A stretch of DNA of 64,000 bases from Catenuloplanes indicus. Its GTDB lineage: Bacteria > Actinomycetota > Actinomycetes > Mycobacteriales > Micromonosporaceae. The notes under the pieces are model-generated. The model was given only the letters and a program-made list of their open reading frames with translations. It did no database searches and had not been told where the DNA came from. Position numbers and translations under genes: made by a program. Location of the stretch: NCBI RefSeq assembly GCF_030813715.1, contig NZ_JAUSUZ010000001.1, positions 8,352,501 to 8,416,500 on the forward strand, written 5' to 3'. This document shows, one piece after another, positions 1-64,000 of this stretch; the stretch's first letter is position 1; each line of letters opens with the position of its first letter.

Positions 1-56
1 CCGGCCTGCTCGCCGGCTGGCTGACCCGCTGGTGGGTCGCCACGTGGAGGAACTGA
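1..56 (+). CDS. C-terminal end of an unidentified membrane protein (partial)
   Basis: Frame 3 reads a short hydrophobic, Trp-rich tail (GLLAGWLTRWWVATWRN) that ends in TGA at 54-56, two bases before the ATG of the next gene. The tail looks like the last membrane helix plus a short basic end. The spacing and the shared strand suggest an operon with the gene at 59. The body of the protein lies outside the window, so its function cannot be told. A different frame could also be open here. Confidence 0.4.
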   Translation, partial: GLLAGWLTRWWVATWRN

Positions 57-58
57 TC

Positions 59-907
59 ATGCGTCTTTCCCGTCACCTCAGCGGCGCCGTGGTCATCGGC
101 GGCCTGCTGTTCGGCGCGGCCGTGCCCGCGCAGGCCGCACCGGCCACGCCCACGCCGGACGGCGGCGTCACGCCGTCACCGGGCGCGCGGACGGTCACCA
201 AGGCCGGCACCAGCTTCCTGACCGCGACCGAGATCGAGGCCGGGCAGCCGGTCGAGGTGGACGCGGCCACCGGCGAGTACCTCTACTGGGCGTTCGCCGC
301 GCGGGCCGGGCAGGTGCACGACATCGAGGCCACGGTCACGCTGCCGCCGGCCGCGGACCGTACCGGCGACCAGGCCTGGACGATCGAGGTCTTCGACGGG
401 CTGCGCCGCCGCCAGGCGTGCGTGGACGGCGTGCAGAGCCCGGTCGCGAAGACCGCGGACGCCGCGGTCGAGCTGCGCTGCTCGCTGCGCCGGGTGCGAT
501 CCTGGGCCGAACCGTGGTCCGGCGACCCGCTGCCCGGCACCTACTACGTCCGGCTGTCCATCACGGACCTGCCGGAGAAGGACCTCGGCCAGTCCGCGAA
601 GGTCTCGCTGCTGGTCGGCGCGACCAACGCGGGCACGTCCGCGGACGACGGCGAGCTGGCCGCGCCGCTCGACCCGGTGACCCGGGCCGGGACGGTCAAC
701 GCCCAGCCGTCCGCCGCGCCGTCCGGCCAGCCGCTCGGCGCCGCGGACGACGAGGACACCGAGAGCTGGACCTGGAGCTGGGACTGGCTCCCGGACCTGC
801 CGAAGTTCTCCGCACGCTGGTTCTGGACCGCCGGCGGTGGCGTGCTCGCCGCGATCGCGGGCGTGGTCGGCTTCGCGTTGACCCGCCGCCCGCGCGTCCG
901 TCCCTGA
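59..907 (+). CDS. secreted protein with C-terminal membrane anchor, unknown function
   Basis: The 282-residue product starts with a Sec signal peptide (basic MRLSRH, then a hydrophobic stretch ending in an AQA-type cleavage site near residue 26). Next comes a Thr/Pro-rich stretch and a beta-rich region of about 150 residues that reads like a pre-peptidase (PPC)-type beta-sandwich. An acidic Trp-rich segment is followed by one membrane helix near residues 250-275 and the basic tail RRPRVRP. The ATG at 59 has GGAGG at 46-50; a GTG at 32 in frame would bury the signal peptide. It is probably exported and held at the membrane, cotranscribed with the gene ending at 56. In actinomycetes such proteins often follow von Willebrand A-domain genes, but that neighbour is not visible here. 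Confidence 0.7.
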   Translation: MRLSRHLSGAVVIGGLLFGAAVPAQAAPATPTPDGGVTPSPGARTVTKAGTSFLTATEIEAGQPVEVDAATGEYLYWAFAARAGQVHDIEATVTLPPAADRTGDQAWTIEVFDGLRRRQACVDGVQSPVAKTADAAVELRCSLRRVRSWAEPWSGDPLPGTYYVRLSITDLPEKDLGQSAKVSLLVGATNAGTSADDGELAAPLDPVTRAGTVNAQPSAAPSGQPLGAADDEDTESWTWSWDWLPDLPKFSARWFWTAGGGVLAAIAGVVGFALTRRPRVRP

Positions 908-990
908 TGCCCTCCTGATCCCCCGCGGACCGGCGCGTGCGCGGCCAGCCCCCACGCCCGCGCCGGTCTCCCTGCCCCCAGGGGGAGAGA

Positions 991-1029
991 ACGGCCGGGC
1001 CCGGTACCTTCCTCGCCGGGCCCGGCCGT
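991..1029 (+). terminator. GC-rich terminator hairpin
   Basis: Perfect 14-bp inverted repeat (ACGGCCGGGCCCGG at 991-1004, its complement at 1016-1029) around an 11-base loop, about 85 bases after the stop at 907. There is no U-tract, as is usual for actinomycete terminators. Confidence 0.6.
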
Positions 1030-1178
1030 CCGTCGTCCAGAGCGAAAAACACCATCAGGGGTACGGGTTCCCGCCCGCGATGAGCGACCCTGAGTGGTGA
1101 CGACCCGACTCCGCGTGTTTGATCGCATCGATTCCCGGGCATGCGGCCCGGCGGTGCGGGCCGTCGCGGGAGGTCGGG

Positions 1179-1724
1179 ATGAAGATCGAAGCGCTCACCT
1201 GGTCGTCGGCGGGGGCGTGGACCGCGCGCTGGGCCGCCGGTGCGGTCCTCGGCCAGATCGTCTTCGGCCCGACCACGATGCTGTTCCTCGCACTCGTCAC
1301 CGGCGTCGCGGCCGGGGCCGGCGCGATGTACCTGATCCACCGCCGCGCCGTGGGCCCGCGTGCCGGGCGCCGGGTCCGGTCGAGCCCGGGGCGGATGTCG
1401 CGCACGGCCGGGTCAGGCGCCCGGCGGCCGTTCGTGCCGCCGGCCCGGCCTGCCCCGGCACAGCCGTCACCCGCGCCCGGTCCGCCCTCGGCTGCCTCGG
1501 CGACCCGGCCGGTCTGCACGTGCGGGGCGGCGTCACCGCGTACCCCGGTGGCCGTTGTCTCCGCACGGCTCGCCGCACTCGCGGCGCGCTCCTGGCGTGC
1601 CCTGCGTCGCCCGCGCGCCACCCGCCCTGCCCCGCCGGGCCCGCCACCGGCCCGCCGCTACTCACCGCGCGCACCGAAGCGCTCGTTCTCCCCGCTCGCC
1701 CCACCCGGCCCGAAAATGTCGTAG
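1179..1724 (+). CDS. small membrane protein with Pro/Ala/Arg-rich tail, hypothetical
   Basis: The ATG at 1179 is preceded by GGGAGG at 1168-1173. The 181-residue product has one or two hydrophobic segments in its first 55 residues (GAVLGQIVFG and LFLALVTGVAAGAGAMYLI). The rest is a basic, low-complexity Pro/Ala/Arg-rich tail with a CTCG motif. No family is recognised. The low-complexity tail could be an open frame by chance in GC-rich DNA, so the real protein may be shorter or absent. The ribosome binding site and the membrane segment favour a gene. Confidence 0.45.
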   Translation: MKIEALTWSSAGAWTARWAAGAVLGQIVFGPTTMLFLALVTGVAAGAGAMYLIHRRAVGPRAGRRVRSSPGRMSRTAGSGARRPFVPPARPAPAQPSPAPGPPSAASATRPVCTCGAASPRTPVAVVSARLAALAARSWRALRRPRATRPAPPGPPPARRYSPRAPKRSFSPLAPPGPKMS

Positions 1725-1750
1725 GTTGACGCCAGCGTGCCGCCATAAGG

Positions 1751-1994
1751 CTGACGGCCCCTCCGCCACCGCTCGACATCGAGGCGAAGTTCCCGGAGTT
1801 CACCGGTCTGGCCCGCACCACGTGGCGACGGTGGGTCCCGGTGGAGGAGGCGCCCGCCGACCAGCCGGAAGGGGCATATCCGGATTCTGCGCGCGCAGGA
1901 GCCCTCGGGCGTGATCGTCGGGCGTACGGGCGTGATGTACCTGCTCACCTGCACGGCCTGTGCGCATCGGCCGATCGTGATGGAGCTCCACTGA
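1751..1994 (+). pseudogene. decayed gene: N- and C-terminal pieces in different frames
   Basis: From 1751 one frame reads LTAPPPPLDIEAKFPEF.GLARTT, a convincing protein start, except that the initiator is CTG instead of ATG and no Shine-Dalgarno sequence precedes it. This frame loses protein character near 1825. A second frame, shifted by +1, then reads GVIVGRTGVMYLL followed by TCTACAHRPIVMELH and stops at 1992-1994. That piece resembles the C-terminal end, with a C-x2-C pair, of DUF1963-like cytoplasmic proteins of Micromonosporaceae. The family label is from memory and tentative. The order (start piece, end piece, missing middle, frame change) indicates a gene that lost its centre and its start codon. 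Confidence 0.4.
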
Positions 1995-2024
1995 GCTGAG
2001 CGCCCGCGGAGGCCGTGGTCTGGC

Positions 2025-2921
2025 ATGATGGCGGGCAGCATGACGATGATTGACATCTGTAGGGACAGCCTGGACGGTCTGTCGGTGGGTGACGCGCTGG
2101 GCGCGCAGTTCTTCGTTCCGGGCACCAACCCGGGAAGGCTTCCGGACGGGCCGTGGCCCTGGACCGACGACACCGAGATGGCCTGCTCGGTCACGGCCGC
2201 GCTGCGGCCCGGCCGGCCGATCGACCAGGACGAGCTGGCGGCGCTGTTCGCCGAGCACTTCGAACCCTATCGCGGGTACGGCGGGGGTGCGGTCGTGCTG
2301 CTGCGGCAGCTGCGCGAGGGCGCGTCGTGGCGGGAACTGGCACCGGCCGCGTTCGGCGGCCAGGGGTCGATGGGCAACGGGGCGGCGATGCGGGTGGCGC
2401 CGCTCGGCGCGTTCCACGCCGGGGATTCGCGGACCGCGGCGCGGGAGGCGCTGCGGTCGGCCGAGATCACGCACGCGCATCCGGAGGCGATCCTCGGTGC
2501 GGTGGCCGTGGCGGTCGCGGCGGCCGAGGCCGGCTGGGCGCGCACGGTGCGTGACCGGCCCGCGCCCGCGGACCTGCTCGACGCGGTGCACGGTCTTCTG
2601 GTGGAGAGCCAGGTGGCCGCGGGCGTGGGGCGGGCCCGGCGGCTACTCGGTGTGAGCGTGGCCGAGGCGGCGTACGAGCTGGGGAACGGATCGCAGGTGC
2701 TGGCGCCGGATACGGTGCCGTTCGCGCTGTGGGCCGCCGTCACGCATCTGCACGACTTCCCGGCCGCGATCATGGCGTGCGTGGAGGCCGGCGGAGACGT
2801 CGACACCACCGCGGCGATCGTGGGCGGGATTGTGGCGTCATATACGGGGCGTGACGGAATTCCGGAGGAGTGGCTGGCACGGCGGGAGCCGTTGCCGTCC
2901 TATGCGCTAAACGTTTCCTGA
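2025..2921 (+). CDS. ADP-ribosylglycohydrolase family protein
   Basis: This 298-residue protein belongs to the DraG/ARH fold, which hydrolyses ADP-ribose from proteins or small molecules using two metal ions. Diagnostic motifs are GLSVGDALGAQFF near residue 18, WTDDTEMACSV near 45, NGAAMRVAPLGAF near 120 and GGDVDTTAAIVGG near 255. The two Asp-rich motifs (TDD and DVD) are the expected binuclear metal ligands. Several ATGs lie at the 5' end (2025, 2028, 2040, 2046); GGAGG at 2007-2011 fits 2025 best, but later starts are possible. No toxin-like ADP-ribosyltransferase is adjacent, so its target is unknown. An RNA hairpin follows the stop. Confidence 0.9.
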   Translation: MMAGSMTMIDICRDSLDGLSVGDALGAQFFVPGTNPGRLPDGPWPWTDDTEMACSVTAALRPGRPIDQDELAALFAEHFEPYRGYGGGAVVLLRQLREGASWRELAPAAFGGQGSMGNGAAMRVAPLGAFHAGDSRTAAREALRSAEITHAHPEAILGAVAVAVAAAEAGWARTVRDRPAPADLLDAVHGLLVESQVAAGVGRARRLLGVSVAEAAYELGNGSQVLAPDTVPFALWAAVTHLHDFPAAIMACVEAGGDVDTTAAIVGGIVASYTGRDGIPEEWLARREPLPSYALNVS

Positions 2922-3237
2922 CGCGTACCCTCCGTTATTTTCGATGTGCCGGTCGTTTCCGCTGGTTACCGCTTGTGACCAGCGGCAACGCCCGTTGATG
3001 CCGTCATAGGGCGAAATTTCCGGCACACCGCGTGCGACCAGGAAGATCACAGTAGGCGGACCCCGGCGCCGGCCGGGCGGGCACTGGGGCAGAATCGACC
3101 GTCCGCAGTGGCCGTGGCCGTACCGGAAATCGATGACCGAACTGCTTCCCCGGTCTTTTCCGAAGAAGATTCGTTCGGTACGGTCTGGGGCGCTGTGCCG
3201 AATTAAGCAATTCTTAAAAGAGCGGTGGGAAGCCAAA
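2922..3237. other. intergenic region with an AT-richer leader before the sigma-like gene
   Basis: Apart from the hairpin at 2959-2985 this 316-base gap holds no gene. Its right half is noticeably AT-richer than its surroundings (AATTAAGCAATTCTTAAAAG at 3201-3220) and probably carries the promoter of the gene at 3238. I cannot assign -35/-10 boxes with confidence. An in-frame ATG at 3133 would add 35 residues to the next protein, but the added sequence lacks protein character. Confidence 0.5.
2959..2985 (+). terminator. hairpin after the ADP-ribosylglycohydrolase gene
   Basis: CCGCTGGT (2959-2966) and ACCAGCGG (2978-2985) pair. With one G-U pair the RNA stem extends to 11 bp around a 5-base loop. 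It lies 38 bases after the stop at 2921. Confidence 0.55.
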
Positions 3238-6200
3238 GTGACCGAGGGTATCGACCTCGTTGTTGCGGCCCGGGTGGGGGACCGTCGAGCGCTTGCGGAG
3301 CTGAACGCGCTCCATCTGCCCCTGGTCTACAACGTCGCGGGCCGTGCGCTGCGCGTTCACGCCGACATCGAGCACGCGGTGCGCCGCACGTTCGCGCGCG
3401 CCGCCCGCGAGCTGGCGCAGCTGCGCGACCCGGACCGCTTCCGCGGGTGGTTGCTCGCGTGTACGGTCCGTGAGATCGCGGGTGTCCAGGCCGCCGGGAC
3501 CGGCGCCGCCACCGCGCTCGACGGCGGGCCCGCGGCCCCGTCCGCGGACTTCGTCAGCCTCTGTGTCGTCCAGCACAAGCTCACCGGCCGGCGCCGGGAG
3601 CTGGACGAGGCCACCCGCTGGATCGACGGCGAGCACTCCGTGGTGCTGGCGCTGTGGTGGCTGGAGGCCGCCGGCCTGCTCACCCGCGCCGAGATGGCGG
3701 ACGCGCTGCGCATGCCGCCGGACCACGTCACCGGCCGGGTCGCCCTGCTCCGCGAGCAGTGGGAGCAGGCCCGTGCGCTGGTCGGCGCGCTGCGCGCCCA
3801 GCCCGGCTGCCCCGAGCTGGCCGCGCTCACCGACGGCTGGGACCACCTGCCCGCACCGGCCTGGCGCCGCGGCCTCGGCCTGCACGTCGGTGACTGCCCG
3901 GTCTGCGGCACCGCGATCGCCGGCCTGCCGGAACTGGTCCGGCTGCTCGGCGAGCAGCCGCTCGTCCCGGTCCCGGCCGCACTGGTCGGCGCGCTCGCCA
4001 CGGACGGCCTGGTCCCGCCGGACGCCGCGCGCACCAACCCGATGCTCGGCGGCACGCCGCCGGTCACCCCGGTCCGCGCGGCCACCACCGGCCCGAACGG
4101 CCCGGCACCGGGCCGCCCCGGCGCCTACTCGGCCGGCTGGGCCGGTGCCCCCGGCACGGCCGCCGCCGCGGCCGCCGCGGCCGGTGGCGTGGCGGCGACG
4201 CCGGGCGCGGGAACCACCCGATCGGGTGAAGTCTCGGCCGGGCCGACCGCCGACATCACGGCCATCGCGGCAGCCGCGGCCGCCGGAGCGACCGGCGCCG
4301 CTGTGGCGGGTGCGGGCACGGCCGCGGGTGCGGCCGCCGCCGCGGCGGGTGCGGGCCGGGCCGCCGGTGCGGCCGGTGCCGTCACCGCGGGTACCGGCCG
4401 GGGTGCCGGTGCGGTCACGGCGGGTACCGGCCGGGGTGCCGGAGAGACCGGCGATGTCCCGGCGGGCACCGGCCGGGCGGGATCGCCAGGCTCCGGGCGG
4501 CCGGAGGCGACGACCACCGGGACCGCGCGGCGTGCGGAGCCGACCGCGTCGCGCGGTGGCGCGGGCGTCCGAAACGTGGCGGAGGCCGCCGCCGCACGAC
4601 GTGCCGCCGACGGCAGCAGGGCATCCGCGGAATCGCGTGACGCCGATTCGTCTGCCTCGCGGTACCCGGGTGGTGCCGCCGGACAGGACTCCCGGCAGGC
4701 GGCTTCGCCGGACGTCGCCGGAGCGGCTGGTGGGCGGCGCACCGGGGCGCCGGGGGCTGCGGGCAGCTCTGGCGGGCAGGATTCCCGGCAGCCGGGTGTC
4801 GCCGGAGTTGCTGGTCCCGCCGGCGGGCGGCACACCGGGACGCCGGGAGCGGGCAGCGTGGCTGGACAGGCCGGTTCGCGGCAGTCGGCCTCGGCGGGCG
4901 CCGGTGGCGCGGCCGGTGCCGATGGCCCGGCCGGCGGGCGGCACACCGCGACGCCGGGAACCGCGGGCAGCACCGCCGGACAGGATTCCCGGCAGCCGGG
5001 TTCGGCAGGCGGCGCCGGTTCCGCCGGCGCGCGGCACACCGCGACCCCGGGGACCGCGGGCAGCGCAGGCGGAGGGGATTCCCGGCAGACGGGTTCGGCG
5101 GGCGTCGCCGGCGCGGCCGGTGCGGCCGCCGGCCGTACCGTGGCGGGCTCTTCCGGTGTCGTGGCCGGGAAGGCCGATGGCACGGCCGCGCTGCCGATGA
5201 TCGGTGGCAAGCGGGCGCCGGAGGAGCCGCCCACGTGGCGCGGCACGCCGACCCGGATCGTCGGGCCGGCCGCGTCCGCCGAGCCGGGGGCGGCCGACGA
5301 GGCGCCGACGTGGACGGGCGCGCCGACCCGGATCCCGGCCACGGACGCGCCGACCGCGATGCTGCCGGCCGTGTCCGGTGGTGCGCCGGCCAAGGGGGCG
5401 CACCAGCGTGAGGTGCCGCCGGGGAAGCAGAGCGGCGCGGGTACCGTGGCGATCCCGAAGCAGCGCGGGGCGGACGCGGACACGACCGCGGTCATCCCGC
5501 GGGTGCCGGCCGACGACCGGGATGCCGGCGACACCGGCGTGCTGGCCGGCGTGATCCTGCCCGGCGACCAGTTCGTGCCGCCGCAGACCGCGTCGCGGCA
5601 CATTCCGCCGCCGTCCGGTGGTGACGGTGACGACGACGCCGGCGCGATCGTGCCGCTCCGCGACGCGGAGGAGCCGGAGCACACCGGGCGGTCGAAGAAG
5701 GCGCTGGCGCTCGCCGGGATCGCGGCCGTGGTCGCGCTGAGCACCACGGCCGGGCTGATCATCAACAGCGTGATCGGCGGTGACGAGGAGACGCTCACGC
5801 CGATCGCGGCGCCGTCCGGCGCGGCGCAGTACGCGGTGCCGCCGGTGGTGGAGACGTTCGCGTCGGCGTCCGCGTCGCCGTCGGCATCCGCCTCGCCCTC
5901 GCCGTCGCCGTCCGTGTCGCCGTCGCCGAGCCCGTCGGCCGCCGCGAAGCCGTCACCGTCGAGGACGCCGTCCGCGGCGCCGCCGTCACCGGCCGCGCCG
6001 CCCGGCGGCGGGACCACCGCCGACCTGCGGTCACTGCGGACGGCCGGCTCCGACCGGTACGTGCGGGTCAGCGGCGGCAGCGTGACCGTGGAGCGCGGCT
6101 CGGGCACCTCGTTACAGCTGGTACCCGGCCTGGCGAACGCGGGCTGCGTGTCGCTGCGCACGCCGGACGGCCGCTACCTGCGGCACTTCGACTACCGGGT

Positions 6201-6405
6201 GCGGGCCGACGGCGACGACGGCTCCGCGCTGTTCAAGGCGGACGCCACGTTCTGCCTGCAGCAGGCGGGCGGCGCGGTCATGCTGCGGTCGCACAACTTC
6301 CCGGAATACTTCCTCCGGGTACGTGACTCCGGGCTCTACATCACGCAGATCGACCGCAACTCCGCCGCGTCGATGCTCTGGGTGCTCACCGACCCGGTCG
6401 GCTGA
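3238..6405 (+). CDS. sigma-factor-like membrane protein with C-terminal AbfB/CBM42 domain
   Basis: This is a 1055-residue mosaic. Residues 1-80 resemble an ECF sigma region 2 (DLVVAARVGDRRALAELNAL; AVRRTFARAARELAQLRDP; RFRGWLLACT). Residues ~115-185 look like a region-4-type helix-turn-helix. A DCPVCG cysteine pair near 220 resembles an anti-sigma zinc-finger remnant. A ~590-residue Ala/Gly/Pro-rich linker with internal repeats follows, then a membrane helix at ~820-845. A Ser/Pro stalk and a 125-residue C-terminal domain complete it; the repeats LRHFDYRV, SALFKADATFCL and RSHNFPEYFLRV are typical of AbfB/CBM42 arabinofuranose-binding domains. The topology implies an extracellular sugar-binding end joined to a cytoplasmic sigma-like end. 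I chose GTG at 3238 because the sigma-like domain begins there. DNA-binding competence is unproven. Confidence 0.75.
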   Translation: MTEGIDLVVAARVGDRRALAELNALHLPLVYNVAGRALRVHADIEHAVRRTFARAARELAQLRDPDRFRGWLLACTVREIAGVQAAGTGAATALDGGPAAPSADFVSLCVVQHKLTGRRRELDEATRWIDGEHSVVLALWWLEAAGLLTRAEMADALRMPPDHVTGRVALLREQWEQARALVGALRAQPGCPELAALTDGWDHLPAPAWRRGLGLHVGDCPVCGTAIAGLPELVRLLGEQPLVPVPAALVGALATDGLVPPDAARTNPMLGGTPPVTPVRAATTGPNGPAPGRPGAYSAGWAGAPGTAAAAAAAAGGVAATPGAGTTRSGEVSAGPTADITAIAAAAAAGATGAAVAGAGTAAGAAAAAAGAGRAAGAAGAVTAGTGRGAGAVTAGTGRGAGETGDVPAGTGRAGSPGSGRPEATTTGTARRAEPTASRGGAGVRNVAEAAAARRAADGSRASAESRDADSSASRYPGGAAGQDSRQAASPDVAGAAGGRRTGAPGAAGSSGGQDSRQPGVAGVAGPAGGRHTGTPGAGSVAGQAGSRQSASAGAGGAAGADGPAGGRHTATPGTAGSTAGQDSRQPGSAGGAGSAGARHTATPGTAGSAGGGDSRQTGSAGVAGAAGAAAGRTVAGSSGVVAGKADGTAALPMIGGKRAPEEPPTWRGTPTRIVGPAASAEPGAADEAPTWTGAPTRIPATDAPTAMLPAVSGGAPAKGAHQREVPPGKQSGAGTVAIPKQRGADADTTAVIPRVPADDRDAGDTGVLAGVILPGDQFVPPQTASRHIPPPSGGDGDDDAGAIVPLRDAEEPEHTGRSKKALALAGIAAVVALSTTAGLIINSVIGGDEETLTPIAAPSGAAQYAVPPVVETFASASASPSASASPSPSPSVSPSPSPSAAAKPSPSRTPSAAPPSPAAPPGGGTTADLRSLRTAGSDRYVRVSGGSVTVERGSGTSLQLVPGLANAGCVSLRTPDGRYLRHFDYRVRADGDDGSALFKADATFCLQQAGGAVMLRSHNFPEYFLRVRDSGLYITQIDRNSAASMLWVLTDPVG
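4672..5124 (+). repeat. degenerate ~90-bp coding tandem repeats in the sigma-like protein linker
   Basis: Five imperfect units recur at about 90-bp steps (anchors near 4681, 4774, 4864, 4979 and 5071). Each encodes a variant of GQDSRQPGSAGVAGAAGGRHT followed by TPGTAGS. One step, before the 4979 copy, is longer at about 115 bp. The array lies entirely in the Ala/Gly linker, so copy number could vary without touching the folded domains. Confidence 0.7.
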
Positions 6406-6444
6406 GTGGCCGGGTGACCGCCGGGGGCGTACGTACCCCCGGCG

Positions 6445-8226
6445 TCACGGGTGCGGTGGTGTGGCGACGATCAGCAGCGCGACGTCGTCCTCGCCGGTGA
6501 CCACCGGGCCGTGCCGGATCAGCAGGTCGGCCAGTGTGTCCGGCCCGGCGCGGTGCTCTCGGCGCAGCAGGTCGCGCACGACGTCGAGGCCGTCGTCGAG
6601 CGTGGCGGTCCGTGTCTCGACCAGGCCGTCCGTGTAGAGCACCAGCGTCGTGCCGGGCGGCAGGTACCGGGTGTGGTTGCGGCGCGAGGTGCGCCGGGCG
6701 GCGCCGATCAGCGGGTCGTGCCCGTCGAGCAGGTCGACGCCACCGTCGGGCAGCACCACCAGCGGCGGCGGATGCCCCGCGTTCGCCCAGGTCAGCACGT
6801 GCCCGCCGGCCGGCGCCGGATCGAGGTGCGCGACCAGCACGGTGGTCAGTTCCGGGTGGCCGAGCGATCGGCTGGTGTGTTCCAGTCGGCGCAGCAGCGC
6901 GGACGGCGGCTCGTCCCGGTCGACCAGCAGCGTGCGCATCATGCTGCGGTACTGGCTCATCGCCGCGGCCGCCCCGATGCTGTGCCCGGCCACGTCGCCG
7001 ATCACCAGTGCCAGGCGCTCCTCGCCCAGACTGATCGCGTCGTACCAGTCGCCGCCGACGTGGTCCTCGTGGTGCGCGGGGACGTACCGTGCCGCCATCC
7101 GCAGGTGGTCGTGCGCGGGCAGCGGCGTGAGCAGGGCCTTCTGCATGGTCGCGGCGGCCGTGCGCCGGTCGTCGAGCGCGGTCACCCGGACCAGCGCCTG
7201 CGCGGTGTAACCGGCCAGCGCGACCAGCACCGCCTGGCCGGCGTCATCCGGTGCGTACGGCCGGTCCCAGGTGAACGTCAGCGCCCCCACCGGACCGGCC
7301 GGACCTGGCAGCGGCACGCTGACCGCGGACTGCCAGCCCATCTCCGCGAACGTGGCCAGCGCGTCCGGTGTCTCGGCCGCGACCGCGACCGGGTCCGGCA
7401 GCACGACCGGGCGGCCGGTACGCACCGCGAGCGCGGTCGGGGTGGACGAGGCCGACGGATACCGCGCCCACCGGTCGGCGATCCGGGACGGCAGCAGCCG
7501 GGCGGACGCCAGCGTCAGGTGCCGGCCCGGCCCGATGACGGAGACGCCGACGTACGCCGGGTCGAGCACGTCCGCGATCAGCTCGTGGACCGCGTCCACC
7601 AGGCCGTCCAGGGAATCCGCGCCGGCCAGCGCCGTGCTGGCGCGTAACAGCAGCAGGTTGCGGTCGAAGGCGGCGGCCGCGCGCTGCTCGTGCCGGCGTG
7701 CCCAGTAGGCGGTGATGCGCAGACGCAGACTGTCCGAGCAGGCCGCGGCGAGGTCGGCCAGCAGTGCCAGCTCGGCGTCGGTCCAGTCCCGCGGCTCGTG
7801 GTCGATCGCGCACAGCGAGCCGAGGACCTGGCCGTCCGCGTCGGTCAGCGGCATGCCCGCGTACCCGATCACGCCGAGGTCCTCGATCGCGAGGTTGCCG
7901 CGCACGCGCGGGTCGGTCCGCGCGTCGACCACCACGAGCGGCTCGGAGGCGGCGACCACGTGCTGGCAGAACGAGTGCGACAGCGGCGTCTGCCGCTGCG
8001 CGGCCCACGGATCGCCGAGCCCGCAGGCACCCGGGAAGAACTGCCGGTCGTCGCCGACCAGCGACACCAGCGCGACCGGCACGCGCAGCACCGTGCGGAC
8101 CATCTCCGCGAACCGGTCGAACGTCGCGTCCGCGACCGCGTCCAGCCCGGTGCGGGTCAGCGCCTCGAGCCGGGCGGTGAGCGACAGCACGCCGGACCGC
8201 TCCGGGAACGGCTCGGTCACGCGCAC
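6445..8226 (-). CDS. GAF-GAF-SpoIIE (PP2C-type) serine phosphatase
   Basis: The 593-residue cytoplasmic protein carries a first GAF domain at ~30-165 (SHSFCQHVV, VIGYAGMPL, GSLCAIDHEPRDW are typical), a second, more divergent GAF at ~185-335, and a C-terminal PP2C/SpoIIE domain at ~360-590. The phosphatase motifs are visible: GGDWYDA, IGDVAGHSIGAAAAM, TWANAGHPPPLV, YTDGLVETR and EDDVALLIV, which supply the metal-binding Asp residues. Family members dephosphorylate anti-anti-sigma (STAS) proteins in response to a GAF-bound signal. No kinase or STAS gene is adjacent, so the partner must be elsewhere. The start is GTG at 8226; a few residues more or less are possible. It is convergent with the sigma-like gene ending at 6405. 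Confidence 0.9.
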   Translation of the reverse strand: MRVTEPFPERSGVLSLTARLEALTRTGLDAVADATFDRFAEMVRTVLRVPVALVSLVGDDRQFFPGACGLGDPWAAQRQTPLSHSFCQHVVAASEPLVVVDARTDPRVRGNLAIEDLGVIGYAGMPLTDADGQVLGSLCAIDHEPRDWTDAELALLADLAAACSDSLRLRITAYWARRHEQRAAAAFDRNLLLLRASTALAGADSLDGLVDAVHELIADVLDPAYVGVSVIGPGRHLTLASARLLPSRIADRWARYPSASSTPTALAVRTGRPVVLPDPVAVAAETPDALATFAEMGWQSAVSVPLPGPAGPVGALTFTWDRPYAPDDAGQAVLVALAGYTAQALVRVTALDDRRTAAATMQKALLTPLPAHDHLRMAARYVPAHHEDHVGGDWYDAISLGEERLALVIGDVAGHSIGAAAAMSQYRSMMRTLLVDRDEPPSALLRRLEHTSRSLGHPELTTVLVAHLDPAPAGGHVLTWANAGHPPPLVVLPDGGVDLLDGHDPLIGAARRTSRRNHTRYLPPGTTLVLYTDGLVETRTATLDDGLDVVRDLLRREHRAGPDTLADLLIRHGPVVTGEDDVALLIVATPPHP

Positions 8227-8362
8227 ACCACGCGCCGGGCGGGCCGCCTCGTCACGCTCGCGGCACCGCCTCGGGGACGTTCGTCGCAGCCCGGCACGCC
8301 GGACATTATGACGACCGCCGGCCCCGGACCGCGAGCGCGGACGATGCCGATTCGATCACGCC

Positions 8363-8422
8363 GGGCGCCGGACCGGCGGGCGCCGGACAGGTGGGCGCCG
8401 GACAGGTGGGCGACGGACAGGC
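8363..8422. repeat. 15-bp tandem repeat, four copies
   Basis: GGGCGCCGGACAGGT-type units begin at 8363, 8378, 8393 and 8408. The middle two are identical and the outer two differ by one to three bases. A fifth, partial unit merges into the hairpin at 8423. The array lies between two minus-strand genes, the phosphatase and dctA. All frames are open but no protein is likely. Confidence 0.8.
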
Positions 8423-8457
8423 GGGCGCCGCCGGACGGGGGGAGTCCGGCGGCGCCC
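8423..8457 (-). terminator. terminator hairpin downstream of dctA
   Basis: Perfect 13-bp inverted repeat (GGGCGCCGCCGGA at 8423-8435, its complement at 8445-8457) with a 9-base G-rich loop, 15 bases past the dctA stop. Confidence 0.65.
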
Positions 8458-8472
8458 ACGGATGGGGGCGAG

Positions 8473-9834
8473 TCACGCGCGCGGGGCTGCGGGCTCCGGC
8501 GTGTGCGTCTCCTCCTCCTCCTCGTCCAGCATGGTGGCCTCGTCGAACGGTTCGCGGCCGGACAGCACCGCGGCCAGGCGCTCCTTGTCGATCTCCCGGG
8601 TCCAAGTGCCGACCAGGACCGTGGCGACCGCGTTGCCGGCGAAGTTGGTCAGCGCGCGGGCCTCGGACATGAACCGGTCGATGCCGACGATCAGGCCGAC
8701 GCCGTCGACCAGGTCGGGACGGTGGCTGGACAGGCCGCCGGCCAGCGTGGCCAGGCCGGCGCCGGTGATGCCGGCCGCGCCCTTGGAAGCGATGATCATG
8801 AAGAGCAGCAGCGAGATCTGCTCCCCGACGCTCAGCGGGTCGCCCATCGCGGCCGCGATGAACAGCGACGCCATGGTCAGATAGATCGCGGTGCCGTCCA
8901 GGTTGAACGAGTAGCCGGTCGGGACCGTGATGCCGACGACCGACTTGCTGATCCCGGCGTGCTGCATCTTCGCGATCAGCCGCGGCAGCGCGGACTCCGA
9001 CGACGACGTGGACACGATCAGCAGGAACTCGCGGCCGAGGTACTTGAGCAGGCTGAAGATGTTCACACCGGAGACCAGCTTGAGGATCAGGCCGAGGATC
9101 ACGAACACGAAGATCGCGCAGGTGACGTAGAAGCCGATCATGATCTGGGCCAGGCTCTTCAGCGCGTCCATGCCGGTCGCACCGACCACCGCGGCGATCG
9201 CGCCGAACGCACCGACCGGGGCCAGCCACATGATCATCGCGAGGATCTTGAAGACCAGGCGCTGGATCAGCTCGATCGCGCGCAGGACCGGCTCGCCGCG
9301 GCTGCCCATCGACTGCACCGCGAACCCGACCAGCAACGCCACCAGCAGCGTCTGCAGCACCAGGCCCTCGGTCAGCGACGAGACCAGCGTGTGCGGGATG
9401 ATCCCGAGCAGGAACTCCGACGTGCTCTGGTGCGGCGCGTTCCCGGCCGCCTTCTGGCCCGCGGCCGCGATCGACTCGCTCAGCTGCATGCCCTGGCCCG
9501 GGTGCACGATATTGCCGACCACCAGGCCGATCGCCAGCGCCACCGTGGACATCGCGAGGAAGTAACCGAGGGCCAGGCCGCCGACCTTGCCGACCGACGC
9601 GGCCTTCCGGATCGACCCGATGCCGAGCACGATGGTGCAGAAGATGACCGGCCCGATCATCATCTTGATCAGGTTGACGAAGCCGGTGCCGAGCGGCGCC
9701 AGGGCCTTCGCGGTCTCCGGCCAGATGAAGCCGACCGCGATGCCGAGCAGCACGGCGACGATGACGGCGATGTAGAGGAAATGGGTGCGGCCGCCCGACC
9801 GCCGCGCAGGCGCTGTGTTCTCCGTGACGCTCAT
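8473..9834 (-). CDS. dctA: C4-dicarboxylate:cation symporter (DAACS family)
   Basis: The 453-residue inner-membrane carrier should import succinate, fumarate or malate with protons or sodium. The N-terminal helices (FLYIAVIVAVLLGIAVGFIWP; LIKMMIGPVIFCTIVLGIG) and the family's conserved loops are present: STSSSESALPRL (serine-rich re-entrant loop), PTGYSFNLDGTAIYLT, SKGAAGITGAG, and GIDRFMSEARALTNFAGN near the end. Length matches DctA. It is divergent from a CitA/DcuS-type kinase/regulator pair 80 bases away, the usual arrangement for substrate-induced dicarboxylate uptake. The acidic C-terminal tail (LDEEEEETHTPEP) is unusual but cytoplasmic. A hairpin follows the gene. Confidence 0.93.
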   Translation of the reverse strand: MSVTENTAPARRSGGRTHFLYIAVIVAVLLGIAVGFIWPETAKALAPLGTGFVNLIKMMIGPVIFCTIVLGIGSIRKAASVGKVGGLALGYFLAMSTVALAIGLVVGNIVHPGQGMQLSESIAAAGQKAAGNAPHQSTSEFLLGIIPHTLVSSLTEGLVLQTLLVALLVGFAVQSMGSRGEPVLRAIELIQRLVFKILAMIMWLAPVGAFGAIAAVVGATGMDALKSLAQIMIGFYVTCAIFVFVILGLILKLVSGVNIFSLLKYLGREFLLIVSTSSSESALPRLIAKMQHAGISKSVVGITVPTGYSFNLDGTAIYLTMASLFIAAAMGDPLSVGEQISLLLFMIIASKGAAGITGAGLATLAGGLSSHRPDLVDGVGLIVGIDRFMSEARALTNFAGNAVATVLVGTWTREIDKERLAAVLSGREPFDEATMLDEEEEETHTPEPAAPRA

Positions 9835-9914
9835 GCCGCAGACTGTGGCCTGTGTCTCACCCGCAAGGCACGATTGCGTTCATTCTGTTCATCGCGAGGA
9901 CCCGGAACCGAAAC

Positions 9915-11483
9915 ATGCCGATCATCCGCCGCTGGAGCATCGCGCGCGAGCTGTTCGTGCTGCAGGTGCTGGTCGTGACGTTACTGGTCACGGCCGGGAC
10001 CGTGGGCACGGTCGCGCTCGCGGCGCAGGACGCGCAGCACGCGGCCGTCGAGGAGGTCACCGCCGTCGCCGAGACGATCGCCCGCTCACCGCTGGTGGTC
10101 ACGGCGCTGCGCGCCGACGATCCCACGACCACCCTGCAGCCGTACGCGGAGAGCGTGCGCGTCGCGACCGGCACCGACTTCATCGTGGTGATGGCGCCGG
10201 ACCGCACCCGCTACACGCATCCGAACCCGTCGCTGATCGAGGGCGCGTTCGTCGGCTCGATCGACGCGGCGCTGCACGGCGGCGTGGTGGTGGAGACGAC
10301 CACCGGCAGCCTCGGCCGGTCCGTGCGCACGGTCGTGCCGGTCCGCGACGAGACCGGCGCGATCACCGGGCTGGTCTCGGTCGGCATCACCACCGACGAG
10401 ATCAACCGCCGGCTGCGCAACCAGCTCCCGGCCGTGCTGCTGGCCACCGTGCTCGCGCTCGCGCTGGCCGCCCTCGGCGCCTGGCTGCTCTCCAACCGGC
10501 TGCGGCGGCAGACGCACGGGCTCGGCCCGGCCGAGATGCGCCGGATGTACGAGTACTACGACGCGGTCCTGCACTCGGTCCGCGAGGGCCTGCTGGTGGT
10601 CGGCCGGGACGGCCGCGTCGCGCTGATCAACGACGAGGGCCGACGGCTGCTCGGCCTGCCCGACGACGTGCCGGTGTCCGCACTGTCGCTGCCGGCCGAG
10701 GTCGCGGAGCTGCTGACCGCGGCGGAACCGGCCGCGGACGTGCCGGTGCTGGCCGGCGACCGGGTGCTGGTCGCGAACCAGCGGGTGACCCGGTTCGAGG
10801 GCCGCACGCTCGGCACGGTCCTGACCCTGCGCGACCACACCGAGCTGCGCGCGCTCGCCGGTGAGCTGGACTCGGTACGCGGCCTGACCGAGGCGCTGCG
10901 CGCGCAGGCGCACGAGGCCGCGAACCGGCTGCACACCGTGCTCACCATGGTCGAGCTCGGCCGGGCCGACGAGGCGGTCCGGCTCGCCACCGCCGAACTG
11001 CAACTCGCCCAGCAGCTCACCGACCAGGTCGTCGGTGCGGTCGCGGAACCGGCGCTGGCCGCGCTGCTGCTCGGCAAGTCCGCGCAGGCCGCCGAGCGCG
11101 GCGTCGAGCTGGTGGTCGACCCGGCGTCCAGGCTGGACAGTGCGCGGCTGCCGAGCCGGGACCTGCTCACCGTGGTCGGCAACCTGGTCGACAACGCGCT
11201 CGAGGCGGTCGCCGGGCACCCGGTGCCGCGCCGGGTCACCGTGCTGATCACCGAGGAGCCGGCCGAGGTGCTGGTGCGCGTCTCCGACACCGGCCCGGGG
11301 ATGACGGCCGAGGAGGCCGCGGCCGCGTTCCGGCGCGGCTGGACCACCAAGCGGGAGGGCCGCGGCCTCGGGCTGGCGCTGGTCCGGCAGGTCGCGGAAC
11401 GGCACAGCGGCACCGCGTCGGCCGCGGCCGGCCCCGGCGGCGGCGCGGTCATCACGGTCCGGCTGCCGGTGGCCGGCGGATGA
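9915..11483 (+). CDS. CitA/DcuS-type sensor histidine kinase
   Basis: The 522-residue kinase has a membrane helix (FVLQVLVVTLLVTAGTVGTVAL), a ~130-residue periplasmic PAS/sCache-like sensor (GTDFIVVMAPDRTRYTHPNP, GFD-type loop), and a second helix (LATVLALALAALGAWLL). A cytoplasmic PAS, a DcuS/CitA-type dimerisation helix with RAQAHEAANRLHTV (phosphoacceptor His) and an HATPase with NLVDNALEAV, DTGPGM and GRGLGLALVRQV follow. Its place beside dctA argues for sensing C4-dicarboxylates outside the cell. I chose ATG at 9915, giving the usual short basic start MPIIRRWS; an in-frame GTG at 9852 would add 21 residues. The regulator gene begins 37 bases after the stop. Confidence 0.9.
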   Translation: MPIIRRWSIARELFVLQVLVVTLLVTAGTVGTVALAAQDAQHAAVEEVTAVAETIARSPLVVTALRADDPTTTLQPYAESVRVATGTDFIVVMAPDRTRYTHPNPSLIEGAFVGSIDAALHGGVVVETTTGSLGRSVRTVVPVRDETGAITGLVSVGITTDEINRRLRNQLPAVLLATVLALALAALGAWLLSNRLRRQTHGLGPAEMRRMYEYYDAVLHSVREGLLVVGRDGRVALINDEGRRLLGLPDDVPVSALSLPAEVAELLTAAEPAADVPVLAGDRVLVANQRVTRFEGRTLGTVLTLRDHTELRALAGELDSVRGLTEALRAQAHEAANRLHTVLTMVELGRADEAVRLATAELQLAQQLTDQVVGAVAEPALAALLLGKSAQAAERGVELVVDPASRLDSARLPSRDLLTVVGNLVDNALEAVAGHPVPRRVTVLITEEPAEVLVRVSDTGPGMTAEEAAAAFRRGWTTKREGRGLGLALVRQVAERHSGTASAAAGPGGGAVITVRLPVAGG

Positions 11484-11520
11484 GCGCTCCGGTGCCGGCC
11501 CCGGTCCCGGGACGGCCGGC

Positions 11521-12204
11521 ATGAGCGCGATCCGGGTACTGGTCGTCGACGACGAGCCGCTGATCGCGGAGGCGCACGCGGCGTACACCCGGCGGGTCGA
11601 GGGTTTCGAGGTGACCGGCGTGGCGCACACCGGGCGTGCCGCGCTGGCCGCGCTCCGCGCCAGCGGCGTCGACCTGGTCCTGCTGGATCTCCACCTGCCG
11701 GATCTGCACGGTCTGGAGATCGTCCGGGCGCTGCGGGCCGCCGGCAGCCCGACGGACGTGCTGGCCGTCACGTCGGCGCGCGACCTGGCGATGGTCCGTT
11801 CCGCCGCCGCGCTCGGCGTAGCGCACTACCTGCTGAAACCGTTCACGTTCGCGGGGTTCCGGGACAAGCTGGAGCGATATGCCGAGTACCACCGTCGGCT
11901 GCACGGTGACGGTCAGGTCGCGGCCCAGCACGAGATCGACCGGGTCTTCGCCGCGCTCCGCGGCACGCCCGCCGACTCCCTTCCCAAGGGCCTGGACGCG
12001 GCGACCCTCGACCTGGTGCTGGCCGCTCTGCGTACCCTGCCCGCCACCGGCGGCCTCTCGGCCGCGGAGATCGCCTCCCGCACCGGCGTCTCCCGCGTCA
12101 CGGCCCGTCGCTACCTGGAATACCTCGCCGGGACGGGCCGGGTGGTGCGCGCCCCGCGCTACGGGGGACCGGGCCGGCCCGAGGTGGAGTACCGGCCGTC
12201 GTGA
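11521..12204 (+). CDS. CitB/DcuR-type response regulator
   Basis: The 227-residue regulator has an N-terminal receiver domain with the acidic pair D10-D11, phosphoacceptor D56 (VLLDLHLPD), the switch Thr in VTSARD, and Lys in LLKPF. The C-terminal part (GLSAAEIASRTGVSRVTARRYLEYLAG) is the winged helix-turn-helix of CitB/DcuR regulators. It is cotranscribed with the kinase at 9915 and most likely activates dctA across the divergent 80-base gap. It ends 22 bases from the convergent acyltransferase gene. Confidence 0.92.
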   Translation: MSAIRVLVVDDEPLIAEAHAAYTRRVEGFEVTGVAHTGRAALAALRASGVDLVLLDLHLPDLHGLEIVRALRAAGSPTDVLAVTSARDLAMVRSAAALGVAHYLLKPFTFAGFRDKLERYAEYHRRLHGDGQVAAQHEIDRVFAALRGTPADSLPKGLDAATLDLVLAALRTLPATGGLSAAEIASRTGVSRVTARRYLEYLAGTGRVVRAPRYGGPGRPEVEYRPS

Positions 12205-12226
12205 GGCGCGCACGCGGTCCGGCTGG

Positions 12227-13429
12227 TCAGTCGCCGCCGCTGCGCGCGTCCGGCACGGCCGCGGCGGTCACCAGGGTGCGGCGCGCGTCGGTGGGCGCGA
12301 CCACGGTCATCGGCTCGTGGTGGGTGCCGGTCCGGGGCAGTGCCACGCGGGCCGGCTCGTCCGGGTGGTGCCGGCGGATCTCGTCGACGCCGCGCAGCAA
12401 CGCGGAGCGCAGCGCCGGGCCGAAGCGGCGCTCGACGAAGCGGTGCACCAGCCACGCGGGGATCAGCATCAGCGCCATGGTGGCCGGCACCAGGAACTCC
12501 AGCGGGAGACCGGCGTCGACCACGCCGTGCCGGAGGAGGATGTAGCCGATCCGCTGGTGCAGCAGATAGTACGGATAGGTGAGCGCACCCGCCACGGTCA
12601 GCCAGCGCCAGTCGATGCGGTCCGCCCCGCCGAGCGCGATAGCGATCAGCACCAGATAGACCAGCGAGATGATCAGGACGGCCGGCCACAGCGGCACGTC
12701 CCAGCCGGGGTTGAGCTGTACGCGGTCGTTGAGGCTGTGCAGGTTGATCAGCCAGGTGAAGCCGAGCATGGCCCACAGCAGCGGGGACGGGCCGAACCGG
12801 CGGACCAGGTAGAAGAGGATGCCGGCGCAGAAGTAACCGGCGTACTCCGGCATGGTCAGCATGGTGACCACCGGGTTGGCGATGGGCACCGCGAGCACCG
12901 CCGCGGTCATCCAGGCCACGCAGAACAGCACCGCCCGCCGGTACGTGACGCCACGGCCCACCACCAGCGCCCACAGCAGGTAGAACCGCAGCTCGGTCCA
13001 GAGCGTCCAGTAGACGTTGTCGACCGACGGCGCGCCCAGCGGATGCTGCAGCATCGTCAGGTTGAGGCCGATGTCCACCCAGGTGAACGAGTCGTACACC
13101 GGGATCCACCCGCCCTTGACCGGCAGCAGCGTGGTCAGTGCGAGCGTGATCGCGATGCATACCCAGTACGCCGGGTAGAGCCGCGCCACCCGGGACGCCG
13201 CGTAGTCACCGAGCCGCTTGCCCCAGCTGCTCATCCCGATCACGAAGCCGCTGATCATGAAGAACACCTCGACGCCGAGGAATCCGTACACGGTCACGCG
13301 GCTGGCCGACGGCAGGTAGTGCGCCGGGCTGTGCGTTCCGTCCACCGCCCAGAACGTCGTGTAGTGGTAAAGGGCCACGGCCAGGGCGGCCAGCAGTCGG
13401 AGAGCATCGAGAACGGGAATTCGGCGCAT
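12227..13429 (-). CDS. acyltransferase-3 family membrane protein
   Basis: The 400-residue protein has about ten membrane helices and begins with the family signature IPVLDALRLLAALAVALYHY, which holds the conserved Arg and His used in acyl transfer. Other typical stretches are FLGVEVFFMISGFVIGMS, RLYPAYWVC and TYPYYLLHQRIGY. Family members transfer acetyl or other acyl groups from the cytoplasm to sugars, lipids or antibiotics at the cell surface. No glycosyltransferase or polymer locus is adjacent, so the substrate cannot be inferred. The Arg/Ala-rich C-terminal tail from ~350 on is cytoplasmic and not conserved-looking. Confidence 0.9.
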   Translation of the reverse strand: MRRIPVLDALRLLAALAVALYHYTTFWAVDGTHSPAHYLPSASRVTVYGFLGVEVFFMISGFVIGMSSWGKRLGDYAASRVARLYPAYWVCIAITLALTTLLPVKGGWIPVYDSFTWVDIGLNLTMLQHPLGAPSVDNVYWTLWTELRFYLLWALVVGRGVTYRRAVLFCVAWMTAAVLAVPIANPVVTMLTMPEYAGYFCAGILFYLVRRFGPSPLLWAMLGFTWLINLHSLNDRVQLNPGWDVPLWPAVLIISLVYLVLIAIALGGADRIDWRWLTVAGALTYPYYLLHQRIGYILLRHGVVDAGLPLEFLVPATMALMLIPAWLVHRFVERRFGPALRSALLRGVDEIRRHHPDEPARVALPRTGTHHEPMTVVAPTDARRTLVTAAAVPDARSGGD

Positions 13430-13551
13430 AGCGACCCATCATCGTCACCCGAGAGCCCGATGACACGTGCTGCGCACTGTTAGCTTTTACATGCCCGGGT
13501 ACCTACAACCGAACGGGCCGTCGCGCGACTCTTACTTGCCCGAGGGGCTGC

Positions 13552-13842
13552 TCAGCGGCCCCGGCCCCGGCCCCGGCGGCCGGTGGAGACGTCGTGCTTG
13601 AAGTGCACGAACAGTCGGCCCCAGTTGTCGCCGTCCTTCTCCACCCGGTGGTAGAGCTGCTTGATGTCGCGCTGGTCGAGGAAGCGGAGGACCTTCTTCT
13701 TCAGCGCGCCGCTGCCCTTGCCGGGGATGATCTCGACGGTCGCGGCCTTCTTCTGGATCGCCTCGTCGATGATGTCCCGCAGCGCGCGGTCGATCTCGTG
13801 CCCCTTGTTGAAGATGTCGTGCAGGTCCAACTTCAGCTTCAC
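13552..13842 (-). CDS. Smr-domain protein
   Basis: The 96-residue product reads KLDLHDIFNKGHEIDRALRD, then VEIIPGKGSGALKKKVLRFL, the LDLH and G-K-G-S-G-xLK motifs of the Smr (small MutS-related) domain. The domain ends near residue 78 (RLFVHFKH) and is followed by the basic tail GRRGRGRGR. Stand-alone Smr proteins are nucleic-acid nucleases, some acting in ribosome rescue. The start is a GTG at 13842 without a strong Shine-Dalgarno sequence. The gene is divergent from zwf with a 115-base gap. Confidence 0.85.
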   Translation of the reverse strand: MKLKLDLHDIFNKGHEIDRALRDIIDEAIQKKAATVEIIPGKGSGALKKKVLRFLDQRDIKQLYHRVEKDGDNWGRLFVHFKHDVSTGRRGRGRGR

Positions 13843-13957
13843 GACGTCGATGATAGCTGTCGCCCACGTCTCACCCCGGCCCGGAAATCCGGACGATCAT
13901 GCTGGGGTTGGCGGGTCTGTAGAGCTTTCCTGACAGACCTTATGGGGTGACCCGGCA

Positions 13958-15316
13958 ATGGATGGACGTGCGGACGCCGTCGTGCTCTTCGGTGTGACCG
14001 GCGACCTCGCCGCGAAGAAGCTGATCCCCGCTCTCTACGAGCTGACCCGCCGCGGCCGCCTGGACATGCCGGTCATCGGCGTCGCCCGGTCGGCGTGGGA
14101 TCACGAGCAGCTCGTCCGGACCGTGCGGAAGGCGGTCACCGAGGCGGTCGACGTGGTGGACGAGGACGCGTTCGGCGCGCTCGCGAGCCGGCTGACGATG
14201 ATCTCCGGTTCGTACGGTTCGCCCGCGACCTACGCCCAGGTCAGCGCCGCTCTGGGACCGGCGCGGCGGCCGCTGTTCTATCTCGCGATCCCGCCCGCGG
14301 TGTTCCCGGACGTGGTCGGCGGGCTGACCGGGTCCGGGCTCGCGGCGCGCGGGCGGGTGATCGTGGAGAAGCCGTTCGGGCACGACCTCGCGTCCGCGAC
14401 CGCGCTCGCGGTCACGCTGCGCGGTGCGTTCGACCCGGAGCGGATCTTCCGGATCGACCACTACCTGGGCAAGGAGGCGGTCGAAGGGATCACCGCGGTG
14501 CGATTCGGCAACCGGCTGCTGGAACCGGTCTGGAGCCGCGAGCACATCGACAACGTGCAGATCACGCTGGCCGAGGAGTTCGGCACGCAGGGGCGCGCCG
14601 GGTTCTACGACCGCAGCGGCGCGGTCCGCGACGTGCTGCAGAACCACGTACTGCAGGTGGCGGCGCTGCTCGCGATGGAGCCGGGCGGCAAGGCCGAGGA
14701 ACTGCACGTGCTGCGCCGGATGCGGCCGTTGACGCCGGCCGCGACGGTCTTCGGCCAGTACGCCGGCTACGCGGACGAACCGGGCGTCGCACCGGTCTCG
14801 ACGACCGAGACGTTCGTGGCGTCCACGCTGCGGATCGACACCCGCCGCTGGGCCGGTGTGCCGTTCCACCTCCGGGCCGGCAAGCACCTCGGCGCGACCG
14901 CGACCGAGGTCGTGGTGACGCTGCGGCCCGCGACGTCGGCGCTGCCCGGCGCCGCGCCGAATCTTCTGCGGCTGCGTCTCGGCCGCGGCGACGGCCTCGG
15001 TCTGACGATCAACGTCAAGGAGCCCGGGGGTACGGTCGCGGCCCGCCCGGTGCCGCTGGACGTGGACTTCGGCAGTGTGCTCGGACCGCGGCGGGAGGCG
15101 TACGAGCGGTTGATCGACGACGCGCTGGACGGGCGGCAGGACCGGTTCGCGTCCGAGGAGACGATCCTTGAGGAGTGGCGGATCGTGGCGCCGGTGCTGG
15201 ACGGCAGCGTGCTGCCCCGCCCGTACGAGCGGGGCAGCTGGGGCCCGGAGACGGCCGGCACGCGGCCGACCGGCGGGTGGCACCCGCTATCGGGTCAGGT
15301 CCGTCAGCGGGACTGA
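13958..15316 (+). CDS. zwf: glucose-6-phosphate 1-dehydrogenase
   Basis: The 452-residue enzyme oxidises glucose 6-phosphate to 6-phosphogluconolactone with NAD(P)+, the entry to the pentose phosphate pathway. The dinucleotide motif FGVTGDLAAKKLIPALYEL lies at residues 11-29. The catalytic signature RIDHYLGKE (residues 165-173, His168 being substrate-binding) and EKPFGHDL are intact. The C-terminal domain (WAGVPFHLRAGKHL) is also present. The start is ATG at 13958. It stands alone: no gnd, pgl, tal or opcA lies nearby, so it is probably a second, non-operonic G6PDH. Its last 30 bases overlap the convergent flavoprotein gene. Confidence 0.95.
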   Translation: MDGRADAVVLFGVTGDLAAKKLIPALYELTRRGRLDMPVIGVARSAWDHEQLVRTVRKAVTEAVDVVDEDAFGALASRLTMISGSYGSPATYAQVSAALGPARRPLFYLAIPPAVFPDVVGGLTGSGLAARGRVIVEKPFGHDLASATALAVTLRGAFDPERIFRIDHYLGKEAVEGITAVRFGNRLLEPVWSREHIDNVQITLAEEFGTQGRAGFYDRSGAVRDVLQNHVLQVAALLAMEPGGKAEELHVLRRMRPLTPAATVFGQYAGYADEPGVAPVSTTETFVASTLRIDTRRWAGVPFHLRAGKHLGATATEVVVTLRPATSALPGAAPNLLRLRLGRGDGLGLTINVKEPGGTVAARPVPLDVDFGSVLGPRREAYERLIDDALDGRQDRFASEETILEEWRIVAPVLDGSVLPRPYERGSWGPETAGTRPTGGWHPLSGQVRQRD

Positions 15317-16504
15317 CTCGTCGGACAGCCGGTCCAGGTCGACCTTCCGGCCGGCCAGCCCGGCGCGGATCAGGTCCTGGATCTGGTCCTGCACGTCCCA
15401 GACGTTCAGGTTCATGCCGGCGGCCACCCGGTCGCCGGCCAGCCAGAACACGATCGCCTCGCGCGCGGTCAGGTCACCGCGGACCACCACCCGGGTCTCG
15501 ACGCCGGGCGGGACCCAGCCGGCGTACTCCATGCCCAGGTCGAACTGGTCGGTGAAGAAGAACGGCAGCCGGTCCCACGGCGTGCCGCGGCCCAGCATCG
15601 CGCGGGCCGCGGCCGGGCCTGAGTCCAGCGCGTTCGCCCAGTGCTCGACCCGGACGCGCGCGCCGAGCAGCGGGTGGTCGACCGCGGCCACGTCGCCGGC
15701 CGCGAAGATCATCGGGTCGCTCGTGGTGTGCAGGGCGTTCACGTGCACACCGTCGCCGGTCGCCAGGCCCGCCTCCGCGGCCAGTTCATCGTTGGGTACG
15801 GCGCCGATCGCGACCAGGACCGCGTCCGCGGGCAGCGTCGTGCCGTCGTCGAGGACCACCCGGTCCGGCAGGATCTCGGTGGCGTGCGCGCCGAACCGGA
15901 ACTCGACGCCGTGCGCGCGGTGCAGGTCCGCGAAGACCTGCGCGACCGTGTCGCCGAGCACCTTGCGCAGCGGCAGCCGGTCCGGCGTCACCACGGTCAC
16001 CTGCGCGCCGCGCTGCCGGGCCGCGGCCGCGACCTCCATGCCGATCCAGCCCGCGCCGACGATGACCAGGCGGGCGTTCTTCTCGATCGCGGCGTGGAAA
16101 TGGTCGGAGTCCGCGCGGGTGCGGAACGTGTGGGTGAACGTCTCCGCCCGGTCCGGGCGGCGCGGCATCGCACCGGTGGCGAGCAGCAGGCGGTCGTAGC
16201 CGACGTCCTCGCCGGAGGCGGTGCGCACGACGCGGGCGGCCCGGTCGATGCCGGTGACGACCGCGCCGAGGCGCAGGTCGACGTCGTTGTCCGCGTACCA
16301 GTTCTCGGCGTGGACGAACGGCTCGTCGGGGGCGGTGGTGCCGAGGAGGAGGCCCTTGGAGAGCGGGGGACGCTCGTACGGGCGGAGGAGTTCGGCGCCG
16401 AGCAGCGTGATCCGGCCGCCGAAGCCCTCGGAGCGGAGGGTCTCGGCGGCCTTCGCGCCGGCAAGCCCGGCGCCGGCGATGACGATCGATTCAGGTTCGG
16501 ACAT
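15287..16504 (-). CDS. FAD-dependent pyridine nucleotide-disulphide/ferredoxin reductase
   Basis: The 405-residue flavoprotein has an N-terminal FAD motif (IVIAGAGLAGAKAAETLR), RPPLSKGLL, the NAD(P)H motif LVIVGAGWIGMEVAAAA near 150 and the second FAD contact IFAAGDVA near 270. A C-terminal reductase domain follows. This matches the rubredoxin/putidaredoxin/BphA4-type reductases that pass electrons from NAD(P)H to a 2Fe-2S ferredoxin. No ferredoxin, oxygenase or P450 gene is adjacent, so the partner is unknown. The start is ATG at 16504. The gene is downstream of a universal stress protein gene on the same strand, 63 bases apart. Confidence 0.92.
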   Translation of the reverse strand: MSEPESIVIAGAGLAGAKAAETLRSEGFGGRITLLGAELLRPYERPPLSKGLLLGTTAPDEPFVHAENWYADNDVDLRLGAVVTGIDRAARVVRTASGEDVGYDRLLLATGAMPRRPDRAETFTHTFRTRADSDHFHAAIEKNARLVIVGAGWIGMEVAAAARQRGAQVTVVTPDRLPLRKVLGDTVAQVFADLHRAHGVEFRFGAHATEILPDRVVLDDGTTLPADAVLVAIGAVPNDELAAEAGLATGDGVHVNALHTTSDPMIFAAGDVAAVDHPLLGARVRVEHWANALDSGPAAARAMLGRGTPWDRLPFFFTDQFDLGMEYAGWVPPGVETRVVVRGDLTAREAIVFWLAGDRVAAGMNLNVWDVQDQIQDLIRAGLAGRKVDLDRLSDESVPLTDLTR

Positions 16505-16567
16505 GGTTGTGGTTCTACCCGTGCGCGGCCCGTTCCGCTCGCTCAGCTCATCAGCCGCTTGTCATCC

Positions 16568-17065
16568 TCATCCGCTGGTCAGTTCCGACAGCTCGCGGCT
16601 GATCGCGTCGGCGACGTTGCGGCGCTGCCACTGGCGGGCGAACGCGTCCGGCGGCACCACCTGCACCGGGCAGACCGCATGCGACACGCAGTAACCGGCG
16701 ACCGACCGCCGGAACAGCCGCCGCCACCAGCGTTGCGGCGTCCGCCCGACGAACAGCACGTCGTCCTCCCGCGCGTAGTCGACCAGCGCCGCACCGGGCC
16801 GGTCGAGCACGGTCACGGAATTGATCTGCACGTCCGCCGGCATCCCGCCGAGCGCGTCCGCGAAACACTCCCGGATCAGCTGCCGGGCCGCGTCCCGCCC
16901 GCGCACGTACACCGCGTCCGTACCGTCGAGATCCCAGGCGCGCACCGCCCGCAGCGGCACGCCACGTCGCCGCGCCTCCGCCACCGCCAGGCGCAGCGCC
17001 CGCAGGCCGGTCAGCGACGGCGAGACGCCGACGATGACACGCGGACCCACCGAGTCGGCCAACAC
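16568..17065 (-). CDS. universal stress protein (UspA) family
   Basis: The 165-residue single-domain protein has the UspA fold markers: VGPRVIVGVSPS at the start of strand 1, ALRLAVAEARRRGVPLRAVRAW, a central VLDRPGAALVDYA segment, DDVLFVGRT, and the end strand CPVQVVP. The ATP-binding G-2x-G-9x-G motif is incomplete (VGRTPQRWWRRLFRRSVAGY), so it may be a non-ATP-binding member. The start is GTG at 17065. It lies just upstream of the flavoprotein gene on the same strand. Confidence 0.8.
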   Translation of the reverse strand: MLADSVGPRVIVGVSPSLTGLRALRLAVAEARRRGVPLRAVRAWDLDGTDAVYVRGRDAARQLIRECFADALGGMPADVQINSVTVLDRPGAALVDYAREDDVLFVGRTPQRWWRRLFRRSVAGYCVSHAVCPVQVVPPDAFARQWQRRNVADAISRELSELTSG

Positions 17066-17276
17066 TCTGCCCTCCGTCCCGTCCGCCCGTCACCCTCCAC
17101 GCCGATGCGCCGGCGGACGTGCCGCATCACAAGACACAACGATCGAGCGACACGGGGTGCCCACCCGTTCCCGCTCCGTCGTCATGCAGACGGTAAGCCA
17201 GCACACCCCTCTCTGGTAAGGCCCGAATTCCATCGATCCGTGACGGGACCTTCGACCCAGCGTCCCGGGCCGTGGG

Positions 17277-17606
17277 TCACTGCCCGTTTCGTCCCTCGAG
17301 CGCCAGGCCGAAGCGCGCGACGCTGGCTCGGCCGGTGTCCAGTCCGGCCAGGAGTTGTTCGACGACGGCGGCGGAGCGGCCGTCGTGCAGGCGGCGGAAG
17401 AGGCGGGCCGCGTTCGAGGAGAGCGGCCCGTGCGCTGTCCGGCCGGCCTTGTGCGGTGAGCAGGACGCCACGTGCCCAGCTGAGCCGGGCGTCGAGTGTG
17501 GTGATCACGTCGGTCGGGTCGTCGTCGCGGCGGAGCGTGGCCAGCAGGGTGAGGGCCTGGTACCACTCGGTCTCGCCCTGGGGGAGAAGGGCCGGGGTGT
17601 GGGCGG
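17277..17606 (-). pseudogene. frameshifted C-terminal remnant of a helical (TPR-like) protein
   Basis: One minus-strand frame, entered just after an in-frame TGA near 17607, reads QGETEWYQALTLLATLRR, TLDARLSWARGVLLTAQGRPDSARAAL and loses character near 17425. The next frame continues as SSNAARLFRRLHDGRSAAVV and EQLLAGLDTGRASVARFGLAL, then stops at 17277. The amphipathic pattern is like TPR/helical-repeat tails of actinomycete regulators. No start codon fits, and a single-base shift near 17415-17430 splits it. It is best read as the decayed end of a larger gene. Confidence 0.5.
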
Positions 17607-17867
17607 AAGATCAGACAGCGTCCGGTATGGTTCTGCCTCGGCGCTATTGGCTGGGTCGGCGGCCGCCGGCGTTCGTGAACGTGCTTTTCGGGCCGCGATT
17701 ATCGCCTCCGCGGCAAAATGGATTACGAGTGCGATGCCTGTGGCCAGCGTTGTGCCGTCCGGTTCGTTCACCATCCGTGCGACGGCAATGTTGAGAATGG
17801 CGACGATGAGCGGGACGCGAACGTAGGCGGGTAATCGACCGAAACGCGAGATCATCAGGCGGCACAC
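17505..17867 (-). CDS. small hydrophobic protein, possibly read into a remnant
   Basis: A GTG at 17867 has GGAGGA four bases upstream. The first ~65 residues read as a plausible membrane protein (LPAYVRVPLIVAILNIAVAR and GTTLATGIALVIHFAAEAII). From about residue 85 the frame runs Pro/Arg-rich into the TPR-like remnant in the wrong frame, so the native C-terminus may have been replaced. Base composition at the 5' end is less G+C-rich than neighbouring genes. No family is recognised. Confidence 0.45.
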   Translation of the reverse strand: MCRLMISRFGRLPAYVRVPLIVAILNIAVARMVNEPDGTTLATGIALVIHFAAEAIIAARKARSRTPAAADPANSAEAEPYRTLSDLPPTPRPFSPRARPSGTRPSPCWPRSAATTTRPT

Positions 17868-17988
17868 GCTTCCTCCATGATCATCGTTCTGTTCGGTGCC
17901 GCCCGCACAGTGTCGCTGCGTCGATCCGACAATTCAATTGCCTGTGTCGCCCCCACTTTTTGCCGGGATTCCCGTCTGAAGTTCTTCC

Positions 17989-18487
17989 GTGTCTTCGGAC
18001 TTTTCTTTCATTGCGGGCCCGACTCGTGTTCGGGTGTCCGCCGGCGCCATCATTCGTGACCCCGGAAAAAGAATCATGGTGGTGCAGCCTACCTATAAGG
18101 AAGATTGGGAGATTCCCGGCGGATGTATTGAGCCGGACGAGTCGCCCGCGGCCGCCTGCCGGCGTGAGTTGCGGGAGGAGTTGGGGGCTGGAGGAGCCGG
18201 CGATCGGCCGGTTGCTGTGCGTCGACTGGGTTCCGCCGGCGTCGCCGTGGGGCGGCGCACTGAGCTTCGTCTTCGACGGAGGCCGCCTGACGGACGCGGA
18301 GATCGCGCGCATCCGCCTGCCCGCGGCGGAGTTGAGGACTTTCGAGTTCATCGCGCCCTCGGCCGTCGACGACCGGCTGATCCCGCGACTCGCCCGCCGC
18401 GTGCACGCCGGCCTGCACGCGGTCGACGATCCGGCCGCGCCGGTCTACCTCGAGAGCGGTTTCGCCGCCGTCGTCCGTACCGCCTGA
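17989..18487 (+). pseudogene. NUDIX hydrolase split by a one-base frameshift
   Basis: From GTG 17989 the first frame reads SAGAIIRDPGKRIMVVQP and the full NUDIX box GGCIEPDESPAAACRRELREELG, written here only to mark the G-x5-E-x7-REL-x-EE-x-G pattern. At the run of five G at 18183-18187 the frame breaks. The +1 frame then continues with LEEPAIGRLLCVDWVPPASP, WGGALSFVFDGGRL and so on to a stop at 18487. Removing one G restores a continuous ~165-residue NUDIX protein with the expected hydrophobic residue after the box. Either the gene is newly inactivated or this is a homopolymer sequencing error. NUDIX enzymes cleave nucleoside diphosphates linked to other groups; the substrate is unknown. The 5' part is AT-richer than its neighbours. 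Confidence 0.8.
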
Positions 18488-18502
18488 TTCCCCACCCGAT
18501 CC

Positions 18503-18528
18503 GCCGCCGCCCGTCCTCGGGCGGCGGC
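18503..18528 (+). terminator. terminator hairpin after the NUDIX gene
   Basis: An 11-bp perfect stem (18503-18513 with 18518-18528) and TCCT loop sit 15 bases after the stop, directly abutting the next promoter's -35 box. Confidence 0.65.
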
Positions 18529-18559
18529 TTGACATCATGCAGGTGATTGCCTGCATAAT
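18529..18559 (+). promoter_or_regulatory. leaderless promoter with embedded operator for the ArsR-SRPBCC gene
   Basis: TTGACA (18529-18534) and CATAAT (18554-18559) are separated by 19 bases. Between and overlapping them lies a perfect inverted repeat, ATGCAGG-6-CCTGCAT, at 18537-18556. The -10 box ends 7 bases before the ATG at 18567, so transcription should start at or next to the start codon. The repeat is placed to let the encoded ArsR-type repressor block RNA polymerase. Confidence 0.65.
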
Positions 18560-18566
18560 GCTGGTC

Positions 18567-19322
18567 ATGGATCGGGTGTTCAAAGCGCTCGCCGACCCCA
18601 CCCGTCGCCGTCTCCTCGACAGCCTTCGCGGCCGGGACGGCCAGACGCTCGGTGAGCTCTGTGCCGGCCTCGACATGGCGCGGCAGTCCGCCACCCAGCA
18701 TCTCGGGGTGCTGGAGGAGGCGAACCTGATCAGCACCGTGCGGCGGGGGCGGGAGAAGGTGCACTACCTGAATCCTGTGCCGATCAACGAGATCCGGCGG
18801 CGGTGGATCGCGGCGTTCGACGAGCCGCGGCTGGCGGTGCTGGAAGCGATCAAGGAGCGTGCGATGGTTCCGGACTATGTGTACGTCACCTACATCCGCA
18901 GCACCGCGGAGCGGGTGTGGGCGGCGCTGACCGATGCCGACCTCACGGCGGCGTACTGGGGGCACAGCAACCGGTCGGACTGGCAGCCCGGGTCCACCTG
19001 GGAGCATCTGCGCACGGACGGGTCCGGGATCGCGGACGGCGGCGGCGTGGTCGTGGCGAGCGAGCCGCCGCGCCGGCTGGTCATCACGTTCGGGATGCCG
19101 GGGGAGCGGGTGGCGGACGGCGCGTCCACGGTTACGTTCGAGGTCGAGCCGTGGCAGGAGATCGTGCGGCTGACCGTGACGCACACCCGGCTGCCGTCCG
19201 ACGAGGACCGGGCGGCGGTCTCGCTGGGCTGGCCGGCCGTGCTGGCGAACCTGAAGTCGCTGCTGGAGACCGGCGAGGTGCTGCCGCAGGCGCCGTGGGA
19301 ATGGCCGGGCACGAACGGATAA
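18567..19322 (+). CDS. ArsR-type repressor fused to an SRPBCC (AHSA1-like) domain
   Basis: The 251-residue protein starts with an ArsR winged helix (VFKALADPTRRRLLDSLRG, SATQHLGVLEEANLI, GREKVHYL) in residues 1-90. A complete SRPBCC/Hsp90-ATPase-activator-like domain fills ~100-235 (VYVTYIRSTAERVWAALTDA, AYWGHSN, TVTFEVEPWQEIVRLTVTH). The first domain should bind DNA as a dimer; the second forms a hydrophobic cavity that may bind the effector. No metal-binding ELCVC motif is present. ATG at 18567 is chosen because the HTH begins there and the promoter predicts a leaderless message. The same two domains occur as separate adjacent genes at 54588-55418 in this window. Confidence 0.88.
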   Translation: MDRVFKALADPTRRRLLDSLRGRDGQTLGELCAGLDMARQSATQHLGVLEEANLISTVRRGREKVHYLNPVPINEIRRRWIAAFDEPRLAVLEAIKERAMVPDYVYVTYIRSTAERVWAALTDADLTAAYWGHSNRSDWQPGSTWEHLRTDGSGIADGGGVVVASEPPRRLVITFGMPGERVADGASTVTFEVEPWQEIVRLTVTHTRLPSDEDRAAVSLGWPAVLANLKSLLETGEVLPQAPWEWPGTNG

Positions 19323-19504
19323 CCGATATTCCCGCTTCCGGCGTGCGGGCGATCCGCATGCTCCCGCGGGCAAACCGCGCGGTGTCTCCGCCTTCGCTCG
19401 ACGCCGCGTCGGAGCCGGTTTCGTACCCGGTCACCGAAGAGCCGCGAGCAGTGTCGCACATGAATCCCAGCCGCGTCGCGGCTATTGGGAAGGGGATAGA
19501 AGAG

Positions 19505-19577
19505 AGCGGACGACGGGATTCGAACCCGCGACCCTCACCTTGGCAAGGTGATGCGCTACCAGCTGCGCTACGTCCGC
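19505..19577 (-). tRNA. tRNA-Gly (GCC)
   Basis: On the minus strand the acceptor stem GCGGACG/CGTCCGC, a D-arm with GCGC, an anticodon stem-loop CACCT-TGCCAAG carrying GCC, and a T-arm with GGTTCGAATCC are all present. The discriminator base is U. The 3' CCA is not encoded. Its 3' end faces the decayed patch at 17.3-18.5 kb. No duplicated 3' segment indicating an integrated element was seen within the window. Confidence 0.95.
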
Positions 19578-19763
19578 GTATCTGCCCGGGGTTGTTGTCC
19601 CGGCGACACAGAGAACTCTAGAGCATCCCGTTCATCGACGGGACACCGGGCTCCCATTTCGGTACGCGTCGATCACCGTACGTACGCGAGGTGCCGGAAC
19701 GATCCGGACATCCGGTGCGTGAATGCCGCTGCTCGGCCATCGTGATGCGAGCGTCCGATTGAG

Positions 19764-22700
19764 ATGATGGCGAGCGTGCGATGGTCACGGACTCGACGCC
19801 TCGCGATCGCCGGGGGCCTGACCCTCGCGACACTTCTGACGGCCGGGCTCGGTCTCCTGCTGAGCCGGCTGGGCCTGGAACGCGCCGATCAGCTCTCCAG
19901 CGTCCTCGCGATGTTCATCGGCCTTCTCGCGCTGGGGGCGGCGGTGTTCGCGCTCCGTAAGGATCGCGCGGGAGCTGGCCGTGCGATGCGGCGGCAGCAC
20001 CCCACGGCCTGGGGACGTCGTCCGCTCTCCGAGGAATTGCGCCGATATCTCCTGGACGCGGAAGCCGCCGCGGACCGGTCGCCGAGCCGGTTGCTCGAGG
20101 AACGCCGCACCGAGGTGCACGCCATTTATGTGCGGCAACGGGTCGAGCAGCCCGGTACGGCGGTCCCTGAGGAGGAACGGCCGGGCCAACGGCACCGTGT
20201 CGCCCGGCGCCCGGACGGCTGGCTGTTCCTGCCGTTCAGCCAGCAGCCCCGGGTGATCCCCGTCCGGCGTCCGCTGGAGAAGGTGTTCGACCAGCACCGG
20301 CATCTGCTGATCGAGGGCGGCCCGGGCACCGGCAAGTCGACGACGGCCGGCCAGGTCTGCCGTCAGCTTGCCGCGTCCTGGCTGTCGGCGGACGAGAGCG
20401 GCCGGGAACTTTCCGCGAAGCCGCTGCTGCCGGTGCTCGTGACCGCGCGGGCGCTCGCCGAGCGGATGGATCGGGACTGGGCGGGCGCGCTGTCCGAGGC
20501 GGCGTTCGACAACATGGGCCTGAGCAGCCGGGGCCACATCGACCCGGCACTGCTGAACGAGCCGGTCGGCGACGCCGAGTGGATGGTCGTCGTCGACGGC
20601 CTGGACGAGGTGCCGAGCGACGAACTCGACCGGTTCGTGATTCGGTTGTCGAGGTGGACGTCGAGCGCAGGCGGCCCGCACCGATTACTGATCACCACCC
20701 GTCCGCTGGCCGGTCATGTGACCTCGATGCTCGGCACCGGCCTGATCGGGCACTACACCCTGCTGCCGTTCGACCGGCAACTGCTCGCCGATTTCGCACA
20801 CCGATGGTTCGCGCCGTACCGCGACGGCCCCGACCGGGCGGCCGCGTTCCTCTCCCAGGTGGCCTCCAGCGGTCTGCACGAACTGGCCTCCGTGCCGCTG
20901 ATGGCGACCATCGCGATCCGGCTGTTCGAGTCCGCTCCTCAGGTGGGCCTCCCGCGCAACCGGCACGACCTCTACGAGAACTACCTGCGCTGGCTGCGCG
21001 AGCGAAACCACAACCGGCGTGTGGCCGGGCGCGCGAACCTCCTGGCCGATCTCGCCGGAGAGCCGAATGCCGCCGCCGTGGTCGAGGCGATCTACGACCG
21101 TACCGACGACCTGCTCGAAGAAATCGCCCGAACGCGCGTCGAGAGCCGCCGTTCCCTGGTGCGCACCGCGGTGGACCGCCTGACCTCCGAGGCGGGCCCG
21201 GTCGCCGGTCTCCCGGAGCACGACTGGGGCACCCTGGTGGAGAAGGCGCTGGTCAGCACCGGCCTCTTGAGTCACCGGGACAGCGGCCCGGACTTCATCC
21301 ACCTGACGTTCGCGGAACACTTCGCGGCTCGCCGCTACGCACGCGAGCTGTCCGAGGTCTTCAGGCCCAGCGACCGGGCCTGGCAATCATGGCTCCATCG
21401 TGCGGTGTACGAAGATCCTCTCGCGACGTCGGTCCTGACTCGGTGGACCCGCGGCCGGTCCACCGAGCCATTGCTCGCCTGGCTGCTGGGACACGTTCGT
21501 CAGCAGCAGATGATCGCGGTGCGCCTGGTTGCCGAGGGCGCGTCGGCCACCGACGACCAGCTGAGGTCGTGCCTGGATGTGGTGAGCCTTGGCCTGTGGG
21601 GTGCCTCGTCGGTCGACGCGGCCGAGGTGCTGGCACCGGTCCGCCGCTTTCCGCTCGTGCCGCTGGTCGCGCGCTGGCTCGAAGAGCAGCTCGCCGTTGC
21701 CCCGGCCGGCTCCGAGCAGTGGGCCTCACTGGCCGCCGTCCTCGCCGATCGCGATCGAGACCGGCGGCCGCAGCTCATCGATGCGCTGATGGCCGCCACG
21801 CACAGCGACCGGGCCATCGGCGACCGGGTAGCGGTGGCCAAAGCGCTCGTCGACGTGGCACCGGCACGCGGTGGCGAGGTCGCCGCGAGTTTCATCGCTC
21901 TGCTGGAACCAGGCGTGATCGTCGACGCGTCCGCCCGGGGAAACCTGGCGACCTTTCTCCTCGACTACGAGGGCGCACCCAGGGACGCCGCACTTGCCGC
22001 ACTGACCACCATCCTGCGGGACGTCACCGCGGCTCTCTCCGACCGGCAGGCCGCGGCCGAGGCACTGGCGGAGTGGAACGGCGAGACGCGCAGTGTGATC
22101 GTCGCCGAATTGCGCGGTGCACTGTCACTGCCGGGCTACGTGGCATTGCGGACGAAAGCCGCCGCCGCGTGTGCGATCGCGGCGATCGCGCCGGAGCAGC
22201 GCACCGAGATGGCCGCCGTGATCCGCGGCTATCTCGGCCGGAGCGATCTGGAACGACTAGAAGTTCTTCCTATCGTTGAGCTGCTGGCCGATCTCGATCC
22301 AGCTTCTCGGCAGTACGTGGTCGACTTCTTGGAGCGCGCGGCTTCCGCTCCGACCGCATCCGCTTTCGATCGGCTCCGAATGGCCGTGCGAATTGTGCGA
22401 TTCGGCGATGAGCTGTGGCATGCCGGACTAAGGATTGTGGCAGACGTCCTCAGGATCAGTAATGTGCTCGACTCGTATTCCAACTTGGACTTGCGGAGTT
22501 TTCGTGATCTGGACAGGGAGTTCGTCCAGCAATTGGTTGCTCTTGTTGCCGCCGTTGCTGAGGAGGTGGAAGCTGAGCCGACAACGGCGAGCTGGATCCG
22601 GTCGACTGCTGCCTGCTTTGATCCGAGTTTCCGAGATGACGTAGATGTTGTTGTGTCGGCTTTGAGTGGCCCCGGTTTGACGGTCTGGGAGCTGTACTCG

Positions 22701-25400
22701 GTGCAGAGTCGAGTACGTGATTGTTCGCCTCTTGTGGTGGACGGTGTTGTGGGTATGATCAAGTCTCTGGCATTCGGCGGCGTGGCTGACCTTAGCGAGG
22801 AACGGGCTGCCGGGCTAGCGATGGCGCTGGGCAATGAGGACGTCGAAGGACGCCGCGCATACGTCGATCTCGTGCGACGCGTGATGCTGGACCGGGGGGC
22901 GGGGCCGGATGCGCAGGTCAACGCCGCGTTGAACTTGTGCGGTATCCCCGGGTATGAAGGTGAGGTTGCCGGAATTCTGGCGGATGTCCTGCGTGGCTCT
23001 GATGCTATGCGGATGTGGCCTTCCGAATGGATGTACCGGATCGTGGGTGTGCCCGCCTACGGGCAGTTCGCCAAAGTTATTCTCGATGAATCGCTTGAGG
23101 GGGCGCACCTGCCGCACTTCGAGCGTGTCGCGGTTCTTAACAAATTCAGTGAGGATTTTGCGACGCATGATCAGACGGTTGCAATCGAGAAGTTGCGGCG
23201 GCTTGCGCATGATCGTACCAATACTACTCAGGATTTGGTGGCCATTAGTTCCTGCCTGTCGGCAATGGTGCCCGGCCGAGGAATTGATGCTGCCCTCCGC
23301 GGACTGCTCAATGATGTGGACAGGCCTGTCGAGGACCGCCTCATGGTGGCCGTATTCCTGGACAAGGAGCCAGGCGGCGGAGTGGAGGCTCGGGATTTCC
23401 GATTGGGGGTGTCGCGCGACGATTTCGTCAGTTTGAGTAGTCGTCAGCTGGCACTTCGCCAACTGGCCGACCCGGAGATCGACGGTTCGGAGATGCTTAT
23501 CCAGACCGGGAAGGCGCTGCCGTGGATGGCGACGTACCGTGTCCCAAGGCGCATTCAAGAATTCCTGCTGCGCATGTCGTTCGATGGACGCCATGATGAC
23601 CTGCAAACGCGGGTTGTGGATCTGCAACTTCGCAGTATCTCCAGTCGTGCCATCTACCCCGGAGGTGACGCCGCCGATGTCCTGGCTCGCGTGGACAGTT
23701 GTGCGGCGACGGTACGATCCGGGCTCGCGGAACCGGTGCCGTCACCGGCACTGATCTGTGCCGCCGCCGTCATTCTGCCGCGGGAGCACGCGAAGGTCGC
23801 CGCCGCGATCCAGAGGGTTGTCGCGGAGCGGAGCAGCACGCCGGTGGAGCGTCGCCGGCTTCTGTCACTGCAGCTCAGCCTGGTACCGGCGGAACGTCCG
23901 GCAGCACTCGGCATCCTGCGTGCGTCGGCCCATCGCGTCAACGCCGAAGACCGGCTGCAGCCACCGTCGCTCGACGCCATCGAGGCAGCGGAAACCCTCC
24001 TCTCCGTGGTCGCGCAGCGAGAGTTCGCCGCCGCCGCGCTCGCCGCCGTGATGGCGGATACCGGTGAAACCACAAGCCGCCGTCGGGCGGCGTGCGAGTC
24101 GCTGGCCACGCACGGCGGCGGGCCACAGGCCCGGCGCCGAGCCGCAGCGTTCTTCACGGCGCAGACCGATAGCACGCAGCTGTCGATCCCGGCGCGGTGT
24201 GCCGCGGCTGAGCACCTCCGCTCGGCGGCAGCCGGCACACATGCGGCGGTCGCCGGGCGGCTGCGTGACTGGCTCGCCGCGGCCGATGCGGCCGAGGATC
24301 GGGCTCAGGTCCTGCGGTCCTTGCTGGACTGGGATCCGAACGACGACGACGCGCTCAACGGCTTGCTCACGATCGTCGCCAGCGCGGACGCGCCCGGCCG
24401 GGTGAGATCGCATGTCGCGCGGATGCTCGCCCAGCGATCGCCGGTGCACCGGCGCGCGCTCGGGACCGTGCTGGAGCGACTCCTCGACGATGGTGTCCCG
24501 CCGGTCCAGCGTGCGGCGTTCCGTGCCGCGCTGGCCGAAGCGTTCCCGGACACCAGGGGCGCCGCCATCGCCGACCTGACAGCGATCGCGACGGACGACC
24601 GTCAGCCGCCGGTCATCCGGGTGGACGCCGCGCGAATGCTGCGCGACCTGGGCTCCGTCGCGTCGGTCCGCACGGGTTACCTGACCCTGTACGCGATCTT
24701 CGTGGACGGCGCGCAGCCCGGTCATGCGCGCATCCAGGCCGGTGAGACCCTGATGAACGCTCCCGGACCCAAGCTGCGAGAGGTCTACGACCGCATGCTC
24801 GACCTGGACACCGCCCACGCCGACGATCGGCTCGCCGCCGCCGTAGCGGTGCTGCGGTACATCGGCCCACCGCCCGCGATTCTCGTGCATGACCTGCGGC
24901 AGCCCGCCGACGTGGCGGTCCGGCGGGCGCTGCTGTCACCGGACCTGTCACCGCACCGCATGTTGCCCGCCGCCGTCGCGCTCGGCGAACTGGGCGATGC
25001 CGAGTGCCGCCAGGCCGCGGTGGCCACGCTGGAGAAGCTGGCCGACGACGACACCGCCCGCCCCTGGCTGCGGTATGCCGCGATCGCGGCCATTCCGGCG
25101 ATCACTTTCGACCGGGTGGCGGAGCGCACCGGACGCCTCTGGGCCGTGGTGACCGACGACGGGCAGCCGCTGGATCACCGCCGCTGGGCCGCGGAGGCGT
25201 TCGCCGGCATCGCCGGGTTGCTGCGGCGCCCCGCTCGCGATGCGTTGCGGGCGCTGGACGGTGAGCATCTGGAACCGCGAGCGCGCCGTCGTCTCCGTCG
25301 CTCCATCGCCTACATCGACAACGAGGAGCGCTGGATTCCCGGCACGAGCGAATCGCACGAGGTGGCGGGCAGCGGCCGGGCGGGGACAGCGAGCGGCTAG
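19764..25400 (+). CDS. giant membrane-anchored NACHT NTPase with HEAT-like repeat array (bNACHT-type)
   Basis: This 1878-residue protein begins with two membrane helices (~10-33 and ~44-64). A linker leads to a NACHT/STAND ATPase at ~175-520. Walker A is GGPGTGKST (185-193, Lys191); Walker B is WMVVVDGLDEVP (Asp278, Asp281-Glu282); the sensor motif LLITTRP lies at 308-314; FIHLTFAEHFAARRYA near 511 closes the winged-helix part. From ~560 to the end it is an almost unbroken series of paired helices resembling HEAT/armadillo repeats (YVALRTKAAAACAIAAIAP, WLRYAAIAAIPAI). Bacterial NACHT proteins of this plan are antiphage, NLR-like sensors: repeats sense, NACHT oligomerises, and the N-terminal part (here membrane helices) is the effector. 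That role is inferred. Codons 826-1300 are AT-richer than the rest. An EVE-domain gene follows in 26 bases. A rare TTA codon occurs at Leu308. Confidence 0.9.
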   Translation: MMASVRWSRTRRLAIAGGLTLATLLTAGLGLLLSRLGLERADQLSSVLAMFIGLLALGAAVFALRKDRAGAGRAMRRQHPTAWGRRPLSEELRRYLLDAEAAADRSPSRLLEERRTEVHAIYVRQRVEQPGTAVPEEERPGQRHRVARRPDGWLFLPFSQQPRVIPVRRPLEKVFDQHRHLLIEGGPGTGKSTTAGQVCRQLAASWLSADESGRELSAKPLLPVLVTARALAERMDRDWAGALSEAAFDNMGLSSRGHIDPALLNEPVGDAEWMVVVDGLDEVPSDELDRFVIRLSRWTSSAGGPHRLLITTRPLAGHVTSMLGTGLIGHYTLLPFDRQLLADFAHRWFAPYRDGPDRAAAFLSQVASSGLHELASVPLMATIAIRLFESAPQVGLPRNRHDLYENYLRWLRERNHNRRVAGRANLLADLAGEPNAAAVVEAIYDRTDDLLEEIARTRVESRRSLVRTAVDRLTSEAGPVAGLPEHDWGTLVEKALVSTGLLSHRDSGPDFIHLTFAEHFAARRYARELSEVFRPSDRAWQSWLHRAVYEDPLATSVLTRWTRGRSTEPLLAWLLGHVRQQQMIAVRLVAEGASATDDQLRSCLDVVSLGLWGASSVDAAEVLAPVRRFPLVPLVARWLEEQLAVAPAGSEQWASLAAVLADRDRDRRPQLIDALMAATHSDRAIGDRVAVAKALVDVAPARGGEVAASFIALLEPGVIVDASARGNLATFLLDYEGAPRDAALAALTTILRDVTAALSDRQAAAEALAEWNGETRSVIVAELRGALSLPGYVALRTKAAAACAIAAIAPEQRTEMAAVIRGYLGRSDLERLEVLPIVELLADLDPASRQYVVDFLERAASAPTASAFDRLRMAVRIVRFGDELWHAGLRIVADVLRISNVLDSYSNLDLRSFRDLDREFVQQLVALVAAVAEEVEAEPTTASWIRSTAACFDPSFRDDVDVVVSALSGPGLTVWELYSVQSRVRDCSPLVVDGVVGMIKSLAFGGVADLSEERAAGLAMALGNEDVEGRRAYVDLVRRVMLDRGAGPDAQVNAALNLCGIPGYEGEVAGILADVLRGSDAMRMWPSEWMYRIVGVPAYGQFAKVILDESLEGAHLPHFERVAVLNKFSEDFATHDQTVAIEKLRRLAHDRTNTTQDLVAISSCLSAMVPGRGIDAALRGLLNDVDRPVEDRLMVAVFLDKEPGGGVEARDFRLGVSRDDFVSLSSRQLALRQLADPEIDGSEMLIQTGKALPWMATYRVPRRIQEFLLRMSFDGRHDDLQTRVVDLQLRSISSRAIYPGGDAADVLARVDSCAATVRSGLAEPVPSPALICAAAVILPREHAKVAAAIQRVVAERSSTPVERRRLLSLQLSLVPAERPAALGILRASAHRVNAEDRLQPPSLDAIEAAETLLSVVAQREFAAAALAAVMADTGETTSRRRAACESLATHGGGPQARRRAAAFFTAQTDSTQLSIPARCAAAEHLRSAAAGTHAAVAGRLRDWLAAADAAEDRAQVLRSLLDWDPNDDDALNGLLTIVASADAPGRVRSHVARMLAQRSPVHRRALGTVLERLLDDGVPPVQRAAFRAALAEAFPDTRGAAIADLTAIATDDRQPPVIRVDAARMLRDLGSVASVRTGYLTLYAIFVDGAQPGHARIQAGETLMNAPGPKLREVYDRMLDLDTAHADDRLAAAVAVLRYIGPPPAILVHDLRQPADVAVRRALLSPDLSPHRMLPAAVALGELGDAECRQAAVATLEKLADDDTARPWLRYAAIAAIPAITFDRVAERTGRLWAVVTDDGQPLDHRRWAAEAFAGIAGLLRRPARDALRALDGEHLEPRARRRLRRSIAYIDNEERWIPGTSESHEVAGSGRAGTASG
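22240..23660 (+). other. lower-G+C segment inside the NACHT gene
   Basis: Within an otherwise very G+C-rich coding sequence this ~1.4-kb stretch uses AT-ending codons freely (GTT, CTT, ATT, AAT, AGT, TTG), for example around 22460-22640 and 23080-23300. Composition switches back near 23660. The frame stays open throughout and the helical-repeat pattern continues, so the segment is coding and in frame. Boundaries are estimated by eye. Confidence 0.65.
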
Positions 25401-25426
25401 CGTGAGCGGTGGAAGGGGAGGTGGGT

Positions 25427-25807
25427 GTGGCGCACTGGCTCGTGCAGGCGAATGTGGCCGCGTGGCGGGAACGGGCCGATCGGGAGGTGCGGGAGTGGTG
25501 CGTCAAGCGCTACCGCGATCGGGTGACGCCGGGGGATGACGTCGTGCTGTGGCTGACCGGTGGGGTCGGGGTGGTGGCGGTCGGGCGGGTGACCGGGGTG
25601 CCGTATCGGTGGGGTGACGGGTCCTGGCATGCGCCGGTCGAGTTCTCGCGCCGCTTCTTCGACGCGCCGGTGAGCCGTGCGGAGCTGAAGGGCGACCCGG
25701 ACTTCGCGGGCAGCGCGATCCTCCGCATGCCCGGTGCGGCCAACCCGTTCCCGGTTACCGACCGGGAGTGGCAGGCGATCCGGAAGCATGACGCCGCCCG
25801 CACCTGA
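25427..25807 (+). CDS. EVE-domain (PUA-like) protein
   Basis: The 126-residue protein is a single EVE domain: AHWLVQANVAAW at the start, WCVKRYRDRVTPGDDVVLWL, then GVGVVAVGRVTGVPYRWGDG and DREWQAI at the end. EVE/YTH-like PUA folds bind modified bases in DNA or RNA through an aromatic cage; in bacteria they are frequent partners or fusions of modification-dependent defence enzymes. GTG at 25427 is chosen because GGGGAGG at 25415-25421 is well spaced and family members begin at this residue. It starts 26 bases after the NACHT stop and its stop lies in the loop of a strong terminator, so the two genes form a closed operon. A function as base-modification sensor for the NACHT protein is speculation. 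Confidence 0.8.
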   Translation: MAHWLVQANVAAWRERADREVREWCVKRYRDRVTPGDDVVLWLTGGVGVVAVGRVTGVPYRWGDGSWHAPVEFSRRFFDAPVSRAELKGDPDFAGSAILRMPGAANPFPVTDREWQAIRKHDAART

Positions 25808-25825
25808 TCGAGGTGCGGGCGGCGT
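25791..25825. terminator. perfect bidirectional terminator between the NACHT-EVE and sugar operons
   Basis: A 15-bp perfect stem (25791-25805 with 25811-25825) and a 5-base GATCG loop. It overlaps the last codons of the EVE gene and lies 15 bases from the end of the convergent permease gene, so it can serve both directions. Confidence 0.8.
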
Positions 25826-25840
25826 ACCGGGGGAAGGGGT

Positions 25841-26689
25841 TCAGCCCTTGACGCCGCCGGCGATCAGGTCGAGTTTCCAGTAGCGCTGGAGGAAGAGGAA
25901 CAGCGCGAAGATCGGGATGATCGACAGCAGGGCGCCGGTGATGACCAGGGTGTAGAGCGCGGGCTGGGAGGCGCCGCGGTTGAGCAGGGAGTAGAGGCCG
26001 ACGGTGAGCGGGAAGCGGTCGTCGTCGGCCAGCATGATGTAGGGCAGCAGGAAGTTGTTCCAGATGCCGATGAACTGCAGCAGGAACACGGTGACCAGGC
26101 CGGGCATCATGACCGGCAGGCCGATCGACCACAGCATGCGGAACTCGCCGGCGCCGTCCACCCGCCCGGCCTCGAGCATCTCGTCGGGGATCGACGCGGA
26201 CGCGTAGACCTGGCAGAGGTAGATGCTGTACGGGCTGATCACGCTGGGCAGGATGACCGACCAGTACGTGCCGACCAGGCCGGCCGAGGAGAGCAGCAGG
26301 TACTGCGGGATGGACAGCGTGATGCCGGGGACCAGCACCCCGGCCAGCAGCGAGCCGAGGATCAGCTTCTGGCCGCGGAACCGGTACTTCGCCATCGCGT
26401 ACCCGCAGGCGGCGGAGATGACCACGGTGAGCAGCGCGCCGCCGCCGGCGTAGATCAGGCTGTTCAGCGTCCACGTCCAGAACCGGCCGTCGCCGAACTC
26501 GTTCAGCGTGCGTACGTTCTCCATGAAGCCGCCGTTGAAGCTGGGGAAGCCGGAGAACGTGGTGAACAGCTCGCCCGGGCCCTTGGTGGACGCGAACACG
26601 AGCCAGATGACCGGCGCGATCGAGTAGAGCGCGCCGAGCAGCAGCAGGATCGTCGGAACGATCTTGACCCGAGTGGCGGGACGCTTCAC
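25841..26689 (-). CDS. sugar ABC transporter permease, MalG type
   Basis: The 282-residue permease has about six membrane helices and the EAA loop signature (EMLEAGRVDGAGEFRMLWSIGLP) that docks to the ATPase. The typical MalG C-terminal end, YWKLDLIAGGVKG, is present. The GTG start at 26689 is supported by CGGAGG five bases upstream and overlaps the previous gene's stop as GTGA, which suggests translational coupling. It is the last gene of the lacI operon. Substrate class is inferred from the beta-galactosidase in the same operon. Confidence 0.92.
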   Translation of the reverse strand: MKRPATRVKIVPTILLLLGALYSIAPVIWLVFASTKGPGELFTTFSGFPSFNGGFMENVRTLNEFGDGRFWTWTLNSLIYAGGGALLTVVISAACGYAMAKYRFRGQKLILGSLLAGVLVPGITLSIPQYLLLSSAGLVGTYWSVILPSVISPYSIYLCQVYASASIPDEMLEAGRVDGAGEFRMLWSIGLPVMMPGLVTVFLLQFIGIWNNFLLPYIMLADDDRFPLTVGLYSLLNRGASQPALYTLVITGALLSIIPIFALFLFLQRYWKLDLIAGGVKG

Positions 26690-27606
26690 GACGACCTCCG
26701 GGCACGGAACCGGAACACGGCCAGCGCGGCCACGGACAGCAGGACGGTGATCAGCGCGAGCAGCACGGACGTGGCCGCGCTCAGGTAGATGTCGTTCTCG
26801 ATGAAGCCCTGCTGGTAGATGCGCATCAGCGGGACCCAGTCCGGCGTGATCGAGTTGGTCATGGACTTGACCGTGTTCGGCTCGCTGAAGACCTGGAGCA
26901 TGCCGATCAGCGAGAACACCGACGTCATGATCAGGGCGGGCGCGAGCAGCGGGATCTTGATCTTCCAGGCGATCTGCCACTCGGACGCACCGTCGATCTT
27001 CGCGGCCTCGTAAACCTCGGCCGGCATCGCACGCAGTGCGGTGTAGAGCACGACCATGTTGAAGCCGACCGAGCCCCAGATCGCGATGTTCGCGATCGAG
27101 AAGTAGATCGACACGTCACCGAAGAAGTCCGGCGCGGGCACGCCCAGTTCGGTGGCGACCCGGTTGATCGGGCTGACCGCGGGCAGGTACGTGAAGCCCC
27201 ACAGCACCGAGGCGATGACGCCCGGCACCGCGTACGGCAGGAAGATCGACAGACGGGAGAAGCTCTTCAGCCCGACCTTCGGCACGTCCAGCATGAGCGC
27301 GAACGACAGGGCCAGGCCCATCGTGACCGGCACCATGATGACGCCGTACGCGAGCATGCGGACCAGCGCCTCGTACATGGCCGAGTCGGTGATCGCGGAG
27401 AGGTAGTTCTCCAGACCCACGAACACCTCGGTGCGCACACCGAAACCCCGGCCGCGCACGCGCATGGCGTGCAGGCTGAGCCAGATCGCGTAGCCGATGG
27501 GGACGAGGAAGAAGGCGATGAACAGCAGGACGGCGGGCGCGGCCATCAGGTACGGCGCCGCGCCGGGCCCGCGCAGGCGTCGGCGCCGTGTCGAGACAGT
27601 GGTCAT
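26686..27606 (-). CDS. sugar ABC transporter permease, MalF type
   Basis: The 306-residue permease starts with the N-terminal helix PYLMAAPAVLLFIAFFLVPIGYAIWLSLH. The EAA loop is EVYEAAKIDGASEWQIAWKI, followed by IPLLAPALI. It pairs with the MalG-type subunit encoded downstream with a 4-base overlap. The operon has no ATPase; in actinomycetes a shared MsiK-type ATPase encoded elsewhere usually energises such transporters. Confidence 0.92.
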   Translation of the reverse strand: MTTVSTRRRRLRGPGAAPYLMAAPAVLLFIAFFLVPIGYAIWLSLHAMRVRGRGFGVRTEVFVGLENYLSAITDSAMYEALVRMLAYGVIMVPVTMGLALSFALMLDVPKVGLKSFSRLSIFLPYAVPGVIASVLWGFTYLPAVSPINRVATELGVPAPDFFGDVSIYFSIANIAIWGSVGFNMVVLYTALRAMPAEVYEAAKIDGASEWQIAWKIKIPLLAPALIMTSVFSLIGMLQVFSEPNTVKSMTNSITPDWVPLMRIYQQGFIENDIYLSAATSVLLALITVLLSVAALAVFRFRARRSS

Positions 27607-27628
27607 GTTTCATCCGTTCCGGCGGGGA

Positions 27629-27665
27629 CGGCCCGCCGCCGCCCGGGACGGACGGTGGCGGGCCG
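27629..27665 (-). other. intercistronic hairpin between the binding-protein and permease genes
   Basis: CGGCCCGCC (27629-27637) pairs with GGCGGGCCG (27657-27665) in the 65-base gap after the binding-protein gene. A structure here can stabilise the upstream message or partly terminate, giving more binding protein than permease. This is an inference from position. Confidence 0.5.
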
Positions 27666-27671
27666 AGAAGA

Positions 27672-28985
27672 TCAAGCGACCTGGTAGCCCTGCTTCTTGA
27701 GGTCGTCGACCGAGGTGGTCTGCACCTGGTCCGCGACGGCTGCGAAGTCGGTCTTGTTCTTCACCGCGGTCGGCAGCAGGTCCTCGAACGCGCCGTACGT
27801 GACGTTCGTGTTCGGGCCCCAGCTGTCGAAGCCACGTGCGGTCTTCGCGATCGCGGCTGCGGCGGTGTAGTAGTCGCTCTGGTTGCTCATGAACTCGGGC
27901 GCGTTGCCGAGCATGTCCGAGCCCTGGCCGGCGGTGGCCGCCGGGTACAGGCCGATCTTCACGAGTGCGGCCAGCGCCTCCGGGTCCGCGGTGATCCACC
28001 GCGCGAACTTCGCGGCCTGGGCCTTCTGCTTCGACGTGGTGGAGACGCCGGTCGACGAACCGCCCCAGAAGCCGGTGACGTTCTCGCCCGCGGTCCACTG
28101 CGGCAGCGGCGCGACCTTCCACGTGCCCTTGGTGCCCGGGGCGACGCCGGCGAGCACACCGGCCCCCCAGACCGCGCTCGGCCACGCGATGATCGTGCCG
28201 TCGCCCATCTGCGCGTTCCACTGTGGCGTGTACATCGGGTCACCGAGGATGTCGCCGGAGTTCACCAGACCGCTCCAGAACGCGAGCATCTTCTTGGTGG
28301 CCTCGTCGTTGATGCCGACGGTCCAGGCGTCGTTCGCGTTGCTCCACCAGTTCGCGCCGGCCTGCTGCGCGAACCCGGCCAGCCAGCCCGCGTCACCGGG
28401 GGAGAACGTGGTCAGGTACTTCTTGCTGTCCTTCTGCCGGACCGCCTTCGCGAGCGTGGCGAACTCGTCCCACGTCTTCGGCACCGAGAGGCCCATCTCC
28501 TGGAAGATGTCCTCGCGGTAGAACAGCATCATCGGGCCGACGTCCTGCGGGATCGCGTAGGTGGCGCCGCCGAACGACGTCAGGTTCCACGTGCCCTCGG
28601 CGAACGCGGGCTTGACCGGCTCGATCACGCTGGTGATGTCCTGGAGCGCGTTGTTCGTGATCAGCGTGGGCAGCGACTGGTACTCGGCCTGGATCACGTC
28701 GGGCGCGTTGCCGGCCTTGACCGCGGTGAGGAACTTCGCGACCAGTTCGTCGCTCGCGGCCTGGCCGCTCAGCTGCACCTGCTGGGTCGGGTTCTTCGAG
28801 TTCCACAGGTCGACGACCGTCTGGATGTTCTCGGCCCAGGACCAGAAGACGATCGTGGCGGGGGCGTTCTCGTCGCCCTCGATCGCCGGAGCCGCGCCGT
28901 TCTCGCCGCCCTCGTCGTCGCCGGTGCCGCACGCGGCCAGCAGCATCGCGGCCGAGGAGGCGGCCAGCAGGGACCTTCTACGCAT
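27672..28985 (-). CDS. extracellular sugar-binding lipoprotein (ABC transporter)
   Basis: The 437-residue protein begins with a lipoprotein signal (RRRSLLAASSAAMLLAAC, lipobox LAAC, Cys19). The mature part follows the family-1 solute-binding pattern: IVFWSWAENIQTVVDLWN, APDVIQAEYQSLPTL, YAIPQDVGPMMLFYREDIF, MGLSVPKTWDEF and WGGSSTGVS. It delivers a sugar or oligosaccharide to the two permeases encoded downstream. GGAGAA upstream of the ATG serves as ribosome binding site. The gene starts 36 bases after the beta-galactosidase stop, so it is in the same operon. A galactoside substrate is inferred from that context only. Confidence 0.92.
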   Translation of the reverse strand: MRRRSLLAASSAAMLLAACGTGDDEGGENGAAPAIEGDENAPATIVFWSWAENIQTVVDLWNSKNPTQQVQLSGQAASDELVAKFLTAVKAGNAPDVIQAEYQSLPTLITNNALQDITSVIEPVKPAFAEGTWNLTSFGGATYAIPQDVGPMMLFYREDIFQEMGLSVPKTWDEFATLAKAVRQKDSKKYLTTFSPGDAGWLAGFAQQAGANWWSNANDAWTVGINDEATKKMLAFWSGLVNSGDILGDPMYTPQWNAQMGDGTIIAWPSAVWGAGVLAGVAPGTKGTWKVAPLPQWTAGENVTGFWGGSSTGVSTTSKQKAQAAKFARWITADPEALAALVKIGLYPAATAGQGSDMLGNAPEFMSNQSDYYTAAAAIAKTARGFDSWGPNTNVTYGAFEDLLPTAVKNKTDFAAVADQVQTTSVDDLKKQGYQVA

Positions 28986-29021
28986 GATGTTCTCCGCTTT
29001 CGCAGGTGTTACCAGGGTTGT

Positions 29022-31052
29022 TCATCGGGTGGCCGGTGCGGTGGTGCCCGTACCGGCGTGCTGCCGCAGGATCGCGACACCACGAGGGGCGAGCGTCGCC
29101 CCGTTGTGCAGCGGGGCGCCGGTGAGCACGTCCACCGCATCCCCTTCGAAGGCCACGGAGGCGGTGCCGTCCCCGTGGTTGAGCAGAAAGAGCAGGTCGC
29201 CGCGGCGGACCGCCTCGACCCCCTCGGGAAGGTCCGTTCCGGGCACCCCGGCGTCCGCGAGGAATCGCTCCGTGAGCTCCGCGAGGGCGGCCGCGTCCGG
29301 GATCGTGCCGACGTACCAGGCGATGCCGGCGCCGAACCGGTGCCGGGTGACGGCCGGTCCGCCGTCGTCGAACGTGGCGATCACGTCGGCGCCGTCGCTG
29401 CGCAATGTCTCGGTCCAGTCGCGCGCTGTGAAACCCGGGCCGTTGAAACCGGTTTCATCGCGCCATGAGCACTGCACGGGCTGGTCGACCGGGCGCCACG
29501 CCTCGCCGGACACGCCGAGCACCTCGCGCAGCGGCGCCGGGAAACGCCCGGTGTAGAGGTGGCCCCGCGGGTCCGCGACGCCGGAGAACGGCCCGACCAC
29601 GAGCACGCCGCCGTTGCGCACGTATTCGGTCAGCGCCGCGGCGTCGGTCTCGCTGAGCAGGAACAGATCAGGGGCGATGACCAGGCGGTACGGGGTGAGC
29701 GCCGACGACGGCCGGGCCAGGTCCGCGGTCACGCCCCGCCGCCAGAGCGGGTGGTAGTAATCGGTCAGCTGCTCGATCACGGACAGCCGGTCGCTGGGCC
29801 GGGCCCGCTCCTCCGCCGCCCACCAGCTGTGCCAGTCGTGCAGCAACGCGACCTGCGCGCTCACGGCCGTACCCGCGACGTCCTTGAGTTTCCGCAGTTC
29901 TCGGCCGTGCTCGCGCACCTCGGCATGGGCGGCCGTGTCCGGCCCGGCCAGCGGCACCATCGAGGAGTGGAAGCGCTCCGCGCCGAACGAGGACTGCCGC
30001 CACTGGAAGTAACAGGAGCCGTCCGCGCCGCGCGCGACCGCCTGCAACGACTCCAGGCGCAGTTGCCCGGCCGGCTTCGGCAGGTTGTGCGGACGCCAGT
30101 TGACCGCGCCGGTGGACTGCTCCATCAGCATCCACGGTGTGCCGCCGGCCAGCGAGCGCATCAGATCGTGGGTGAGCGCGGCGCGGACCGGGAAGCGCGG
30201 GTCGGTCGGGTCCGGGTACCAGTCGTTGGAGATGACGTCCTGCTCCGGGGCCCAGGACCAGTAGTCGACCGGCTTGAAGAAACCCATGTAGTTCGTGGTG
30301 ACCGGCGTGCCGGGGGAGTACGCGCGGAGTACGTCCCGCTCGGCCGTGAACTGTGCCAGCAGCGCGTCCGAGCAGAACCGCGCCCAGTCCAGCTTCTGCG
30401 ACGGGTTGACGATGTAGGGCGCGGTGCGGGGCGGGATGATCTCGTCCCAGCCGGAGTAGTGCTGCGACCAGAACGTGGTGCCCCATGCGTCATTAAGAGC
30501 CGATATATCGTGGTATTTCGCCTGGAGCCAGCGCCGGAAATTCGCCGCGGTCAGATCGCAGTAGCAGACCTGGCCGTACTCGTTGCCGACGTGCCACATC
30601 GCCACGGCCGGGTGACCGGCGTAGCGTTCCGCGAGCGCGGTCGTGATCTCCAATGATTTTTCGCGATACACCGGCGACGACGGGCACCACTGGTTGCGCG
30701 CACCGTAGTAGAGGGTGGTCCCGTTCTCGTCCACCGGCAGCGTCTCCGGCCAGCGGTGACCCATCCACGGCGGCGGCGACGCGGTCGGCGTGGCCAGGTC
30801 GACCGCCACACCGGCGTCGTGCATCAGGTCCAGCACCCGGTCCAGCCAGGCGAAGTCGCGCTCACCCGGCGACGGCTCCAGCCGGCCCCAGCTGAACACG
30901 CCCACGGTGACCAGGTTGACGCCGGCCGCGCGCATCAGCGCCGCGTCCTCCGCCCACACGTGCTCCGGCCACTGCTCCGGGTTGTAGTCGCCGCCGAACA
31001 GCAGGCCACGGCCCCGCGTCACGGTGTGCAGGCCGGGTCGGTCCGCGCTCAC
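29022..31052 (-). CDS. GH42 beta-galactosidase
   Basis: The 676-residue cytoplasmic enzyme has the GH42 TIM barrel: GGDYNPEQWPEHVWAEDAALM at the start, GVFSWGRLEPSPGERDF, AMWHVGNEYG (acid/base Glu158), NDWYPDP and WMLMEQSTGAVNW (nucleophile Glu311). A trimerisation domain and a beta-rich C-terminal domain (VEAVRRGDLLFLLNHGDG) follow. Cysteines 162-164 region (CYC) resembles the zinc cluster of some GH42 enzymes. The start GTG at 31052 has GGAGG upstream and overlaps the lacI stop as GTGA. No signal peptide is present, so imported galactosides are split inside the cell. The sequence contains an internal LacI-type palindrome at 29444. Confidence 0.93.
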   Translation of the reverse strand: MSADRPGLHTVTRGRGLLFGGDYNPEQWPEHVWAEDAALMRAAGVNLVTVGVFSWGRLEPSPGERDFAWLDRVLDLMHDAGVAVDLATPTASPPPWMGHRWPETLPVDENGTTLYYGARNQWCPSSPVYREKSLEITTALAERYAGHPAVAMWHVGNEYGQVCYCDLTAANFRRWLQAKYHDISALNDAWGTTFWSQHYSGWDEIIPPRTAPYIVNPSQKLDWARFCSDALLAQFTAERDVLRAYSPGTPVTTNYMGFFKPVDYWSWAPEQDVISNDWYPDPTDPRFPVRAALTHDLMRSLAGGTPWMLMEQSTGAVNWRPHNLPKPAGQLRLESLQAVARGADGSCYFQWRQSSFGAERFHSSMVPLAGPDTAAHAEVREHGRELRKLKDVAGTAVSAQVALLHDWHSWWAAEERARPSDRLSVIEQLTDYYHPLWRRGVTADLARPSSALTPYRLVIAPDLFLLSETDAAALTEYVRNGGVLVVGPFSGVADPRGHLYTGRFPAPLREVLGVSGEAWRPVDQPVQCSWRDETGFNGPGFTARDWTETLRSDGADVIATFDDGGPAVTRHRFGAGIAWYVGTIPDAAALAELTERFLADAGVPGTDLPEGVEAVRRGDLLFLLNHGDGTASVAFEGDAVDVLTGAPLHNGATLAPRGVAILRQHAGTGTTAPATR
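29444..29457. promoter_or_regulatory. LacI-type palindrome inside the GH42 gene
   Basis: TGAAACCGGTTTCA is a perfect 14-bp palindrome with a CCGG centre, similar in its GAAAC/GTTTC arms to the operator upstream of lacI. It lies ~460 bases before the binding-protein gene. It could be an auxiliary operator or chance. Confidence 0.35.
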
Positions 31053-32092
31053 GCTCGTACCTCCGCAGAATCGTGCCGCGGCGCGGCGGAACTGTCGCCG
31101 ATCACCAGACGGCACGGCACCAGCTCCCCACCGGGCGGCGGGCCCGCGGTGTCGTCCGCGAGCTGCTCGATCAACATCTGTGCACCACGTCGGCCGAGCT
31201 CCAGGCTCGGCGGCTCCAACGTGGTCAGCCGCGGCCGGAACATGCCCGCGACCTGCGCTGACGTCAGCACCATCACGACCGTCAGATCCCCGGGTACGTG
31301 CAGTCCCCGGTGCTCCGCCGCCTCCAGCACGCCGACGGCCGCCTGGTCGGAGAAGACCGCCACGGCCGTGACCGCCGGGTGTGTGGCCAGCAGCCCGTCC
31401 AGTGCGGCCCGGCCCTGCTCCGCGGTGTCGGCGTCGAAGCCGTCCACGTAGCTCACCCCAGCGGCCGCGGCCGCGGCCGCGATCTCCTCGCCGATCCGGA
31501 CGACCGGCCCGTACTCCCCGGCGTAGGCGTCCCGCGTGTGGTTGATGAACGCCATCGCGCGATGGCCGAGCCCGGTCAGGTGTGCCACCACGTCCGCGCC
31601 GAGCCGGGCGAAGTCGATGTCCACGAACCACAGCCGCTCCGGGAGCCGGGTACGGCCGATCAGCGCGAACGGCACGTTCTGCTCGGTCAGCAGCGCGACC
31701 CGCTCGTCGTCCAGCCGGACCTCCATCAGCAGCACGCCGTCGAGGAGCCCGGTGCCGGTCAGGTAGCGCAACTCGTCCAGCGGGTCCGCGTTCTCCGGGG
31801 AGAGCAGCAGGTGGTAGCCGAGCTCGCTGGCGGCCGCGGCCGCACCGGTCGCGAACTGCATCTCGGTCAGGCCGAACCCGCCGGACGGCGCCGGGTAGTG
31901 CAGCGCCAGGATCCGGGTCCGCTTCGAGACCAGGCCACGGGCCAGCACGTTCGGCCGGTAGCCCAGCTCCGCGGCCGCGGCCAGGATCCGGCGCTTCGTC
32001 TCGGCCGCGACCGGACGCGTGCCGTTCAGCGCGGCGGACGCGGTGGAGACCGCGACATTCGCCCGCGTGGCTACGTCCCGTAGCGAACCCAT
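31049..32092 (-). CDS. LacI-family transcriptional repressor of the galactoside operon
   Basis: The 347-residue repressor has a LacI helix-turn-helix (LRDVATRANVAVSTASAALNG), hinge helix (YRPNVLARGLVSKRT) and a periplasmic-binding-protein-like core. That core contains GVLLMEVRLDDERVALL, VFSDQAAVGVLEAAEHRGLHVP and TTLEPPSLELGRRGAQMLIEQL. As first gene of the operon it should repress itself together with the GH42 enzyme and transporter until a galactoside-derived inducer binds. The operator is the palindrome 31 bases upstream. The long Ala run at the dimer interface (IAAAAAAAGVSYVDG) is unremarkable for GC-rich genomes. Confidence 0.93.
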   Translation of the reverse strand: MGSLRDVATRANVAVSTASAALNGTRPVAAETKRRILAAAAELGYRPNVLARGLVSKRTRILALHYPAPSGGFGLTEMQFATGAAAAASELGYHLLLSPENADPLDELRYLTGTGLLDGVLLMEVRLDDERVALLTEQNVPFALIGRTRLPERLWFVDIDFARLGADVVAHLTGLGHRAMAFINHTRDAYAGEYGPVVRIGEEIAAAAAAAGVSYVDGFDADTAEQGRAALDGLLATHPAVTAVAVFSDQAAVGVLEAAEHRGLHVPGDLTVVMVLTSAQVAGMFRPRLTTLEPPSLELGRRGAQMLIEQLADDTAGPPPGGELVPCRLVIGDSSAAPRHDSAEVRA

Positions 32093-32123
32093 GCGCCACC
32101 GATCCTCGTCGTCCGTTGGCCGT

Positions 32124-32168
32124 CGAAACGTTTCGCAAAAGCTAGGCCTGTGACTCTGAACATGTCAA
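32124..32168 (-). promoter_or_regulatory. promoter and LacI operator of the galactoside operon
   Basis: Reading the minus strand, TTGACA (32168-32163) and TAGCTT (32144-32139) are 18 bases apart. The perfect palindrome CGAAACGTTTCG (32124-32135) follows three bases after the -10 box, covering the expected transcription start. The CG-centred GAAACG/CGTTTC half-sites are typical of LacI-family operators. The whole operon down to 25841 is likely driven from here. Confidence 0.75.
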
Positions 32169-32495
32169 TGGCGTTACGTGAACAATTCTGCGGGCGTAAC
32201 GGTGATCTCTAGGTCACTCTGCGTGGCGTTCTCTTGCGAACGTGGTCTGCTGCACGCACCGGATCGCACCCGGCGCCCGCGACCCGGGAGACGCTGGATC
32301 TGTCCGCCGGGTCTCGTCTCCTGCCCACTGCGGCGTCCGGGCACCGACCACCCGGCGGCGCTTGCGCGGGGCCGGCGAATTCGGGCCGGTGGGCCGCAAG
32401 CGCGGTGAATTGCGTTGCCGGGTGTCTTTCCCGGGGCCTACTGTTCTCATCAACAGGGCGGGTACGCACCGCCGCGCGGAGAGGAGATCAGCGAC
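32169..32495. other. intergenic stretch without a supported gene
   Basis: About 330 bases between the lacI promoter and a tiny reading frame at 32496. Open frames exist on both strands but they lack protein character and ribosome binding sites. I see no RNA gene or clear repeat. Confidence 0.5.
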
Positions 32496-32540
32496 ATGAC
32501 CGAATACCCGGCTGAGGCCTCCTTCCGGTGGCGTGAATAG
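32496..32540 (+). CDS. 14-codon reading frame with strong ribosome binding site
   Basis: GGAGAGGAGATC at 32478-32489 is an excellent Shine-Dalgarno sequence six bases before ATG 32496. The frame encodes MTEYPAEASFRWRE and then stops with TAG. It may be a leader peptide or the surviving start of a lost gene. It lies 65 bases before the tRNA-Ala-like gene. No downstream gene to attenuate is obvious. Confidence 0.3.
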   Translation: MTEYPAEASFRWRE

Positions 32541-32605
32541 GCTTTCGTGCCTGCTTCCGCGCCGCCTTTCCCGGAGTCGGGGATCGGCGGCGTTCGTCTT
32601 TTCAT

Positions 32606-32677
32606 GGGCTTGTAGCGCAGGGGAAGCGCGCCGGTTCGGCATTCCGGAGGCCGGCGGTTCGAGTCCGCCCAGGTCCA
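32606..32677 (+). tRNA. atypical tRNA-Ala (GGC)-like gene
   Basis: Seventy-two bases fold as a tRNA. The acceptor is GGGCTTG/CAGGTCC with a G3-U70 pair, the alanine identity element, and discriminator A. The D-stem is GCGC/GCGC with a 7-base loop, and the T-arm is a perfect GGCGG-TTCGAGT-CCGCC. The anticodon arm CCGGT-TCGGCAT-TCCGG gives anticodon GGC. Two oddities are C instead of U at position 33 and a U-U mismatch closing the anticodon stem. It could be a working minor tRNA, a decayed copy or a tRNA-like integration target. Confidence 0.65.
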
Positions 32678-32808
32678 CATTGTTCATTCGCTCCCGACCG
32701 GTTACCGCGCCGGTAAGGAGGTCACCTTCTGACCGGCCGCGTACGCCGAGCCGGCGCCGCCGTCCGCGCACGTCGCACCGGGCGGGCCCGGTGCCGCGCC
32801 GGTGCCTC

Positions 32809-33483
32809 CTAGAGTCCCGTGCAGGGGTTGCCGTTCGCCGCGCACCGGTCCGGCACCTCGGCATGGCCGTCGGTGTTGAAGTGGAACCGCAGCGGTACGG
32901 TGCCGCCCGCGCGCACCGGCACGCCGGACCGCCACGTGTACGTCCGGCCGTCCACCTCCAGCGTGGCCTGTGGCGCACCCTCCACCCACGACGTGACCAG
33001 CCCGGTCATCGACGCGGGCACGGTGAGCGTGACCGTCCAGTCCGTGTCCGTGCGGCCCGGGTTCCGGACCAGCACCTCGCCGATGAAACCGCCGGGGAAG
33101 GAGTCGACCACCCGGTACGTACCGCCGGGACCGGTCGGGGGGTTTCGCTGCGACGGCGTGGAGCTGGTGGCCCGGGCGCGCTCCGGCGTGCTCCGCTGTG
33201 CCTCCGGGACCCGCCGGTCCGGCGCGGTGCGCCTCGGGTCGGCCAGCCCGATCGCCGCCTCGTCCTGCGGGGCCCCGGTCTGCGGCGACGGCTCGTTCCG
33301 GGGCGGCCCGGCCTGCGGGGTGAACGGCGGGAACAGCGGCGCCGCGCGGCCCGGCGCCGGTGCGGGATCGTCGCCGCGGATGGCATAGCCCGCGACCGTG
33401 ACCAGCGAGCCGAGCAGGAACGCGACCGCCACGCCCGTGGGTAGCCACGGTACGAGATTACGGAGCGTGGTCGCCGCCGGCAT
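32809..33483 (-). CDS. membrane-anchored protein with CBM2-like domain
   Basis: The 224-residue protein has an N-terminal signal-anchor (LVPWLPTGVAVAFLLGSLVTVAGYAI), a ~75-residue Pro/Arg-rich stalk and a ~100-residue C-terminal domain. The order YRVVDSFPGGFIGEVLVRN, DWTVTLTVP, GLVTSW, TWRSGVPVRAGGTVPLRFHF matches family-2 carbohydrate-binding modules, including the paired cysteines near the end. CBM2 usually binds cellulose or xylan, but no catalytic domain is attached. ATG at 33483 has GGAGAGG upstream. Its function may be polysaccharide attachment or surface display. Confidence 0.75.
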   Translation of the reverse strand: MPAATTLRNLVPWLPTGVAVAFLLGSLVTVAGYAIRGDDPAPAPGRAAPLFPPFTPQAGPPRNEPSPQTGAPQDEAAIGLADPRRTAPDRRVPEAQRSTPERARATSSTPSQRNPPTGPGGTYRVVDSFPGGFIGEVLVRNPGRTDTDWTVTLTVPASMTGLVTSWVEGAPQATLEVDGRTYTWRSGVPVRAGGTVPLRFHFNTDGHAEVPDRCAANGNPCTGL

Positions 33484-33717
33484 CGCTCGCCTCTCCGGTA
33501 GGGACAGGGGCCACACAATACCCGTCCCGGGCGGGGAACGGTCGCGTTCACGGCCGGCGAGACGCATCGGACGGACACGGGGCGGGTGCGGTAGCGGGAC
33601 GACGGCACGACCCGCCGGGACTCTTACGCTGAGCGCGGCGGCCGTGAGTCGCGCAGGCGATGATGTGGTCTCGCGCCGCACGGGGCTCATGGGCCGCCGG
33701 GCGAAGGGTGTATCCGG

Positions 33718-35214
33718 TCACGTCTCCGGTGCTGCCGGCCGGCTGACGAAGACGGCGGCCTCGACCGCGCGTTTCCAGCGGGCGTGTTCGGCGGCCCGGT
33801 GGGCCGGGGGCATGGCGGGGTGCCAGACGCCGGCGCGGTGGCGGTTGTTGCGCAGGTCCTGGAGGTCGGTCCAGTAGCCGGTGGTGAGGCCGGCGGCGTA
33901 GGCGGCACCGAGCGAGACCGTCTCCGGGACCATCGAGCGTTCCACCGGTACGCCGAGGACGTCCGCGACCAGCTGCATCAGCAGATTGTCCGCGGTCATG
34001 CCGCCGTCGACGCTGAGCGTGGCGAGCGTGAGGCCGGAGTCCGCGTTCATCGCGTCGACCACGTCGCGGGTCTGCCACGCGGTGGCCTCGAGGACCGCGC
34101 GGGCCAGGTGCCCCTTGGTGATGTAGCTGGTCAGGCCCACGATGATGCCGCGTGCCTCGGTGCGCCAGTAGGGGGCGAACAGGCCGGAGAACGCGGGGAC
34201 GATGTAGGCGCCGCCGTTGTCGTCGACGGTCCGGGCCAGCGTCTCGATCTCCGACGGCGTGGCGATCAGGCCGAGTCCGTCACGCATCCACTGGACCAGC
34301 GAGCCGGCGATCGCGATCGAGCCCTCCAGCGCGTACGCCGGTGGCTGCCCGTCGATTCGGTAGGCGACCGTGCTGATCAGCCCGTGCGTGGACGTGGCCG
34401 GCCGCGGACCGGTGTTCATCAGCAGGAACCCGCCGGTGCCGTACGTGCACTTGGTGTCGCCCGGGTCGAAGCACGCCTGGCCGAACAGCGCGGCCTGCTG
34501 GTCGCCGATCGCGGCGCCGATCGGCACGCCGAGGAACGACGTGCCGAAGTGGGCGGACGACGGCCGGATCTCCGGCAGCATCGCGGCGGGGATGTCGTAC
34601 AGCGCGAGCAGCCGTGCGTCCCAGTCCAGGGCGGAGAGCGACATCAGCTGGGTACGGCTGGCGTTGGTCACGTCGGTGGCGAACACGTCCCCGCCGGTGA
34701 GGTTCCAGATCAGCCAGGTGTCCATGGTGCCGCACAGGATCTCGCCGCGCGCCGCCCGTACCCGCAGCGATGGGTCTTGATCCAGTAACCACCGGATCCG
34801 GGGCGCGGAGAAGTAGGTGGACGGCGGCAGCCCGGTGATCTCCCGCAGCAGGTCGCCGTGCCCGAGCGCGGCGACGAGACCGGCCGTCCGGGTGTCCTGC
34901 CAGACGATCGCGGGTGCGACCGGCACGCCGGTCCGCCGGTCCCACAGCACGGTCGTCTCGCGCTGGTTCGCGATGCCGATCGCGGCCACCTGGCCGGGCT
35001 CGAGGCCGGCCTCGCGCAGCGCCTGCGGGATGAGTTTCCGCACGTCGCGCCAGATGCGGGCGGCGTCGTGCTCGACCCAGCCGGGTCGCGGGTAGGACTG
35101 GGGGAGCGGGCTGCGGGCCACCGCGACCACGGTCGCGCGCCGGTCGAAGACGATGCAGCGCGTCGACGTGGTGCCCTGGTCGATCGCGAGCACGTACCGC
35201 TCGGTGAGGCTCAC
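33718..35214 (-). CDS. glpK: glycerol kinase (copy 1)
   Basis: The 498-residue FGGY kinase phosphorylates glycerol to sn-glycerol 3-phosphate. It contains [15 protein letters not shown] (phosphate 1), [50 protein letters not shown] and the C-terminal ATP contacts. It follows the IclR regulator with a 4-base GTGA overlap. A TTA leucine codon occurs in the RWLLDQDPS segment, where copy 2 has CTG; TTA codons are rare here and in Streptomyces depend on the bldA tRNA. A central 205-bp block is ~93% identical to the other glpK. Confidence 0.95.
34640..34844 (-). repeat. inverted 205-bp repeat, arm 1 (in glpK copy 1)
   Basis: Aligned without gaps to 36401-36605 on the opposite strand with 14 mismatches (about 93% identity), including a 68-base run without any difference. 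The kinases are much more divergent upstream of this block. Confidence 0.85.
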
Positions 35215-35963
35215 CGTGCCAGCGCCCGGGAGGTCGCCCGCGCCGCGTCGGCCACGTGCGTGACCAGCCGGGCCCGGGGCCGTCCGGTGGTGTCGCAGAC
35301 GCGGTCGACCGGTCCGGACACGCCGATCGCGCCGACCACCAGGCCGCCGGTGGTGCGCAGCGGCGCCGCGATCCCGGCCGTGCCCGCGTCGTGCTCGCCC
35401 ACCGCCGCGGCCCAGCCCCGCGCCCGGGTCTCGGCCAGCGCGGCCCGCAGCCGCGCGTCCGAGGTGATCGTCGACCGGGTGAAGGGCTCGAGAACGACGT
35501 CGGTGCCGCCGGCCGCGTACGCGAGCAGCACCTTCCCGAGCGCGGTCGCGTGCAGCGGCAGCCGCCGGCCGATCTCCAGCCGCTGCGCCGAGTCGTCCGG
35601 CCGGAACACGTGGTGGGCGACCACGGCCGCGCCGTCACGCAGCGCCGCGACCCGGACCGTCTCGCGGCTGCGCACCGCGAGCGTGTCCGCCCAGTCCAGC
35701 GCGCGGGCACGCAACTCGTTCGGGTCGACGCCGGTCCCCAGCGTGCGCAGCGCGTCGCCGAGCCGGTAGCGGTCGTCGCGCGGGTCCTGCGCCACGAACC
35801 CGACGTGCGCGAGCGTGCGCAGGATGCTGTGCGCGGTCGACTTGGCCAGGCCGAGCGCGTCCGCTATCTCCTTGACCCGCAGCCCGGCCGGCGCGGCGCC
35901 GATCAGCCGGAGCATCGCGGACGACCGCTCGATGGACTGGATCAATCCGGGCACGTGCGACAT
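35211..35963 (-). CDS. IclR-family regulator of glycerol use (GylR-like)
   Basis: The 250-residue regulator has an IclR winged helix ([40 protein letters not shown]) and the effector domain ([47 protein letters not shown]). Its position between glpK and the divergent glpK-glpD genes mirrors GylR of Streptomyces gylCABX, an IclR protein responding to glycerol or glycerol 3-phosphate. It overlaps glpK copy 1 by four bases, so both are cotranscribed. A 19-bp palindrome covers its own start codon. Confidence 0.9.
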
Positions 35964-35972
35964 TGTCGCACG
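35954..35972. promoter_or_regulatory. palindromic operator over the iclR start codon
   Basis: CGTGCGAC-ATT-GTCGCACG, eight-base perfect arms with a three-base centre, spans the ATG of iclR (35961-35963). It is 68 bases before the divergent glpK start, so one site could control both directions. A nearby GTTGTCGCGGACC at 35979 may be a second half-site. Confidence 0.6.
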
Positions 35973-36039
35973 CGGAGCGTTGTCGCGGACCCGGCCGGTT
36001 CATACCGTCGGGATCATCCGGCAATCGAGAGGACACACT

Positions 36040-37512
36040 GTGGCGGACTTCGTCGGCGCGGTCGATCAGGGGACCACCAGCACCCGGTTCATGATCTTCG
36101 ACCGGTCCGGTGCGGAGGTCGCGCGCGGCCAGGTCGAGCACCGGCAGATCCTCCCGCGGTCCGGCTGGGTCGAGCACGACCCGATCGAGCTGTACGAGAA
36201 CACCCGCAAGACCATGGAGGCCGCGCTCGCGTCCGCCGGGCTGACCGCGTCCGACCTGGCCACGATCGGGATCACGAACCAGCGGGAGAGCGTGGTGCTG
36301 TGGGAGCGCGCGACCGGCCGCCCGCTGCACAACGTGATCGGCTGGCAGGACACCCGGACGGCGGAACTGGTGACCTCGATCGGTCACGCCGCCGAGATCC
36401 GGGAGATCACCGGGCTGCCACCGGCCACCTACTTCTCCGCCACCAAGATCCGGTGGCTGCTGGATCAAGACCCATCGCTGCGGGTACGGGCGGCACGCGG
36501 CGAGATCCTGGCCGGCACCGTGGACACCTGGCTGCTGTGGAACCTCACCGGCGGGGACGTGTTCGCCACCGACGTGACCAACGCCAGCCGTACCCAGCTG
36601 ATGTCCCTGGAGACCCTGACCTGGGATCCGCGGCTGCTCGCGCTGTTCGGCATTCCCGCGGAGATGCTGCCGGAGATCCGGTCGTCGTCCGCGCACTTCG
36701 GCACCGCGACGAACGGTGTGCCGATCGAGGCGGTGATCGGCGACCAGCAGGCCGCGCTGTTCGGGCAGACCTGCTTCGACCCGGGTGACGCCAAGGCCAC
36801 GTACGGCACCGGGAACTTCATCCTGCTCAACACCGGCGGTACGCCGGTCCGGTCCACGCACGGGCTGCTCACCACGGTCGCCTACCGCAACGGCGACGAG
36901 CCGCCGGTCTACGCGCTGGAGGGCTCGATCGCCGCCACCGGCGCCGCGATCCAGTGGCTGCGCGACCAGGCCGGCTTCTTCGACGACGCGGCGCAGAGCG
37001 AGACGCTGGCCGGGAGCGTCGAGGACAGCGGCGGCGTGGTGTTCGTGCCCGCGTTCTCCGGGCTGTTCGCGCCGTACTGGCGGCCGGACGCGCGCGGCGC
37101 GATCCTCGGGCTGTCCCGCTTCCACACCGCGGCGCACATCACCCGGGCCGCGCTGGAGGCGATCTGCTACCAGACCCGGGACGTGGTCGACGCGATGGCG
37201 CTGGACGCGGGCACGCCGCTGTCGAAGCTGCGGGTGGACGGCGGCATCACGGCGAACGCGCTGTGCATGCAACTGCAGGCGGACATCCTCGGCGTACCCG
37301 TGATCAGGCCCGCGGTCGCCGAGACCACCGCGCTCGGCGCGGCCTACGCGGCCGGGCTGACCGCCGGATTCTGGGCCTCCACCGACGAACTCCGCGCCAA
37401 CTGGCGGGAATCCCGCCGCTGGCAGACCACCTGGCCGGCCGACCGCCGGGACCAGGGACACACACGCTGGAAGGCCGCGGTCGAGCGCACCTTCGGACTA
37501 GGGGATATCTGA
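36040..37512 (+). CDS. glpK: glycerol kinase (copy 2)
   Basis: The 490-residue FGGY kinase has [62 protein letters not shown] and [10 protein letters not shown]. The GTG start at 36040 has GAGAGGA eight bases upstream. It ends in TGATG shared with glpD, the classic coupled order. N-terminal parts differ clearly from copy 1 (about half the residues), whereas the centre is nearly identical. With glpD next door this copy is the likely main catabolic kinase. No glycerol facilitator gene is adjacent. Confidence 0.95.
36401..36605 (+). repeat. inverted 205-bp repeat, arm 2 (in glpK copy 2)
   Basis: Counterpart of 34640-34844 in opposite orientation; it encodes [14 protein letters not shown] through RTQLMS. 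The arms are 1.56 kb apart and flank iclR. Confidence 0.85.
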
Positions 37513-39209
37513 TGTTGACACCACAGGCGCGTACGGCGGCGCTGGCCGCCATGACCAGCCAGGAGCTGGACGTCCTGGTCATCGGTGGCGGCGTGACCGG
37601 CGCCGGTGCCGCGCTGGACGCGGCCACCCGCGGGCTCACCGTCGGCCTGGTCGAGGCGCGCGACTTCGCCAGCGGCACGTCCAGCCGGTCCAGCAAGCTC
37701 ATCCACGGCGGCGTGCGCTACCTGGAGATGCTGGACTTCGGCCTGGTCCGGGAGGCGCTGCGGGAACGCGGCCTGCTGATCCAGAAGCTGGCACCGCACC
37801 TGGTCCGGCCGGTGCCGTTCCTCTACCCGCTGCGGCACGTCGGCTGGGAACGGCTCTACGTCGGCGCCGGGATCTTCCTCTACGACGCGCTGAGCGTGTC
37901 CGGCGGCACTAGCGCCGGGATTCCCAAGCACAAGCACCTGTCCCGCGGCGCGGCGCTGCGCGCGTTCCCCGGGCTGCGGCCGGAGTCGCTCGCCGGTGCG
38001 ATCCAGTACTACGACGCGCAGGTCGACGACGCGCGGCACACCATGTTCCTGGCCCGCACCGCCGCCGCCCACGGAGCACACGTCGCGTCCCGTACCGTGG
38101 TCGACGGCTTCCTCCGATCGTCCGACGGACGGGTCGCGGGTGTCCGGGCGACCGACGCGGAGACCGGTGCCGCGCTGGAGATCCGTGCCAAGTCGGTGAT
38201 CAACGCGACCGGTGTCTGGACGGACGACCTCCAGTCGCTGCTGCCGGAGCCGGGCAAGTTCCAGATCACCGCGTCGAAGGGCATCCACCTGGTGGTGCCG
38301 AGGTCCGCGATCCCCGGCCACTCCGGCATGATCCTGCGCACCGCGACCAGCGTGCTGTTCGTTATCCCGTGGGACCGGCACTGGATCGTCGGCACCACCG
38401 ACACGCCGTGGACGCTGGACAAGTCGCACCCGGCCGCGTCCGGGCGCGACGTCGACTACCTGCTCGCCGAGGTCAACAAGGCGCTCGTCACGCCGCTGAC
38501 CAGGGACGACATCCAGGGCGTCTACGCCGGGCTGCGCCCGCTGATCTCCGCCACCGCGGAGACCACGGCCAAGCTGTCCCGCGAGCACGCGGTCGACTCA
38601 CCGGTGCCCGGGCTGGTGGTGATCGCGGGTGGCAAGTACACGACGTACCGGGTGATGGCCAAGGACGCGGTCGATCTCGCGGTCAAGGGGCTCCCGCACC
38701 GCGTGCCGGCCTCCTGCACGGAACAGGTGCCGCTGCTCGGCGCGGCCGGGTATCGCGCCGCGTGGAACCGGCGGCACGCGCTCGGCCGCGGCACCGGGCT
38801 CGGCGTGGGACGGATCGAACACCTGCTGCACCGGTACGGGACGCTGGTCGACGAGGTGCTGGCGCTGATCGACCGCGACCCGTCGCTCGGCACGCCGCTG
38901 CCCGGTGCGGAGGACTACCTGGCCGCGGAGATCGTCTACGCGGTCACCCACGAGGGCGCGCGCCACCTGGAGGACGTGCTCACCCGCCGTACCCGGATCT
39001 CGATCGAGACCGCGGACCGCGGAATCACGGCGGCCCGCGCGGCCGCACCGCTGATCGCGGACGCGCTCGACTGGTCGGCCGCCGACGTCGCGCGGGAGAT
39101 CAGCCACTACGAGTCCCGGGTCGCGGCCGAACTCGCGGCGCAGTCCGCCCCGGACGACGCCGGCGCGGATGCGCTGCGCCGCGAGGCCCCCGAGATCGTG
39201 CCGGCCTGA
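37512..39209 (+). CDS. glpD: glycerol-3-phosphate dehydrogenase (FAD, aerobic)
   Basis: The 565-residue flavoenzyme oxidises glycerol 3-phosphate to dihydroxyacetone phosphate and feeds electrons to quinones at the membrane. FAD-binding VLVIGGGVTGAGAALDAATRG lies at ~19-40, followed by SSRSSKLIHGGVRYLE. VINATGVWTDD, LFVIPWDRHWIVGTTDTPW and the conserved GGKYTTYR are present, then the C-terminal helical domain. ATG 37512 overlaps the glpK stop. GGGGATAT serves as ribosome binding site inside glpK. A strong hairpin ends the operon. Confidence 0.95.
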   Translation: MLTPQARTAALAAMTSQELDVLVIGGGVTGAGAALDAATRGLTVGLVEARDFASGTSSRSSKLIHGGVRYLEMLDFGLVREALRERGLLIQKLAPHLVRPVPFLYPLRHVGWERLYVGAGIFLYDALSVSGGTSAGIPKHKHLSRGAALRAFPGLRPESLAGAIQYYDAQVDDARHTMFLARTAAAHGAHVASRTVVDGFLRSSDGRVAGVRATDAETGAALEIRAKSVINATGVWTDDLQSLLPEPGKFQITASKGIHLVVPRSAIPGHSGMILRTATSVLFVIPWDRHWIVGTTDTPWTLDKSHPAASGRDVDYLLAEVNKALVTPLTRDDIQGVYAGLRPLISATAETTAKLSREHAVDSPVPGLVVIAGGKYTTYRVMAKDAVDLAVKGLPHRVPASCTEQVPLLGAAGYRAAWNRRHALGRGTGLGVGRIEHLLHRYGTLVDEVLALIDRDPSLGTPLPGAEDYLAAEIVYAVTHEGARHLEDVLTRRTRISIETADRGITAARAAAPLIADALDWSAADVAREISHYESRVAAELAAQSAPDDAGADALRREAPEIVPA

Positions 39210-39217
39210 CCACGTGC

Positions 39218-39246
39218 GTGACCGGCCGCCTCTAGCGGCCGGTCAC
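39218..39246 (+). terminator. glp operon terminator
   Basis: Perfect 12-bp stem GTGACCGGCCGC/GCGGCCGGTCAC with loop CTCTA, eight bases after the glpD stop. Confidence 0.75.
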
Positions 39247-39314
39247 CGGTCGTCCGGCCCTTTCCCCGCCCGTACCGCGGATCGCGCCGCGCTCGCCCGC
39301 TTAAGATCATCGGC

Positions 39315-39746
39315 ATGACGACGTACGCGCTCTACGCGTGGGGCAACTTCATCTACGAGGTCGGGCTGGACCGGCACCCGGAGTGGCTGGACCCGGCGCT
39401 GCTGCGCGGCGAGCGGGACGAGCTCAACGACCACCTGACCATTCTGGACACCGGGACGCTGCGGGTGGACGGGCCCGGCACGATCTTCGAGATCGGTGAC
39501 GAGCGGGTCGAGGGGCGGACGCTGCTCGGCCGGGAGCCGGCGGACGGCGAGTGGCGGGTCGTGCGGATCCGGGTGGCGACGGACGGGACGCGCGAGGACG
39601 CACTGCGGATCACCACGATGCTGGAGGCGGAAGCCGACGTCTACGCCGAGGACACCCCCGCCAGGAATCCGCTCCCGTTCGGCGAGGTCGACACGTTCTG
39701 GACGGACGACCACGGCCAGTGGGACCTCGCACTGGTCAGGGTGTGA
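39315..39746 (+). CDS. hypothetical protein
   Basis: The 143-residue soluble acidic protein (TTYALYAWGNFIYEVGLDRH at the start) has no membrane segment, no cysteine cluster and no motif I recognise. The alternation of WRVVRIRV, ITTMLEAEADVYAE and WTDDHGQWDLALVRV suggests an alpha/beta fold. It overlaps the convergent DUF1905 gene by 11 bases. Codon usage is normal for the window, supporting a real gene. Confidence 0.7.
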   Translation: MTTYALYAWGNFIYEVGLDRHPEWLDPALLRGERDELNDHLTILDTGTLRVDGPGTIFEIGDERVEGRTLLGREPADGEWRVVRIRVATDGTREDALRITTMLEAEADVYAEDTPARNPLPFGEVDTFWTDDHGQWDLALVRV

Positions 39747-40035
39747 GGACCTCGACCGTGACCGCGGTGACGTCGCCGGGGGCGAGACCGTTCCTCTCCC
39801 GGACCGCGCGCTTGACCGGGAGGACGTAGGCGCCGCGCTTGCCGTCCGGGAAGATCGAGGTGGACCACTCGCTGCGGCCGATGACGGCGCGAACCTTGAC
39901 CGCGCCGAAACCGCGCCGCAGCCCCGCGGTCAGGTGCTTGATGTCGTCGGAGGCGTCCTCCGGCAGGCTGACGAACGTCCAGCTCTCCTGGCGCGCGTCC
40001 CACTCCCAGAGCGGCGCCTCGAACTCGATGATCAC
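39736..40035 (-). CDS. DUF1905-domain protein
   Basis: The 99-residue protein reads VIIEFEAPLWEWDARQESWT, FVSLPEDASDDI, GFGAVKVRAVIGRSEWSTSI and LPVKRAVRERNGLAPGDVTAV, the compact beta-barrel pattern of DUF1905. That domain is often found alone or joined to YdeI/OmpD-associated domains. Its biochemical role is unknown. GTG at 40035 overlaps the methyltransferase stop as GTGA, so the two are coupled. Confidence 0.8.
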   Translation of the reverse strand: MIIEFEAPLWEWDARQESWTFVSLPEDASDDIKHLTAGLRRGFGAVKVRAVIGRSEWSTSIFPDGKRGAYVLPVKRAVRERNGLAPGDVTAVTVEVLTP

Positions 40036-40619
40036 TTGGACAGCACCGCCACCAGGAAGTCGGCGTCCGGGCCGAACGGGCGCAGGTCCCACGTGCCGAG
40101 CAGCACGGACGCGCTCAGGCCGGCCTCCTTCACGTCCGCCAGGTAGGCGTCGAAGTCGTAGCCGCGGCCGGCGCCGAAGCCGGTGACCACGCGCCCGCCG
40201 TCGGCCAGGTGATCGGCGAAACGGCGCAGGATCTCGACGCGGGTGGACGGCGCCACGAACGTCAGCACGTTCCCGGCGCAGACGATCACGTCGAACCGGT
40301 CCGGCAGGCTCAACTCCGCGAGGTCGCCGACGAGCCACCGCGTTCCCGGATACGTCGTCCGCGCGTCCTCGATCAGCTCCGGGTCCAGGTCGACGCCGGT
40401 CACGGTGTGGCCGGCCGCGGCCAGCAGCCCGCCGACCCGCCCGGTGCCGCACCCGGCGTCCAGGATCCGCGCGTCACGCGGCACCATCGCGTCGACCAGG
40501 CGAGCCTCGCCGCCCAGATCGGCCCCGCGCGCCGCCATGTCCCGGAACCGCTGGATGTACCACCGCGCATGCCCCGGATTCTCCGCGACCTGCCGCAGCC
40601 ACAGATTCTCCTCGGCCAT
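40032..40619 (-). CDS. class I SAM-dependent methyltransferase
   Basis: The 195-residue protein has motif I DARILDAGCGTGRVGGLLAA, the acidic end of strand 2 (VTGVDLDPELI), VGDLAEL and FDVIVCAGNVLTFV. The substrate cannot be told. ATG at 40619 starts the typical MAEENLWLRQVAENPGH; upstream in-frame codons lack protein character. It is coupled to the DUF1905 gene downstream. Confidence 0.88.
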   Translation of the reverse strand: MAEENLWLRQVAENPGHARWYIQRFRDMAARGADLGGEARLVDAMVPRDARILDAGCGTGRVGGLLAAAGHTVTGVDLDPELIEDARTTYPGTRWLVGDLAELSLPDRFDVIVCAGNVLTFVAPSTRVEILRRFADHLADGGRVVTGFGAGRGYDFDAYLADVKEAGLSASVLLGTWDLRPFGPDADFLVAVLSK

Positions 40620-40665
40620 GACCACCCCACCCCGTACCCTCAAGATCTGCTGTTGCCGGTCAAAC

Positions 40666-41556
40666 CTAGCCCGCCCGGCCGGGACCGGCGCCACGGACCC
40701 GCGTCCCCGGACGCGCTTGCCGGCGCGGCCGGGGATCCGACCAGAGCGCGAGGAGCTTCATGTTGTCGTGGGACGGGCTGCCCGGGTCGGTGTTGTAGAT
40801 GAAGAGGGTCTGGTCGGGGTCGCCGGGGAGGGCCAGGGCCTCGTAGCGGATGGTGATCGGGCCGACCGCGGGGTGGAGCAGGTGTTTCGTGCCGTGCGTG
40901 CGTTCGTGGACGCGGTGGCCGTTCCACCAGGTGCGGAACTCGGCGCTCTTGATCGTCAGTTCGCCGACCAGCTCGTTCAGCCGGACGTCGTCGGGGTGGC
41001 GGCCGGCGTAGAGCCGCAGGGTGCCGACGACGTCGGCGGCGACCGTACGCCAGTCGGTGAAGAGGTCGCGCGCGGCCGGGTCGAGGAAGACCCAGCGGGT
41101 GTAGTTGCGCTCGCGTGGCGGTAGCGCGGGCCAGTCCGCGAGCAGCGCGCGGGCCAGCGGGTTCGCCGCGAGGATGTCGGTGCGGCGGCCGACGATGAAC
41201 GCCGGGTGCTCGGTCATCGACGCGATCATCTGCTGCATCGCCGGCCGCACCTTCTGCGCCGGCAGCCGCTCGGCCGGCCGGCGTGCCGGTTTCGCCAGGT
41301 CGGCCAGGTGGGCGTGACCGGCGGCGTCGAGGCGGAAGACGCGGCTCAGCGCGTCGATCACCGCATCGGACGGGCTGGTGTGCCGCCCCTGCTCCAGGCG
41401 CGTGTAGTAGTCGACGCTCACGCCGGCGAGCTGCGCGACCTCCTCGCGGCGCAGACCGCGTACCCGTCGTCCCTGCCCCACGTCCTCGGGCTCGGTGGCC
41501 GCCCGGCAGGCCCGCAGGAACTCGCCCAGTGCCGACCGATGATCCATGCCGTCCAT
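40666..41556 (-). CDS. XRE-family regulator with MmyB-like ligand-binding domain
   Basis: The 296-residue regulator has an N-terminal XRE helix-turn-helix (LGEFLRACRAAT, RGLRREEVAQLAGVSVDYYTRLEQG). It is followed by an MmyB-like domain (FIVGRRTDILAANPLARALLAD, NYTRWVFLDPAARDLFTDW, HPAVGPITIRYEAL). This PAS-like domain binds fatty-acid-like ligands in known structures. It faces a divergent SDR gene 139 bases away, a common actinomycete pairing in which the regulator represses the SDR. ATG 41547 is an alternative start three codons in. Confidence 0.88.
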   Translation of the reverse strand: MDGMDHRSALGEFLRACRAATEPEDVGQGRRVRGLRREEVAQLAGVSVDYYTRLEQGRHTSPSDAVIDALSRVFRLDAAGHAHLADLAKPARRPAERLPAQKVRPAMQQMIASMTEHPAFIVGRRTDILAANPLARALLADWPALPPRERNYTRWVFLDPAARDLFTDWRTVAADVVGTLRLYAGRHPDDVRLNELVGELTIKSAEFRTWWNGHRVHERTHGTKHLLHPAVGPITIRYEALALPGDPDQTLFIYNTDPGSPSHDNMKLLALWSDPRPRRQARPGTRVRGAGPGRAG

Positions 41557-41695
41557 CGTCGCGCATCCGGCCGGCCGGCGGGAGGGGCCTGGGTGGGTAT
41601 GCCGTTCCCAGGTACGGCTGGGCCTGCTCGGCCGTGTCCACGGGTCGCCCGCCGGCGAAACATTGAACCCGTCACCACGACCCGAGGAGTTACCC

Positions 41696-42520
41696 ATGAA
41701 CTGGTTCGTCACCGGCACGTCCCGCGGCCTCGGCCTGGAGCTGGTCAAGCAGCTGCTCTCCCGCGGCGACAGCGTCGCGGCGACCACCCGCTCGACCGCC
41801 CGGCTGACCGAGGCGCTCGGCGGCGCGGACACCGCGCGGCTGCTGCCGCTGGAGGTCGACCTGGCCGACGAGCGGCAGGTCGCGGCGGCCGTGCAGGCCG
41901 CGAAGGAACGCTTCGGCCGGATCGACGTGGTCGTCAACAACGCGGGGTACGGCTTCCTGGGCGCGGTCGAGGAGACCACGGACGCCGAGGCGCGGCAGAT
42001 GTTCGACGTCCAGATCTTCGGCGTCTGGAACGTGCTCCGCGCGGTGCTGCCGGACTTCCGGGCCGAGCGCCGCGGGCACGTGATCAACGTCAGCTCGATC
42101 CTCGGCCTGACCACCTTCCCGGGCTGGGCGCTCTACTGCGCCGGCAAGTACGCGCTGGAGGGCTTGACCGGGTCGCTGGCCGCGGAGGTCGCGGAGTTCG
42201 GCGTCCGGGTCAACCTGATCGAGCCGGGCTATTTCCGCACCGACTTCCTGCGCCCGCACTCGATCGGCCTGCCCACCGGCACGATCGACGGGTACGGCGC
42301 GATCCGGGAGATGACCGAGGCGCACCTGGCCATGCCGGGCACCCAGCTCGGCGACCCGGTCAAGGCCGCCGAGGCGATCATCACGGTCGCGGTGGACGGC
42401 GCGGCACCGCTGCGCCAGCTGCTCGGCTCCGACTCCTACGGCCTGGCGAAGGCCGCGGTCGACGCGCTCAGCGCGGACATCGAGGCCGGCCGCGAGCTGG
42501 CCGTCACGACCGATTCGTGA
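41696..42520 (+). CDS. short-chain dehydrogenase/reductase
   Basis: The 274-residue classical SDR has the cofactor motif TGTSRGLG (residues 6-13), NNAG, the catalytic Ser in NVSSILGL, and YCAGK (Tyr and Lys of the active site), followed by IEPGYFRTDF. ATG 41696 has GAGGAG nine bases upstream. Its substrate is unknown; the divergent MmyB-type regulator suggests ligand-controlled expression. The last 17 bases overlap the convergent DinB-type gene. Confidence 0.92.
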   Translation: MNWFVTGTSRGLGLELVKQLLSRGDSVAATTRSTARLTEALGGADTARLLPLEVDLADERQVAAAVQAAKERFGRIDVVVNNAGYGFLGAVEETTDAEARQMFDVQIFGVWNVLRAVLPDFRAERRGHVINVSSILGLTTFPGWALYCAGKYALEGLTGSLAAEVAEFGVRVNLIEPGYFRTDFLRPHSIGLPTGTIDGYGAIREMTEAHLAMPGTQLGDPVKAAEAIITVAVDGAAPLRQLLGSDSYGLAKAAVDALSADIEAGRELAVTTDS

Positions 42521-43250
42521 GCGCGGCGAGGTCCCGCTCCGCGTAGAGCCGGTGCTGCCACTCCTCGTTGAGTACGGTCAGCAGGCAGTCGGCGACCGGG
42601 TACGAGTCGTTCTCCGCCGGCCAGCCCGGACCCTTCGCGGGCGGCGTCGGCGCGGCCAGCGACTCCGGCGTGAGCGAGGCGATCACGTCGCGGACGCCGG
42701 ACATGCGGTCGGCGCGCAGGGCGAGCACCTCGTCCAGCGCCGGCCGCGCGTCCCGGTCCCACGGCACGCCGGGCGTCGGGGACATGCCGTCCCACGGCAG
42801 GCCGAGCGGGTGCCACGGCGACGGGTCGCCGCCGATCGCGCGCCGCACCCAGGCGTCGGTGGCGAAGACCAGGTGCCGCAACGTCTCGATGAACGACCAC
42901 TCGTCGTCGACGCGCTCGTGCAGCAGTGCCGGGTCGAGCCGCCGTGCGCGGTCGGCGGTCTCGGCCCAGATGCTCTCGACCACCTCCCATGCGGTGACGT
43001 AACCGTCCGGTGTGGTGGGGCGCATCAGCGGGCGGCGCGGGTCGCGGCGGTCCAGCTCCGCCTCGATCAGTGGCGCCACGTCGACGCCGTTGATCACCAG
43101 GTTGCGGACCTCGCCGTCGATGTCCACGTCGGACATCCAGACGCCGCGCATCCGCGCCCGGTGGAAGTCGACGTCGTGGAAGCGGGCGCCGGCCAGCCGC
43201 ACCATCCGGAAGCGCGCGCCGCTCAGGTCCTGCCCGGTGAAGTCCGCCAT
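42504..43250 (-). CDS. pentapeptide-repeat/DinB-like protein
   Basis: The 248-residue protein begins with two to three pentapeptide-like units (DLSGARFRMVRLAGARF, then FHRARMRGVWM) and continues as a DinB/YfiT-like four-helix bundle. Helical metal-site-like His residues are seen in EWSFIETLRHLVF and LNEEWQHRLYAERDL. DinB-like proteins often act as thiol-dependent transferases (mycothiol in actinomycetes). This fusion is frequent in actinomycetes but its reaction is unknown. It sits two bases after the GNAT gene stop, forming an operon. Confidence 0.8.
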   Translation of the reverse strand: MADFTGQDLSGARFRMVRLAGARFHDVDFHRARMRGVWMSDVDIDGEVRNLVINGVDVAPLIEAELDRRDPRRPLMRPTTPDGYVTAWEVVESIWAETADRARRLDPALLHERVDDEWSFIETLRHLVFATDAWVRRAIGGDPSPWHPLGLPWDGMSPTPGVPWDRDARPALDEVLALRADRMSGVRDVIASLTPESLAAPTPPAKGPGWPAENDSYPVADCLLTVLNEEWQHRLYAERDLAALTNRS

Positions 43251-43252
43251 GG

Positions 43253-43705
43253 TCAGAGCCTACGCACGGCGACGGTCTCCCCGTCGGCGACTTCGCCGGT
43301 CGGGACGAATCCGAGCCCGCGGTAGAACGGGGCGGGGCCGCCGTCGCGCGGCACGTAGGTCACGTAGAAGTCGATGGTGCCGCGGGCGCGCAGCTCCGCG
43401 CAGGCCGCCTCGACCGCGAACGTGCCGTACCCCCGGCCCTGCTCTTTCCCGGCGATGTTGAGCCGCCACAGGCCGGAGCGCCGGTCGGTGTCGTCCGGGT
43501 CCTTCCACGGCAGGTCCACGAACGCCATCAGGAAGCCGACCAGCCGGTCACCGTCGTAGACCAGCCGGGGCCAGGCGTGCTCGCCGTACACGTACGCCTC
43601 CGCGAGCGAATGCTCGACGGACGCCACGAGATCCTTCTGGTCCTCGCGGACGGACAGCTTCAGCGCCGCCTCGTAGTTCTTCGGCGTCACCCGTTCCAAG
43701 CGCAT
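43253..43705 (-). CDS. GNAT-family N-acetyltransferase
   Basis: The 150-residue protein has the GNAT core: MRLERVTPKNYEAALKL, LVGFLMAFVDLP, WRLNIAGKEQGRGYGTFAVEA (the Q-x-x-G-x-G/A acetyl-CoA loop) and FYRGLGFVPTGEV at the end. It is likely an amine or small-molecule acetyltransferase of unknown substrate. It is the first gene of the two-gene operon with the pentapeptide/DinB gene. Confidence 0.9.
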   Translation of the reverse strand: MRLERVTPKNYEAALKLSVREDQKDLVASVEHSLAEAYVYGEHAWPRLVYDGDRLVGFLMAFVDLPWKDPDDTDRRSGLWRLNIAGKEQGRGYGTFAVEAACAELRARGTIDFYVTYVPRDGGPAPFYRGLGFVPTGEVADGETVAVRRL

Positions 43706-43746
43706 GTCCGCAGGATAGGCGTCAGGGATGAGCGATTTTTGAGTCC

Positions 43747-43950
43747 TTACCGAGCGCCTGTGCCGGCAGCTCCCGCACGCACGCGCTCGCTCGCGGCCGA
43801 GTAGTAGATGAACGTGCCCTGCCGCCGCGACGTGACCAGCCGGGACATGCGCCGCTTCGCCAGGAGCTGGCTGACCGCGGCCGGCGACGTGCCGGCCAGC
43901 TCGGCCAGGCAGGCGACCGACGATTCGCCCCGCATCAGCGCCCACCGCAC
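43747..43950 (-). pseudogene. truncated ArsR-type winged helix
   Basis: From a GTG at 43950 the frame reads VRWALMRGESSVACLAELAG, TSPAAVSQLLAKRRMSRLVT and RRQGTFIYYSAASERV. This is the core helix-turn-helix and wing of an ArsR repressor. The expected first helices (the DPTRLRIL part) are missing; upstream DNA is an Ala/Pro-coding, repeat-like GC tract. No ribosome binding site fits. Either only the C-terminal two thirds survive, or the N-terminus has been overwritten by low-complexity sequence. Confidence 0.5.
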
Positions 43951-44103
43951 CTTGACGCCGGTCGGCGCGGCTGCTGCCGGTGCGGCGGTCGCTGCCGGTG
44001 CCGCGGCGCGTGGGCCGGTGGCGGCGGAGGAGCTGCCGGCGGCGCTCGCGATCGCCGTCCGGGAGGCCGAGGGCCGCAACGCACGTTCCCGTAGCCTGGC
44101 GGC

Positions 44104-44331
44104 GTGAGTGACGGGAAGCTGACCGGCGACGAACCCCTGGCCGACGGCATGCGTGTCTTCGTGCGACTGCGCCGGGACTGCACGGTCACCGACGCGGACC
44201 GCCTGCTGGCCACGGCGTGCCGCATCTACCGCGAACAGAACCCGGACGCGACCGACGCGGACGCCGCGGCCTTCGTGACCGGTGCCGCCGACCCGCTGTG
44301 CACGGTGCTGGAAGCCGCCGGGCGCGAGTAG
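44104..44331 (+). CDS. small hypothetical protein
   Basis: A 75-residue acidic helical protein from GTG 44104 (SDGKLTGDEPLADGMRVFVR at the start, RLLATACRIYREQNPDATD in the middle). Its reading pattern and codon bias look genuine, but no family is recognised. Its stop coincides with the broken end of the Ntn-hydrolase remnant on the other strand. Confidence 0.5.
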   Translation: MSDGKLTGDEPLADGMRVFVRLRRDCTVTDADRLLATACRIYREQNPDATDADAAAFVTGAADPLCTVLEAAGRE

Positions 44332-44498
44332 CGGAGCAGCTGACCCATCCGGTAGCTGGTCGTGAAGCCCACCAGGTACGGCCCGACCTGGAACACCGTG
44401 GAATCGGAGCGGACCGCGACGTGCCAGCCGTCGCTGCCGGCCGAGTCGCCGCCGATGGTGACGGTCCGCTCGTCCGTGATCCCGACGATGCACGTCAT
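44332..44498 (-). pseudogene. N-terminal fragment of a proteasome-like Ntn hydrolase
   Basis: ATG 44498 begins TCIVGITDERTVTIGGDSAG, SDGWHVAVRSDSTVFQVGPY and LVGFTTSYRMGQLLRYS. This is the recognisable start of small stand-alone proteasome-beta-like proteins, which normally run to ~180-200 residues. After ~56 residues the frame enters the opposite-strand gene and loses all character. The rest of the gene is missing, so this is a truncated remnant. Confidence 0.6.
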
Positions 44499-44583
44499 GC
44501 TGTCACTCTCCATGGCCGGGCGATGTCGTACCCGAATCGTATGATCCTGCGCGACACCGGCCGCTGGACCACGGGAGAACGCC

Positions 44584-45459
44584 ATGAGCACGCTCATCGA
44601 CCTGCTGCACGAGGACGGCTCGTGGCGGTGCACGCTGGTTGAGGGCATGGTCGACGAGGCGGTGTTCCGGCTCGAACCGGGGACCGCGCCGGCACGCCGG
44701 GACCTGGCCGCCCGGCTGCTGGACGGGCGGGATCCGGGCCGGCTGGCCGATCCCGAGCAGTGGGAGGCGGTGCTGATCGAGGCGTTGCTGGCCGACCCCG
44801 TCGTGGCGCGGCTGCGGGTGCTGCGGCTGCACCTCACCGACTACCACCACTCCGCGGCCGCCGCCGCGCGGGCGCTCGCCGGGAGCGTGCGCACCCACCT
44901 CGAAGAGCTCTATCTCGGGTACGACTTCACATACCTGCTGGAGCACAGCCGCACGTCGACCGGCGGCCGGATCGAGCCGGAGAGCCGGCTGCACGACGGC
45001 TTCACGCACGACGCCGAGGCCGGCATGTGGGAGGCGCTGCCCGCGCTGCGGACGCTGACCGCCGAGGGCGCGTTCCTGTTCGACCGGATCGGCGGCGACT
45101 CGCTGACCGAGGCGCGGCTGCGCGGCGCCGTGCTGTGCGACGGCGGTGTGTTCCCGGCGTCGGCACCGGCCCTGGTCCGGCTGGCCGTCGAGCTCGGCAC
45201 GGACGTGTACGGCGTGGCCTGCCCCGTCGACCAGCTGGAGAACGAGCTGACCCCCACGGCCATGCCGAACCTGCGCCACCTCGACCTGGGCGAGGCCGAG
45301 TTCGACGGGACCGATCTCGAGGTGCTCGAGGTGCTCGCCGGGTCGCCGCTGCTGCCGCAGCTGGAGAGCCTGGTCGTGCGGTCGCTGGAGGCCGACGAGG
45401 AGGCGGTGGCCGCGCTCATGCCCGCCTTCGCCCACCTGAACCTGTCCGTCGCGCACTGA
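44584..45459 (+). CDS. leucine-rich-repeat-like protein
   Basis: The 291-residue soluble protein contains spaced Leu-rich segments (LRVLRLHLTDY, LEELYLGYDF, LRTLTAEGAFLF, LVRLAVELG, LRHLDLGEAEFDG, LESLVVRSLEADE) reminiscent of bacterial LRR proteins such as the STM4015 type. It has no signal peptide. Such proteins probably mediate protein contacts; no partner is evident. ATG 44584 follows GGAGAACGCC. Confidence 0.7.
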   Translation: MSTLIDLLHEDGSWRCTLVEGMVDEAVFRLEPGTAPARRDLAARLLDGRDPGRLADPEQWEAVLIEALLADPVVARLRVLRLHLTDYHHSAAAAARALAGSVRTHLEELYLGYDFTYLLEHSRTSTGGRIEPESRLHDGFTHDAEAGMWEALPALRTLTAEGAFLFDRIGGDSLTEARLRGAVLCDGGVFPASAPALVRLAVELGTDVYGVACPVDQLENELTPTAMPNLRHLDLGEAEFDGTDLEVLEVLAGSPLLPQLESLVVRSLEADEEAVAALMPAFAHLNLSVAH

Positions 45460-45460
45460 G

Positions 45461-45766
45461 TCAGCGGCAGCCCGGGTCCATGGCGTACACGTCGTAGTCG
45501 CCGTTCGTGTCCCCGGCGGCGAGGGCGGCGGCGGTGTGGAAGACGACCGAGGCACCGTCCGGCGTGAGCCGCGGACCGTACCCGTAGCCGCCGTAGCCGT
45601 TGCCGGTCAGGCGCGTGGTGGTGCCGGCGACCCGGTCCCGGACGAAGATATCGTAGCTGGCGTTCGTGTCGCCGGGTACGAGCGTGGTCGCGCCGGACGC
45701 CCAGACGACGCACCGGCCGCTGAGCCCGATCGCCGGGTCGCGGCTCTCGTACGCTGTCGTCCCCAC
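45461..45766 (-). pseudogene. C-terminal fragment of a secreted beta-propeller protein
   Basis: About 101 codons read two WD40/PD40-like blades (LVPGDTNASYDIFVRDRVAG, TTTRLTGNGYG, LAAGDTNGDYDVYAMDPGC). Full-length actinomycete relatives have a signal peptide and six to eight blades. The GTG at 45766 is only the first in-frame start of a fragment; further upstream codons (GGTGVGTT) continue the family pattern until the frame fails. It is a remnant rather than a functional protein. Confidence 0.55.
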
Positions 45767-45816
45767 TCCGGTGCCGCCGTGTGGGGGGTGGCCGTCGGCT
45801 GAGGGGGGAATGGATC

Positions 45817-46245
45817 GTGCTCGGGATCGCCGGACAGATACTGCTCGGGCTGGCGCTGATCGGTGCTGGGATCGGGCATCTCACGGTGCTGCGTGCGGAG
45901 TTCCAGGCGCAGGTGCCGTCGTGGGTTCCGCTGGACGCGGACTTCGTGGTGGTCGCGTCCGGGGTGGTGGAGGTCGTGCTCGGGCTGGCGCTGCTGCTCG
46001 CCTGGCGGCAGCCGGTGCGTGGCCTGGTCGGGGCGGTCGTAGCGGCGTTCTTCGTGGTGATTTTTCCGGGTAACGTCGCGCAGTTCACCGAGCAGCGGGA
46101 CGCGTTCGGGCTGGAGTCCGACCTTGCCCGTGGGGTCCGGCTGCTCTTCCAGCCGCTGCTGGTCGTCTGGGCGCTCGCCGCGACCGGCGCGATTCCCGTG
46201 CTCCGCACGCTTCTCCAGCGAAGCCGGCGTTCCCGGCGTTCCTAG
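45817..46245 (+). CDS. DoxX-like membrane protein
   Basis: The 142-residue protein has four membrane helices (VLGIAGQILLGLALIGAGIGHL; FVVVASGVVEVVLGLALLL; GLVGAVVAAFFVVIF; LFQPLLVVWALAATG) and the GNVAQF loop typical of DoxX-family proteins. DoxX relatives interact with quinones or oxidative-stress complexes, but the role of this one is not known. GTG 45817 with GAGGGGGG upstream is preferred to GTG 45781. Confidence 0.8.
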   Translation: MLGIAGQILLGLALIGAGIGHLTVLRAEFQAQVPSWVPLDADFVVVASGVVEVVLGLALLLAWRQPVRGLVGAVVAAFFVVIFPGNVAQFTEQRDAFGLESDLARGVRLLFQPLLVVWALAATGAIPVLRTLLQRSRRSRRS

Positions 46246-46251
46246 CGGCGG

Positions 46252-46767
46252 TCAGCGGCGGCGTGCGGGAGCGGAGCGGGAGAAGTCGTAGTCGTCGGCG
46301 TCGAACGGGACGCCCTTGAGCGAGGCGATCGCGGAGAGAACCTTGATCTGGCCCTCGCGGCCGCCGCAGCGGTAGATGCCGTCCTGGTCGACGCTGCGTA
46401 CGTAGTCGTGGAAGAAGCCGGGCGCGACGAACAGGTTGTTGGCGACGTGCCAGAGCACCTCGGGCGCGGAGCGGAACGTGCCGCCCGGGTCGTCGATCAG
46501 GTCCACGACCAGCAGCGGCAGGTCGGGCGACGTCATGGTGACACTGTCGGCGAGCGCGACCATCGGGTGCGACGGGGACCGCGGCACCAGCTTGAGCGCG
46601 CGGGACGGGCTGACACCGGTGAACGCCGGGTCGTCCACGAACGTGAACGCGGCGCGGACCAGGTCGCCGCCGGGTGGCTCGGCGACGGCGCGGCACACCC
46701 GCGTCCACGCGTCCGAGTCGGTGAAGTCTGTGCGCACGACCAGCGTGCTCTCGGTCACAGGCAGCAT
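46252..46767 (-). CDS. uncharacterised protein (DUF6924-like)
   Basis: The 171-residue soluble protein begins TLVVRTDFTDSDAWTRVCRA and contains FTFVDDPAFTGVSP, LPLLVVDLID and VANNLFVAPGFFHDYV. I associate this pattern with DUF6924 from memory; the label is tentative. The basic C-terminus SRSAPARRR is not conserved-looking. It ends seven bases from the convergent DoxX gene. Confidence 0.7.
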   Translation of the reverse strand: MLPVTESTLVVRTDFTDSDAWTRVCRAVAEPPGGDLVRAAFTFVDDPAFTGVSPSRALKLVPRSPSHPMVALADSVTMTSPDLPLLVVDLIDDPGGTFRSAPEVLWHVANNLFVAPGFFHDYVRSVDQDGIYRCGGREGQIKVLSAIASLKGVPFDADDYDFSRSAPARRR

Positions 46768-46787
46768 GCCCTCACGCTAACAAGTGA

Positions 46788-47705
46788 TCAGCGGTCTTCC
46801 AGCCGAACGCGACTGATCAGCTCCGCGATCGCCTCGGCGTCGCCGGTGCCGAGGCCGTGCCGGGTGACGTTGAGCGCGCCGGCGGCGGCGCCGGTGCGCA
46901 GCGCCGCCTCGATGTCGCCGCCGCGGGCGAGCACGGAGGCGATACCGGCGGTCATCGAGTCGCCGGCGCCGCGGTGGTCGGCGACCTCGAGCGCGGGCGG
47001 CTCGACCGTGACCACGCGGTCGTCGAAGAGCGCGAGGCTGGGCGCGTGCGGACGGCTGATCAGCACGGTGCCGGCGCCCTCGCCGAGCACGCTGCGGCCG
47101 GCCTCGATCAGAGCCTTCTCGTCGTCGCCGGACGCGCGGCCCGCGTTCATCAGCTCCTCGTGGCTGACCTTGACGAACGCGGGCTTGCCCTGGAGGACCG
47201 CGGTGAGGTCGTCGCCGGACAGGTCCACGACCACGGTCACGCCGTTGTTGCCGAGGTCCGCGGCGAGCCGGCGGTAGATGTCCGGGTCGACGACGCCGGG
47301 TGCGGCCGACCCGCTGAGCACCGCGACCGGCGACCGCAGGCCCTCGGCCAGCGCGATCCCGTAGAGCGCGTCGATGTCGTGCCGGGTGAGCGGGACGCCG
47401 CCGTCCTCGGCGACCTCGTCGCGTTCGCCGCTGCGGCGGTCGTGCACGTACCAGCCGTTGCCCGACTCCCGTTTCACCGACCGTACATCGATGTTCTCGC
47501 CGCTGAGCCGGCCGCGCAGGACCTCACCGGTCTCGCCGCCCAAGGACACACACAATGTCACGGGTACGCCGAGCGACGCCACCATGCGTGACATCCAGAC
47601 GCCTTGGCCACCGGCGTGCACATGCAGCTCCGGCCGGTCCGCCCGTTCCTCGATCGTCACCGTCAGGATCGGTACGGCCGCGAACACCATCACTCGCGCA
47701 TCCAT
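46788..47705 (-). CDS. PfkB-family carbohydrate kinase (1-phosphofructokinase-like)
   Basis: The 305-residue kinase has VHAGGQGVWMSRMVASLG near residue 30 (PfkB signature 1 region), FVKVSHEEL, and the C-terminal signature DHRGAGDSMTAGIASVLARG with the catalytic Asp in GAGD. Closest in style are FruK/LacC-type kinases of phosphosugars, yet no fru PTS or aldolase gene is nearby, so the substrate is open. ATG 47705 is preferred to an in-frame ATG at 47738. Confidence 0.85.
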   Translation of the reverse strand: MDARVMVFAAVPILTVTIEERADRPELHVHAGGQGVWMSRMVASLGVPVTLCVSLGGETGEVLRGRLSGENIDVRSVKRESGNGWYVHDRRSGERDEVAEDGGVPLTRHDIDALYGIALAEGLRSPVAVLSGSAAPGVVDPDIYRRLAADLGNNGVTVVVDLSGDDLTAVLQGKPAFVKVSHEELMNAGRASGDDEKALIEAGRSVLGEGAGTVLISRPHAPSLALFDDRVVTVEPPALEVADHRGAGDSMTAGIASVLARGGDIEAALRTGAAAGALNVTRHGLGTGDAEAIAELISRVRLEDR

Positions 47706-47773
47706 GGCCCGGAAGTGCCCGGAATCCGGGCCGGTCACCCGTGGTAGTCGCTGTGAACTCGCTGAGCATTACC

Positions 47774-48202
47774 TCAGGCCGCGGCGGCCGCGCGGGCGGA
47801 GACGAACTCGTGCAGCCGCAGCCACTCGGTCTCCAGCACGGCGCCGTGCGCGCGGGCCACGTCGATCATGTCGCGCGCCCGGTCGAAGTCGCCGGCCAGG
47901 AACGCCGCGGTCGCGGCCGCGTTCGCCTGACCGCCCTGGGTGCGGCGCCGCGCGGACCACTCCTCGGCGGTGCGCACGACGTCCGGCAGGCCGTGCGTGG
48001 CGACGTGCGCCTCCAGCCAGGCCCGCTCCTCGTCGGTCGCGCCGGTGATCTCGCAGACGTACTTCAGCCAGCCACCGGCCACCTCCCGATAGCCCGGCGC
48101 CCACTGCTCCGTCGCCATCAGCAGCTGCTGCCGGCGTATCTTCGCGCGCCGCTGCTCCAGGTCGTCACCGAGCGCCGGAGCGTTCTCGACAGTCGCGGTC
48201 AT
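47774..48202 (-). CDS. hypothetical helical protein
   Basis: A 142-residue all-helical protein (RRAKIRRQQLLMATEQWAPG, WLKYVCEITGATDEERAWL, ARDMIDVARAHGA) ending in an Ala run. No membrane segment or known motif is seen. The Trp-rich first half and the amphipathic second half look like a small regulatory or scaffold protein. Codon usage supports coding. Confidence 0.65.
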   Translation of the reverse strand: MTATVENAPALGDDLEQRRAKIRRQQLLMATEQWAPGYREVAGGWLKYVCEITGATDEERAWLEAHVATHGLPDVVRTAEEWSARRRTQGGQANAAATAAFLAGDFDRARDMIDVARAHGAVLETEWLRLHEFVSARAAAAA

Positions 48203-48500
48203 ACCGATCCCCCTCGAAGATCAACGTCAGGGGCCCGGATTTCCCTGGCTGATCGGCCCTCATGCCCGGCGGACGGACACGAGCGGGTAACGATCGGTAC
48301 CGGGCGCCGAGTTCCGCGTGACCACGGGCCGGGTGGCCTGTGGCCCGCACGCCGTCGGTGTCGCACCGGCCCGCGTCGCGGCCCGGTGCGCCCCTGCGCG
48401 AAATCTCGGGATGAAGTCCTGGGCCGCTGCGTCTGGTGATCGTGTCCGCCGTGAGTCCGGAGCCTGTGTGATCAAACAGTGGAGCGAAAAGGAGGTCATT
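48203..48500. other. intergenic stretch left of the insertion sequence
   Basis: No gene is supported in these ~300 bases. A very good Shine-Dalgarno-like AAAAGGAGGTC at 48487-48497 immediately precedes the insertion point, suggesting that the element landed between a ribosome binding site and whatever it served. Confidence 0.45.
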
Positions 48501-49415
48501 GAGCCTTTTTCATCCTGGTGTGTGGCCTGCGTCGATGTGGTCGAGGACCAGGATGGCTTGGATGATGGTGGTGGTGCGGTGCGGGCTGCAGCGGAGTTTG
48601 GTCAGGATCTTCCATTGCTTCAGGGTGGCGTTGGCTTGTTCGCCGATGGCTCGTAGGCGGGCGTGTCCTTTATTGGCGGTTTTCTCTCCGGTCGATAGTT
48701 TGCGCCAGCGGCTGCCGCGGTAGGGGACGAGGACGTTGTCGGGGGCGCCGAGGTAGGCCTTGTCCGCGAGAACGGTGATGTTCGCGCTGGCCAGGGCGTC
48801 GATGATGCCGTGGGTGCGGGCGGCGGTGAGGTCGTGGGCGCCGCCGGGCAGGGCGGGTGAGGCCCATAGCCATGTGCCTTGTGGGCTGGCGATCGTTTGG
48901 GTGTTCATGCCGTGCCGGTGATGTTTTCCGGAGTAGTACGGTTTTTGGTCCGCGACCCGGTCGATGGGTATCAGGGTGCCATCGAGGATGACGTACGGGT
49001 ACCGGCGGATCCGGTCCATGGCGGTGGCCAGATCGGGTGCGGCGGCGGCGAGCAGGGCGATGGCTTCCTGGACGTAGCGCCAGGCGGTCGTGACCCCGAT
49101 ACCGAATCCGGCGGCCAGGCGGGTGTAGGTGTCCCCGTTACGCAGGTGCGCCAGGGCGAGAAGGGCCTGGTCGCGGGGTGTCAGCCGCCGCCACCGGGAT
49201 CGTTGCTGGTGGCGGTGGCGGCGGATATGGCCGGTGAGGTGGTTGAGGGTGCGGGTGGACAACGAGATCGTGGCGGGGTAAGACAGCACGGGCGAGGCTC
49301 CCTGGTCGGGGCATCGGATCTTGGTCGACTGCTGTCTTACCGGGAGCCTCGCACCTATCGATCTCCGGGGTCGTCATACCCGCTGCCACCTGCAAAGCCA
49401 GGATGAAAAAGGCTC
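48501..49415 (-). mobile_element. intact IS5-family insertion sequence (ISL2-like)
   Basis: A 915-bp element is bounded by perfect 18-bp terminal inverted repeats: GAGCCTTTTTCATCCTGG at 48501-48518 and its complement at 49398-49415. ATT flanks both ends (48498-48500 and 49416-49418), a 3-bp target duplication of the ANT type described for the ISL2 subgroup. It carries one uninterrupted transposase gene whose stop lies inside the left repeat. Perfect ends and an intact gene suggest a recent insertion. Confidence 0.92.
48510..49289 (-). CDS. IS5-family DDE transposase
   Basis: The 259-residue transposase has a helix-turn-helix N-terminal part (LTPRDQALLALAHLRNGDTY, LAAGFGIGVTTAWRYVQEA) and a DDE_4-type catalytic core. 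The acidic residues are D103 (ILDGTLIPID), D176 (LADKAYLG) and E217 (AIGEQANATLKQW). One gene, no frameshift signal. The start is GTG 49289. Base composition is slightly less G+C-rich than the host genes. Confidence 0.93.
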   Translation of the reverse strand: MLSYPATISLSTRTLNHLTGHIRRHRHQQRSRWRRLTPRDQALLALAHLRNGDTYTRLAAGFGIGVTTAWRYVQEAIALLAAAAPDLATAMDRIRRYPYVILDGTLIPIDRVADQKPYYSGKHHRHGMNTQTIASPQGTWLWASPALPGGAHDLTAARTHGIIDALASANITVLADKAYLGAPDNVLVPYRGSRWRKLSTGEKTANKGHARLRAIGEQANATLKQWKILTKLRCSPHRTTTIIQAILVLDHIDAGHTPG

Positions 49416-49556
49416 ATTCAACGAAGGGGCGGCCATGCGAGCACGGTCGGGTGGCCGCGTCAGGGCCGGGTGCGGTGAGCGTGATCCGGGAGATGGGCAA
49501 CAGGGCCGGAAGCATGCGGAACCCCGGCCGGGCCGGAAACCGGAGGCGGGAAACGG

Positions 49557-49593
49557 GAAGAGCAGGATCTTGAAGTTCAAGATCCTGCTCTTC
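49557..49593. terminator. 37-bp near-perfect palindrome, probable terminator of the MMPL gene
   Basis: Two perfect 18-base arms (GAAGAGCAGGATCTTGAA at 49557-49574, complement at 49576-49593) around one base. It lies 17 bases downstream of the MMPL stop on the minus strand and 142 bases from the insertion sequence. In RNA the loop must open by a few bases. It is among the longest stems in the window. Confidence 0.65.
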
Positions 49594-49610
49594 GTCGCCG
49601 TATCGAGCCG

Positions 49611-51821
49611 TCAGCGGGGTGCCGAGTCCTCCGCCGGGGCCGGGGCCGGTGTCGTCTCCGGGAGCTCGCTGATCGTGACCGGGGGAACCGTGCGCTCCAG
49701 TGCCGCGCCCTCCACGTCCAGCGTCGGGAGCCAGCGCAGCCAGGACGGGAGCCACCAGGCGGCGTGGCCGAGCAGGCTGAGCGCGGCCGGCACGGCGATC
49801 ATGCGGACGATGATGGCGTCGAAGAGGATGCCGACGGCCAGGGCGAACGCGATCGGCTTGATCGTGTCGTTGCCCTCCGGGACGAAACCGGCGAAGACCG
49901 CGAACATGATGGTCGCGGCCGCGACGACGACCGGGGCGGCCTGCTTGAAACCGGTGATCACGGCGTCCCGCGGCGTGGCGCCGTGCGCGTGAGCCTCGTG
50001 CATGCGGGAGACCAGGAAGACCTGGTAGTCCATGGCCAGGCCGAACAGGATGCCGATCACGATGATCGGGGCGAGGCTGAGCAGCGGCGCCTCGGTATCC
50101 GTGTTGACCAGCGCGTTCAGCCAGCCCCACTGGAACACCGCGGTGGTGGCGCCGAGCGCGGAGCCGATCGTGAGCAGGAAGCCGAGCACGCCGATCACCG
50201 GCACCAGCAGCGACCGGAACACCAGGATCAGCAGGATCAGCGCGAGGCCGACGACCAGCACCAGGTAGCGCGGCAGCGCCTCGTCGAGCTTCTCGGCCAC
50301 GTCCACGCTGACCGCGGTCTGGCCGGTCACGTAGATCTGCTCGTCGCCGGTCTCGTCGACCCGGTCGCGCAGCGTATGGACCAGCTGCTTGGTCTCCTCG
50401 CTGTCCGGTGCGGAGTCGGCGATGACGGTGACCAGCGCGGCCGCGTCGTCCGGGCGGGCGCCGCCGAGCGTCGCGAACGAGACGCCGTCGAGCGCCTGGA
50501 ACGACGCCGCGATCGCGGTGGCGCGGGCGGTCGCGTTCGCGCCGTCGACCAGCACGACCAGCGGGCCGGAGAAGCCGGGGCCGAACTTCTCGGCGATCAT
50601 CGCCTGAGCCCGCTCCTGCGTGCTGCCGGCCTGCGCGGGCTGGATCAGCGTGGTCTGCATGGAGAAGAACGGGATGGAGACGACGCCGAGCACGATCACG
50701 GCGGCGAGCAGGCTCAGCGTACGGAACCGGGTGACCGTGTTCGCCCAGCCGCGGTAGAACGGGCGGCCCTGCTCCTCCGGGTCGACCGCACCGGCGGCCC
50801 GCAGCTTGCGCGGCAGCGCACGCCGGCCCATGAAGCCGAGCACCGCGGGGACCAGCGTGATCGCGATCAGCACGGCTACCACGATGGTGGCGGCGGCAGC
50901 GATGCCCATCTCGGTCAGGAACGGGATGCCGGCGACCGCGAGACCGGCGAGCGCGATGACGACCGTGATGCCGGCCGTGACGACCGCGGAACCGGCGGTG
51001 CCGACCGCCATCGCGGTCGCGTTCTCCGGGTCGCGGCCGTGCAGCAGCTCGTGCCGGTAGCGGGTGACGATGAACAGCGTGTAGTCGATGCCGACCGCGA
51101 GGCCGAGCATGACCGCGAGGATCGGCGTGGTCGACTGCAGGTCGACGAAGCCGCTGAGGGTGGTGATGCCGAGCGCGCCGATGCCGACGCCGACGATCGC
51201 GGTGAGCAGGTTCATCCCGGCCGCGACCAGCGAGCCGTAGGTGATCGCCAGCACGATCAGCGCGACCACCACGCCGACCGCCTCGGCCGGGCCGCCGATG
51301 TCCGAGCCGGGCTCCATGCTGGCCTCGCCGCTGACCTCGGTGTTCAGGCCGCCGTCGCGCGCCTCGGCGACCGTGTCGAGCAGGGCCTCGCGCTGCTCCG
51401 CGGTGATCTCCGGCGCGGGCGTGCCGTAGGTGACCGTGCTGTACGCCGCGCTCTGGTCCGGCGCCACCGTGGGCCGCTGCGGGTCGAGCGGGTTGCTGGC
51501 GGACTCCACACCGGGCAGCGCGCCGAGCTTCTGCACGTACGCGGTGATCTCCGCGGCCACGGCCGGGTCGCTGACCTTGGCGCCGTCCGGCGCCGCGATC
51601 ACCACCTGTGCGGTGCCGCCGGAGCCGCCGCCGAAGCGCTCGTCGATCAGGTCGAGCGCGGTGGTCGACTCCTGGCCGGGGATGCTGAACGACGTGGCCA
51701 TGGTGCCGGACAGCGTGGCCGCGCCGACCCCGGTGCCGACGAAGACCAGCAGCCAGACGATGGTGACCGCCCATCGGTGCCGGAACGAGCCCAGCCCGAG
51801 GCGATGCAGGAAGGTTGCCAT
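49611..51821 (-). CDS. MMPL-family RND transporter
   Basis: The 736-residue protein has two similar halves, each with a large extracytoplasmic loop and about six membrane helices. Typical stretches are RHRWAVTIVWLLVFVGTGVG, MLGLAVGIDYTLFIVTRYRHE (GxxxDY proton-relay motif of the first half) and IGILFGLAMDYQVFLVSRMHE (second half). MMPL proteins export lipids or hydrophobic compounds. It lies 25 bases downstream of a TetR repressor gene on the same strand and is probably controlled by it; this fits a drug- or lipid-efflux unit. The Pro-rich tail is cytoplasmic. Confidence 0.93.
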   Translation of the reverse strand: MATFLHRLGLGSFRHRWAVTIVWLLVFVGTGVGAATLSGTMATSFSIPGQESTTALDLIDERFGGGSGGTAQVVIAAPDGAKVSDPAVAAEITAYVQKLGALPGVESASNPLDPQRPTVAPDQSAAYSTVTYGTPAPEITAEQREALLDTVAEARDGGLNTEVSGEASMEPGSDIGGPAEAVGVVVALIVLAITYGSLVAAGMNLLTAIVGVGIGALGITTLSGFVDLQSTTPILAVMLGLAVGIDYTLFIVTRYRHELLHGRDPENATAMAVGTAGSAVVTAGITVVIALAGLAVAGIPFLTEMGIAAAATIVVAVLIAITLVPAVLGFMGRRALPRKLRAAGAVDPEEQGRPFYRGWANTVTRFRTLSLLAAVIVLGVVSIPFFSMQTTLIQPAQAGSTQERAQAMIAEKFGPGFSGPLVVLVDGANATARATAIAASFQALDGVSFATLGGARPDDAAALVTVIADSAPDSEETKQLVHTLRDRVDETGDEQIYVTGQTAVSVDVAEKLDEALPRYLVLVVGLALILLILVFRSLLVPVIGVLGFLLTIGSALGATTAVFQWGWLNALVNTDTEAPLLSLAPIIVIGILFGLAMDYQVFLVSRMHEAHAHGATPRDAVITGFKQAAPVVVAAATIMFAVFAGFVPEGNDTIKPIAFALAVGILFDAIIVRMIAVPAALSLLGHAAWWLPSWLRWLPTLDVEGAALERTVPPVTISELPETTPAPAPAEDSAPR

Positions 51822-51846
51822 GCCGAATGGTTCCTCTCGGTGGTCT

Positions 51847-52425
51847 TTAACGCGGGTGGCCGAGTGCGTCGTAGATGGCGGCGACCAGGTGGTCGCGGAC
51901 CTGGCCGGGCGTGCCGTCGCTGAGCTGGTGGAACGGGTTGTCGTCGTCGCTGAGCGCGACGGAGGTGACCGCGAGGGCGCCGGCGGCGGCGATCACGCGG
52001 ACCACGCGGCCGATGTCGGTGCTGCCGGGCAGCACGCCGAACGCGGTCATCACCGGGCGGGCGATGCCCTCGAGCTGGTCGCCCTCGCCCGGCCCGCCGA
52101 TGAAGGAGAGTGCGAGCGAGGCGAGGCCCGGGCTGGACAGCGCGAGGTCGACCAGCTGCTCGATCACCGCGCGGTCGCGCGCCGGCCCGTCCGGCATGGC
52201 CGCGGCGGTCTCGGCGACCTCGCGCATGGCGCCGGCGCAGCAGTCGATCGCCGCGTCCCACAGCGCCTCCTTGTTCGGGAAGCGGTGCAGCAGGCCGGTC
52301 TTCGAGTAGCCGGCCGCATCCGCGATGCGCTGCACGGACGTGTCCTTGAAGCCGTGCCGGGCGAAGAGCGCGGCCGCATGCTCGACGATCTCGTCGTCGA
52401 TCTCCTGTCTCGTCTGTCGCGGCAT
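51847..52425 (-). CDS. TetR-family repressor of the MMPL operon
   Basis: The 192-residue repressor has the TetR helix-turn-helix: IVEHAAALFARHGFKDTSVQ, RIADAAGYSKTGLLHRFPNKEALWDAAI. The ligand domain follows. It is cotranscribed with the MMPL exporter. Two palindromes of the type GGACCA/TGGTCC lie 21-57 bases upstream of its ATG (52425) and are the obvious operators, so export should be induced when a ligand releases the repressor. Confidence 0.92.
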   Translation of the reverse strand: MPRQTRQEIDDEIVEHAAALFARHGFKDTSVQRIADAAGYSKTGLLHRFPNKEALWDAAIDCCAGAMREVAETAAAMPDGPARDRAVIEQLVDLALSSPGLASLALSFIGGPGEGDQLEGIARPVMTAFGVLPGSTDIGRVVRVIAAAGALAVTSVALSDDDNPFHQLSDGTPGQVRDHLVAAIYDALGHPR

Positions 52426-52445
52426 GCGGACCAACCTAGTCCCTC

Positions 52446-52482
52446 ACGGACCACCCTGGTCCGTATCGGACCGTAATGGTCC
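52446..52482. promoter_or_regulatory. tandem TetR operators
   Basis: Site 1 is ACGGACCA-CCC-TGGTCCGT (52446-52464); site 2 is GGACC-GTAAT-GGTCC (52468-52482). Their centres are 20 bases apart, two helical turns, so two dimers could bind the same face of the DNA. They lie immediately upstream of the TetR-MMPL operon. Confidence 0.75.
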
Positions 52483-52544
52483 TCACATTCAGCACACGAT
52501 TCATACTCGCATTTCGCCTATATGCGGCGAAGCGAAACCAACGA

Positions 52545-53297
52545 TCATCCAGCGGTACGGTGACCGTCCGGGAAGTCCGCCACCATCCGGTCCAGGAACG
52601 CCCGTTGCGCGTCGTTGAACGCGGTGGACTGGTAGTCCGCGAACAGCGAGGCCAGCTGCGGCGCGTCGATCGACGGATAGCCGTCCGCGAAGACCCGCGC
52701 GAACATCCGCCGGTACGCGGCCAGCAAGGCGTCCCGCTCGTGCTCCGGCGTCCCCGCGTCGAGCGCCGCGAACCGGGCGGTCAGCGCGTGCAGCTCGGCG
52801 AGCAGCTCCGGCCGGTGCAGCGAGGCGTAGAGCGCGCGCAGCTCCCGCCGGCCGTCCTCGTCCAGCAGGTGGTGCAGCAGGATCGACAGGTCCCGGTCCT
52901 GCGCGAGCAGCGCCGATGGCAGACCGGTCGGGCCGTACGCGCCGAGCAGCCCGGCCAGCTCCGGCGGCGTGTCCGGGGCGGCGCCGGCCGCGCGCAGCCG
53001 GGCGATCACCTCGCGGCGGGCGGTGAGCCGGTCGATCTGCGCGGCCAGCTCCGCGTCCAGCTGCTCCAGCACGGAGTCCGCGTGCGTGGCGGACTCCAGC
53101 AGCGCCGGGATCTCGTCGAGCGGCACGCCGATCTCGGTCAGCCGGCGGACGCGCAGCAGCAGGATCAGGTCGCCGACCGCGTACTCCCGGTAGCCGTTCG
53201 CCCGCCGGTGCGGCTCGGGCAGCACGCCGACCTGGTGGTAGTGCCGCAGCGTGCGCACGCTGACCCCGGCCAGCCGCGCGATCTCGCCGCTGTTCAT
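52545..53297 (-). CDS. MerR-family regulator
   Basis: The 250-residue regulator starts with a MerR winged helix (SGEIARLAGVSVRTLRHYHQVGVLPEPHR, RANGYREYAVGDLILLLRVR). A coiled-coil dimer helix and a ~130-residue C-terminal effector domain resembling TipAS-type ligand domains follow (DEDGRRELRALYASLH, AAYRRMFARVF). ATG 53297 overlaps the MFS gene stop as ATGA, so the exporter and regulator are cotranscribed with the transporter first. Confidence 0.88.
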   Translation of the reverse strand: MNSGEIARLAGVSVRTLRHYHQVGVLPEPHRRANGYREYAVGDLILLLRVRRLTEIGVPLDEIPALLESATHADSVLEQLDAELAAQIDRLTARREVIARLRAAGAAPDTPPELAGLLGAYGPTGLPSALLAQDRDLSILLHHLLDEDGRRELRALYASLHRPELLAELHALTARFAALDAGTPEHERDALLAAYRRMFARVFADGYPSIDAPQLASLFADYQSTAFNDAQRAFLDRMVADFPDGHRTAG

Positions 53298-54547
53298 CCG
53301 ACCAGCTCCTCCGGCCGCTCCTGGTCGCGGGTCGCCGGCCGCGCGGGGGCCAGCGTGCGCAGCGACGGTGCCCACAGAGCGTAGGCCGCGGTGACCGCCC
53401 ACGCGGCGGCCAGCGCGATCGCGGCGGTCCGCGCGCCGGACCACTCGGTCAGGATCGCGGCCGCGCCCATGCCGAGCGCCGGGGCGAGCGTCATGATCGC
53501 ATTCTGCGTACCCATGATGCGGCCGCGCATGCCGTCCGGGATGCGCTCCACCATGAGCACGCCGAGCAGGCTGCCGAACAGCCCGTTGCCGAACCCGACC
53601 ACGCCGGCCGCGGCCAGCACCAGCCACGGCGACGCCAGCGACGCCATCCCGCCGAACCCGGCGACCGTGACCAGCGTGCCGGCCACGAACCAGGCCCGGC
53701 GCGGCCCTCGGCCACCCGCGGCCGCGTAGCCGCCACCGCCGGCGAGCAGGCCGAGCGCGAGCGCGCTGAGCACGAACCCGAGCAGCTCCGGTCGGCCGGC
53801 GAGGGTGAAGTAGACCGGCAGCACGAGCGCCTGGAACGCGCTCAGCGCCAGCACCAGCACCGTGCCCAGCACGGTCGTCACCACCAGGAACGGCGACCGG
53901 ATCAGCGCGCGCCAGCCGTCCCGCAGCCGGACCTCCGTGGCCGGCCCGGTGGCGGCGAGCGCACCGGCCTCACCGGGGATCAGCAGCGTGACCAACGCCG
54001 CCGCGCCGGACAGTGCCGCGGTGATCCAGAGGACGTCCGTACCGTCGAAGGCGGTGACCAGCACGCCCGCCGCGCCCGGGCCGATCAGCGTCACCACCGC
54101 GCCGGCCGCCTCGCGCAGCCCGAGCAGCCGCTCCGCGCCCAGCCCGCCGGTGCGCACGATCCCCGGCAGCATCGCCTCCCGCGCGGTCAGGCCCGGCACG
54201 TCCCCGAACGACCCGATCACCGCGGACAGCACGAACCAGCCCAGCGACAGGCCCACCGCGGAGTCCAGCAGCGGCAGCGCCGCGATCGACGCGGCCGACA
54301 CCAGGTCGGTCAGCACCGACGCGGTCCGCCGGTTGATCCGGTCGATCACCACGCCCATCAGCAGCCCGGCGACCGCGGCCGGCAGCGCGGACGCGATCGC
54401 CACCGCGCCGGTGGCCAGCACGCTGCCGGTGGTCTGCAGCACGATCAGCGGCAACGCGACCCCGGCGACGGAGTTGCCGAGCAACGACAGCACGTATGAG
54501 GCGAGGTACGCCCCGGAGGCCCGATTCACCCCACCATGGCAAACCAT
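53294..54547 (-). CDS. MFS transporter (macrolide-efflux/enterobactin-exporter type)
   Basis: The 417-residue transporter has about twelve membrane helices (YLASYVLSLLGNSVAGVALPL; MGVVIDRINRRTASVLTDL is the typical A-motif loop). ERIPDGMRGRIMGTQNAIM is the loop before helix 10 in DHA3-type exporters. The coupled MerR gene suggests drug-induced expression. ATG 54547 is given; GTG 54529 is an equally possible start that removes six residues. Confidence 0.9.
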   Translation of the reverse strand: MVCHGGVNRASGAYLASYVLSLLGNSVAGVALPLIVLQTTGSVLATGAVAIASALPAAVAGLLMGVVIDRINRRTASVLTDLVSAASIAALPLLDSAVGLSLGWFVLSAVIGSFGDVPGLTAREAMLPGIVRTGGLGAERLLGLREAAGAVVTLIGPGAAGVLVTAFDGTDVLWITAALSGAAALVTLLIPGEAGALAATGPATEVRLRDGWRALIRSPFLVVTTVLGTVLVLALSAFQALVLPVYFTLAGRPELLGFVLSALALGLLAGGGGYAAAGGRGPRRAWFVAGTLVTVAGFGGMASLASPWLVLAAAGVVGFGNGLFGSLLGVLMVERIPDGMRGRIMGTQNAIMTLAPALGMGAAAILTEWSGARTAAIALAAAWAVTAAYALWAPSLRTLAPARPATRDQERPEELVG

Positions 54548-54587
54548 GACGTCGCGTCGGGGTCAACCCGCATCCGGGGCTCCGCCG

Positions 54588-55073
54588 TCAGGCGGCGATC
54601 AGGTCGTCGATCTGGTTCAGCGACGAGGTGGCGCCCTCCACCACGCCCATGTCCAGCACCTGCTGCAACGCCTCGGCGGACGCGTAGGTGCTGACGTACG
54701 TCGCCCGGGTGCCGCCGTCGTGCGCGGTGAAGGTGTAGACGTTCGCGGAGAGCGGGAGGTCCGGCACCGGGTTGAAGTCCAGGTCGGCGAAGCCGTCCTG
54801 GAAGGCGAAGGACCGCGGCTCGTCCACCTCGCCGACCAGCCAGTACCCGGCGTGCTTGTCGCCCTCCGGGCCGGTCATGTAATAGGTCACGCGGCCGCCG
54901 GGGGTCAGGTCGTGGTCGACCACCGTCGCCGGGTAGGACGCCGGTCCCCAGATCTTCTCCAGCTGACGAGGGTCCGCGTACACCTGCCAGATCCGCTCGA
55001 CGGGCGCCGCGAAGTCCGCGGTGATGGTCAGCGTCAGGGCGTCCAGGTCGTGCTTGACGTCGGTCACAGGCAT
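54588..55073 (-). CDS. SRPBCC (AHSA1-like) domain protein
   Basis: The 161-residue single-domain protein reads LTITADFAAPVERIWQVYAD, PRQLEKIWGPASYPATVVDH, GGRVTYYMTGPEGDKHAGYW, the AHSA1-like START/SRPBCC fold with a hydrophobic cavity. It starts three bases after the ArsR gene and is surely cotranscribed. ArsR plus AHSA1 pairs are widespread in actinomycetes; the ligand is unknown. Compare the single-gene fusion at 18567. Confidence 0.9.
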   Translation of the reverse strand: MPVTDVKHDLDALTLTITADFAAPVERIWQVYADPRQLEKIWGPASYPATVVDHDLTPGGRVTYYMTGPEGDKHAGYWLVGEVDEPRSFAFQDGFADLDFNPVPDLPLSANVYTFTAHDGGTRATYVSTYASAEALQQVLDMGVVEGATSSLNQIDDLIAA

Positions 55074-55076
55074 CGT

Positions 55077-55418
55077 TCAGTCCTTCTGTTCGGGATCGGA
55101 TGCGATCAACGCGTCGATACGGCCGATGCGGCCACGCCACACTTGCTCCAGCTCGGCCAGCATGGAGGCCACCGACCGCACCGCGGCCACGTCGCCACTG
55201 GCCAGCTGCTCGCGACCATTGCGTCGCTTGGTCAGCAGGCCCGCCTTCTCCAGCACGGCGACGTGCTTCTGCACCGCGGCGAAACTCATGTCGTACGCGA
55301 CCGCGAGCGCGGAGACGGAGTGCTCCCCGGCCAGCACCCGGCGAAGTATGTCCCGCCGCGTGCGGTCAGCGAGCGCGTGGAACATGGCGTCCACCCGGCG
55401 CGCGTCCTCTTCGGCCAT
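55077..55418 (-). CDS. ArsR-family repressor
   Basis: The 113-residue repressor has the ArsR fold: VDAMFHALADRTRRDILRRV, SVSALAVAYDMSFAAVQKHV, AVLEKAGLLTKRRNGREQL. No metal-binding cysteines are present. ATG 55418 lies five bases from a 28-bp palindrome, so the message is probably leaderless and the repressor sits on its own promoter. Cotranscribed with the SRPBCC gene. Confidence 0.92.
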   Translation of the reverse strand: MAEEDARRVDAMFHALADRTRRDILRRVLAGEHSVSALAVAYDMSFAAVQKHVAVLEKAGLLTKRRNGREQLASGDVAAVRSVASMLAELEQVWRGRIGRIDALIASDPEQKD

Positions 55419-55423
55419 GAACA

Positions 55424-55451
55424 CAACGTACAACCAATCGGTTGTACGTTG
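55424..55451. promoter_or_regulatory. 28-bp ArsR operator
   Basis: Two perfect 12-base arms, CAACGTACAACC (55424-55435) and its complement (55440-55451), separated by AATC. The site ends five bases upstream of the arsR start codon. It is much longer than the 20-bp operator of the fused ArsR-SRPBCC gene and shares no obvious sequence with it. Confidence 0.8.
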
Positions 55452-55995
55452 CAAGGCGCTGGTTCCATTCCGTGGACGGATTTCTCTCGGATCGGCATGC
55501 GGTGGCCATCGAGTCCCGGCCGTGACGCCGGAGGTGTGGCACTACCTGGCACTGCGGATGGCGGCCCGGCCCGGGGACGCCGGCCCGGCCGGCCGGGGTT
55601 CGCGCACCTGGCGAGCCCGCGCGGCGCGGTCGGCGGGACGGTCTCGGCGGTGGCCGGTGCGGACGGGCCTGTGGAGCGGCGAGTCCGTGACCGGGGAGAC
55701 CGACGACTCGGATCCCGGGCCGGTCGCCGGTGGCGCGGTCTCGCTGCGGCCCTACGACGACTCGCCGGTTCACGTCGAGGGACACGTGCTGTCGGCACCG
55801 GGCCCGGTCGGCGTGGCGGGCGGACCGCCGACCGGGCCGTACCCGAAACCGCGCTGCCGGTCCTGCGACCGTCCGATGTGGCACCGACGGTCGACGGCCG
55901 GCGCAGCCTCTACCTGTGCGCGACCGTCACCACCCGCACCGCGACGAACCGGAACTGACCGGTGCGGTCGCGCGGCAAGCGGTGCCGGCGCTGGT
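55452..55995. other. 544-base region without a supported gene
   Basis: All plus frames stay open for long stretches because of base composition. One, from GTG 55523, reads VTPEVWHYLALRMAARPGD but then becomes low-complexity. Another ends plausibly at 55958 (SLYLCATVTTRTATNRN). The pieces might belong to one frameshifted gene, yet I cannot join them convincingly. No repeats or RNA genes are visible. Confidence 0.4.
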
Positions 55996-56664
55996 TCAGC
56001 TGAGTGCGGTCCGCCAGGAGGTGACCAGGGCCGGGTCGACGGGGAGGTCCCAGCGGCCCTCGGGGCGGACGGCACCGCCGGTGTGGAAGGCGGTGAGGCC
56101 GGCGGCGCGCAGGGCGGGCAGGTGCGGGGGGCGGAGGCCGCCGCCGGCCAGGATGGGGAGGCCGGCGGCGGACTCGGTGGTGAGGACGGGGAGGCCGTCG
56201 GCGACGCCGGAGGGGCAGCCGGCGGTGAGGACGCAGTCGAGGCCGGGCAGGTCGCGCAGCGCGGCCCAGGCGGCGGTGCGGTCGGCGGCGTGGTCGATGG
56301 CGCGGTGGAACGTCCACGGGGCGCCGTCCAGGACGTCCAGCAGCTCGTGCACGGCGGGCAGGTCGACGTCGCCGGTGGGAGTGAGGAAGCCGAGCACGAA
56401 CTCGGTCGCGCCGGCCTCGCGGGCCGCCTTGGCGGTGCCGCGCAGCGCGGCCAGGTCGCGCGGGGCGAAGCCGTCCCGGTCGCGGAGCATCACCCGGACC
56501 GGGAGGTCGACGGCCGCGCGGACCGCCTCGACCGTGGCCGGGTCCGGCGTCAGGCCGGCCGCGTCCATGTCGCTGACCAGCTCGATCCGGTCGGCGCCGC
56601 CGTCGGCGGCGCGGCGGGCGTCGGCGGGGCCGAGCGCGATGACTTCCAGCAGCGGGCGCGACAT
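55996..56664 (-). CDS. cutC: CutC-family protein
   Basis: The 222-residue TIM-barrel protein reads LLEVIALGPADARRAADGGADRIELVSDMD near the start (the family's E-x-C/A region), VRVMLRDRDGFAP, EFVLGFLTPTGDVD, FHRAIDHAAD and ILAGGGLRPPHL. CutC was linked to copper homeostasis in E. coli, but its enzymatic role is unsettled. ATG 56664 is chosen; three residues upstream another ATG (56673) is possible. It is divergent from the beta-lactamase-fold gene. Confidence 0.9.
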   Translation of the reverse strand: MSRPLLEVIALGPADARRAADGGADRIELVSDMDAAGLTPDPATVEAVRAAVDLPVRVMLRDRDGFAPRDLAALRGTAKAAREAGATEFVLGFLTPTGDVDLPAVHELLDVLDGAPWTFHRAIDHAADRTAAWAALRDLPGLDCVLTAGCPSGVADGLPVLTTESAAGLPILAGGGLRPPHLPALRAAGLTAFHTGGAVRPEGRWDLPVDPALVTSWRTALS

Positions 56665-56758
56665 AGGCGGCATGGTCCCATATGCGTCGCATGTTCCCCG
56701 GCGAATCGCCGCTGTGATCTCGCGTACGTCGATGTTCCTCGCCATATTCTGACTCACC

Positions 56759-57859
56759 ATGACGGACATCGAGGGTACGGTCGCGCCCGGCTACGAGCGG
56801 GTGGCCGAGGCGTTCGCGGCGACCATGGCGCGGGAGGCGGGTGCGTCGGTCGCGGTCTTCCGGCACGGTGTGCAGGTCGTCGATCTATGGGGCGGTACCG
56901 CGGGCGCCGGCCGGCCCTGGCGGCGGGACACGCTGCAGGTCGTCTTCTCCGCCACGAAGGCGGTTCCGGCCACGGTCGCGCTGGTGCTGGCCGAGCGGGG
57001 CGTGCTCGACCTGGACGCGCCGGTCGCGACGTACTGGCCGGAGTTCGCGCGGCACGGCAAGGACGGCATCCCGGTTCGCTGGCTGCTCACCCATCAGGCC
57101 GCGGTGCCCGCGCTGCCCCGCATGCCGCTGGCCGACATCTACGCCTGGCACCCGGTGATCGCGCGGCTGGAGGACGCCGTGCCGGAGTGGGAGCCGGGCA
57201 CCGCGATCGGCTACCACGCGCTGACGTTCGGCTGGCTGATCGGTGAGGTGGTCCGGCGCGCGGACGGCCGTACCCCCGGGGTGTTCTTCCGGGAGGAGAT
57301 CGCGGCGCCGCTGCATCTCGACCTGCACGTCGGGCTGCCGGAGTCCGAGCTGGACCGGGTCGCGGACCTGATCACGCCGCCGGGGGAGCGGGCCGCGCTC
57401 GCCGCGATGGACCCGGCCGCGCTGCAGACCCGCACACTGGTGATCAGCGAGGAGCCGCTGGACCTGTCCGTGCCGGCCGCGCTGACCTGCGAGATCCCCG
57501 CCGTGAACGGGGTCTGCACGGCCGGTGGGCTGGCCGGGTTGTACGCCGCGCTGATCGGTGCGCGCATCCTCGCGCCGCAGACGCTGGCGACGGCCACGAC
57601 GGTGGCCGCGGCCGGGCCGGATGTGATCATGGGCGTGCCGAGCCGGAGCGGACTCGGCTTCGGTCTGCCGTCGCCCGACCTGCCGTGGTACTCACCGTCC
57701 GCGTTCGGCTGGCCGGGGCACGGCGGCGCGATCGGGTACGCCGACCCGCAGACCGGCGTCGCGTTCGGATACGTGCCGAACCGCCTGCACGCCGACTATG
57801 CGGAACCGGACACTCGCGCGGCGAACCTGATCCGGGCGGTGAACGCGTCGATCAGGTAA
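56759..57859 (+). CDS. serine beta-lactamase-fold esterase (class C-like)
   Basis: The 366-residue protein has the S-x-x-K motif VFSATKAVPATV (Ser68-Lys71 region), a YHALTFGWLIGEVV Tyr motif near 160 and FGWPGHGGAIGYADP near the end (HGG in place of KTG), as in EstB-type esterases. No signal peptide is seen, so it is cytoplasmic and more likely an esterase than an antibiotic hydrolase. ATG 56759 follows a short AT-richer divergent promoter region. Confidence 0.9.
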   Translation: MTDIEGTVAPGYERVAEAFAATMAREAGASVAVFRHGVQVVDLWGGTAGAGRPWRRDTLQVVFSATKAVPATVALVLAERGVLDLDAPVATYWPEFARHGKDGIPVRWLLTHQAAVPALPRMPLADIYAWHPVIARLEDAVPEWEPGTAIGYHALTFGWLIGEVVRRADGRTPGVFFREEIAAPLHLDLHVGLPESELDRVADLITPPGERAALAAMDPAALQTRTLVISEEPLDLSVPAALTCEIPAVNGVCTAGGLAGLYAALIGARILAPQTLATATTVAAAGPDVIMGVPSRSGLGFGLPSPDLPWYSPSAFGWPGHGGAIGYADPQTGVAFGYVPNRLHADYAEPDTRAANLIRAVNASIR

Positions 57860-57933
57860 AACCCGCGCGAAACCGGCATAGTCCCGCGCCGCGCCGGGAA
57901 CGACCCCGGTCAGTCGACGAGAGGGGTCCTGAC

Positions 57934-58545
57934 ATGAGGCGTCCTGACAGGAGGCGTCCGTTCCGGGTCGTCGCGGCGGCCGCGTTGCTGTGCACCGTCG
58001 CGGCCTGCGGCGGCGATCCCGGCGAGGAGACCGAGGCCGCGAGCGGGGCCGCGTCCGGCACCGCGACGCGGAGCGCGGCGCCCGCGCCGGCGGGGTCCGC
58101 GGCCGGTGGCGAGGCGTGCACCGGCGAGGACGTCACGGCGGCGGCGACCGTGCAGGACGCCGGCGTGGCGCTGCTGGCGATCACGAACGCGTCCGACCGG
58201 CCGTGCACGCTCGACGGCTGGCCCACGCTCGGCCTGCGGGCCGCGGACGACAGCGCGCTGAAGGTGCCGGTCGAGGAGGTGCAGCAGCCGGGACCGGCCA
58301 CGCCCACGGCGCTGGACCCGGGCGAGACCGCGTTCGCCGGGTTCAAGTGGACGATCTGCGACCTGGGCGCGGCCGGCTGCGCGGTGGCGACCACGCTCAC
58401 CGTCATGCCGCCCGGCGGCGGCACGCCGGTCAACGCCACCCTCACCGGCGTCGAGGGCGGCGACCAGGCGGTCGAGCGGCTGCCGGTCAGCGGCCTCCGG
58501 GTGGGCACGATCCAGCCGTCCACGCAGGGCGTCGTCGCCTGGTGA
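57934..58545 (+). CDS. DUF4232 lipoprotein
   Basis: The 203-residue lipoprotein has signal FRVVAAAALLCTVAAC (lipobox VAAC) and a ~130-residue DUF4232 domain: LLAITNASDRPCTLDGWPTL, LDPGETAFAGFKWTICD, and the pairs of cysteines that normally form disulphides. Function unknown; typical of actinomycete envelopes. ATG 57934 has GAGAGGGG upstream. It ends seven bases before the convergent anti-sigma remnant. Confidence 0.88.
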   Translation: MRRPDRRRPFRVVAAAALLCTVAACGGDPGEETEAASGAASGTATRSAAPAPAGSAAGGEACTGEDVTAAATVQDAGVALLAITNASDRPCTLDGWPTLGLRAADDSALKVPVEEVQQPGPATPTALDPGETAFAGFKWTICDLGAAGCAVATTLTVMPPGGGTPVNATLTGVEGGDQAVERLPVSGLRVGTIQPSTQGVVAW

Positions 58546-58551
58546 GAACGC

Positions 58552-59216
58552 TCAGCGGAGCCGGGCGGTGAGCACCACCGGGCCGTCCGGCGACGGCTGA
58601 TCGTTCTCGGACTGCAGCGTCACCACGAACTCCGGGGAGGCGGCCGGTTCGACCGCGCTCCACAGGAAGACCGGGATACCGGTCCGCCGCTCGTGGAACG
58701 ACCCCGGCGGCACCACCGTGCCGTCCGGGCCGCGCAGCCAGGCCGTGTAGTAGCTGCCCGCCGCGGCCGCCGGCAGCCCGTCCGGCTCCAGCACCACGCC
58801 GGTCCGGTGCCGGTCGGCACCAGCCGTACCGTGCCGGCCGCGCCGTTCGCCCCGGTCGCGGCGAACTCGGTGCCGCCCTCCAGGAACGGGTTCGGCGGCG
58901 TCAGCACCCGGTCCACGACCGGCACTCCCGCGGTCAGCGCCGCGGTGGCGGCCAGGGCCGCCAGCGGCAGCGCCCACCGGCGCCGGGAACCGTCCGGCCT
59001 CTCCGCGGGTACGGCGGGCGCGGATCCGGCACGCGGCGGCACCGGCCAGTAGCCGGTGGTGCCCGCGACCGGTGGTTCCGGGGGCGCGGCCGGGCAGTCC
59101 GCGAGCTCCGCGTCGTCCGGCCCGCCGCCGAACCGCCGACCGGGCAGCTCCCGGTCCCTGCCCGGGCCGGGAGCGTGGTCGCGTGGTTACTCCGCGTCGG
59201 TCACATCGGCCACCAT
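58552..59216 (-). pseudogene. doubly broken anti-sigma-factor-like gene
   Basis: ATG 59216 opens MVADVTDAE and is cut by TAA (59189-59187), where CAA would restore it. The same frame resumes as GPDDAELADCPAAPPEPPVA, a membrane helix (WALPLAALAATAALTAGVPV) and FLEGGTEFAATGANGAAGTV, up to about 58805. There one base is missing. The next frame continues GVVLEPDGLPAAAAGSYYTA, WLRGPDGTVVPPGSFHERR and FVVTLQSENDQ to the stop at 58552. The C-terminal half is the extracellular domain typical of actinomycete anti-sigma factors (RskA-like). No sigma gene is adjacent. Confidence 0.6.
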
Positions 59217-59310
59217 GCGGGCCGGCGGCGACCCCGGGCATGCGCGCACATCCATCGACCGGGTGACGTCGTGCCTGATCGATGGCCCTTTACCCGTACC
59301 CCAGAATGGG

Positions 59311-59324
59311 AAGAACCGGTTCTT
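59311..59324. promoter_or_regulatory. 14-bp palindrome upstream of the secreted-protein gene
   Basis: AAGAACCGGTTCTT is a perfect palindrome in an AT-richer patch 79 bases before ATG 59403. Its position suits an operator, but the cognate regulator is unknown. Confidence 0.4.
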
Positions 59325-59402
59325 GATTTTCACCGTATTGGGTGTGGCGCCGGGCTGCACGGGGAGCCCGGGGCGGTGAAGGCGATACGGAGGCGGCGGA
59401 CC

Positions 59403-60761
59403 ATGGCGGGGTGGAGTCGAGGACGGCCGGGAGCCGTCTTCCGGATCGTGACGGTGGGCGTGGCGGTGCTGGCCGGGGCCGCGACGGCACTGGCCGGCAC
59501 CCGTCTGCTGTTCGCGGACGAGCGCACGACCGCAGCGAACTCCGTGGACGTCCCGGAGATCGTGCTGACCGGCGCGGCCGCCGCGATCGCGTCCAACCGG
59601 CTCGTACCGGCCGGGCCGCAGTCGCTGTTCGACAACCGGGACGGCGAGCCGCTCGCGCCCGGCGACGAGGTCAACGTGTCGCTGCTGGACGTGGCCGAGG
59701 GCAGCACCGCGGTGGTGCTCGCGGTCTCCGCGCTGGACGCGGCCGGCGCCGGCGCGGTCACGGTCACGTCGTCCGAGGGGACGATCCCGGCGCTGCGGCT
59801 GGCCGGCGCGGGCGGGCAGACCAGCACCACGCTGATCGTGCCGGTGGCCGGCGACGGCGCGCTGCGGGTCCGCGACGAGGCCGGTGGGCGGCTGGTGGTC
59901 CAGCTGGTCGGCACGCTGACGCCGTCGTCGTCCGCGGCCGCGGGCCGGGTCGTGCCGGTCCCGTCCCGGGAGATCTTCCGCCTGGTCAAGGAGCCGGAGG
60001 GAGACGAGAAGGAACTCGACCTGGACCGCGTGCCGGAGCTGGCCGGGCAGTCGATCTCCGCGGTGATGTTGCAGGTCGCGGCGGACGTCGGCACCGACGG
60101 CGGGTTCGTGCGCGTGGGTGACGCGGACCGGCAGGAGCTGTTCTGGTCCGCGACCAGGGGCGCGGACCGTACCCGCGGCGGTTTGATGCTGGTCCCGGTC
60201 GACGGCGACAAGATCACGATCCACTACGAGGCGGGTACGGAGCTCCGGGCCGATCTGGTCGGCTACGTGACCGGCGAGCGGGCGCCGACGTCCGCGGAGG
60301 GCCTGCTGGTCATGGTCCCGCTGCCGGGGGAGCCGTCCCCGGTGCCGAGCCTGCCGCCGTCCGCGCTGGTCCCGTCGCCGTCCGGTGCGGCCGGTGGCCC
60401 GGGTGAGGTGGTCCCGACGCCGGTGGCCGGCCTGCCGTCGGCGCCCCCCGGCAAGGCCGACATCGGCGCGGGCCGGTCGCGAACCGTGACCGTGGTGCCG
60501 GCGGCCGGGCTGGCCGGAGTGCCGCTGGACCGGATCGGCGGCGCGTTCCTGCGGGTCACCGCGAAGGGCGACGGCACCGGCGACGTGGCGGTGCGCGGCG
60601 GCGGCACCGACACCGGCAACCCGACGATGCTGGCCGCCCAGGGCATCTCGCGCAGCATCCTGACATTGGTCGCGGTCTCCGACGGCACCGTCACCGCCCG
60701 CACCGAGGCCGGCGCCGAACTCACGCTCACGCCCGAGGTCCTGCTCCTCACCGCGGACTGA
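59403..60761 (+). CDS. secreted or anchored beta-rich protein, unknown function
   Basis: The 452-residue protein has an N-terminal hydrophobic signal/anchor (FRIVTVGVAVLAGAATALAG). Three beta-rich segments of ~110-130 residues share the pattern GRVVPVPSREIF, VPELAGQSISAVMLQVAAD and LVVQLVGTLTPSSSAAA. It recalls the repeated all-beta modules of actinomycete surface hydrolases, but no catalytic domain is attached. A Pro/Ser linker separates the last segment. ATG 59403 has GGAGG nine bases upstream. Confidence 0.7.
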   Translation: MAGWSRGRPGAVFRIVTVGVAVLAGAATALAGTRLLFADERTTAANSVDVPEIVLTGAAAAIASNRLVPAGPQSLFDNRDGEPLAPGDEVNVSLLDVAEGSTAVVLAVSALDAAGAGAVTVTSSEGTIPALRLAGAGGQTSTTLIVPVAGDGALRVRDEAGGRLVVQLVGTLTPSSSAAAGRVVPVPSREIFRLVKEPEGDEKELDLDRVPELAGQSISAVMLQVAADVGTDGGFVRVGDADRQELFWSATRGADRTRGGLMLVPVDGDKITIHYEAGTELRADLVGYVTGERAPTSAEGLLVMVPLPGEPSPVPSLPPSALVPSPSGAAGGPGEVVPTPVAGLPSAPPGKADIGAGRSRTVTVVPAAGLAGVPLDRIGGAFLRVTAKGDGTGDVAVRGGGTDTGNPTMLAAQGISRSILTLVAVSDGTVTARTEAGAELTLTPEVLLLTAD

Positions 60762-60854
60762 ACGCCCGGCCTGGCCGGGCGGGACGTTCGGGCCATGGCC
60801 TATGTTGCTGGTACCGCCGCCGGTGGGGTGGTGGCTGCGACGCTGGGGAGAGAC

Positions 60855-62216
60855 GTGGAGCTGCGGGAGCTGGCCGGACGCCGGGTGGCGGTCTGGGGTA
60901 CGGGCCGTGAGGGCATCGCGGCGGTCGAGGCGATCGCACCGGCCGGGCCGCAGCGGCTGATCACCGTGCAGGACACCGCGAACTTCCTGGCCACGAACTG
61001 GGCCGGCGCGCTCGCGGACGCGGCACCGCTGTTCACCGGTGAGGACGCGCACCGCGAGCTGGCCGGCATCGACGTGATCGTGCGGTCGCCCGGCATCCCG
61101 GACGTACACCCGTGGATCGTCGGGCACCGTGCCCGGGGCGGCGTGGTGACCAGCGGGACCGCGCTGTGGATGTCCGCGCACCGGCAGCGAACCGTCGGCG
61201 TGACCGGCAGCAAGGGCAAGAGCACCACGTCCAGCCTGGTCCACGCGCTGCTGGCCGGTGCGGGCCGGCCGAACGAGCTGGGCGGCAACATCGGCATCGC
61301 GGCGCTGGCCATGCCACCGGCGGAGCTGTACGTGATGGAGCTCAGCGCGTACCAGTGCGCGGATCTCGATGATTCTCCGCGGGTCGCGGTGGTGACCTCG
61401 CTCTTCCCGGAGCACCTCGACTGGTTCGGCGGCGAGGAGGCGTACTTCCGGGGCAAGCTCAACATTGCGATGCACGGCGCGGAGGCCGTGGTCTACAACG
61501 GGCACGACCCGCGGCTGGCCGCGGAGTTCGCGCGCCGCGCCGGGCTGCCGCTGGTCGCGGCCGGGCTGCCGGACGGCTTCCACGTCGCGCCCGGGCCGGA
61601 CGGCACCCGCTGGTTCTTCCGCGCTGACCGGGCGCTGTTCCCGCGCGCCGACCTGGGCCTGCTCGGCCGGCACAACGAGGGAAACCTGTGCGTGGCGCTG
61701 GCCGCGATCGAGGCGATCGGCGTCGACTGCGTGGCGTCCCGGGACGCGCTGGCCACGGCGCTGCGCGGCTTCGCGGGACTGGAGCACCGGCTGCAGCCGA
61801 TCGCGGACCCGTCCGGGCTGACGTTCGTCGACGACTCGCTCTCCACCATCCCGCAGTCCACGATCCACGCGATCGAGAACTTCGCGGACCGGCCGCTGTC
61901 CGTGATCGTGGGCGGCGACGACCGCGGTGTGGACTACTCGCCGCTGCGCGACTACCTGCGGGAGAACAAGATCAATGCGACGCTGATCGGCATCCCGGAC
62001 AGCGGCCCGATGATCCTCTCGCTGGTCGCGGACCTGCCCGGCATCACGGCCGTCCCCGCCGCCGACATGCACGAGGCGGTACGGATCGGCCGGGAGCGGA
62101 CCGCGGCCGGCGGTGTGGTGCTGATGTCCCCGGCCGCGGCCAGCTACGGGCGGTACGACAACTACGCGCACCGCTCCCGGGTCTTCCGCGAGGCGATCGA
62201 GGCGACGCGGCCGTAG
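60855..62216 (+). CDS. murD2: MurD2-type UDP-MurNAc-L-Ala--L-Glu ligase
   Basis: The 453-residue Mur ligase has an N-terminal Rossmann part (RRVAVWGTGREGIAAVEAI), the P-loop VGVTGSKGKSTTSSLV, MELSAYQCADLDD, FPEHLDWFGGEEAYF, LLGRHNEGNLCVALAAIEAI and FVDDSLSTIPQSTIHAIENF. The DDSxST-P motif and overall plan match MurD2 of Xanthomonas and Micromonosporaceae. That enzyme adds L-Glu instead of D-Glu to UDP-MurNAc-L-Ala, with MurL epimerising it afterwards. The MurD2 reading rests on remembered motifs; a divergent MurD is the alternative. GTG 60855 with GGGGAGAG upstream is preferred to ATG 60795. No MurL gene is adjacent. Confidence 0.82.
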   Translation: MELRELAGRRVAVWGTGREGIAAVEAIAPAGPQRLITVQDTANFLATNWAGALADAAPLFTGEDAHRELAGIDVIVRSPGIPDVHPWIVGHRARGGVVTSGTALWMSAHRQRTVGVTGSKGKSTTSSLVHALLAGAGRPNELGGNIGIAALAMPPAELYVMELSAYQCADLDDSPRVAVVTSLFPEHLDWFGGEEAYFRGKLNIAMHGAEAVVYNGHDPRLAAEFARRAGLPLVAAGLPDGFHVAPGPDGTRWFFRADRALFPRADLGLLGRHNEGNLCVALAAIEAIGVDCVASRDALATALRGFAGLEHRLQPIADPSGLTFVDDSLSTIPQSTIHAIENFADRPLSVIVGGDDRGVDYSPLRDYLRENKINATLIGIPDSGPMILSLVADLPGITAVPAADMHEAVRIGRERTAAGGVVLMSPAAASYGRYDNYAHRSRVFREAIEATRP

Positions 62217-62324
62217 CGCACACGATCGTGTACGCGGGGTGAATGAGGTCCCGCTCACGATTCGATCTCCGCGGAACGGGCACTGAAGTGGTCAGAGCAG
62301 ACAACTCACGTGGAGGTTAACGCG

Positions 62325-62675
62325 ATGACCAGCAGCCTTGTCCACGACACTCCCGGCACCACGAACGGGACGGGCGACACGAGCCGCGTCAGTCAGGCCG
62401 TCGCCGCCACCCCCGAGGCGGCCCGCAAGACCGGCGCCGCGATCCGCCGCAACCCGAAGCCGGTCGCGGCCGTCGTGATCGTGCTGGCCGGCGCGGCCGC
62501 GGCCGTGATCCGCATGCGGGCGATGCGCAAGCCGCAGACGCGCACCCAGCGCATGCGCGCGGCCGTGACCACGCTGCCGTCCCGGATGCGCCGCACGCCG
62601 ACGATGACCAGCCGGATGGCGGGCAAGCTCGGCCGCGGCAAGCCGTCGATGACGCAGCGACTCGGCCTGCGGTAG
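62325..62675 (+). CDS. small single-helix membrane protein
   Basis: The 116-residue protein has one membrane helix (PVAAVVIVLAGAAAAVIRMR) in the middle of an otherwise very basic sequence. It is unlike any enzyme and resembles the DUF3618-type or stress-associated membrane proteins of actinomycetes only in plan. ATG 62325 follows GGAGG at 62312-62316. A strong terminator follows 15 bases after its stop. Confidence 0.65.
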   Translation: MTSSLVHDTPGTTNGTGDTSRVSQAVAATPEAARKTGAAIRRNPKPVAAVVIVLAGAAAAVIRMRAMRKPQTRTQRMRAAVTTLPSRMRRTPTMTSRMAGKLGRGKPSMTQRLGLR

Positions 62676-62690
62676 TCGTTGCGCGTATTG

Positions 62691-62720
62691 CGGCACCCGG
62701 CCCTGGCAGGCCGGGTGCCG
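62691..62720 (+). terminator. terminator hairpin
   Basis: Perfect 12-bp stem (CGGCACCCGGCC at 62691-62702, complement at 62709-62720) with loop CTGGCA, between the small membrane protein gene and the convergent gene ending at 62780. Confidence 0.75.
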
Positions 62721-62779
62721 TGCGCTTTCCGGCCGCCGCTGTGGAGGCCGTGCGGTGACGTCCGGCGGGCCGGGGATCC

Positions 62780-63775
62780 TCAGGCGCGCGTGGACATGCC
62801 GGGCGGGGTGACCGGGTCGAGCAGCCGCTCCGCGCCGGTGACCAGGCGCCGCATGGAGAGGATCGCGGAGCGGATCTCCTGTAGGTAACGGTCGGTCGCG
62901 GTCGCGGTCGGTGGCTGCGGCGGCACGGCCCGCGCCGGGTCGAAGCCGACGGTCTCGATCTCACAGCGGTACGGCAGGCCGAGCGTGCGGATCGCGTCGC
63001 AGTGCTGGAACGGCACGTAGATCGGGGACGTGACCACCAGGATCCGGTCACCGGGACGCACGGCGAAGCGGCGGGCCCAGAACTCGTACGTGTCCGGCGT
63101 GTGTGCCCGGCGTTTCTCCGGCTCACTCGACGGCGCGGCGAGGACGTGCACGGCCGGCGGTGCCGCCGGGAAGGTGCGGACCGCCCAGGAGTCGTGGCCG
63201 ACCGGGCCGTCCGCGCACTCGACCACCGGATCCGCCGTACGGCCGAAGCTCGCCCGGACCGCCACCTCCATCGCGTCGACCTCGTGCACCGCACCGGCCA
63301 GGCCCGGCTCGGCGCGCTCGGCCGCGGACAGCGGCCGGAAGCTGCCGAGCGCGGCCACCTGAGGGGCGTGCACGCCGGAGCGCAGCAGGCCGGCCGTGTG
63401 CGCGACCCGCTGCAGGCAGGCCCGCCCGAGGCCGCCGAGGACGAGCACGTGGTCGTACCGCCGGTGGCGCGGCGGGCGGCCGTCGGCCAGGCCCAGCGCG
63501 GTGGCCGCGTCCCGTACCGTGGTGGTGGTCCCGGGGGTGAAGTCCGGCGGCCGGACCTGGTCACGCTCGACCCCGCCGGCCCGCCGGAAGTCCCAGTGCG
63601 CCGCGGAGAAGTCGTCGAGCCAGCCGAGCAGCCGCTCCACCCCGGCCGTCGGCAGCGCACCGCCGAACGCGGCGACCAGATCCCGCATCGGCGGCGCCGT
63701 CACCCACGACCGCACCTGGTCAGCGATCAGCTCCGGTTCCCCGGACGGTAACGGCACGGTCGCGTAACGGGCCAC
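62780..63775 (-). CDS. uncharacterised protein
   Basis: The 331-residue soluble protein has a Rossmann-like core (YDHVLVLGGLGRACLQRV near 110; DRILVVTSPIYVPFQHCDAI near 235), which is distantly like YdcF/ElyC (DUF218) folds, but I would not assign it. GTG 63775 has GGAGGA upstream. Its job is unknown; its nearest same-strand neighbour is the partial gene at the window edge. Confidence 0.7.
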   Translation of the reverse strand: MARYATVPLPSGEPELIADQVRSWVTAPPMRDLVAAFGGALPTAGVERLLGWLDDFSAAHWDFRRAGGVERDQVRPPDFTPGTTTTVRDAATALGLADGRPPRHRRYDHVLVLGGLGRACLQRVAHTAGLLRSGVHAPQVAALGSFRPLSAAERAEPGLAGAVHEVDAMEVAVRASFGRTADPVVECADGPVGHDSWAVRTFPAAPPAVHVLAAPSSEPEKRRAHTPDTYEFWARRFAVRPGDRILVVTSPIYVPFQHCDAIRTLGLPYRCEIETVGFDPARAVPPQPPTATATDRYLQEIRSAILSMRRLVTGAERLLDPVTPPGMSTRA

Positions 63776-63810
63776 GGTCCTCCTTCGTCGGCAGACCCCG
63801 ACGACCCTAA

Positions 63811-64000
63811 TCAACGGGTACGACGACCGGCGCCTCGGACACGGCGATCTTCCGCCGCGGACATCCGTTCCGCGTCCGTGCCGTGCGGTATCCGTCTCCG
63901 GATGTCGTCGTCGGCGGTGCGTAGCTGGGTGCGGGTGCGCATCAGGATCCGGCCGAGCCGGTTCTTGCCGGTGCCGGTTCGGCCCCGTCCCCAGTAGTGG
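63811..64000 (-). CDS. C-terminal end of a possible NADAR-family protein (partial)
   Basis: The minus-strand frame open to the window edge reads HYWGRGRTGTGKNRLGRILM, RTRTQLRTADDDIRRR and stops at 63811-63813. The W-GRG--GTGKNRLGRILM pattern resembles the last helix of NADAR proteins (ADP-ribose N-glycosidases related to riboflavin biosynthesis). The call is tentative because most of the protein is outside the window. The stop is 35 bases upstream of the next gene's start, so the two may be cotranscribed. Confidence 0.45.
   Translation of the reverse strand, partial: HYWGRGRTGTGKNRLGRILMRTRTQLRTADDDIRRRIPHGTDAERMSAAEDRRVRGAGRRTR

What the first reader, a model, noticed from the sequence alone, without database searches (positions are those of the whole stretch)
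19764..25825. NACHT-HEAT giant plus EVE protein: candidate undescribed two-gene defence operon
Seen: two N-terminal membrane helices, an intact NACHT ATPase (Walker A 185-193, Walker B 274-282), ~1300 residues of HEAT-like helices, then 26 bases later a one-domain EVE protein with a good ribosome binding site, closed by a perfect 15-bp terminator. Known: bacterial NACHT proteins are antiphage NLR-like ATPases; EVE domains read modified bases and cluster with modification-dependent defence. Inference: a membrane-disrupting or membrane-tethered bNACHT paired with a base-modification reader. I know of no described system with exactly this pair.
Basis: partly seen in the sequence, partly recalled or inferred. 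Interest (0 to 1): 0.9.

Follow-up and report, generated by a model that had tools for sequence, protein, structure and literature searches.

The report
One-gene membrane NACHT sensor; EVE bystander
The giant gene encodes a bacterial relative of animal NLR immune sensors with a built-in membrane hairpin and a fast-changing sensing arm, and it landed by chance in front of an older, unrelated EVE gene, so the proposed two-gene system is not real but the one-gene sensor is a notable variant.

Summary
The features are real: an intact 1878-aa ORF with two N-terminal membrane helices, a NACHT ATPase and a long helical-repeat tail, followed by a one-domain EVE gene. The pairing is not. In two congeners (G001, G003) the EVE gene sits directly beside the same tRNA-Gly and ABC transporter with no NACHT gene; G003 has 18 bp where the window has 5.7 kb. 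No EVE relative was found near 40 distinct NACHT-relative loci, and neither of two NACHT queries has a relative beside 29 other EVE genes.

What remains is a one-gene, patchily distributed TM-hairpin-NACHT-HEAT protein (13 of 330 family genomes, own included). Relatives on the same chassis carry TIR, trypsin-like, caspase or HTH N-termini, or an amyloid-type motif; two Amycolatopsis relatives have a small BELL-like gene just upstream. The TM-hairpin proteins form one clade. Their centre is hypervariable (22-25% mean identity against 69% around Walker A). Best reading: an NLR-like conflict protein that senses with the solenoid and acts directly on the membrane. Phage defence is inferred, not shown. 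A congener carries an unrelated NACHT gene at the same site. New variant of a known kind.

The parts
19504..19577 (-). tRNA-Gly (GCC); left anchor of the insertion site. The inserted DNA lies on its 5' side, not its 3' end
   Evidence: ARAGORN; a tRNA-Gly (GCC) at the site in G001, G002, G003, G004
19654..25394 (.). Segment absent from G003 (18 bp in its place); in G001 19655-25427 is replaced by 22 bp. Holds about 110 bp of upstream DNA plus the whole NACHT gene. The left edge may lie as far right as 19666 judging from G004
   Evidence: blastn, sequences; no direct repeat of 8 bp or more between the two edges, one 8-bp inverted match
19764..25400 (+). TM-hairpin - NACHT - HEAT-like protein, 1878 aa, single-gene system
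19764..19988 (+). N-terminal hairpin of two membrane helices (residues 1-75) with a conserved turn LGLERADQLSS; L38, A41, D42 and S46 invariant in 12 of 12
20022..20150 (+). Joint before the NACHT (about residues 87-129, ...VHAIYVRQRVEQP); A103, V123 and Q125 stay invariant in an alignment with relatives that have other N-termini, so the N-terminal module is exchanged upstream of it
20280..21563 (+). NACHT NTPase and following helical part (residues 173-600), with H-x-[TS]-FAEH-x-A motif
20316..20342 (+). Walker A, GGPGTGKST, residues 185-193
20583..20609 (+). Walker B, MVVVDGLDE, residues 274-282
22164..23663 (+). Hypervariable low-GC centre of the solenoid (residues 801-1300): GC3 0.65 against 0.85 and 0.84 on either side; family mean pairwise identity 0.22-0.31 per 50 residues
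23664..25397 (+). C-terminal HEAT-like solenoid with a better conserved cap (residues 1801-1850, mean pairwise identity 0.53)
25427..25807 (+). One-domain EVE gene: older resident of the site, not part of the NACHT system (ORF listed from GTG 25409)
25791..25825 (.). 15-bp inverted repeat overlapping the EVE stop codon, between convergent genes; not specific to the NACHT gene
25841..26980 (-). Sugar-type ABC permease (open ORF; the true start is probably internal); right anchor of the site

Best explanation
The 19764-25400 gene is a stand-alone, horizontally moving NLR-like conflict protein. Inferred mechanism: the HEAT-like solenoid, whose centre changes fast, recognises an invader-made or invader-altered molecule. 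ATP exchange in the NACHT lets subunits assemble into a ring. The ring clusters the N-terminal two-helix membrane hairpins, which disturb the inner membrane and stop or kill the cell. The hairpin takes the place that TIR, trypsin-like, caspase, HTH or amyloid-type modules hold in relatives built on the same chassis. The EVE gene is a bystander that was at this tRNA-Gly/ABC-transporter site before the NACHT gene arrived. Shown here: domains, modular N-terminus, single TM clade, presence/absence of the NACHT gene beside a constant EVE, hypervariable centre, no recurring partner gene. Inferred: gain rather than loss, ligand sensing, oligomerisation, membrane damage, antiphage role.
For: Site without the NACHT gene but with EVE in G003 and G001. 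EVE beside 0 of 40 distinct NACHT-relative loci, and no relative of this NACHT protein or of the G002 one beside 29 distinct other EVE places. No neighbour gene recurs across the TM family: shared neighbours are mainly local synteny among L070, L101 and L102, plus a few pairs or triples of genes at unlike positions. Patchy spread: 13 of 330 family genomes at E<=1e-60. Two N-terminal hydrophobic helices in 11 of 12 members, modelled as two long helices. Fold matches to NLRC4, NLRP3 and NOD2, best E 4e-9, 5e-9 and 2e-8. N-terminal modules in relatives: TIR_2 (L037, L110), Trypsin_2 (L073, L078, L081), Peptidase_C14 (L138, a short 471-aa ORF), HTH_31 (L132). The TM-hairpin rows are one side of a branch, support 98/94, in a tree of 39 cores. 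Mean pairwise identity 0.69 at residues 151-200 against 0.22-0.25 at residues 901-1150. dN/dS 0.04-0.14 over residues 1-300 against up to 0.99 in solenoid windows among three 90-92% identical members. An unrelated NACHT gene (NNH7-NACHT) at the same site in G002.
Against: No functional data of any kind. PADLOC gives only weak P-loop hits to mad8 and GajB, and the neighbours of the TM family hold few defence-model hits, those traced being generic, so defence is not supported by genomic islands. No window had dN/dS above 1, so fast change could be relaxed constraint. Pfam HEAT models match none of the 12 members, and the solenoid was modelled only from a single sequence at pLDDT 43.7. The hairpin may only anchor the protein. 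The vehicle is unknown: the inserted DNA is one gene and its edges carry no direct repeat.
Confidence: 0.6

Rival explanations
1. One reading: a two-gene operon in which the EVE protein reads modified bases and arms the NACHT protein.
For: 26 bp gap, same strand, GGGGAGG upstream of the EVE start, so the two may be co-transcribed today in this strain.
Against: EVE orthologues stand at the same site in two congeners that lack the NACHT gene; 0 of 40 distinct NACHT-relative loci have an EVE; none of 29 EVE places has a relative of the two NACHT queries nearby.
Confidence: 0.03
2. Membrane-tethered receptor: the hairpin only anchors the NACHT-HEAT protein at the inner membrane to survey phage entry or membrane stress, and killing is done by an unlinked effector or adaptor.
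For: The turn between the helices is strongly conserved (L38, A41, D42, S46 invariant in 12 of 12), as a docking surface might be. Relatives in two Amycolatopsis have a separate small gene just upstream.
Against: No recurring neighbour gene that could be the effector. In relatives the same position holds effector-type modules in several cases.
Confidence: 0.25
3. Not defence: a STAND-type regulator or developmental signalling protein of filamentous actinomycetes, or a self/non-self factor between mycelia.
For: One relative has an N-terminal HTH (L132); no defence-island signal; the eLife 2020 conflict-system paper ties such NTPase systems to a multicellular habit (PMC7159879, passages).
Against: Patchy, single-gene insertion, hypervariable sensor and module swapping fit conflict better than housekeeping.
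Confidence: 0.12

Closest known systems
Bacterial NACHT (bNACHT) NLR-related antiphage proteins, e.g. bNACHT25 (PMC12169576: passages and the introduction read)
   Same: Tripartite plan: N-terminal effector position, central NACHT, C-terminal sensor; single gene
   Different: In the passages read, the bNACHT proteins carry a DNase N-terminus with an NCH1 domain (clade 6) or no discernible effector with a SNaCT domain (clade 14); here a membrane hairpin and about 1300 residues of HEAT-like repeats; no activity tested
BASS/BELL amyloid NLR signalosomes of filamentous bacteria (PMC7889193: passages read)
   Same: NLR-type sensor thought to act through a membrane-targeting protein; Amycolatopsis relatives of this protein (L131, L134) have motifs of that look and a small gene ending 3 bases before the NACHT start
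   Different: In the window no such motif was found and no separate effector gene; the membrane part is fused to the sensor
STAND/NACHT conflict systems of multicellular bacteria (Kaur et al. 2020, PMC7159879: passages read)
   Same: STAND NTPases of the NACHT and AP-ATPase type, TPR/HEAT superstructures and exchangeable effector domains in multicellular bacteria
   Different: Those systems are multi-component; a TM-hairpin NACHT-HEAT protein was not seen in the passages read
Animal NLRs NLRC4, NLRP3, NOD2 (fold search)
   Same: Fold of NACHT and helical parts
   Different: 14-16% identity; LRR instead of HEAT-like repeats and CARD/PYD instead of a membrane hairpin (recalled)
EVE-containing restriction and toxin-antitoxin systems (PMC7641849: passages read)
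   Same: The neighbouring gene has an EVE domain
   Different: The word NACHT does not occur in the main text held, and no NACHT association is found here

Membership tests
NACHT-type STAND NTPase | Walker A and Walker B with a NACHT-type D-G-x-D-E (pattern recalled) | tested here: met
   GGPGTGKST, MVVVDGLDE, core residues invariant; Pfam NACHT in 12 of 12 members at E<=0.01 (the window protein alone 16.6 bits, under the 26.7 cut-off)
NACHT-type STAND NTPase | Fold of NACHT plus helical domains as in NLRs | tested here: met
   Model of residues 1-620, pLDDT 76.9; Foldseek best hits NLRC4, NLRP3, NOD2; query TM-scores about 0.4, so domain orientation differs or is uncertain
bNACHT antiphage protein | Protection against phage dependent on the NACHT | not testable with these tools
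   No experiment; PADLOC lists only mad8 and GajB, weakly
bNACHT antiphage protein | N-terminal effector, central NACHT, C-terminal sensor | tested here: met
   As architecture only: exchangeable N-termini and hypervariable C-terminal solenoid
HEAT-repeat solenoid | Profile or structure match to HEAT-type repeats | tested here: inconclusive
   For: alphaREP chains at E 1.5e-5 and weaker; HEAT_2 in 3 of 4 relatives, two over cut-off. Against: 0 of 12 TM-family members match a Pfam HEAT model at E<=0.01, nor do L037 and L038 at 0.001. Single-sequence model all-helical but unreliable
Two-gene NACHT+EVE defence system | Conserved adjacency of both genes | tested here: not met
BASS/BELL amyloid signalosome | Amyloid motif at NLR N-terminus shared with adjacent effector gene | tested here: not met
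   Window: hairpin instead; a motif pattern written from recall finds none in 27 kb around it, but it also finds only 5 of 12 relatives (L131, L134, L136, L137, L139), so it is not sensitive
Genus core / housekeeping gene | Present in syntenic position across the genus | tested here: not met
   NACHT gene absent at the site in G001-G004
Integrase-borne tRNA island | Insertion at the tRNA 3' end with att repeats and an integrase | tested here: not met
   Insertion lies on the 5' side of tRNA-Gly; no direct repeat of 8 bp or more between its edges; the inserted DNA is one gene

The most novel reading that the evidence does not exclude
A lineage of bacterial NLR-like proteins has short-circuited a two-component amyloid or effector pathway: the membrane-acting part was fused to the NACHT sensor as a conserved two-helix hairpin, giving a one-protein resistosome-like membrane executioner with a rapidly diversifying HEAT-like sensor. 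In this genus unrelated NACHT genes take turns at one tRNA-Gly/ABC-transporter gap.
Probability: 0.4. Interest if true: 0.65.

Novelty: new variant of a known kind. Interest (0 to 1): 0.45.

Why it matters
It removes a false two-gene defence system from the list. It also gives a natural series: one NACHT-HEAT chassis with TIR, trypsin-like, caspase, HTH, amyloid-type or membrane-hairpin N-termini. That makes it directly testable whether a bacterial NLR can act on membranes by itself, as plant resistosomes do (recalled), and which part of the solenoid reads the trigger.

Tried and rejected
Two-gene NACHT+EVE system: rejected on synteny and co-occurrence.

Integrase island at a tRNA 3' end: rejected; the insertion is on the 5' side, its edges share no direct repeat of 8 bp or more (one 8-bp inverted match), and it carries one gene. 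A second member, L105, has a tRNA-Glu 106 bp downstream; the other 12 loci of that scan have no tRNA, so tRNA association is not a family rule.

Defence-island signal: 105 neighbour proteins (within 6 kb; only ORFs of 110 aa or more with coding-like composition) of the 12 TM-family loci, window included, were scanned with PADLOC. 37 models matched, 25 of them were listed. 31 models match one kinase-like protein beside L109 and two (mad3, mad8) a protein beside L108; these look generic. A second mad3 member and a few of the unlisted models were not traced. 19 of the 105 were rescanned one by one.

Central domain swap: the low GC (0.60 against 0.71 and 0.73) could mean an imported segment, but the GC3 dip recurs in 8 of 12 members, three of them near-copies, so it is a family trait. 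No donor was identified.

Single-sequence fold of residues 700-1878: pLDDT 43.7, unusable beyond 'all-helical'; no fold search made with it. The search for related loci with the single protein found nothing. Plasmid search: 40 records, none covering 80% of the query.

Rows dropped: L071 (G091, decayed copy) and L110 were left out of the 12-row family alignment; L071, L126, L127, L129 and L138 were left out of the tree. Of the 35 EVE loci, six are longer copies of others, leaving 29 places; the other 23 were seen with about 1.5 kb flanks, and NACHT classes unlike the two queries would be missed. Tree labels: TM by hydropathy and alignment; TIR by Pfam; HTH by Pfam for L132, by eye for L074; 'trypsin/other' by Pfam for 3 of 13, by eye or undetermined for the rest; amyloid-type by pattern or by eye (recalled motif).

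Own error mended: my notebook (entry 4) says the small gene in L131/L134 overlaps the NACHT start; one search shows 3 bases between them.

Full report
Observation. The window lies in a 9.25 Mb, two-contig genome. The ORF 19764-25400 is open over 1878 codons and has the stated Walker motifs. Hydropathy gives two N-terminal helices, 15-33 and 46-64. Pfam's NACHT model matches residues 180-350 below its cut-off for this protein alone; EVE is over its cut-off for the second ORF. The EVE protein most likely starts at GTG 25427, because its orthologues begin at the matching codon.

The pair is accidental. The NACHT protein has no match at E<=0.001 in 3 of 5 genus genomes, and G002 has only a distant 33% match elsewhere. 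The EVE protein has close orthologues in G003 (79%) and G001 (72%), both without the NACHT gene. blastn shows the window colinear with G003 up to 19653 and again from 25395, with 18 bp between the two blocks in G003; in G001 the blocks end at 19654 and resume at 25428, with 22 bp between. So one gene with about 110 bp of upstream DNA differs between them; the patchy family distribution favours gain here over loss elsewhere (inference). A version of the EVE-end hairpin is present in G003. Among NACHT relatives, no EVE relative (tblastn E<=0.01) was found in 18 loci, 11 loci and 14 loci, 40 distinct after removing three duplicates. Conversely, neither this NACHT protein nor the G002 one has a relative (E<=1e-3) at 29 distinct EVE places (23 of them with about 1.5 kb flanks only). 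EVE itself is found in 32 of 200 family genomes at E<=1e-6, own included.

The site. The gap between tRNA-Gly and the ABC permease holds EVE only in G001 and G003. In G002 it holds an 1101-aa gene on the other strand; in G004 about 21 kb of other genes, among them DUF885, argininosuccinate-lyase-like and ATP-grasp ligase proteins; no EVE was found in 40 kb of either. The G002 gene is NNH7 (235.5 bits) plus NACHT (25.1 bits, just under cut-off), with hardly any similarity to the window protein (BLASTP E 0.007). PF05729 has 2-8 matches over cut-off per genus genome (17-22 at E<=0.01, a level at which all 14 control genomes also ring), so two unrelated NACHT genes at one gap is striking, but it rests on two genomes.

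The protein family. With the first 600 residues as query, 13 of 330 family genomes, own included, match at E<=1e-60; with 800 residues and E<=1e-30, which reaches the wider chassis, 18 of 101. Twelve aligned members share the hairpin, the joint, the NACHT and the H-x-[TS]-FAEH-x-A motif. Eleven of twelve pass a 19-residue hydropathy threshold for two N-terminal helices; L108 passes for one. Mean pairwise identity falls from 0.69 (residues 151-200) to 0.22-0.25 (901-1150) and rises to 0.53 at 1801-1850. GC3 of the centre is the lowest of three parts in 8 of 12. Among three 90-92% identical members dN/dS is 0.04-0.14 over residues 1-300 and up to 0.99 in solenoid windows, never above 1. The C-terminal part matches alphaREP chains, but no Pfam HEAT model matches the 12 members. 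No neighbour gene recurs across the family apart from local synteny among L070, L101 and L102 and a few pairs or triples of genes at unlike positions.

Modularity. Relatives on the same chassis carry TIR (L037, L110), trypsin-like peptidase (L073, L078, L081), caspase-type peptidase (L138, short ORF) or HTH (L132) at the N-terminus. In several Saccharothrix, Amycolatopsis, Lentzea and Kutzneria relatives the N-terminus has a short Gly/Val/Gln-rich stretch that looks like the bacterial amyloid signalling motifs (recalled; the review PMC7889193, passages, describes such motifs at NLR N-termini and at the C-terminus of a small BELL protein encoded by an adjacent or overlapping gene). My pattern for it finds 5 of 12 such loci. 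In L131 and L134 (Amycolatopsis sp. CA-128772 and A. vancoresmycina) a 114-aa ORF with that C-terminal pattern ends 3 bases before the NACHT start (9820 and 9824 in L131). In a tree of 39 core domains the 12 TM-hairpin proteins are one side of a branch (98/94), next to the TIR pair with weak support (82/68). So the hairpin was most simply acquired once, in place of another signalling or effector module.

Structure. AlphaFold2 on residues 1-620 with 10 relatives fetched by the search for related loci gave pLDDT 76.9, pTM 0.70, with two helices 3-35 and 41-71 at modest confidence (blocks of 46-74) and a confident NACHT and helical part. Foldseek's best PDB matches are NLRC4, NLRP3 and NOD2, E 4e-9, 5e-9 and 2e-8, query TM-scores about 0.4. 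The solenoid could not be modelled reliably.

Mechanism. Shown: architecture, modular N-terminus, hypervariable solenoid centre, no recurring partner, presence/absence beside a constant EVE. Inferred from NLR/STAND knowledge (tripartite scheme as stated in PMC12169576, introduction read; also PMC10907252, passages): solenoid senses, NACHT oligomerises on ATP, clustered hairpins act on the membrane. The tether rival is not excluded.

Known or new. No paper holding both 'EVE domain' and 'NACHT' was found in the held library (0 papers), and NACHT does not occur in the main text of the EVE survey PMC7641849. That fits the pair being accidental. Searches for NACHT with transmembrane/antiphage terms (20 of 2,142 listed; 5 listed) and NACHT with HEAT repeats (7; 8) showed no title or shown abstract describing a membrane-hairpin NACHT-HEAT family. 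Passages of five papers were read (PMC12169576, PMC7159879, PMC10907252, PMC7889193, PMC7641849), plus the introduction of the first; the Cell 2023 bNACHT survey is not held, so prior description cannot be ruled out. I rate it a new variant of a known kind.

Noticed in passing
L113:9938-13243 (G002): An unrelated NACHT gene (NNH7-NACHT, 1101 aa) sits in the same tRNA-Gly/ABC-permease gap in a congener, on the opposite strand: the gap may be a NACHT-bearing hotspot.
   Followed up: partly
L131:9476-9820 and the matching ORF in L134 (stop ends at 9883): 114-aa small protein with a C-terminal amyloid-type motif, ending 3 bases before a NACHT-HEAT gene in two Amycolatopsis; looks like a BELL/BASS pair. 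No Pfam family matches the L131 protein.
   Followed up: partly
L037:9143-16363 and L110:6390-13628: TIR-NACHT giants of 2406 and 2413 aa on the same chassis; the first is in a congener, G002.
   Followed up: partly
L113:1169-9812 (G002): Three consecutive large ORFs that look like RecC, RecB and RecD lie between the ArsR-type gene and tRNA-Gly in G002; only the last (RecD-like) was checked by Pfam.
   Followed up: no
L071, oriented coordinates 5616-8696 (G091): Apparently decayed copy: the hairpin lies in another frame, the solenoid is truncated, transposase-like ORFs nearby.
   Followed up: no
L070 and L101, 75 bp upstream of the NACHT gene: 116-aa ORF rich in S-[IV]-G-S repeats with a C-terminal hydrophobic stretch; in the neighbour comparison it grouped only these two loci.
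   Followed up: no
window 34549-34767 and 36478-36696: Both match the same 219 bp of G004 in opposite orientations, so the window carries an inverted repeat of about 219 bp there.
   Followed up: no
L100:5721-8193: Two ORFs that look like single-strand-binding proteins and a primase-like ORF (by eye) next to the NACHT gene of the most similar relative suggest a mobile-element context.
   Followed up: no
PADLOC models mad8, mad3, PD-T4-6: These models match what look like generic P-loop, transporter-type and kinase proteins here; such hits should not be read as defence systems without the rest of the system.
   Followed up: partly
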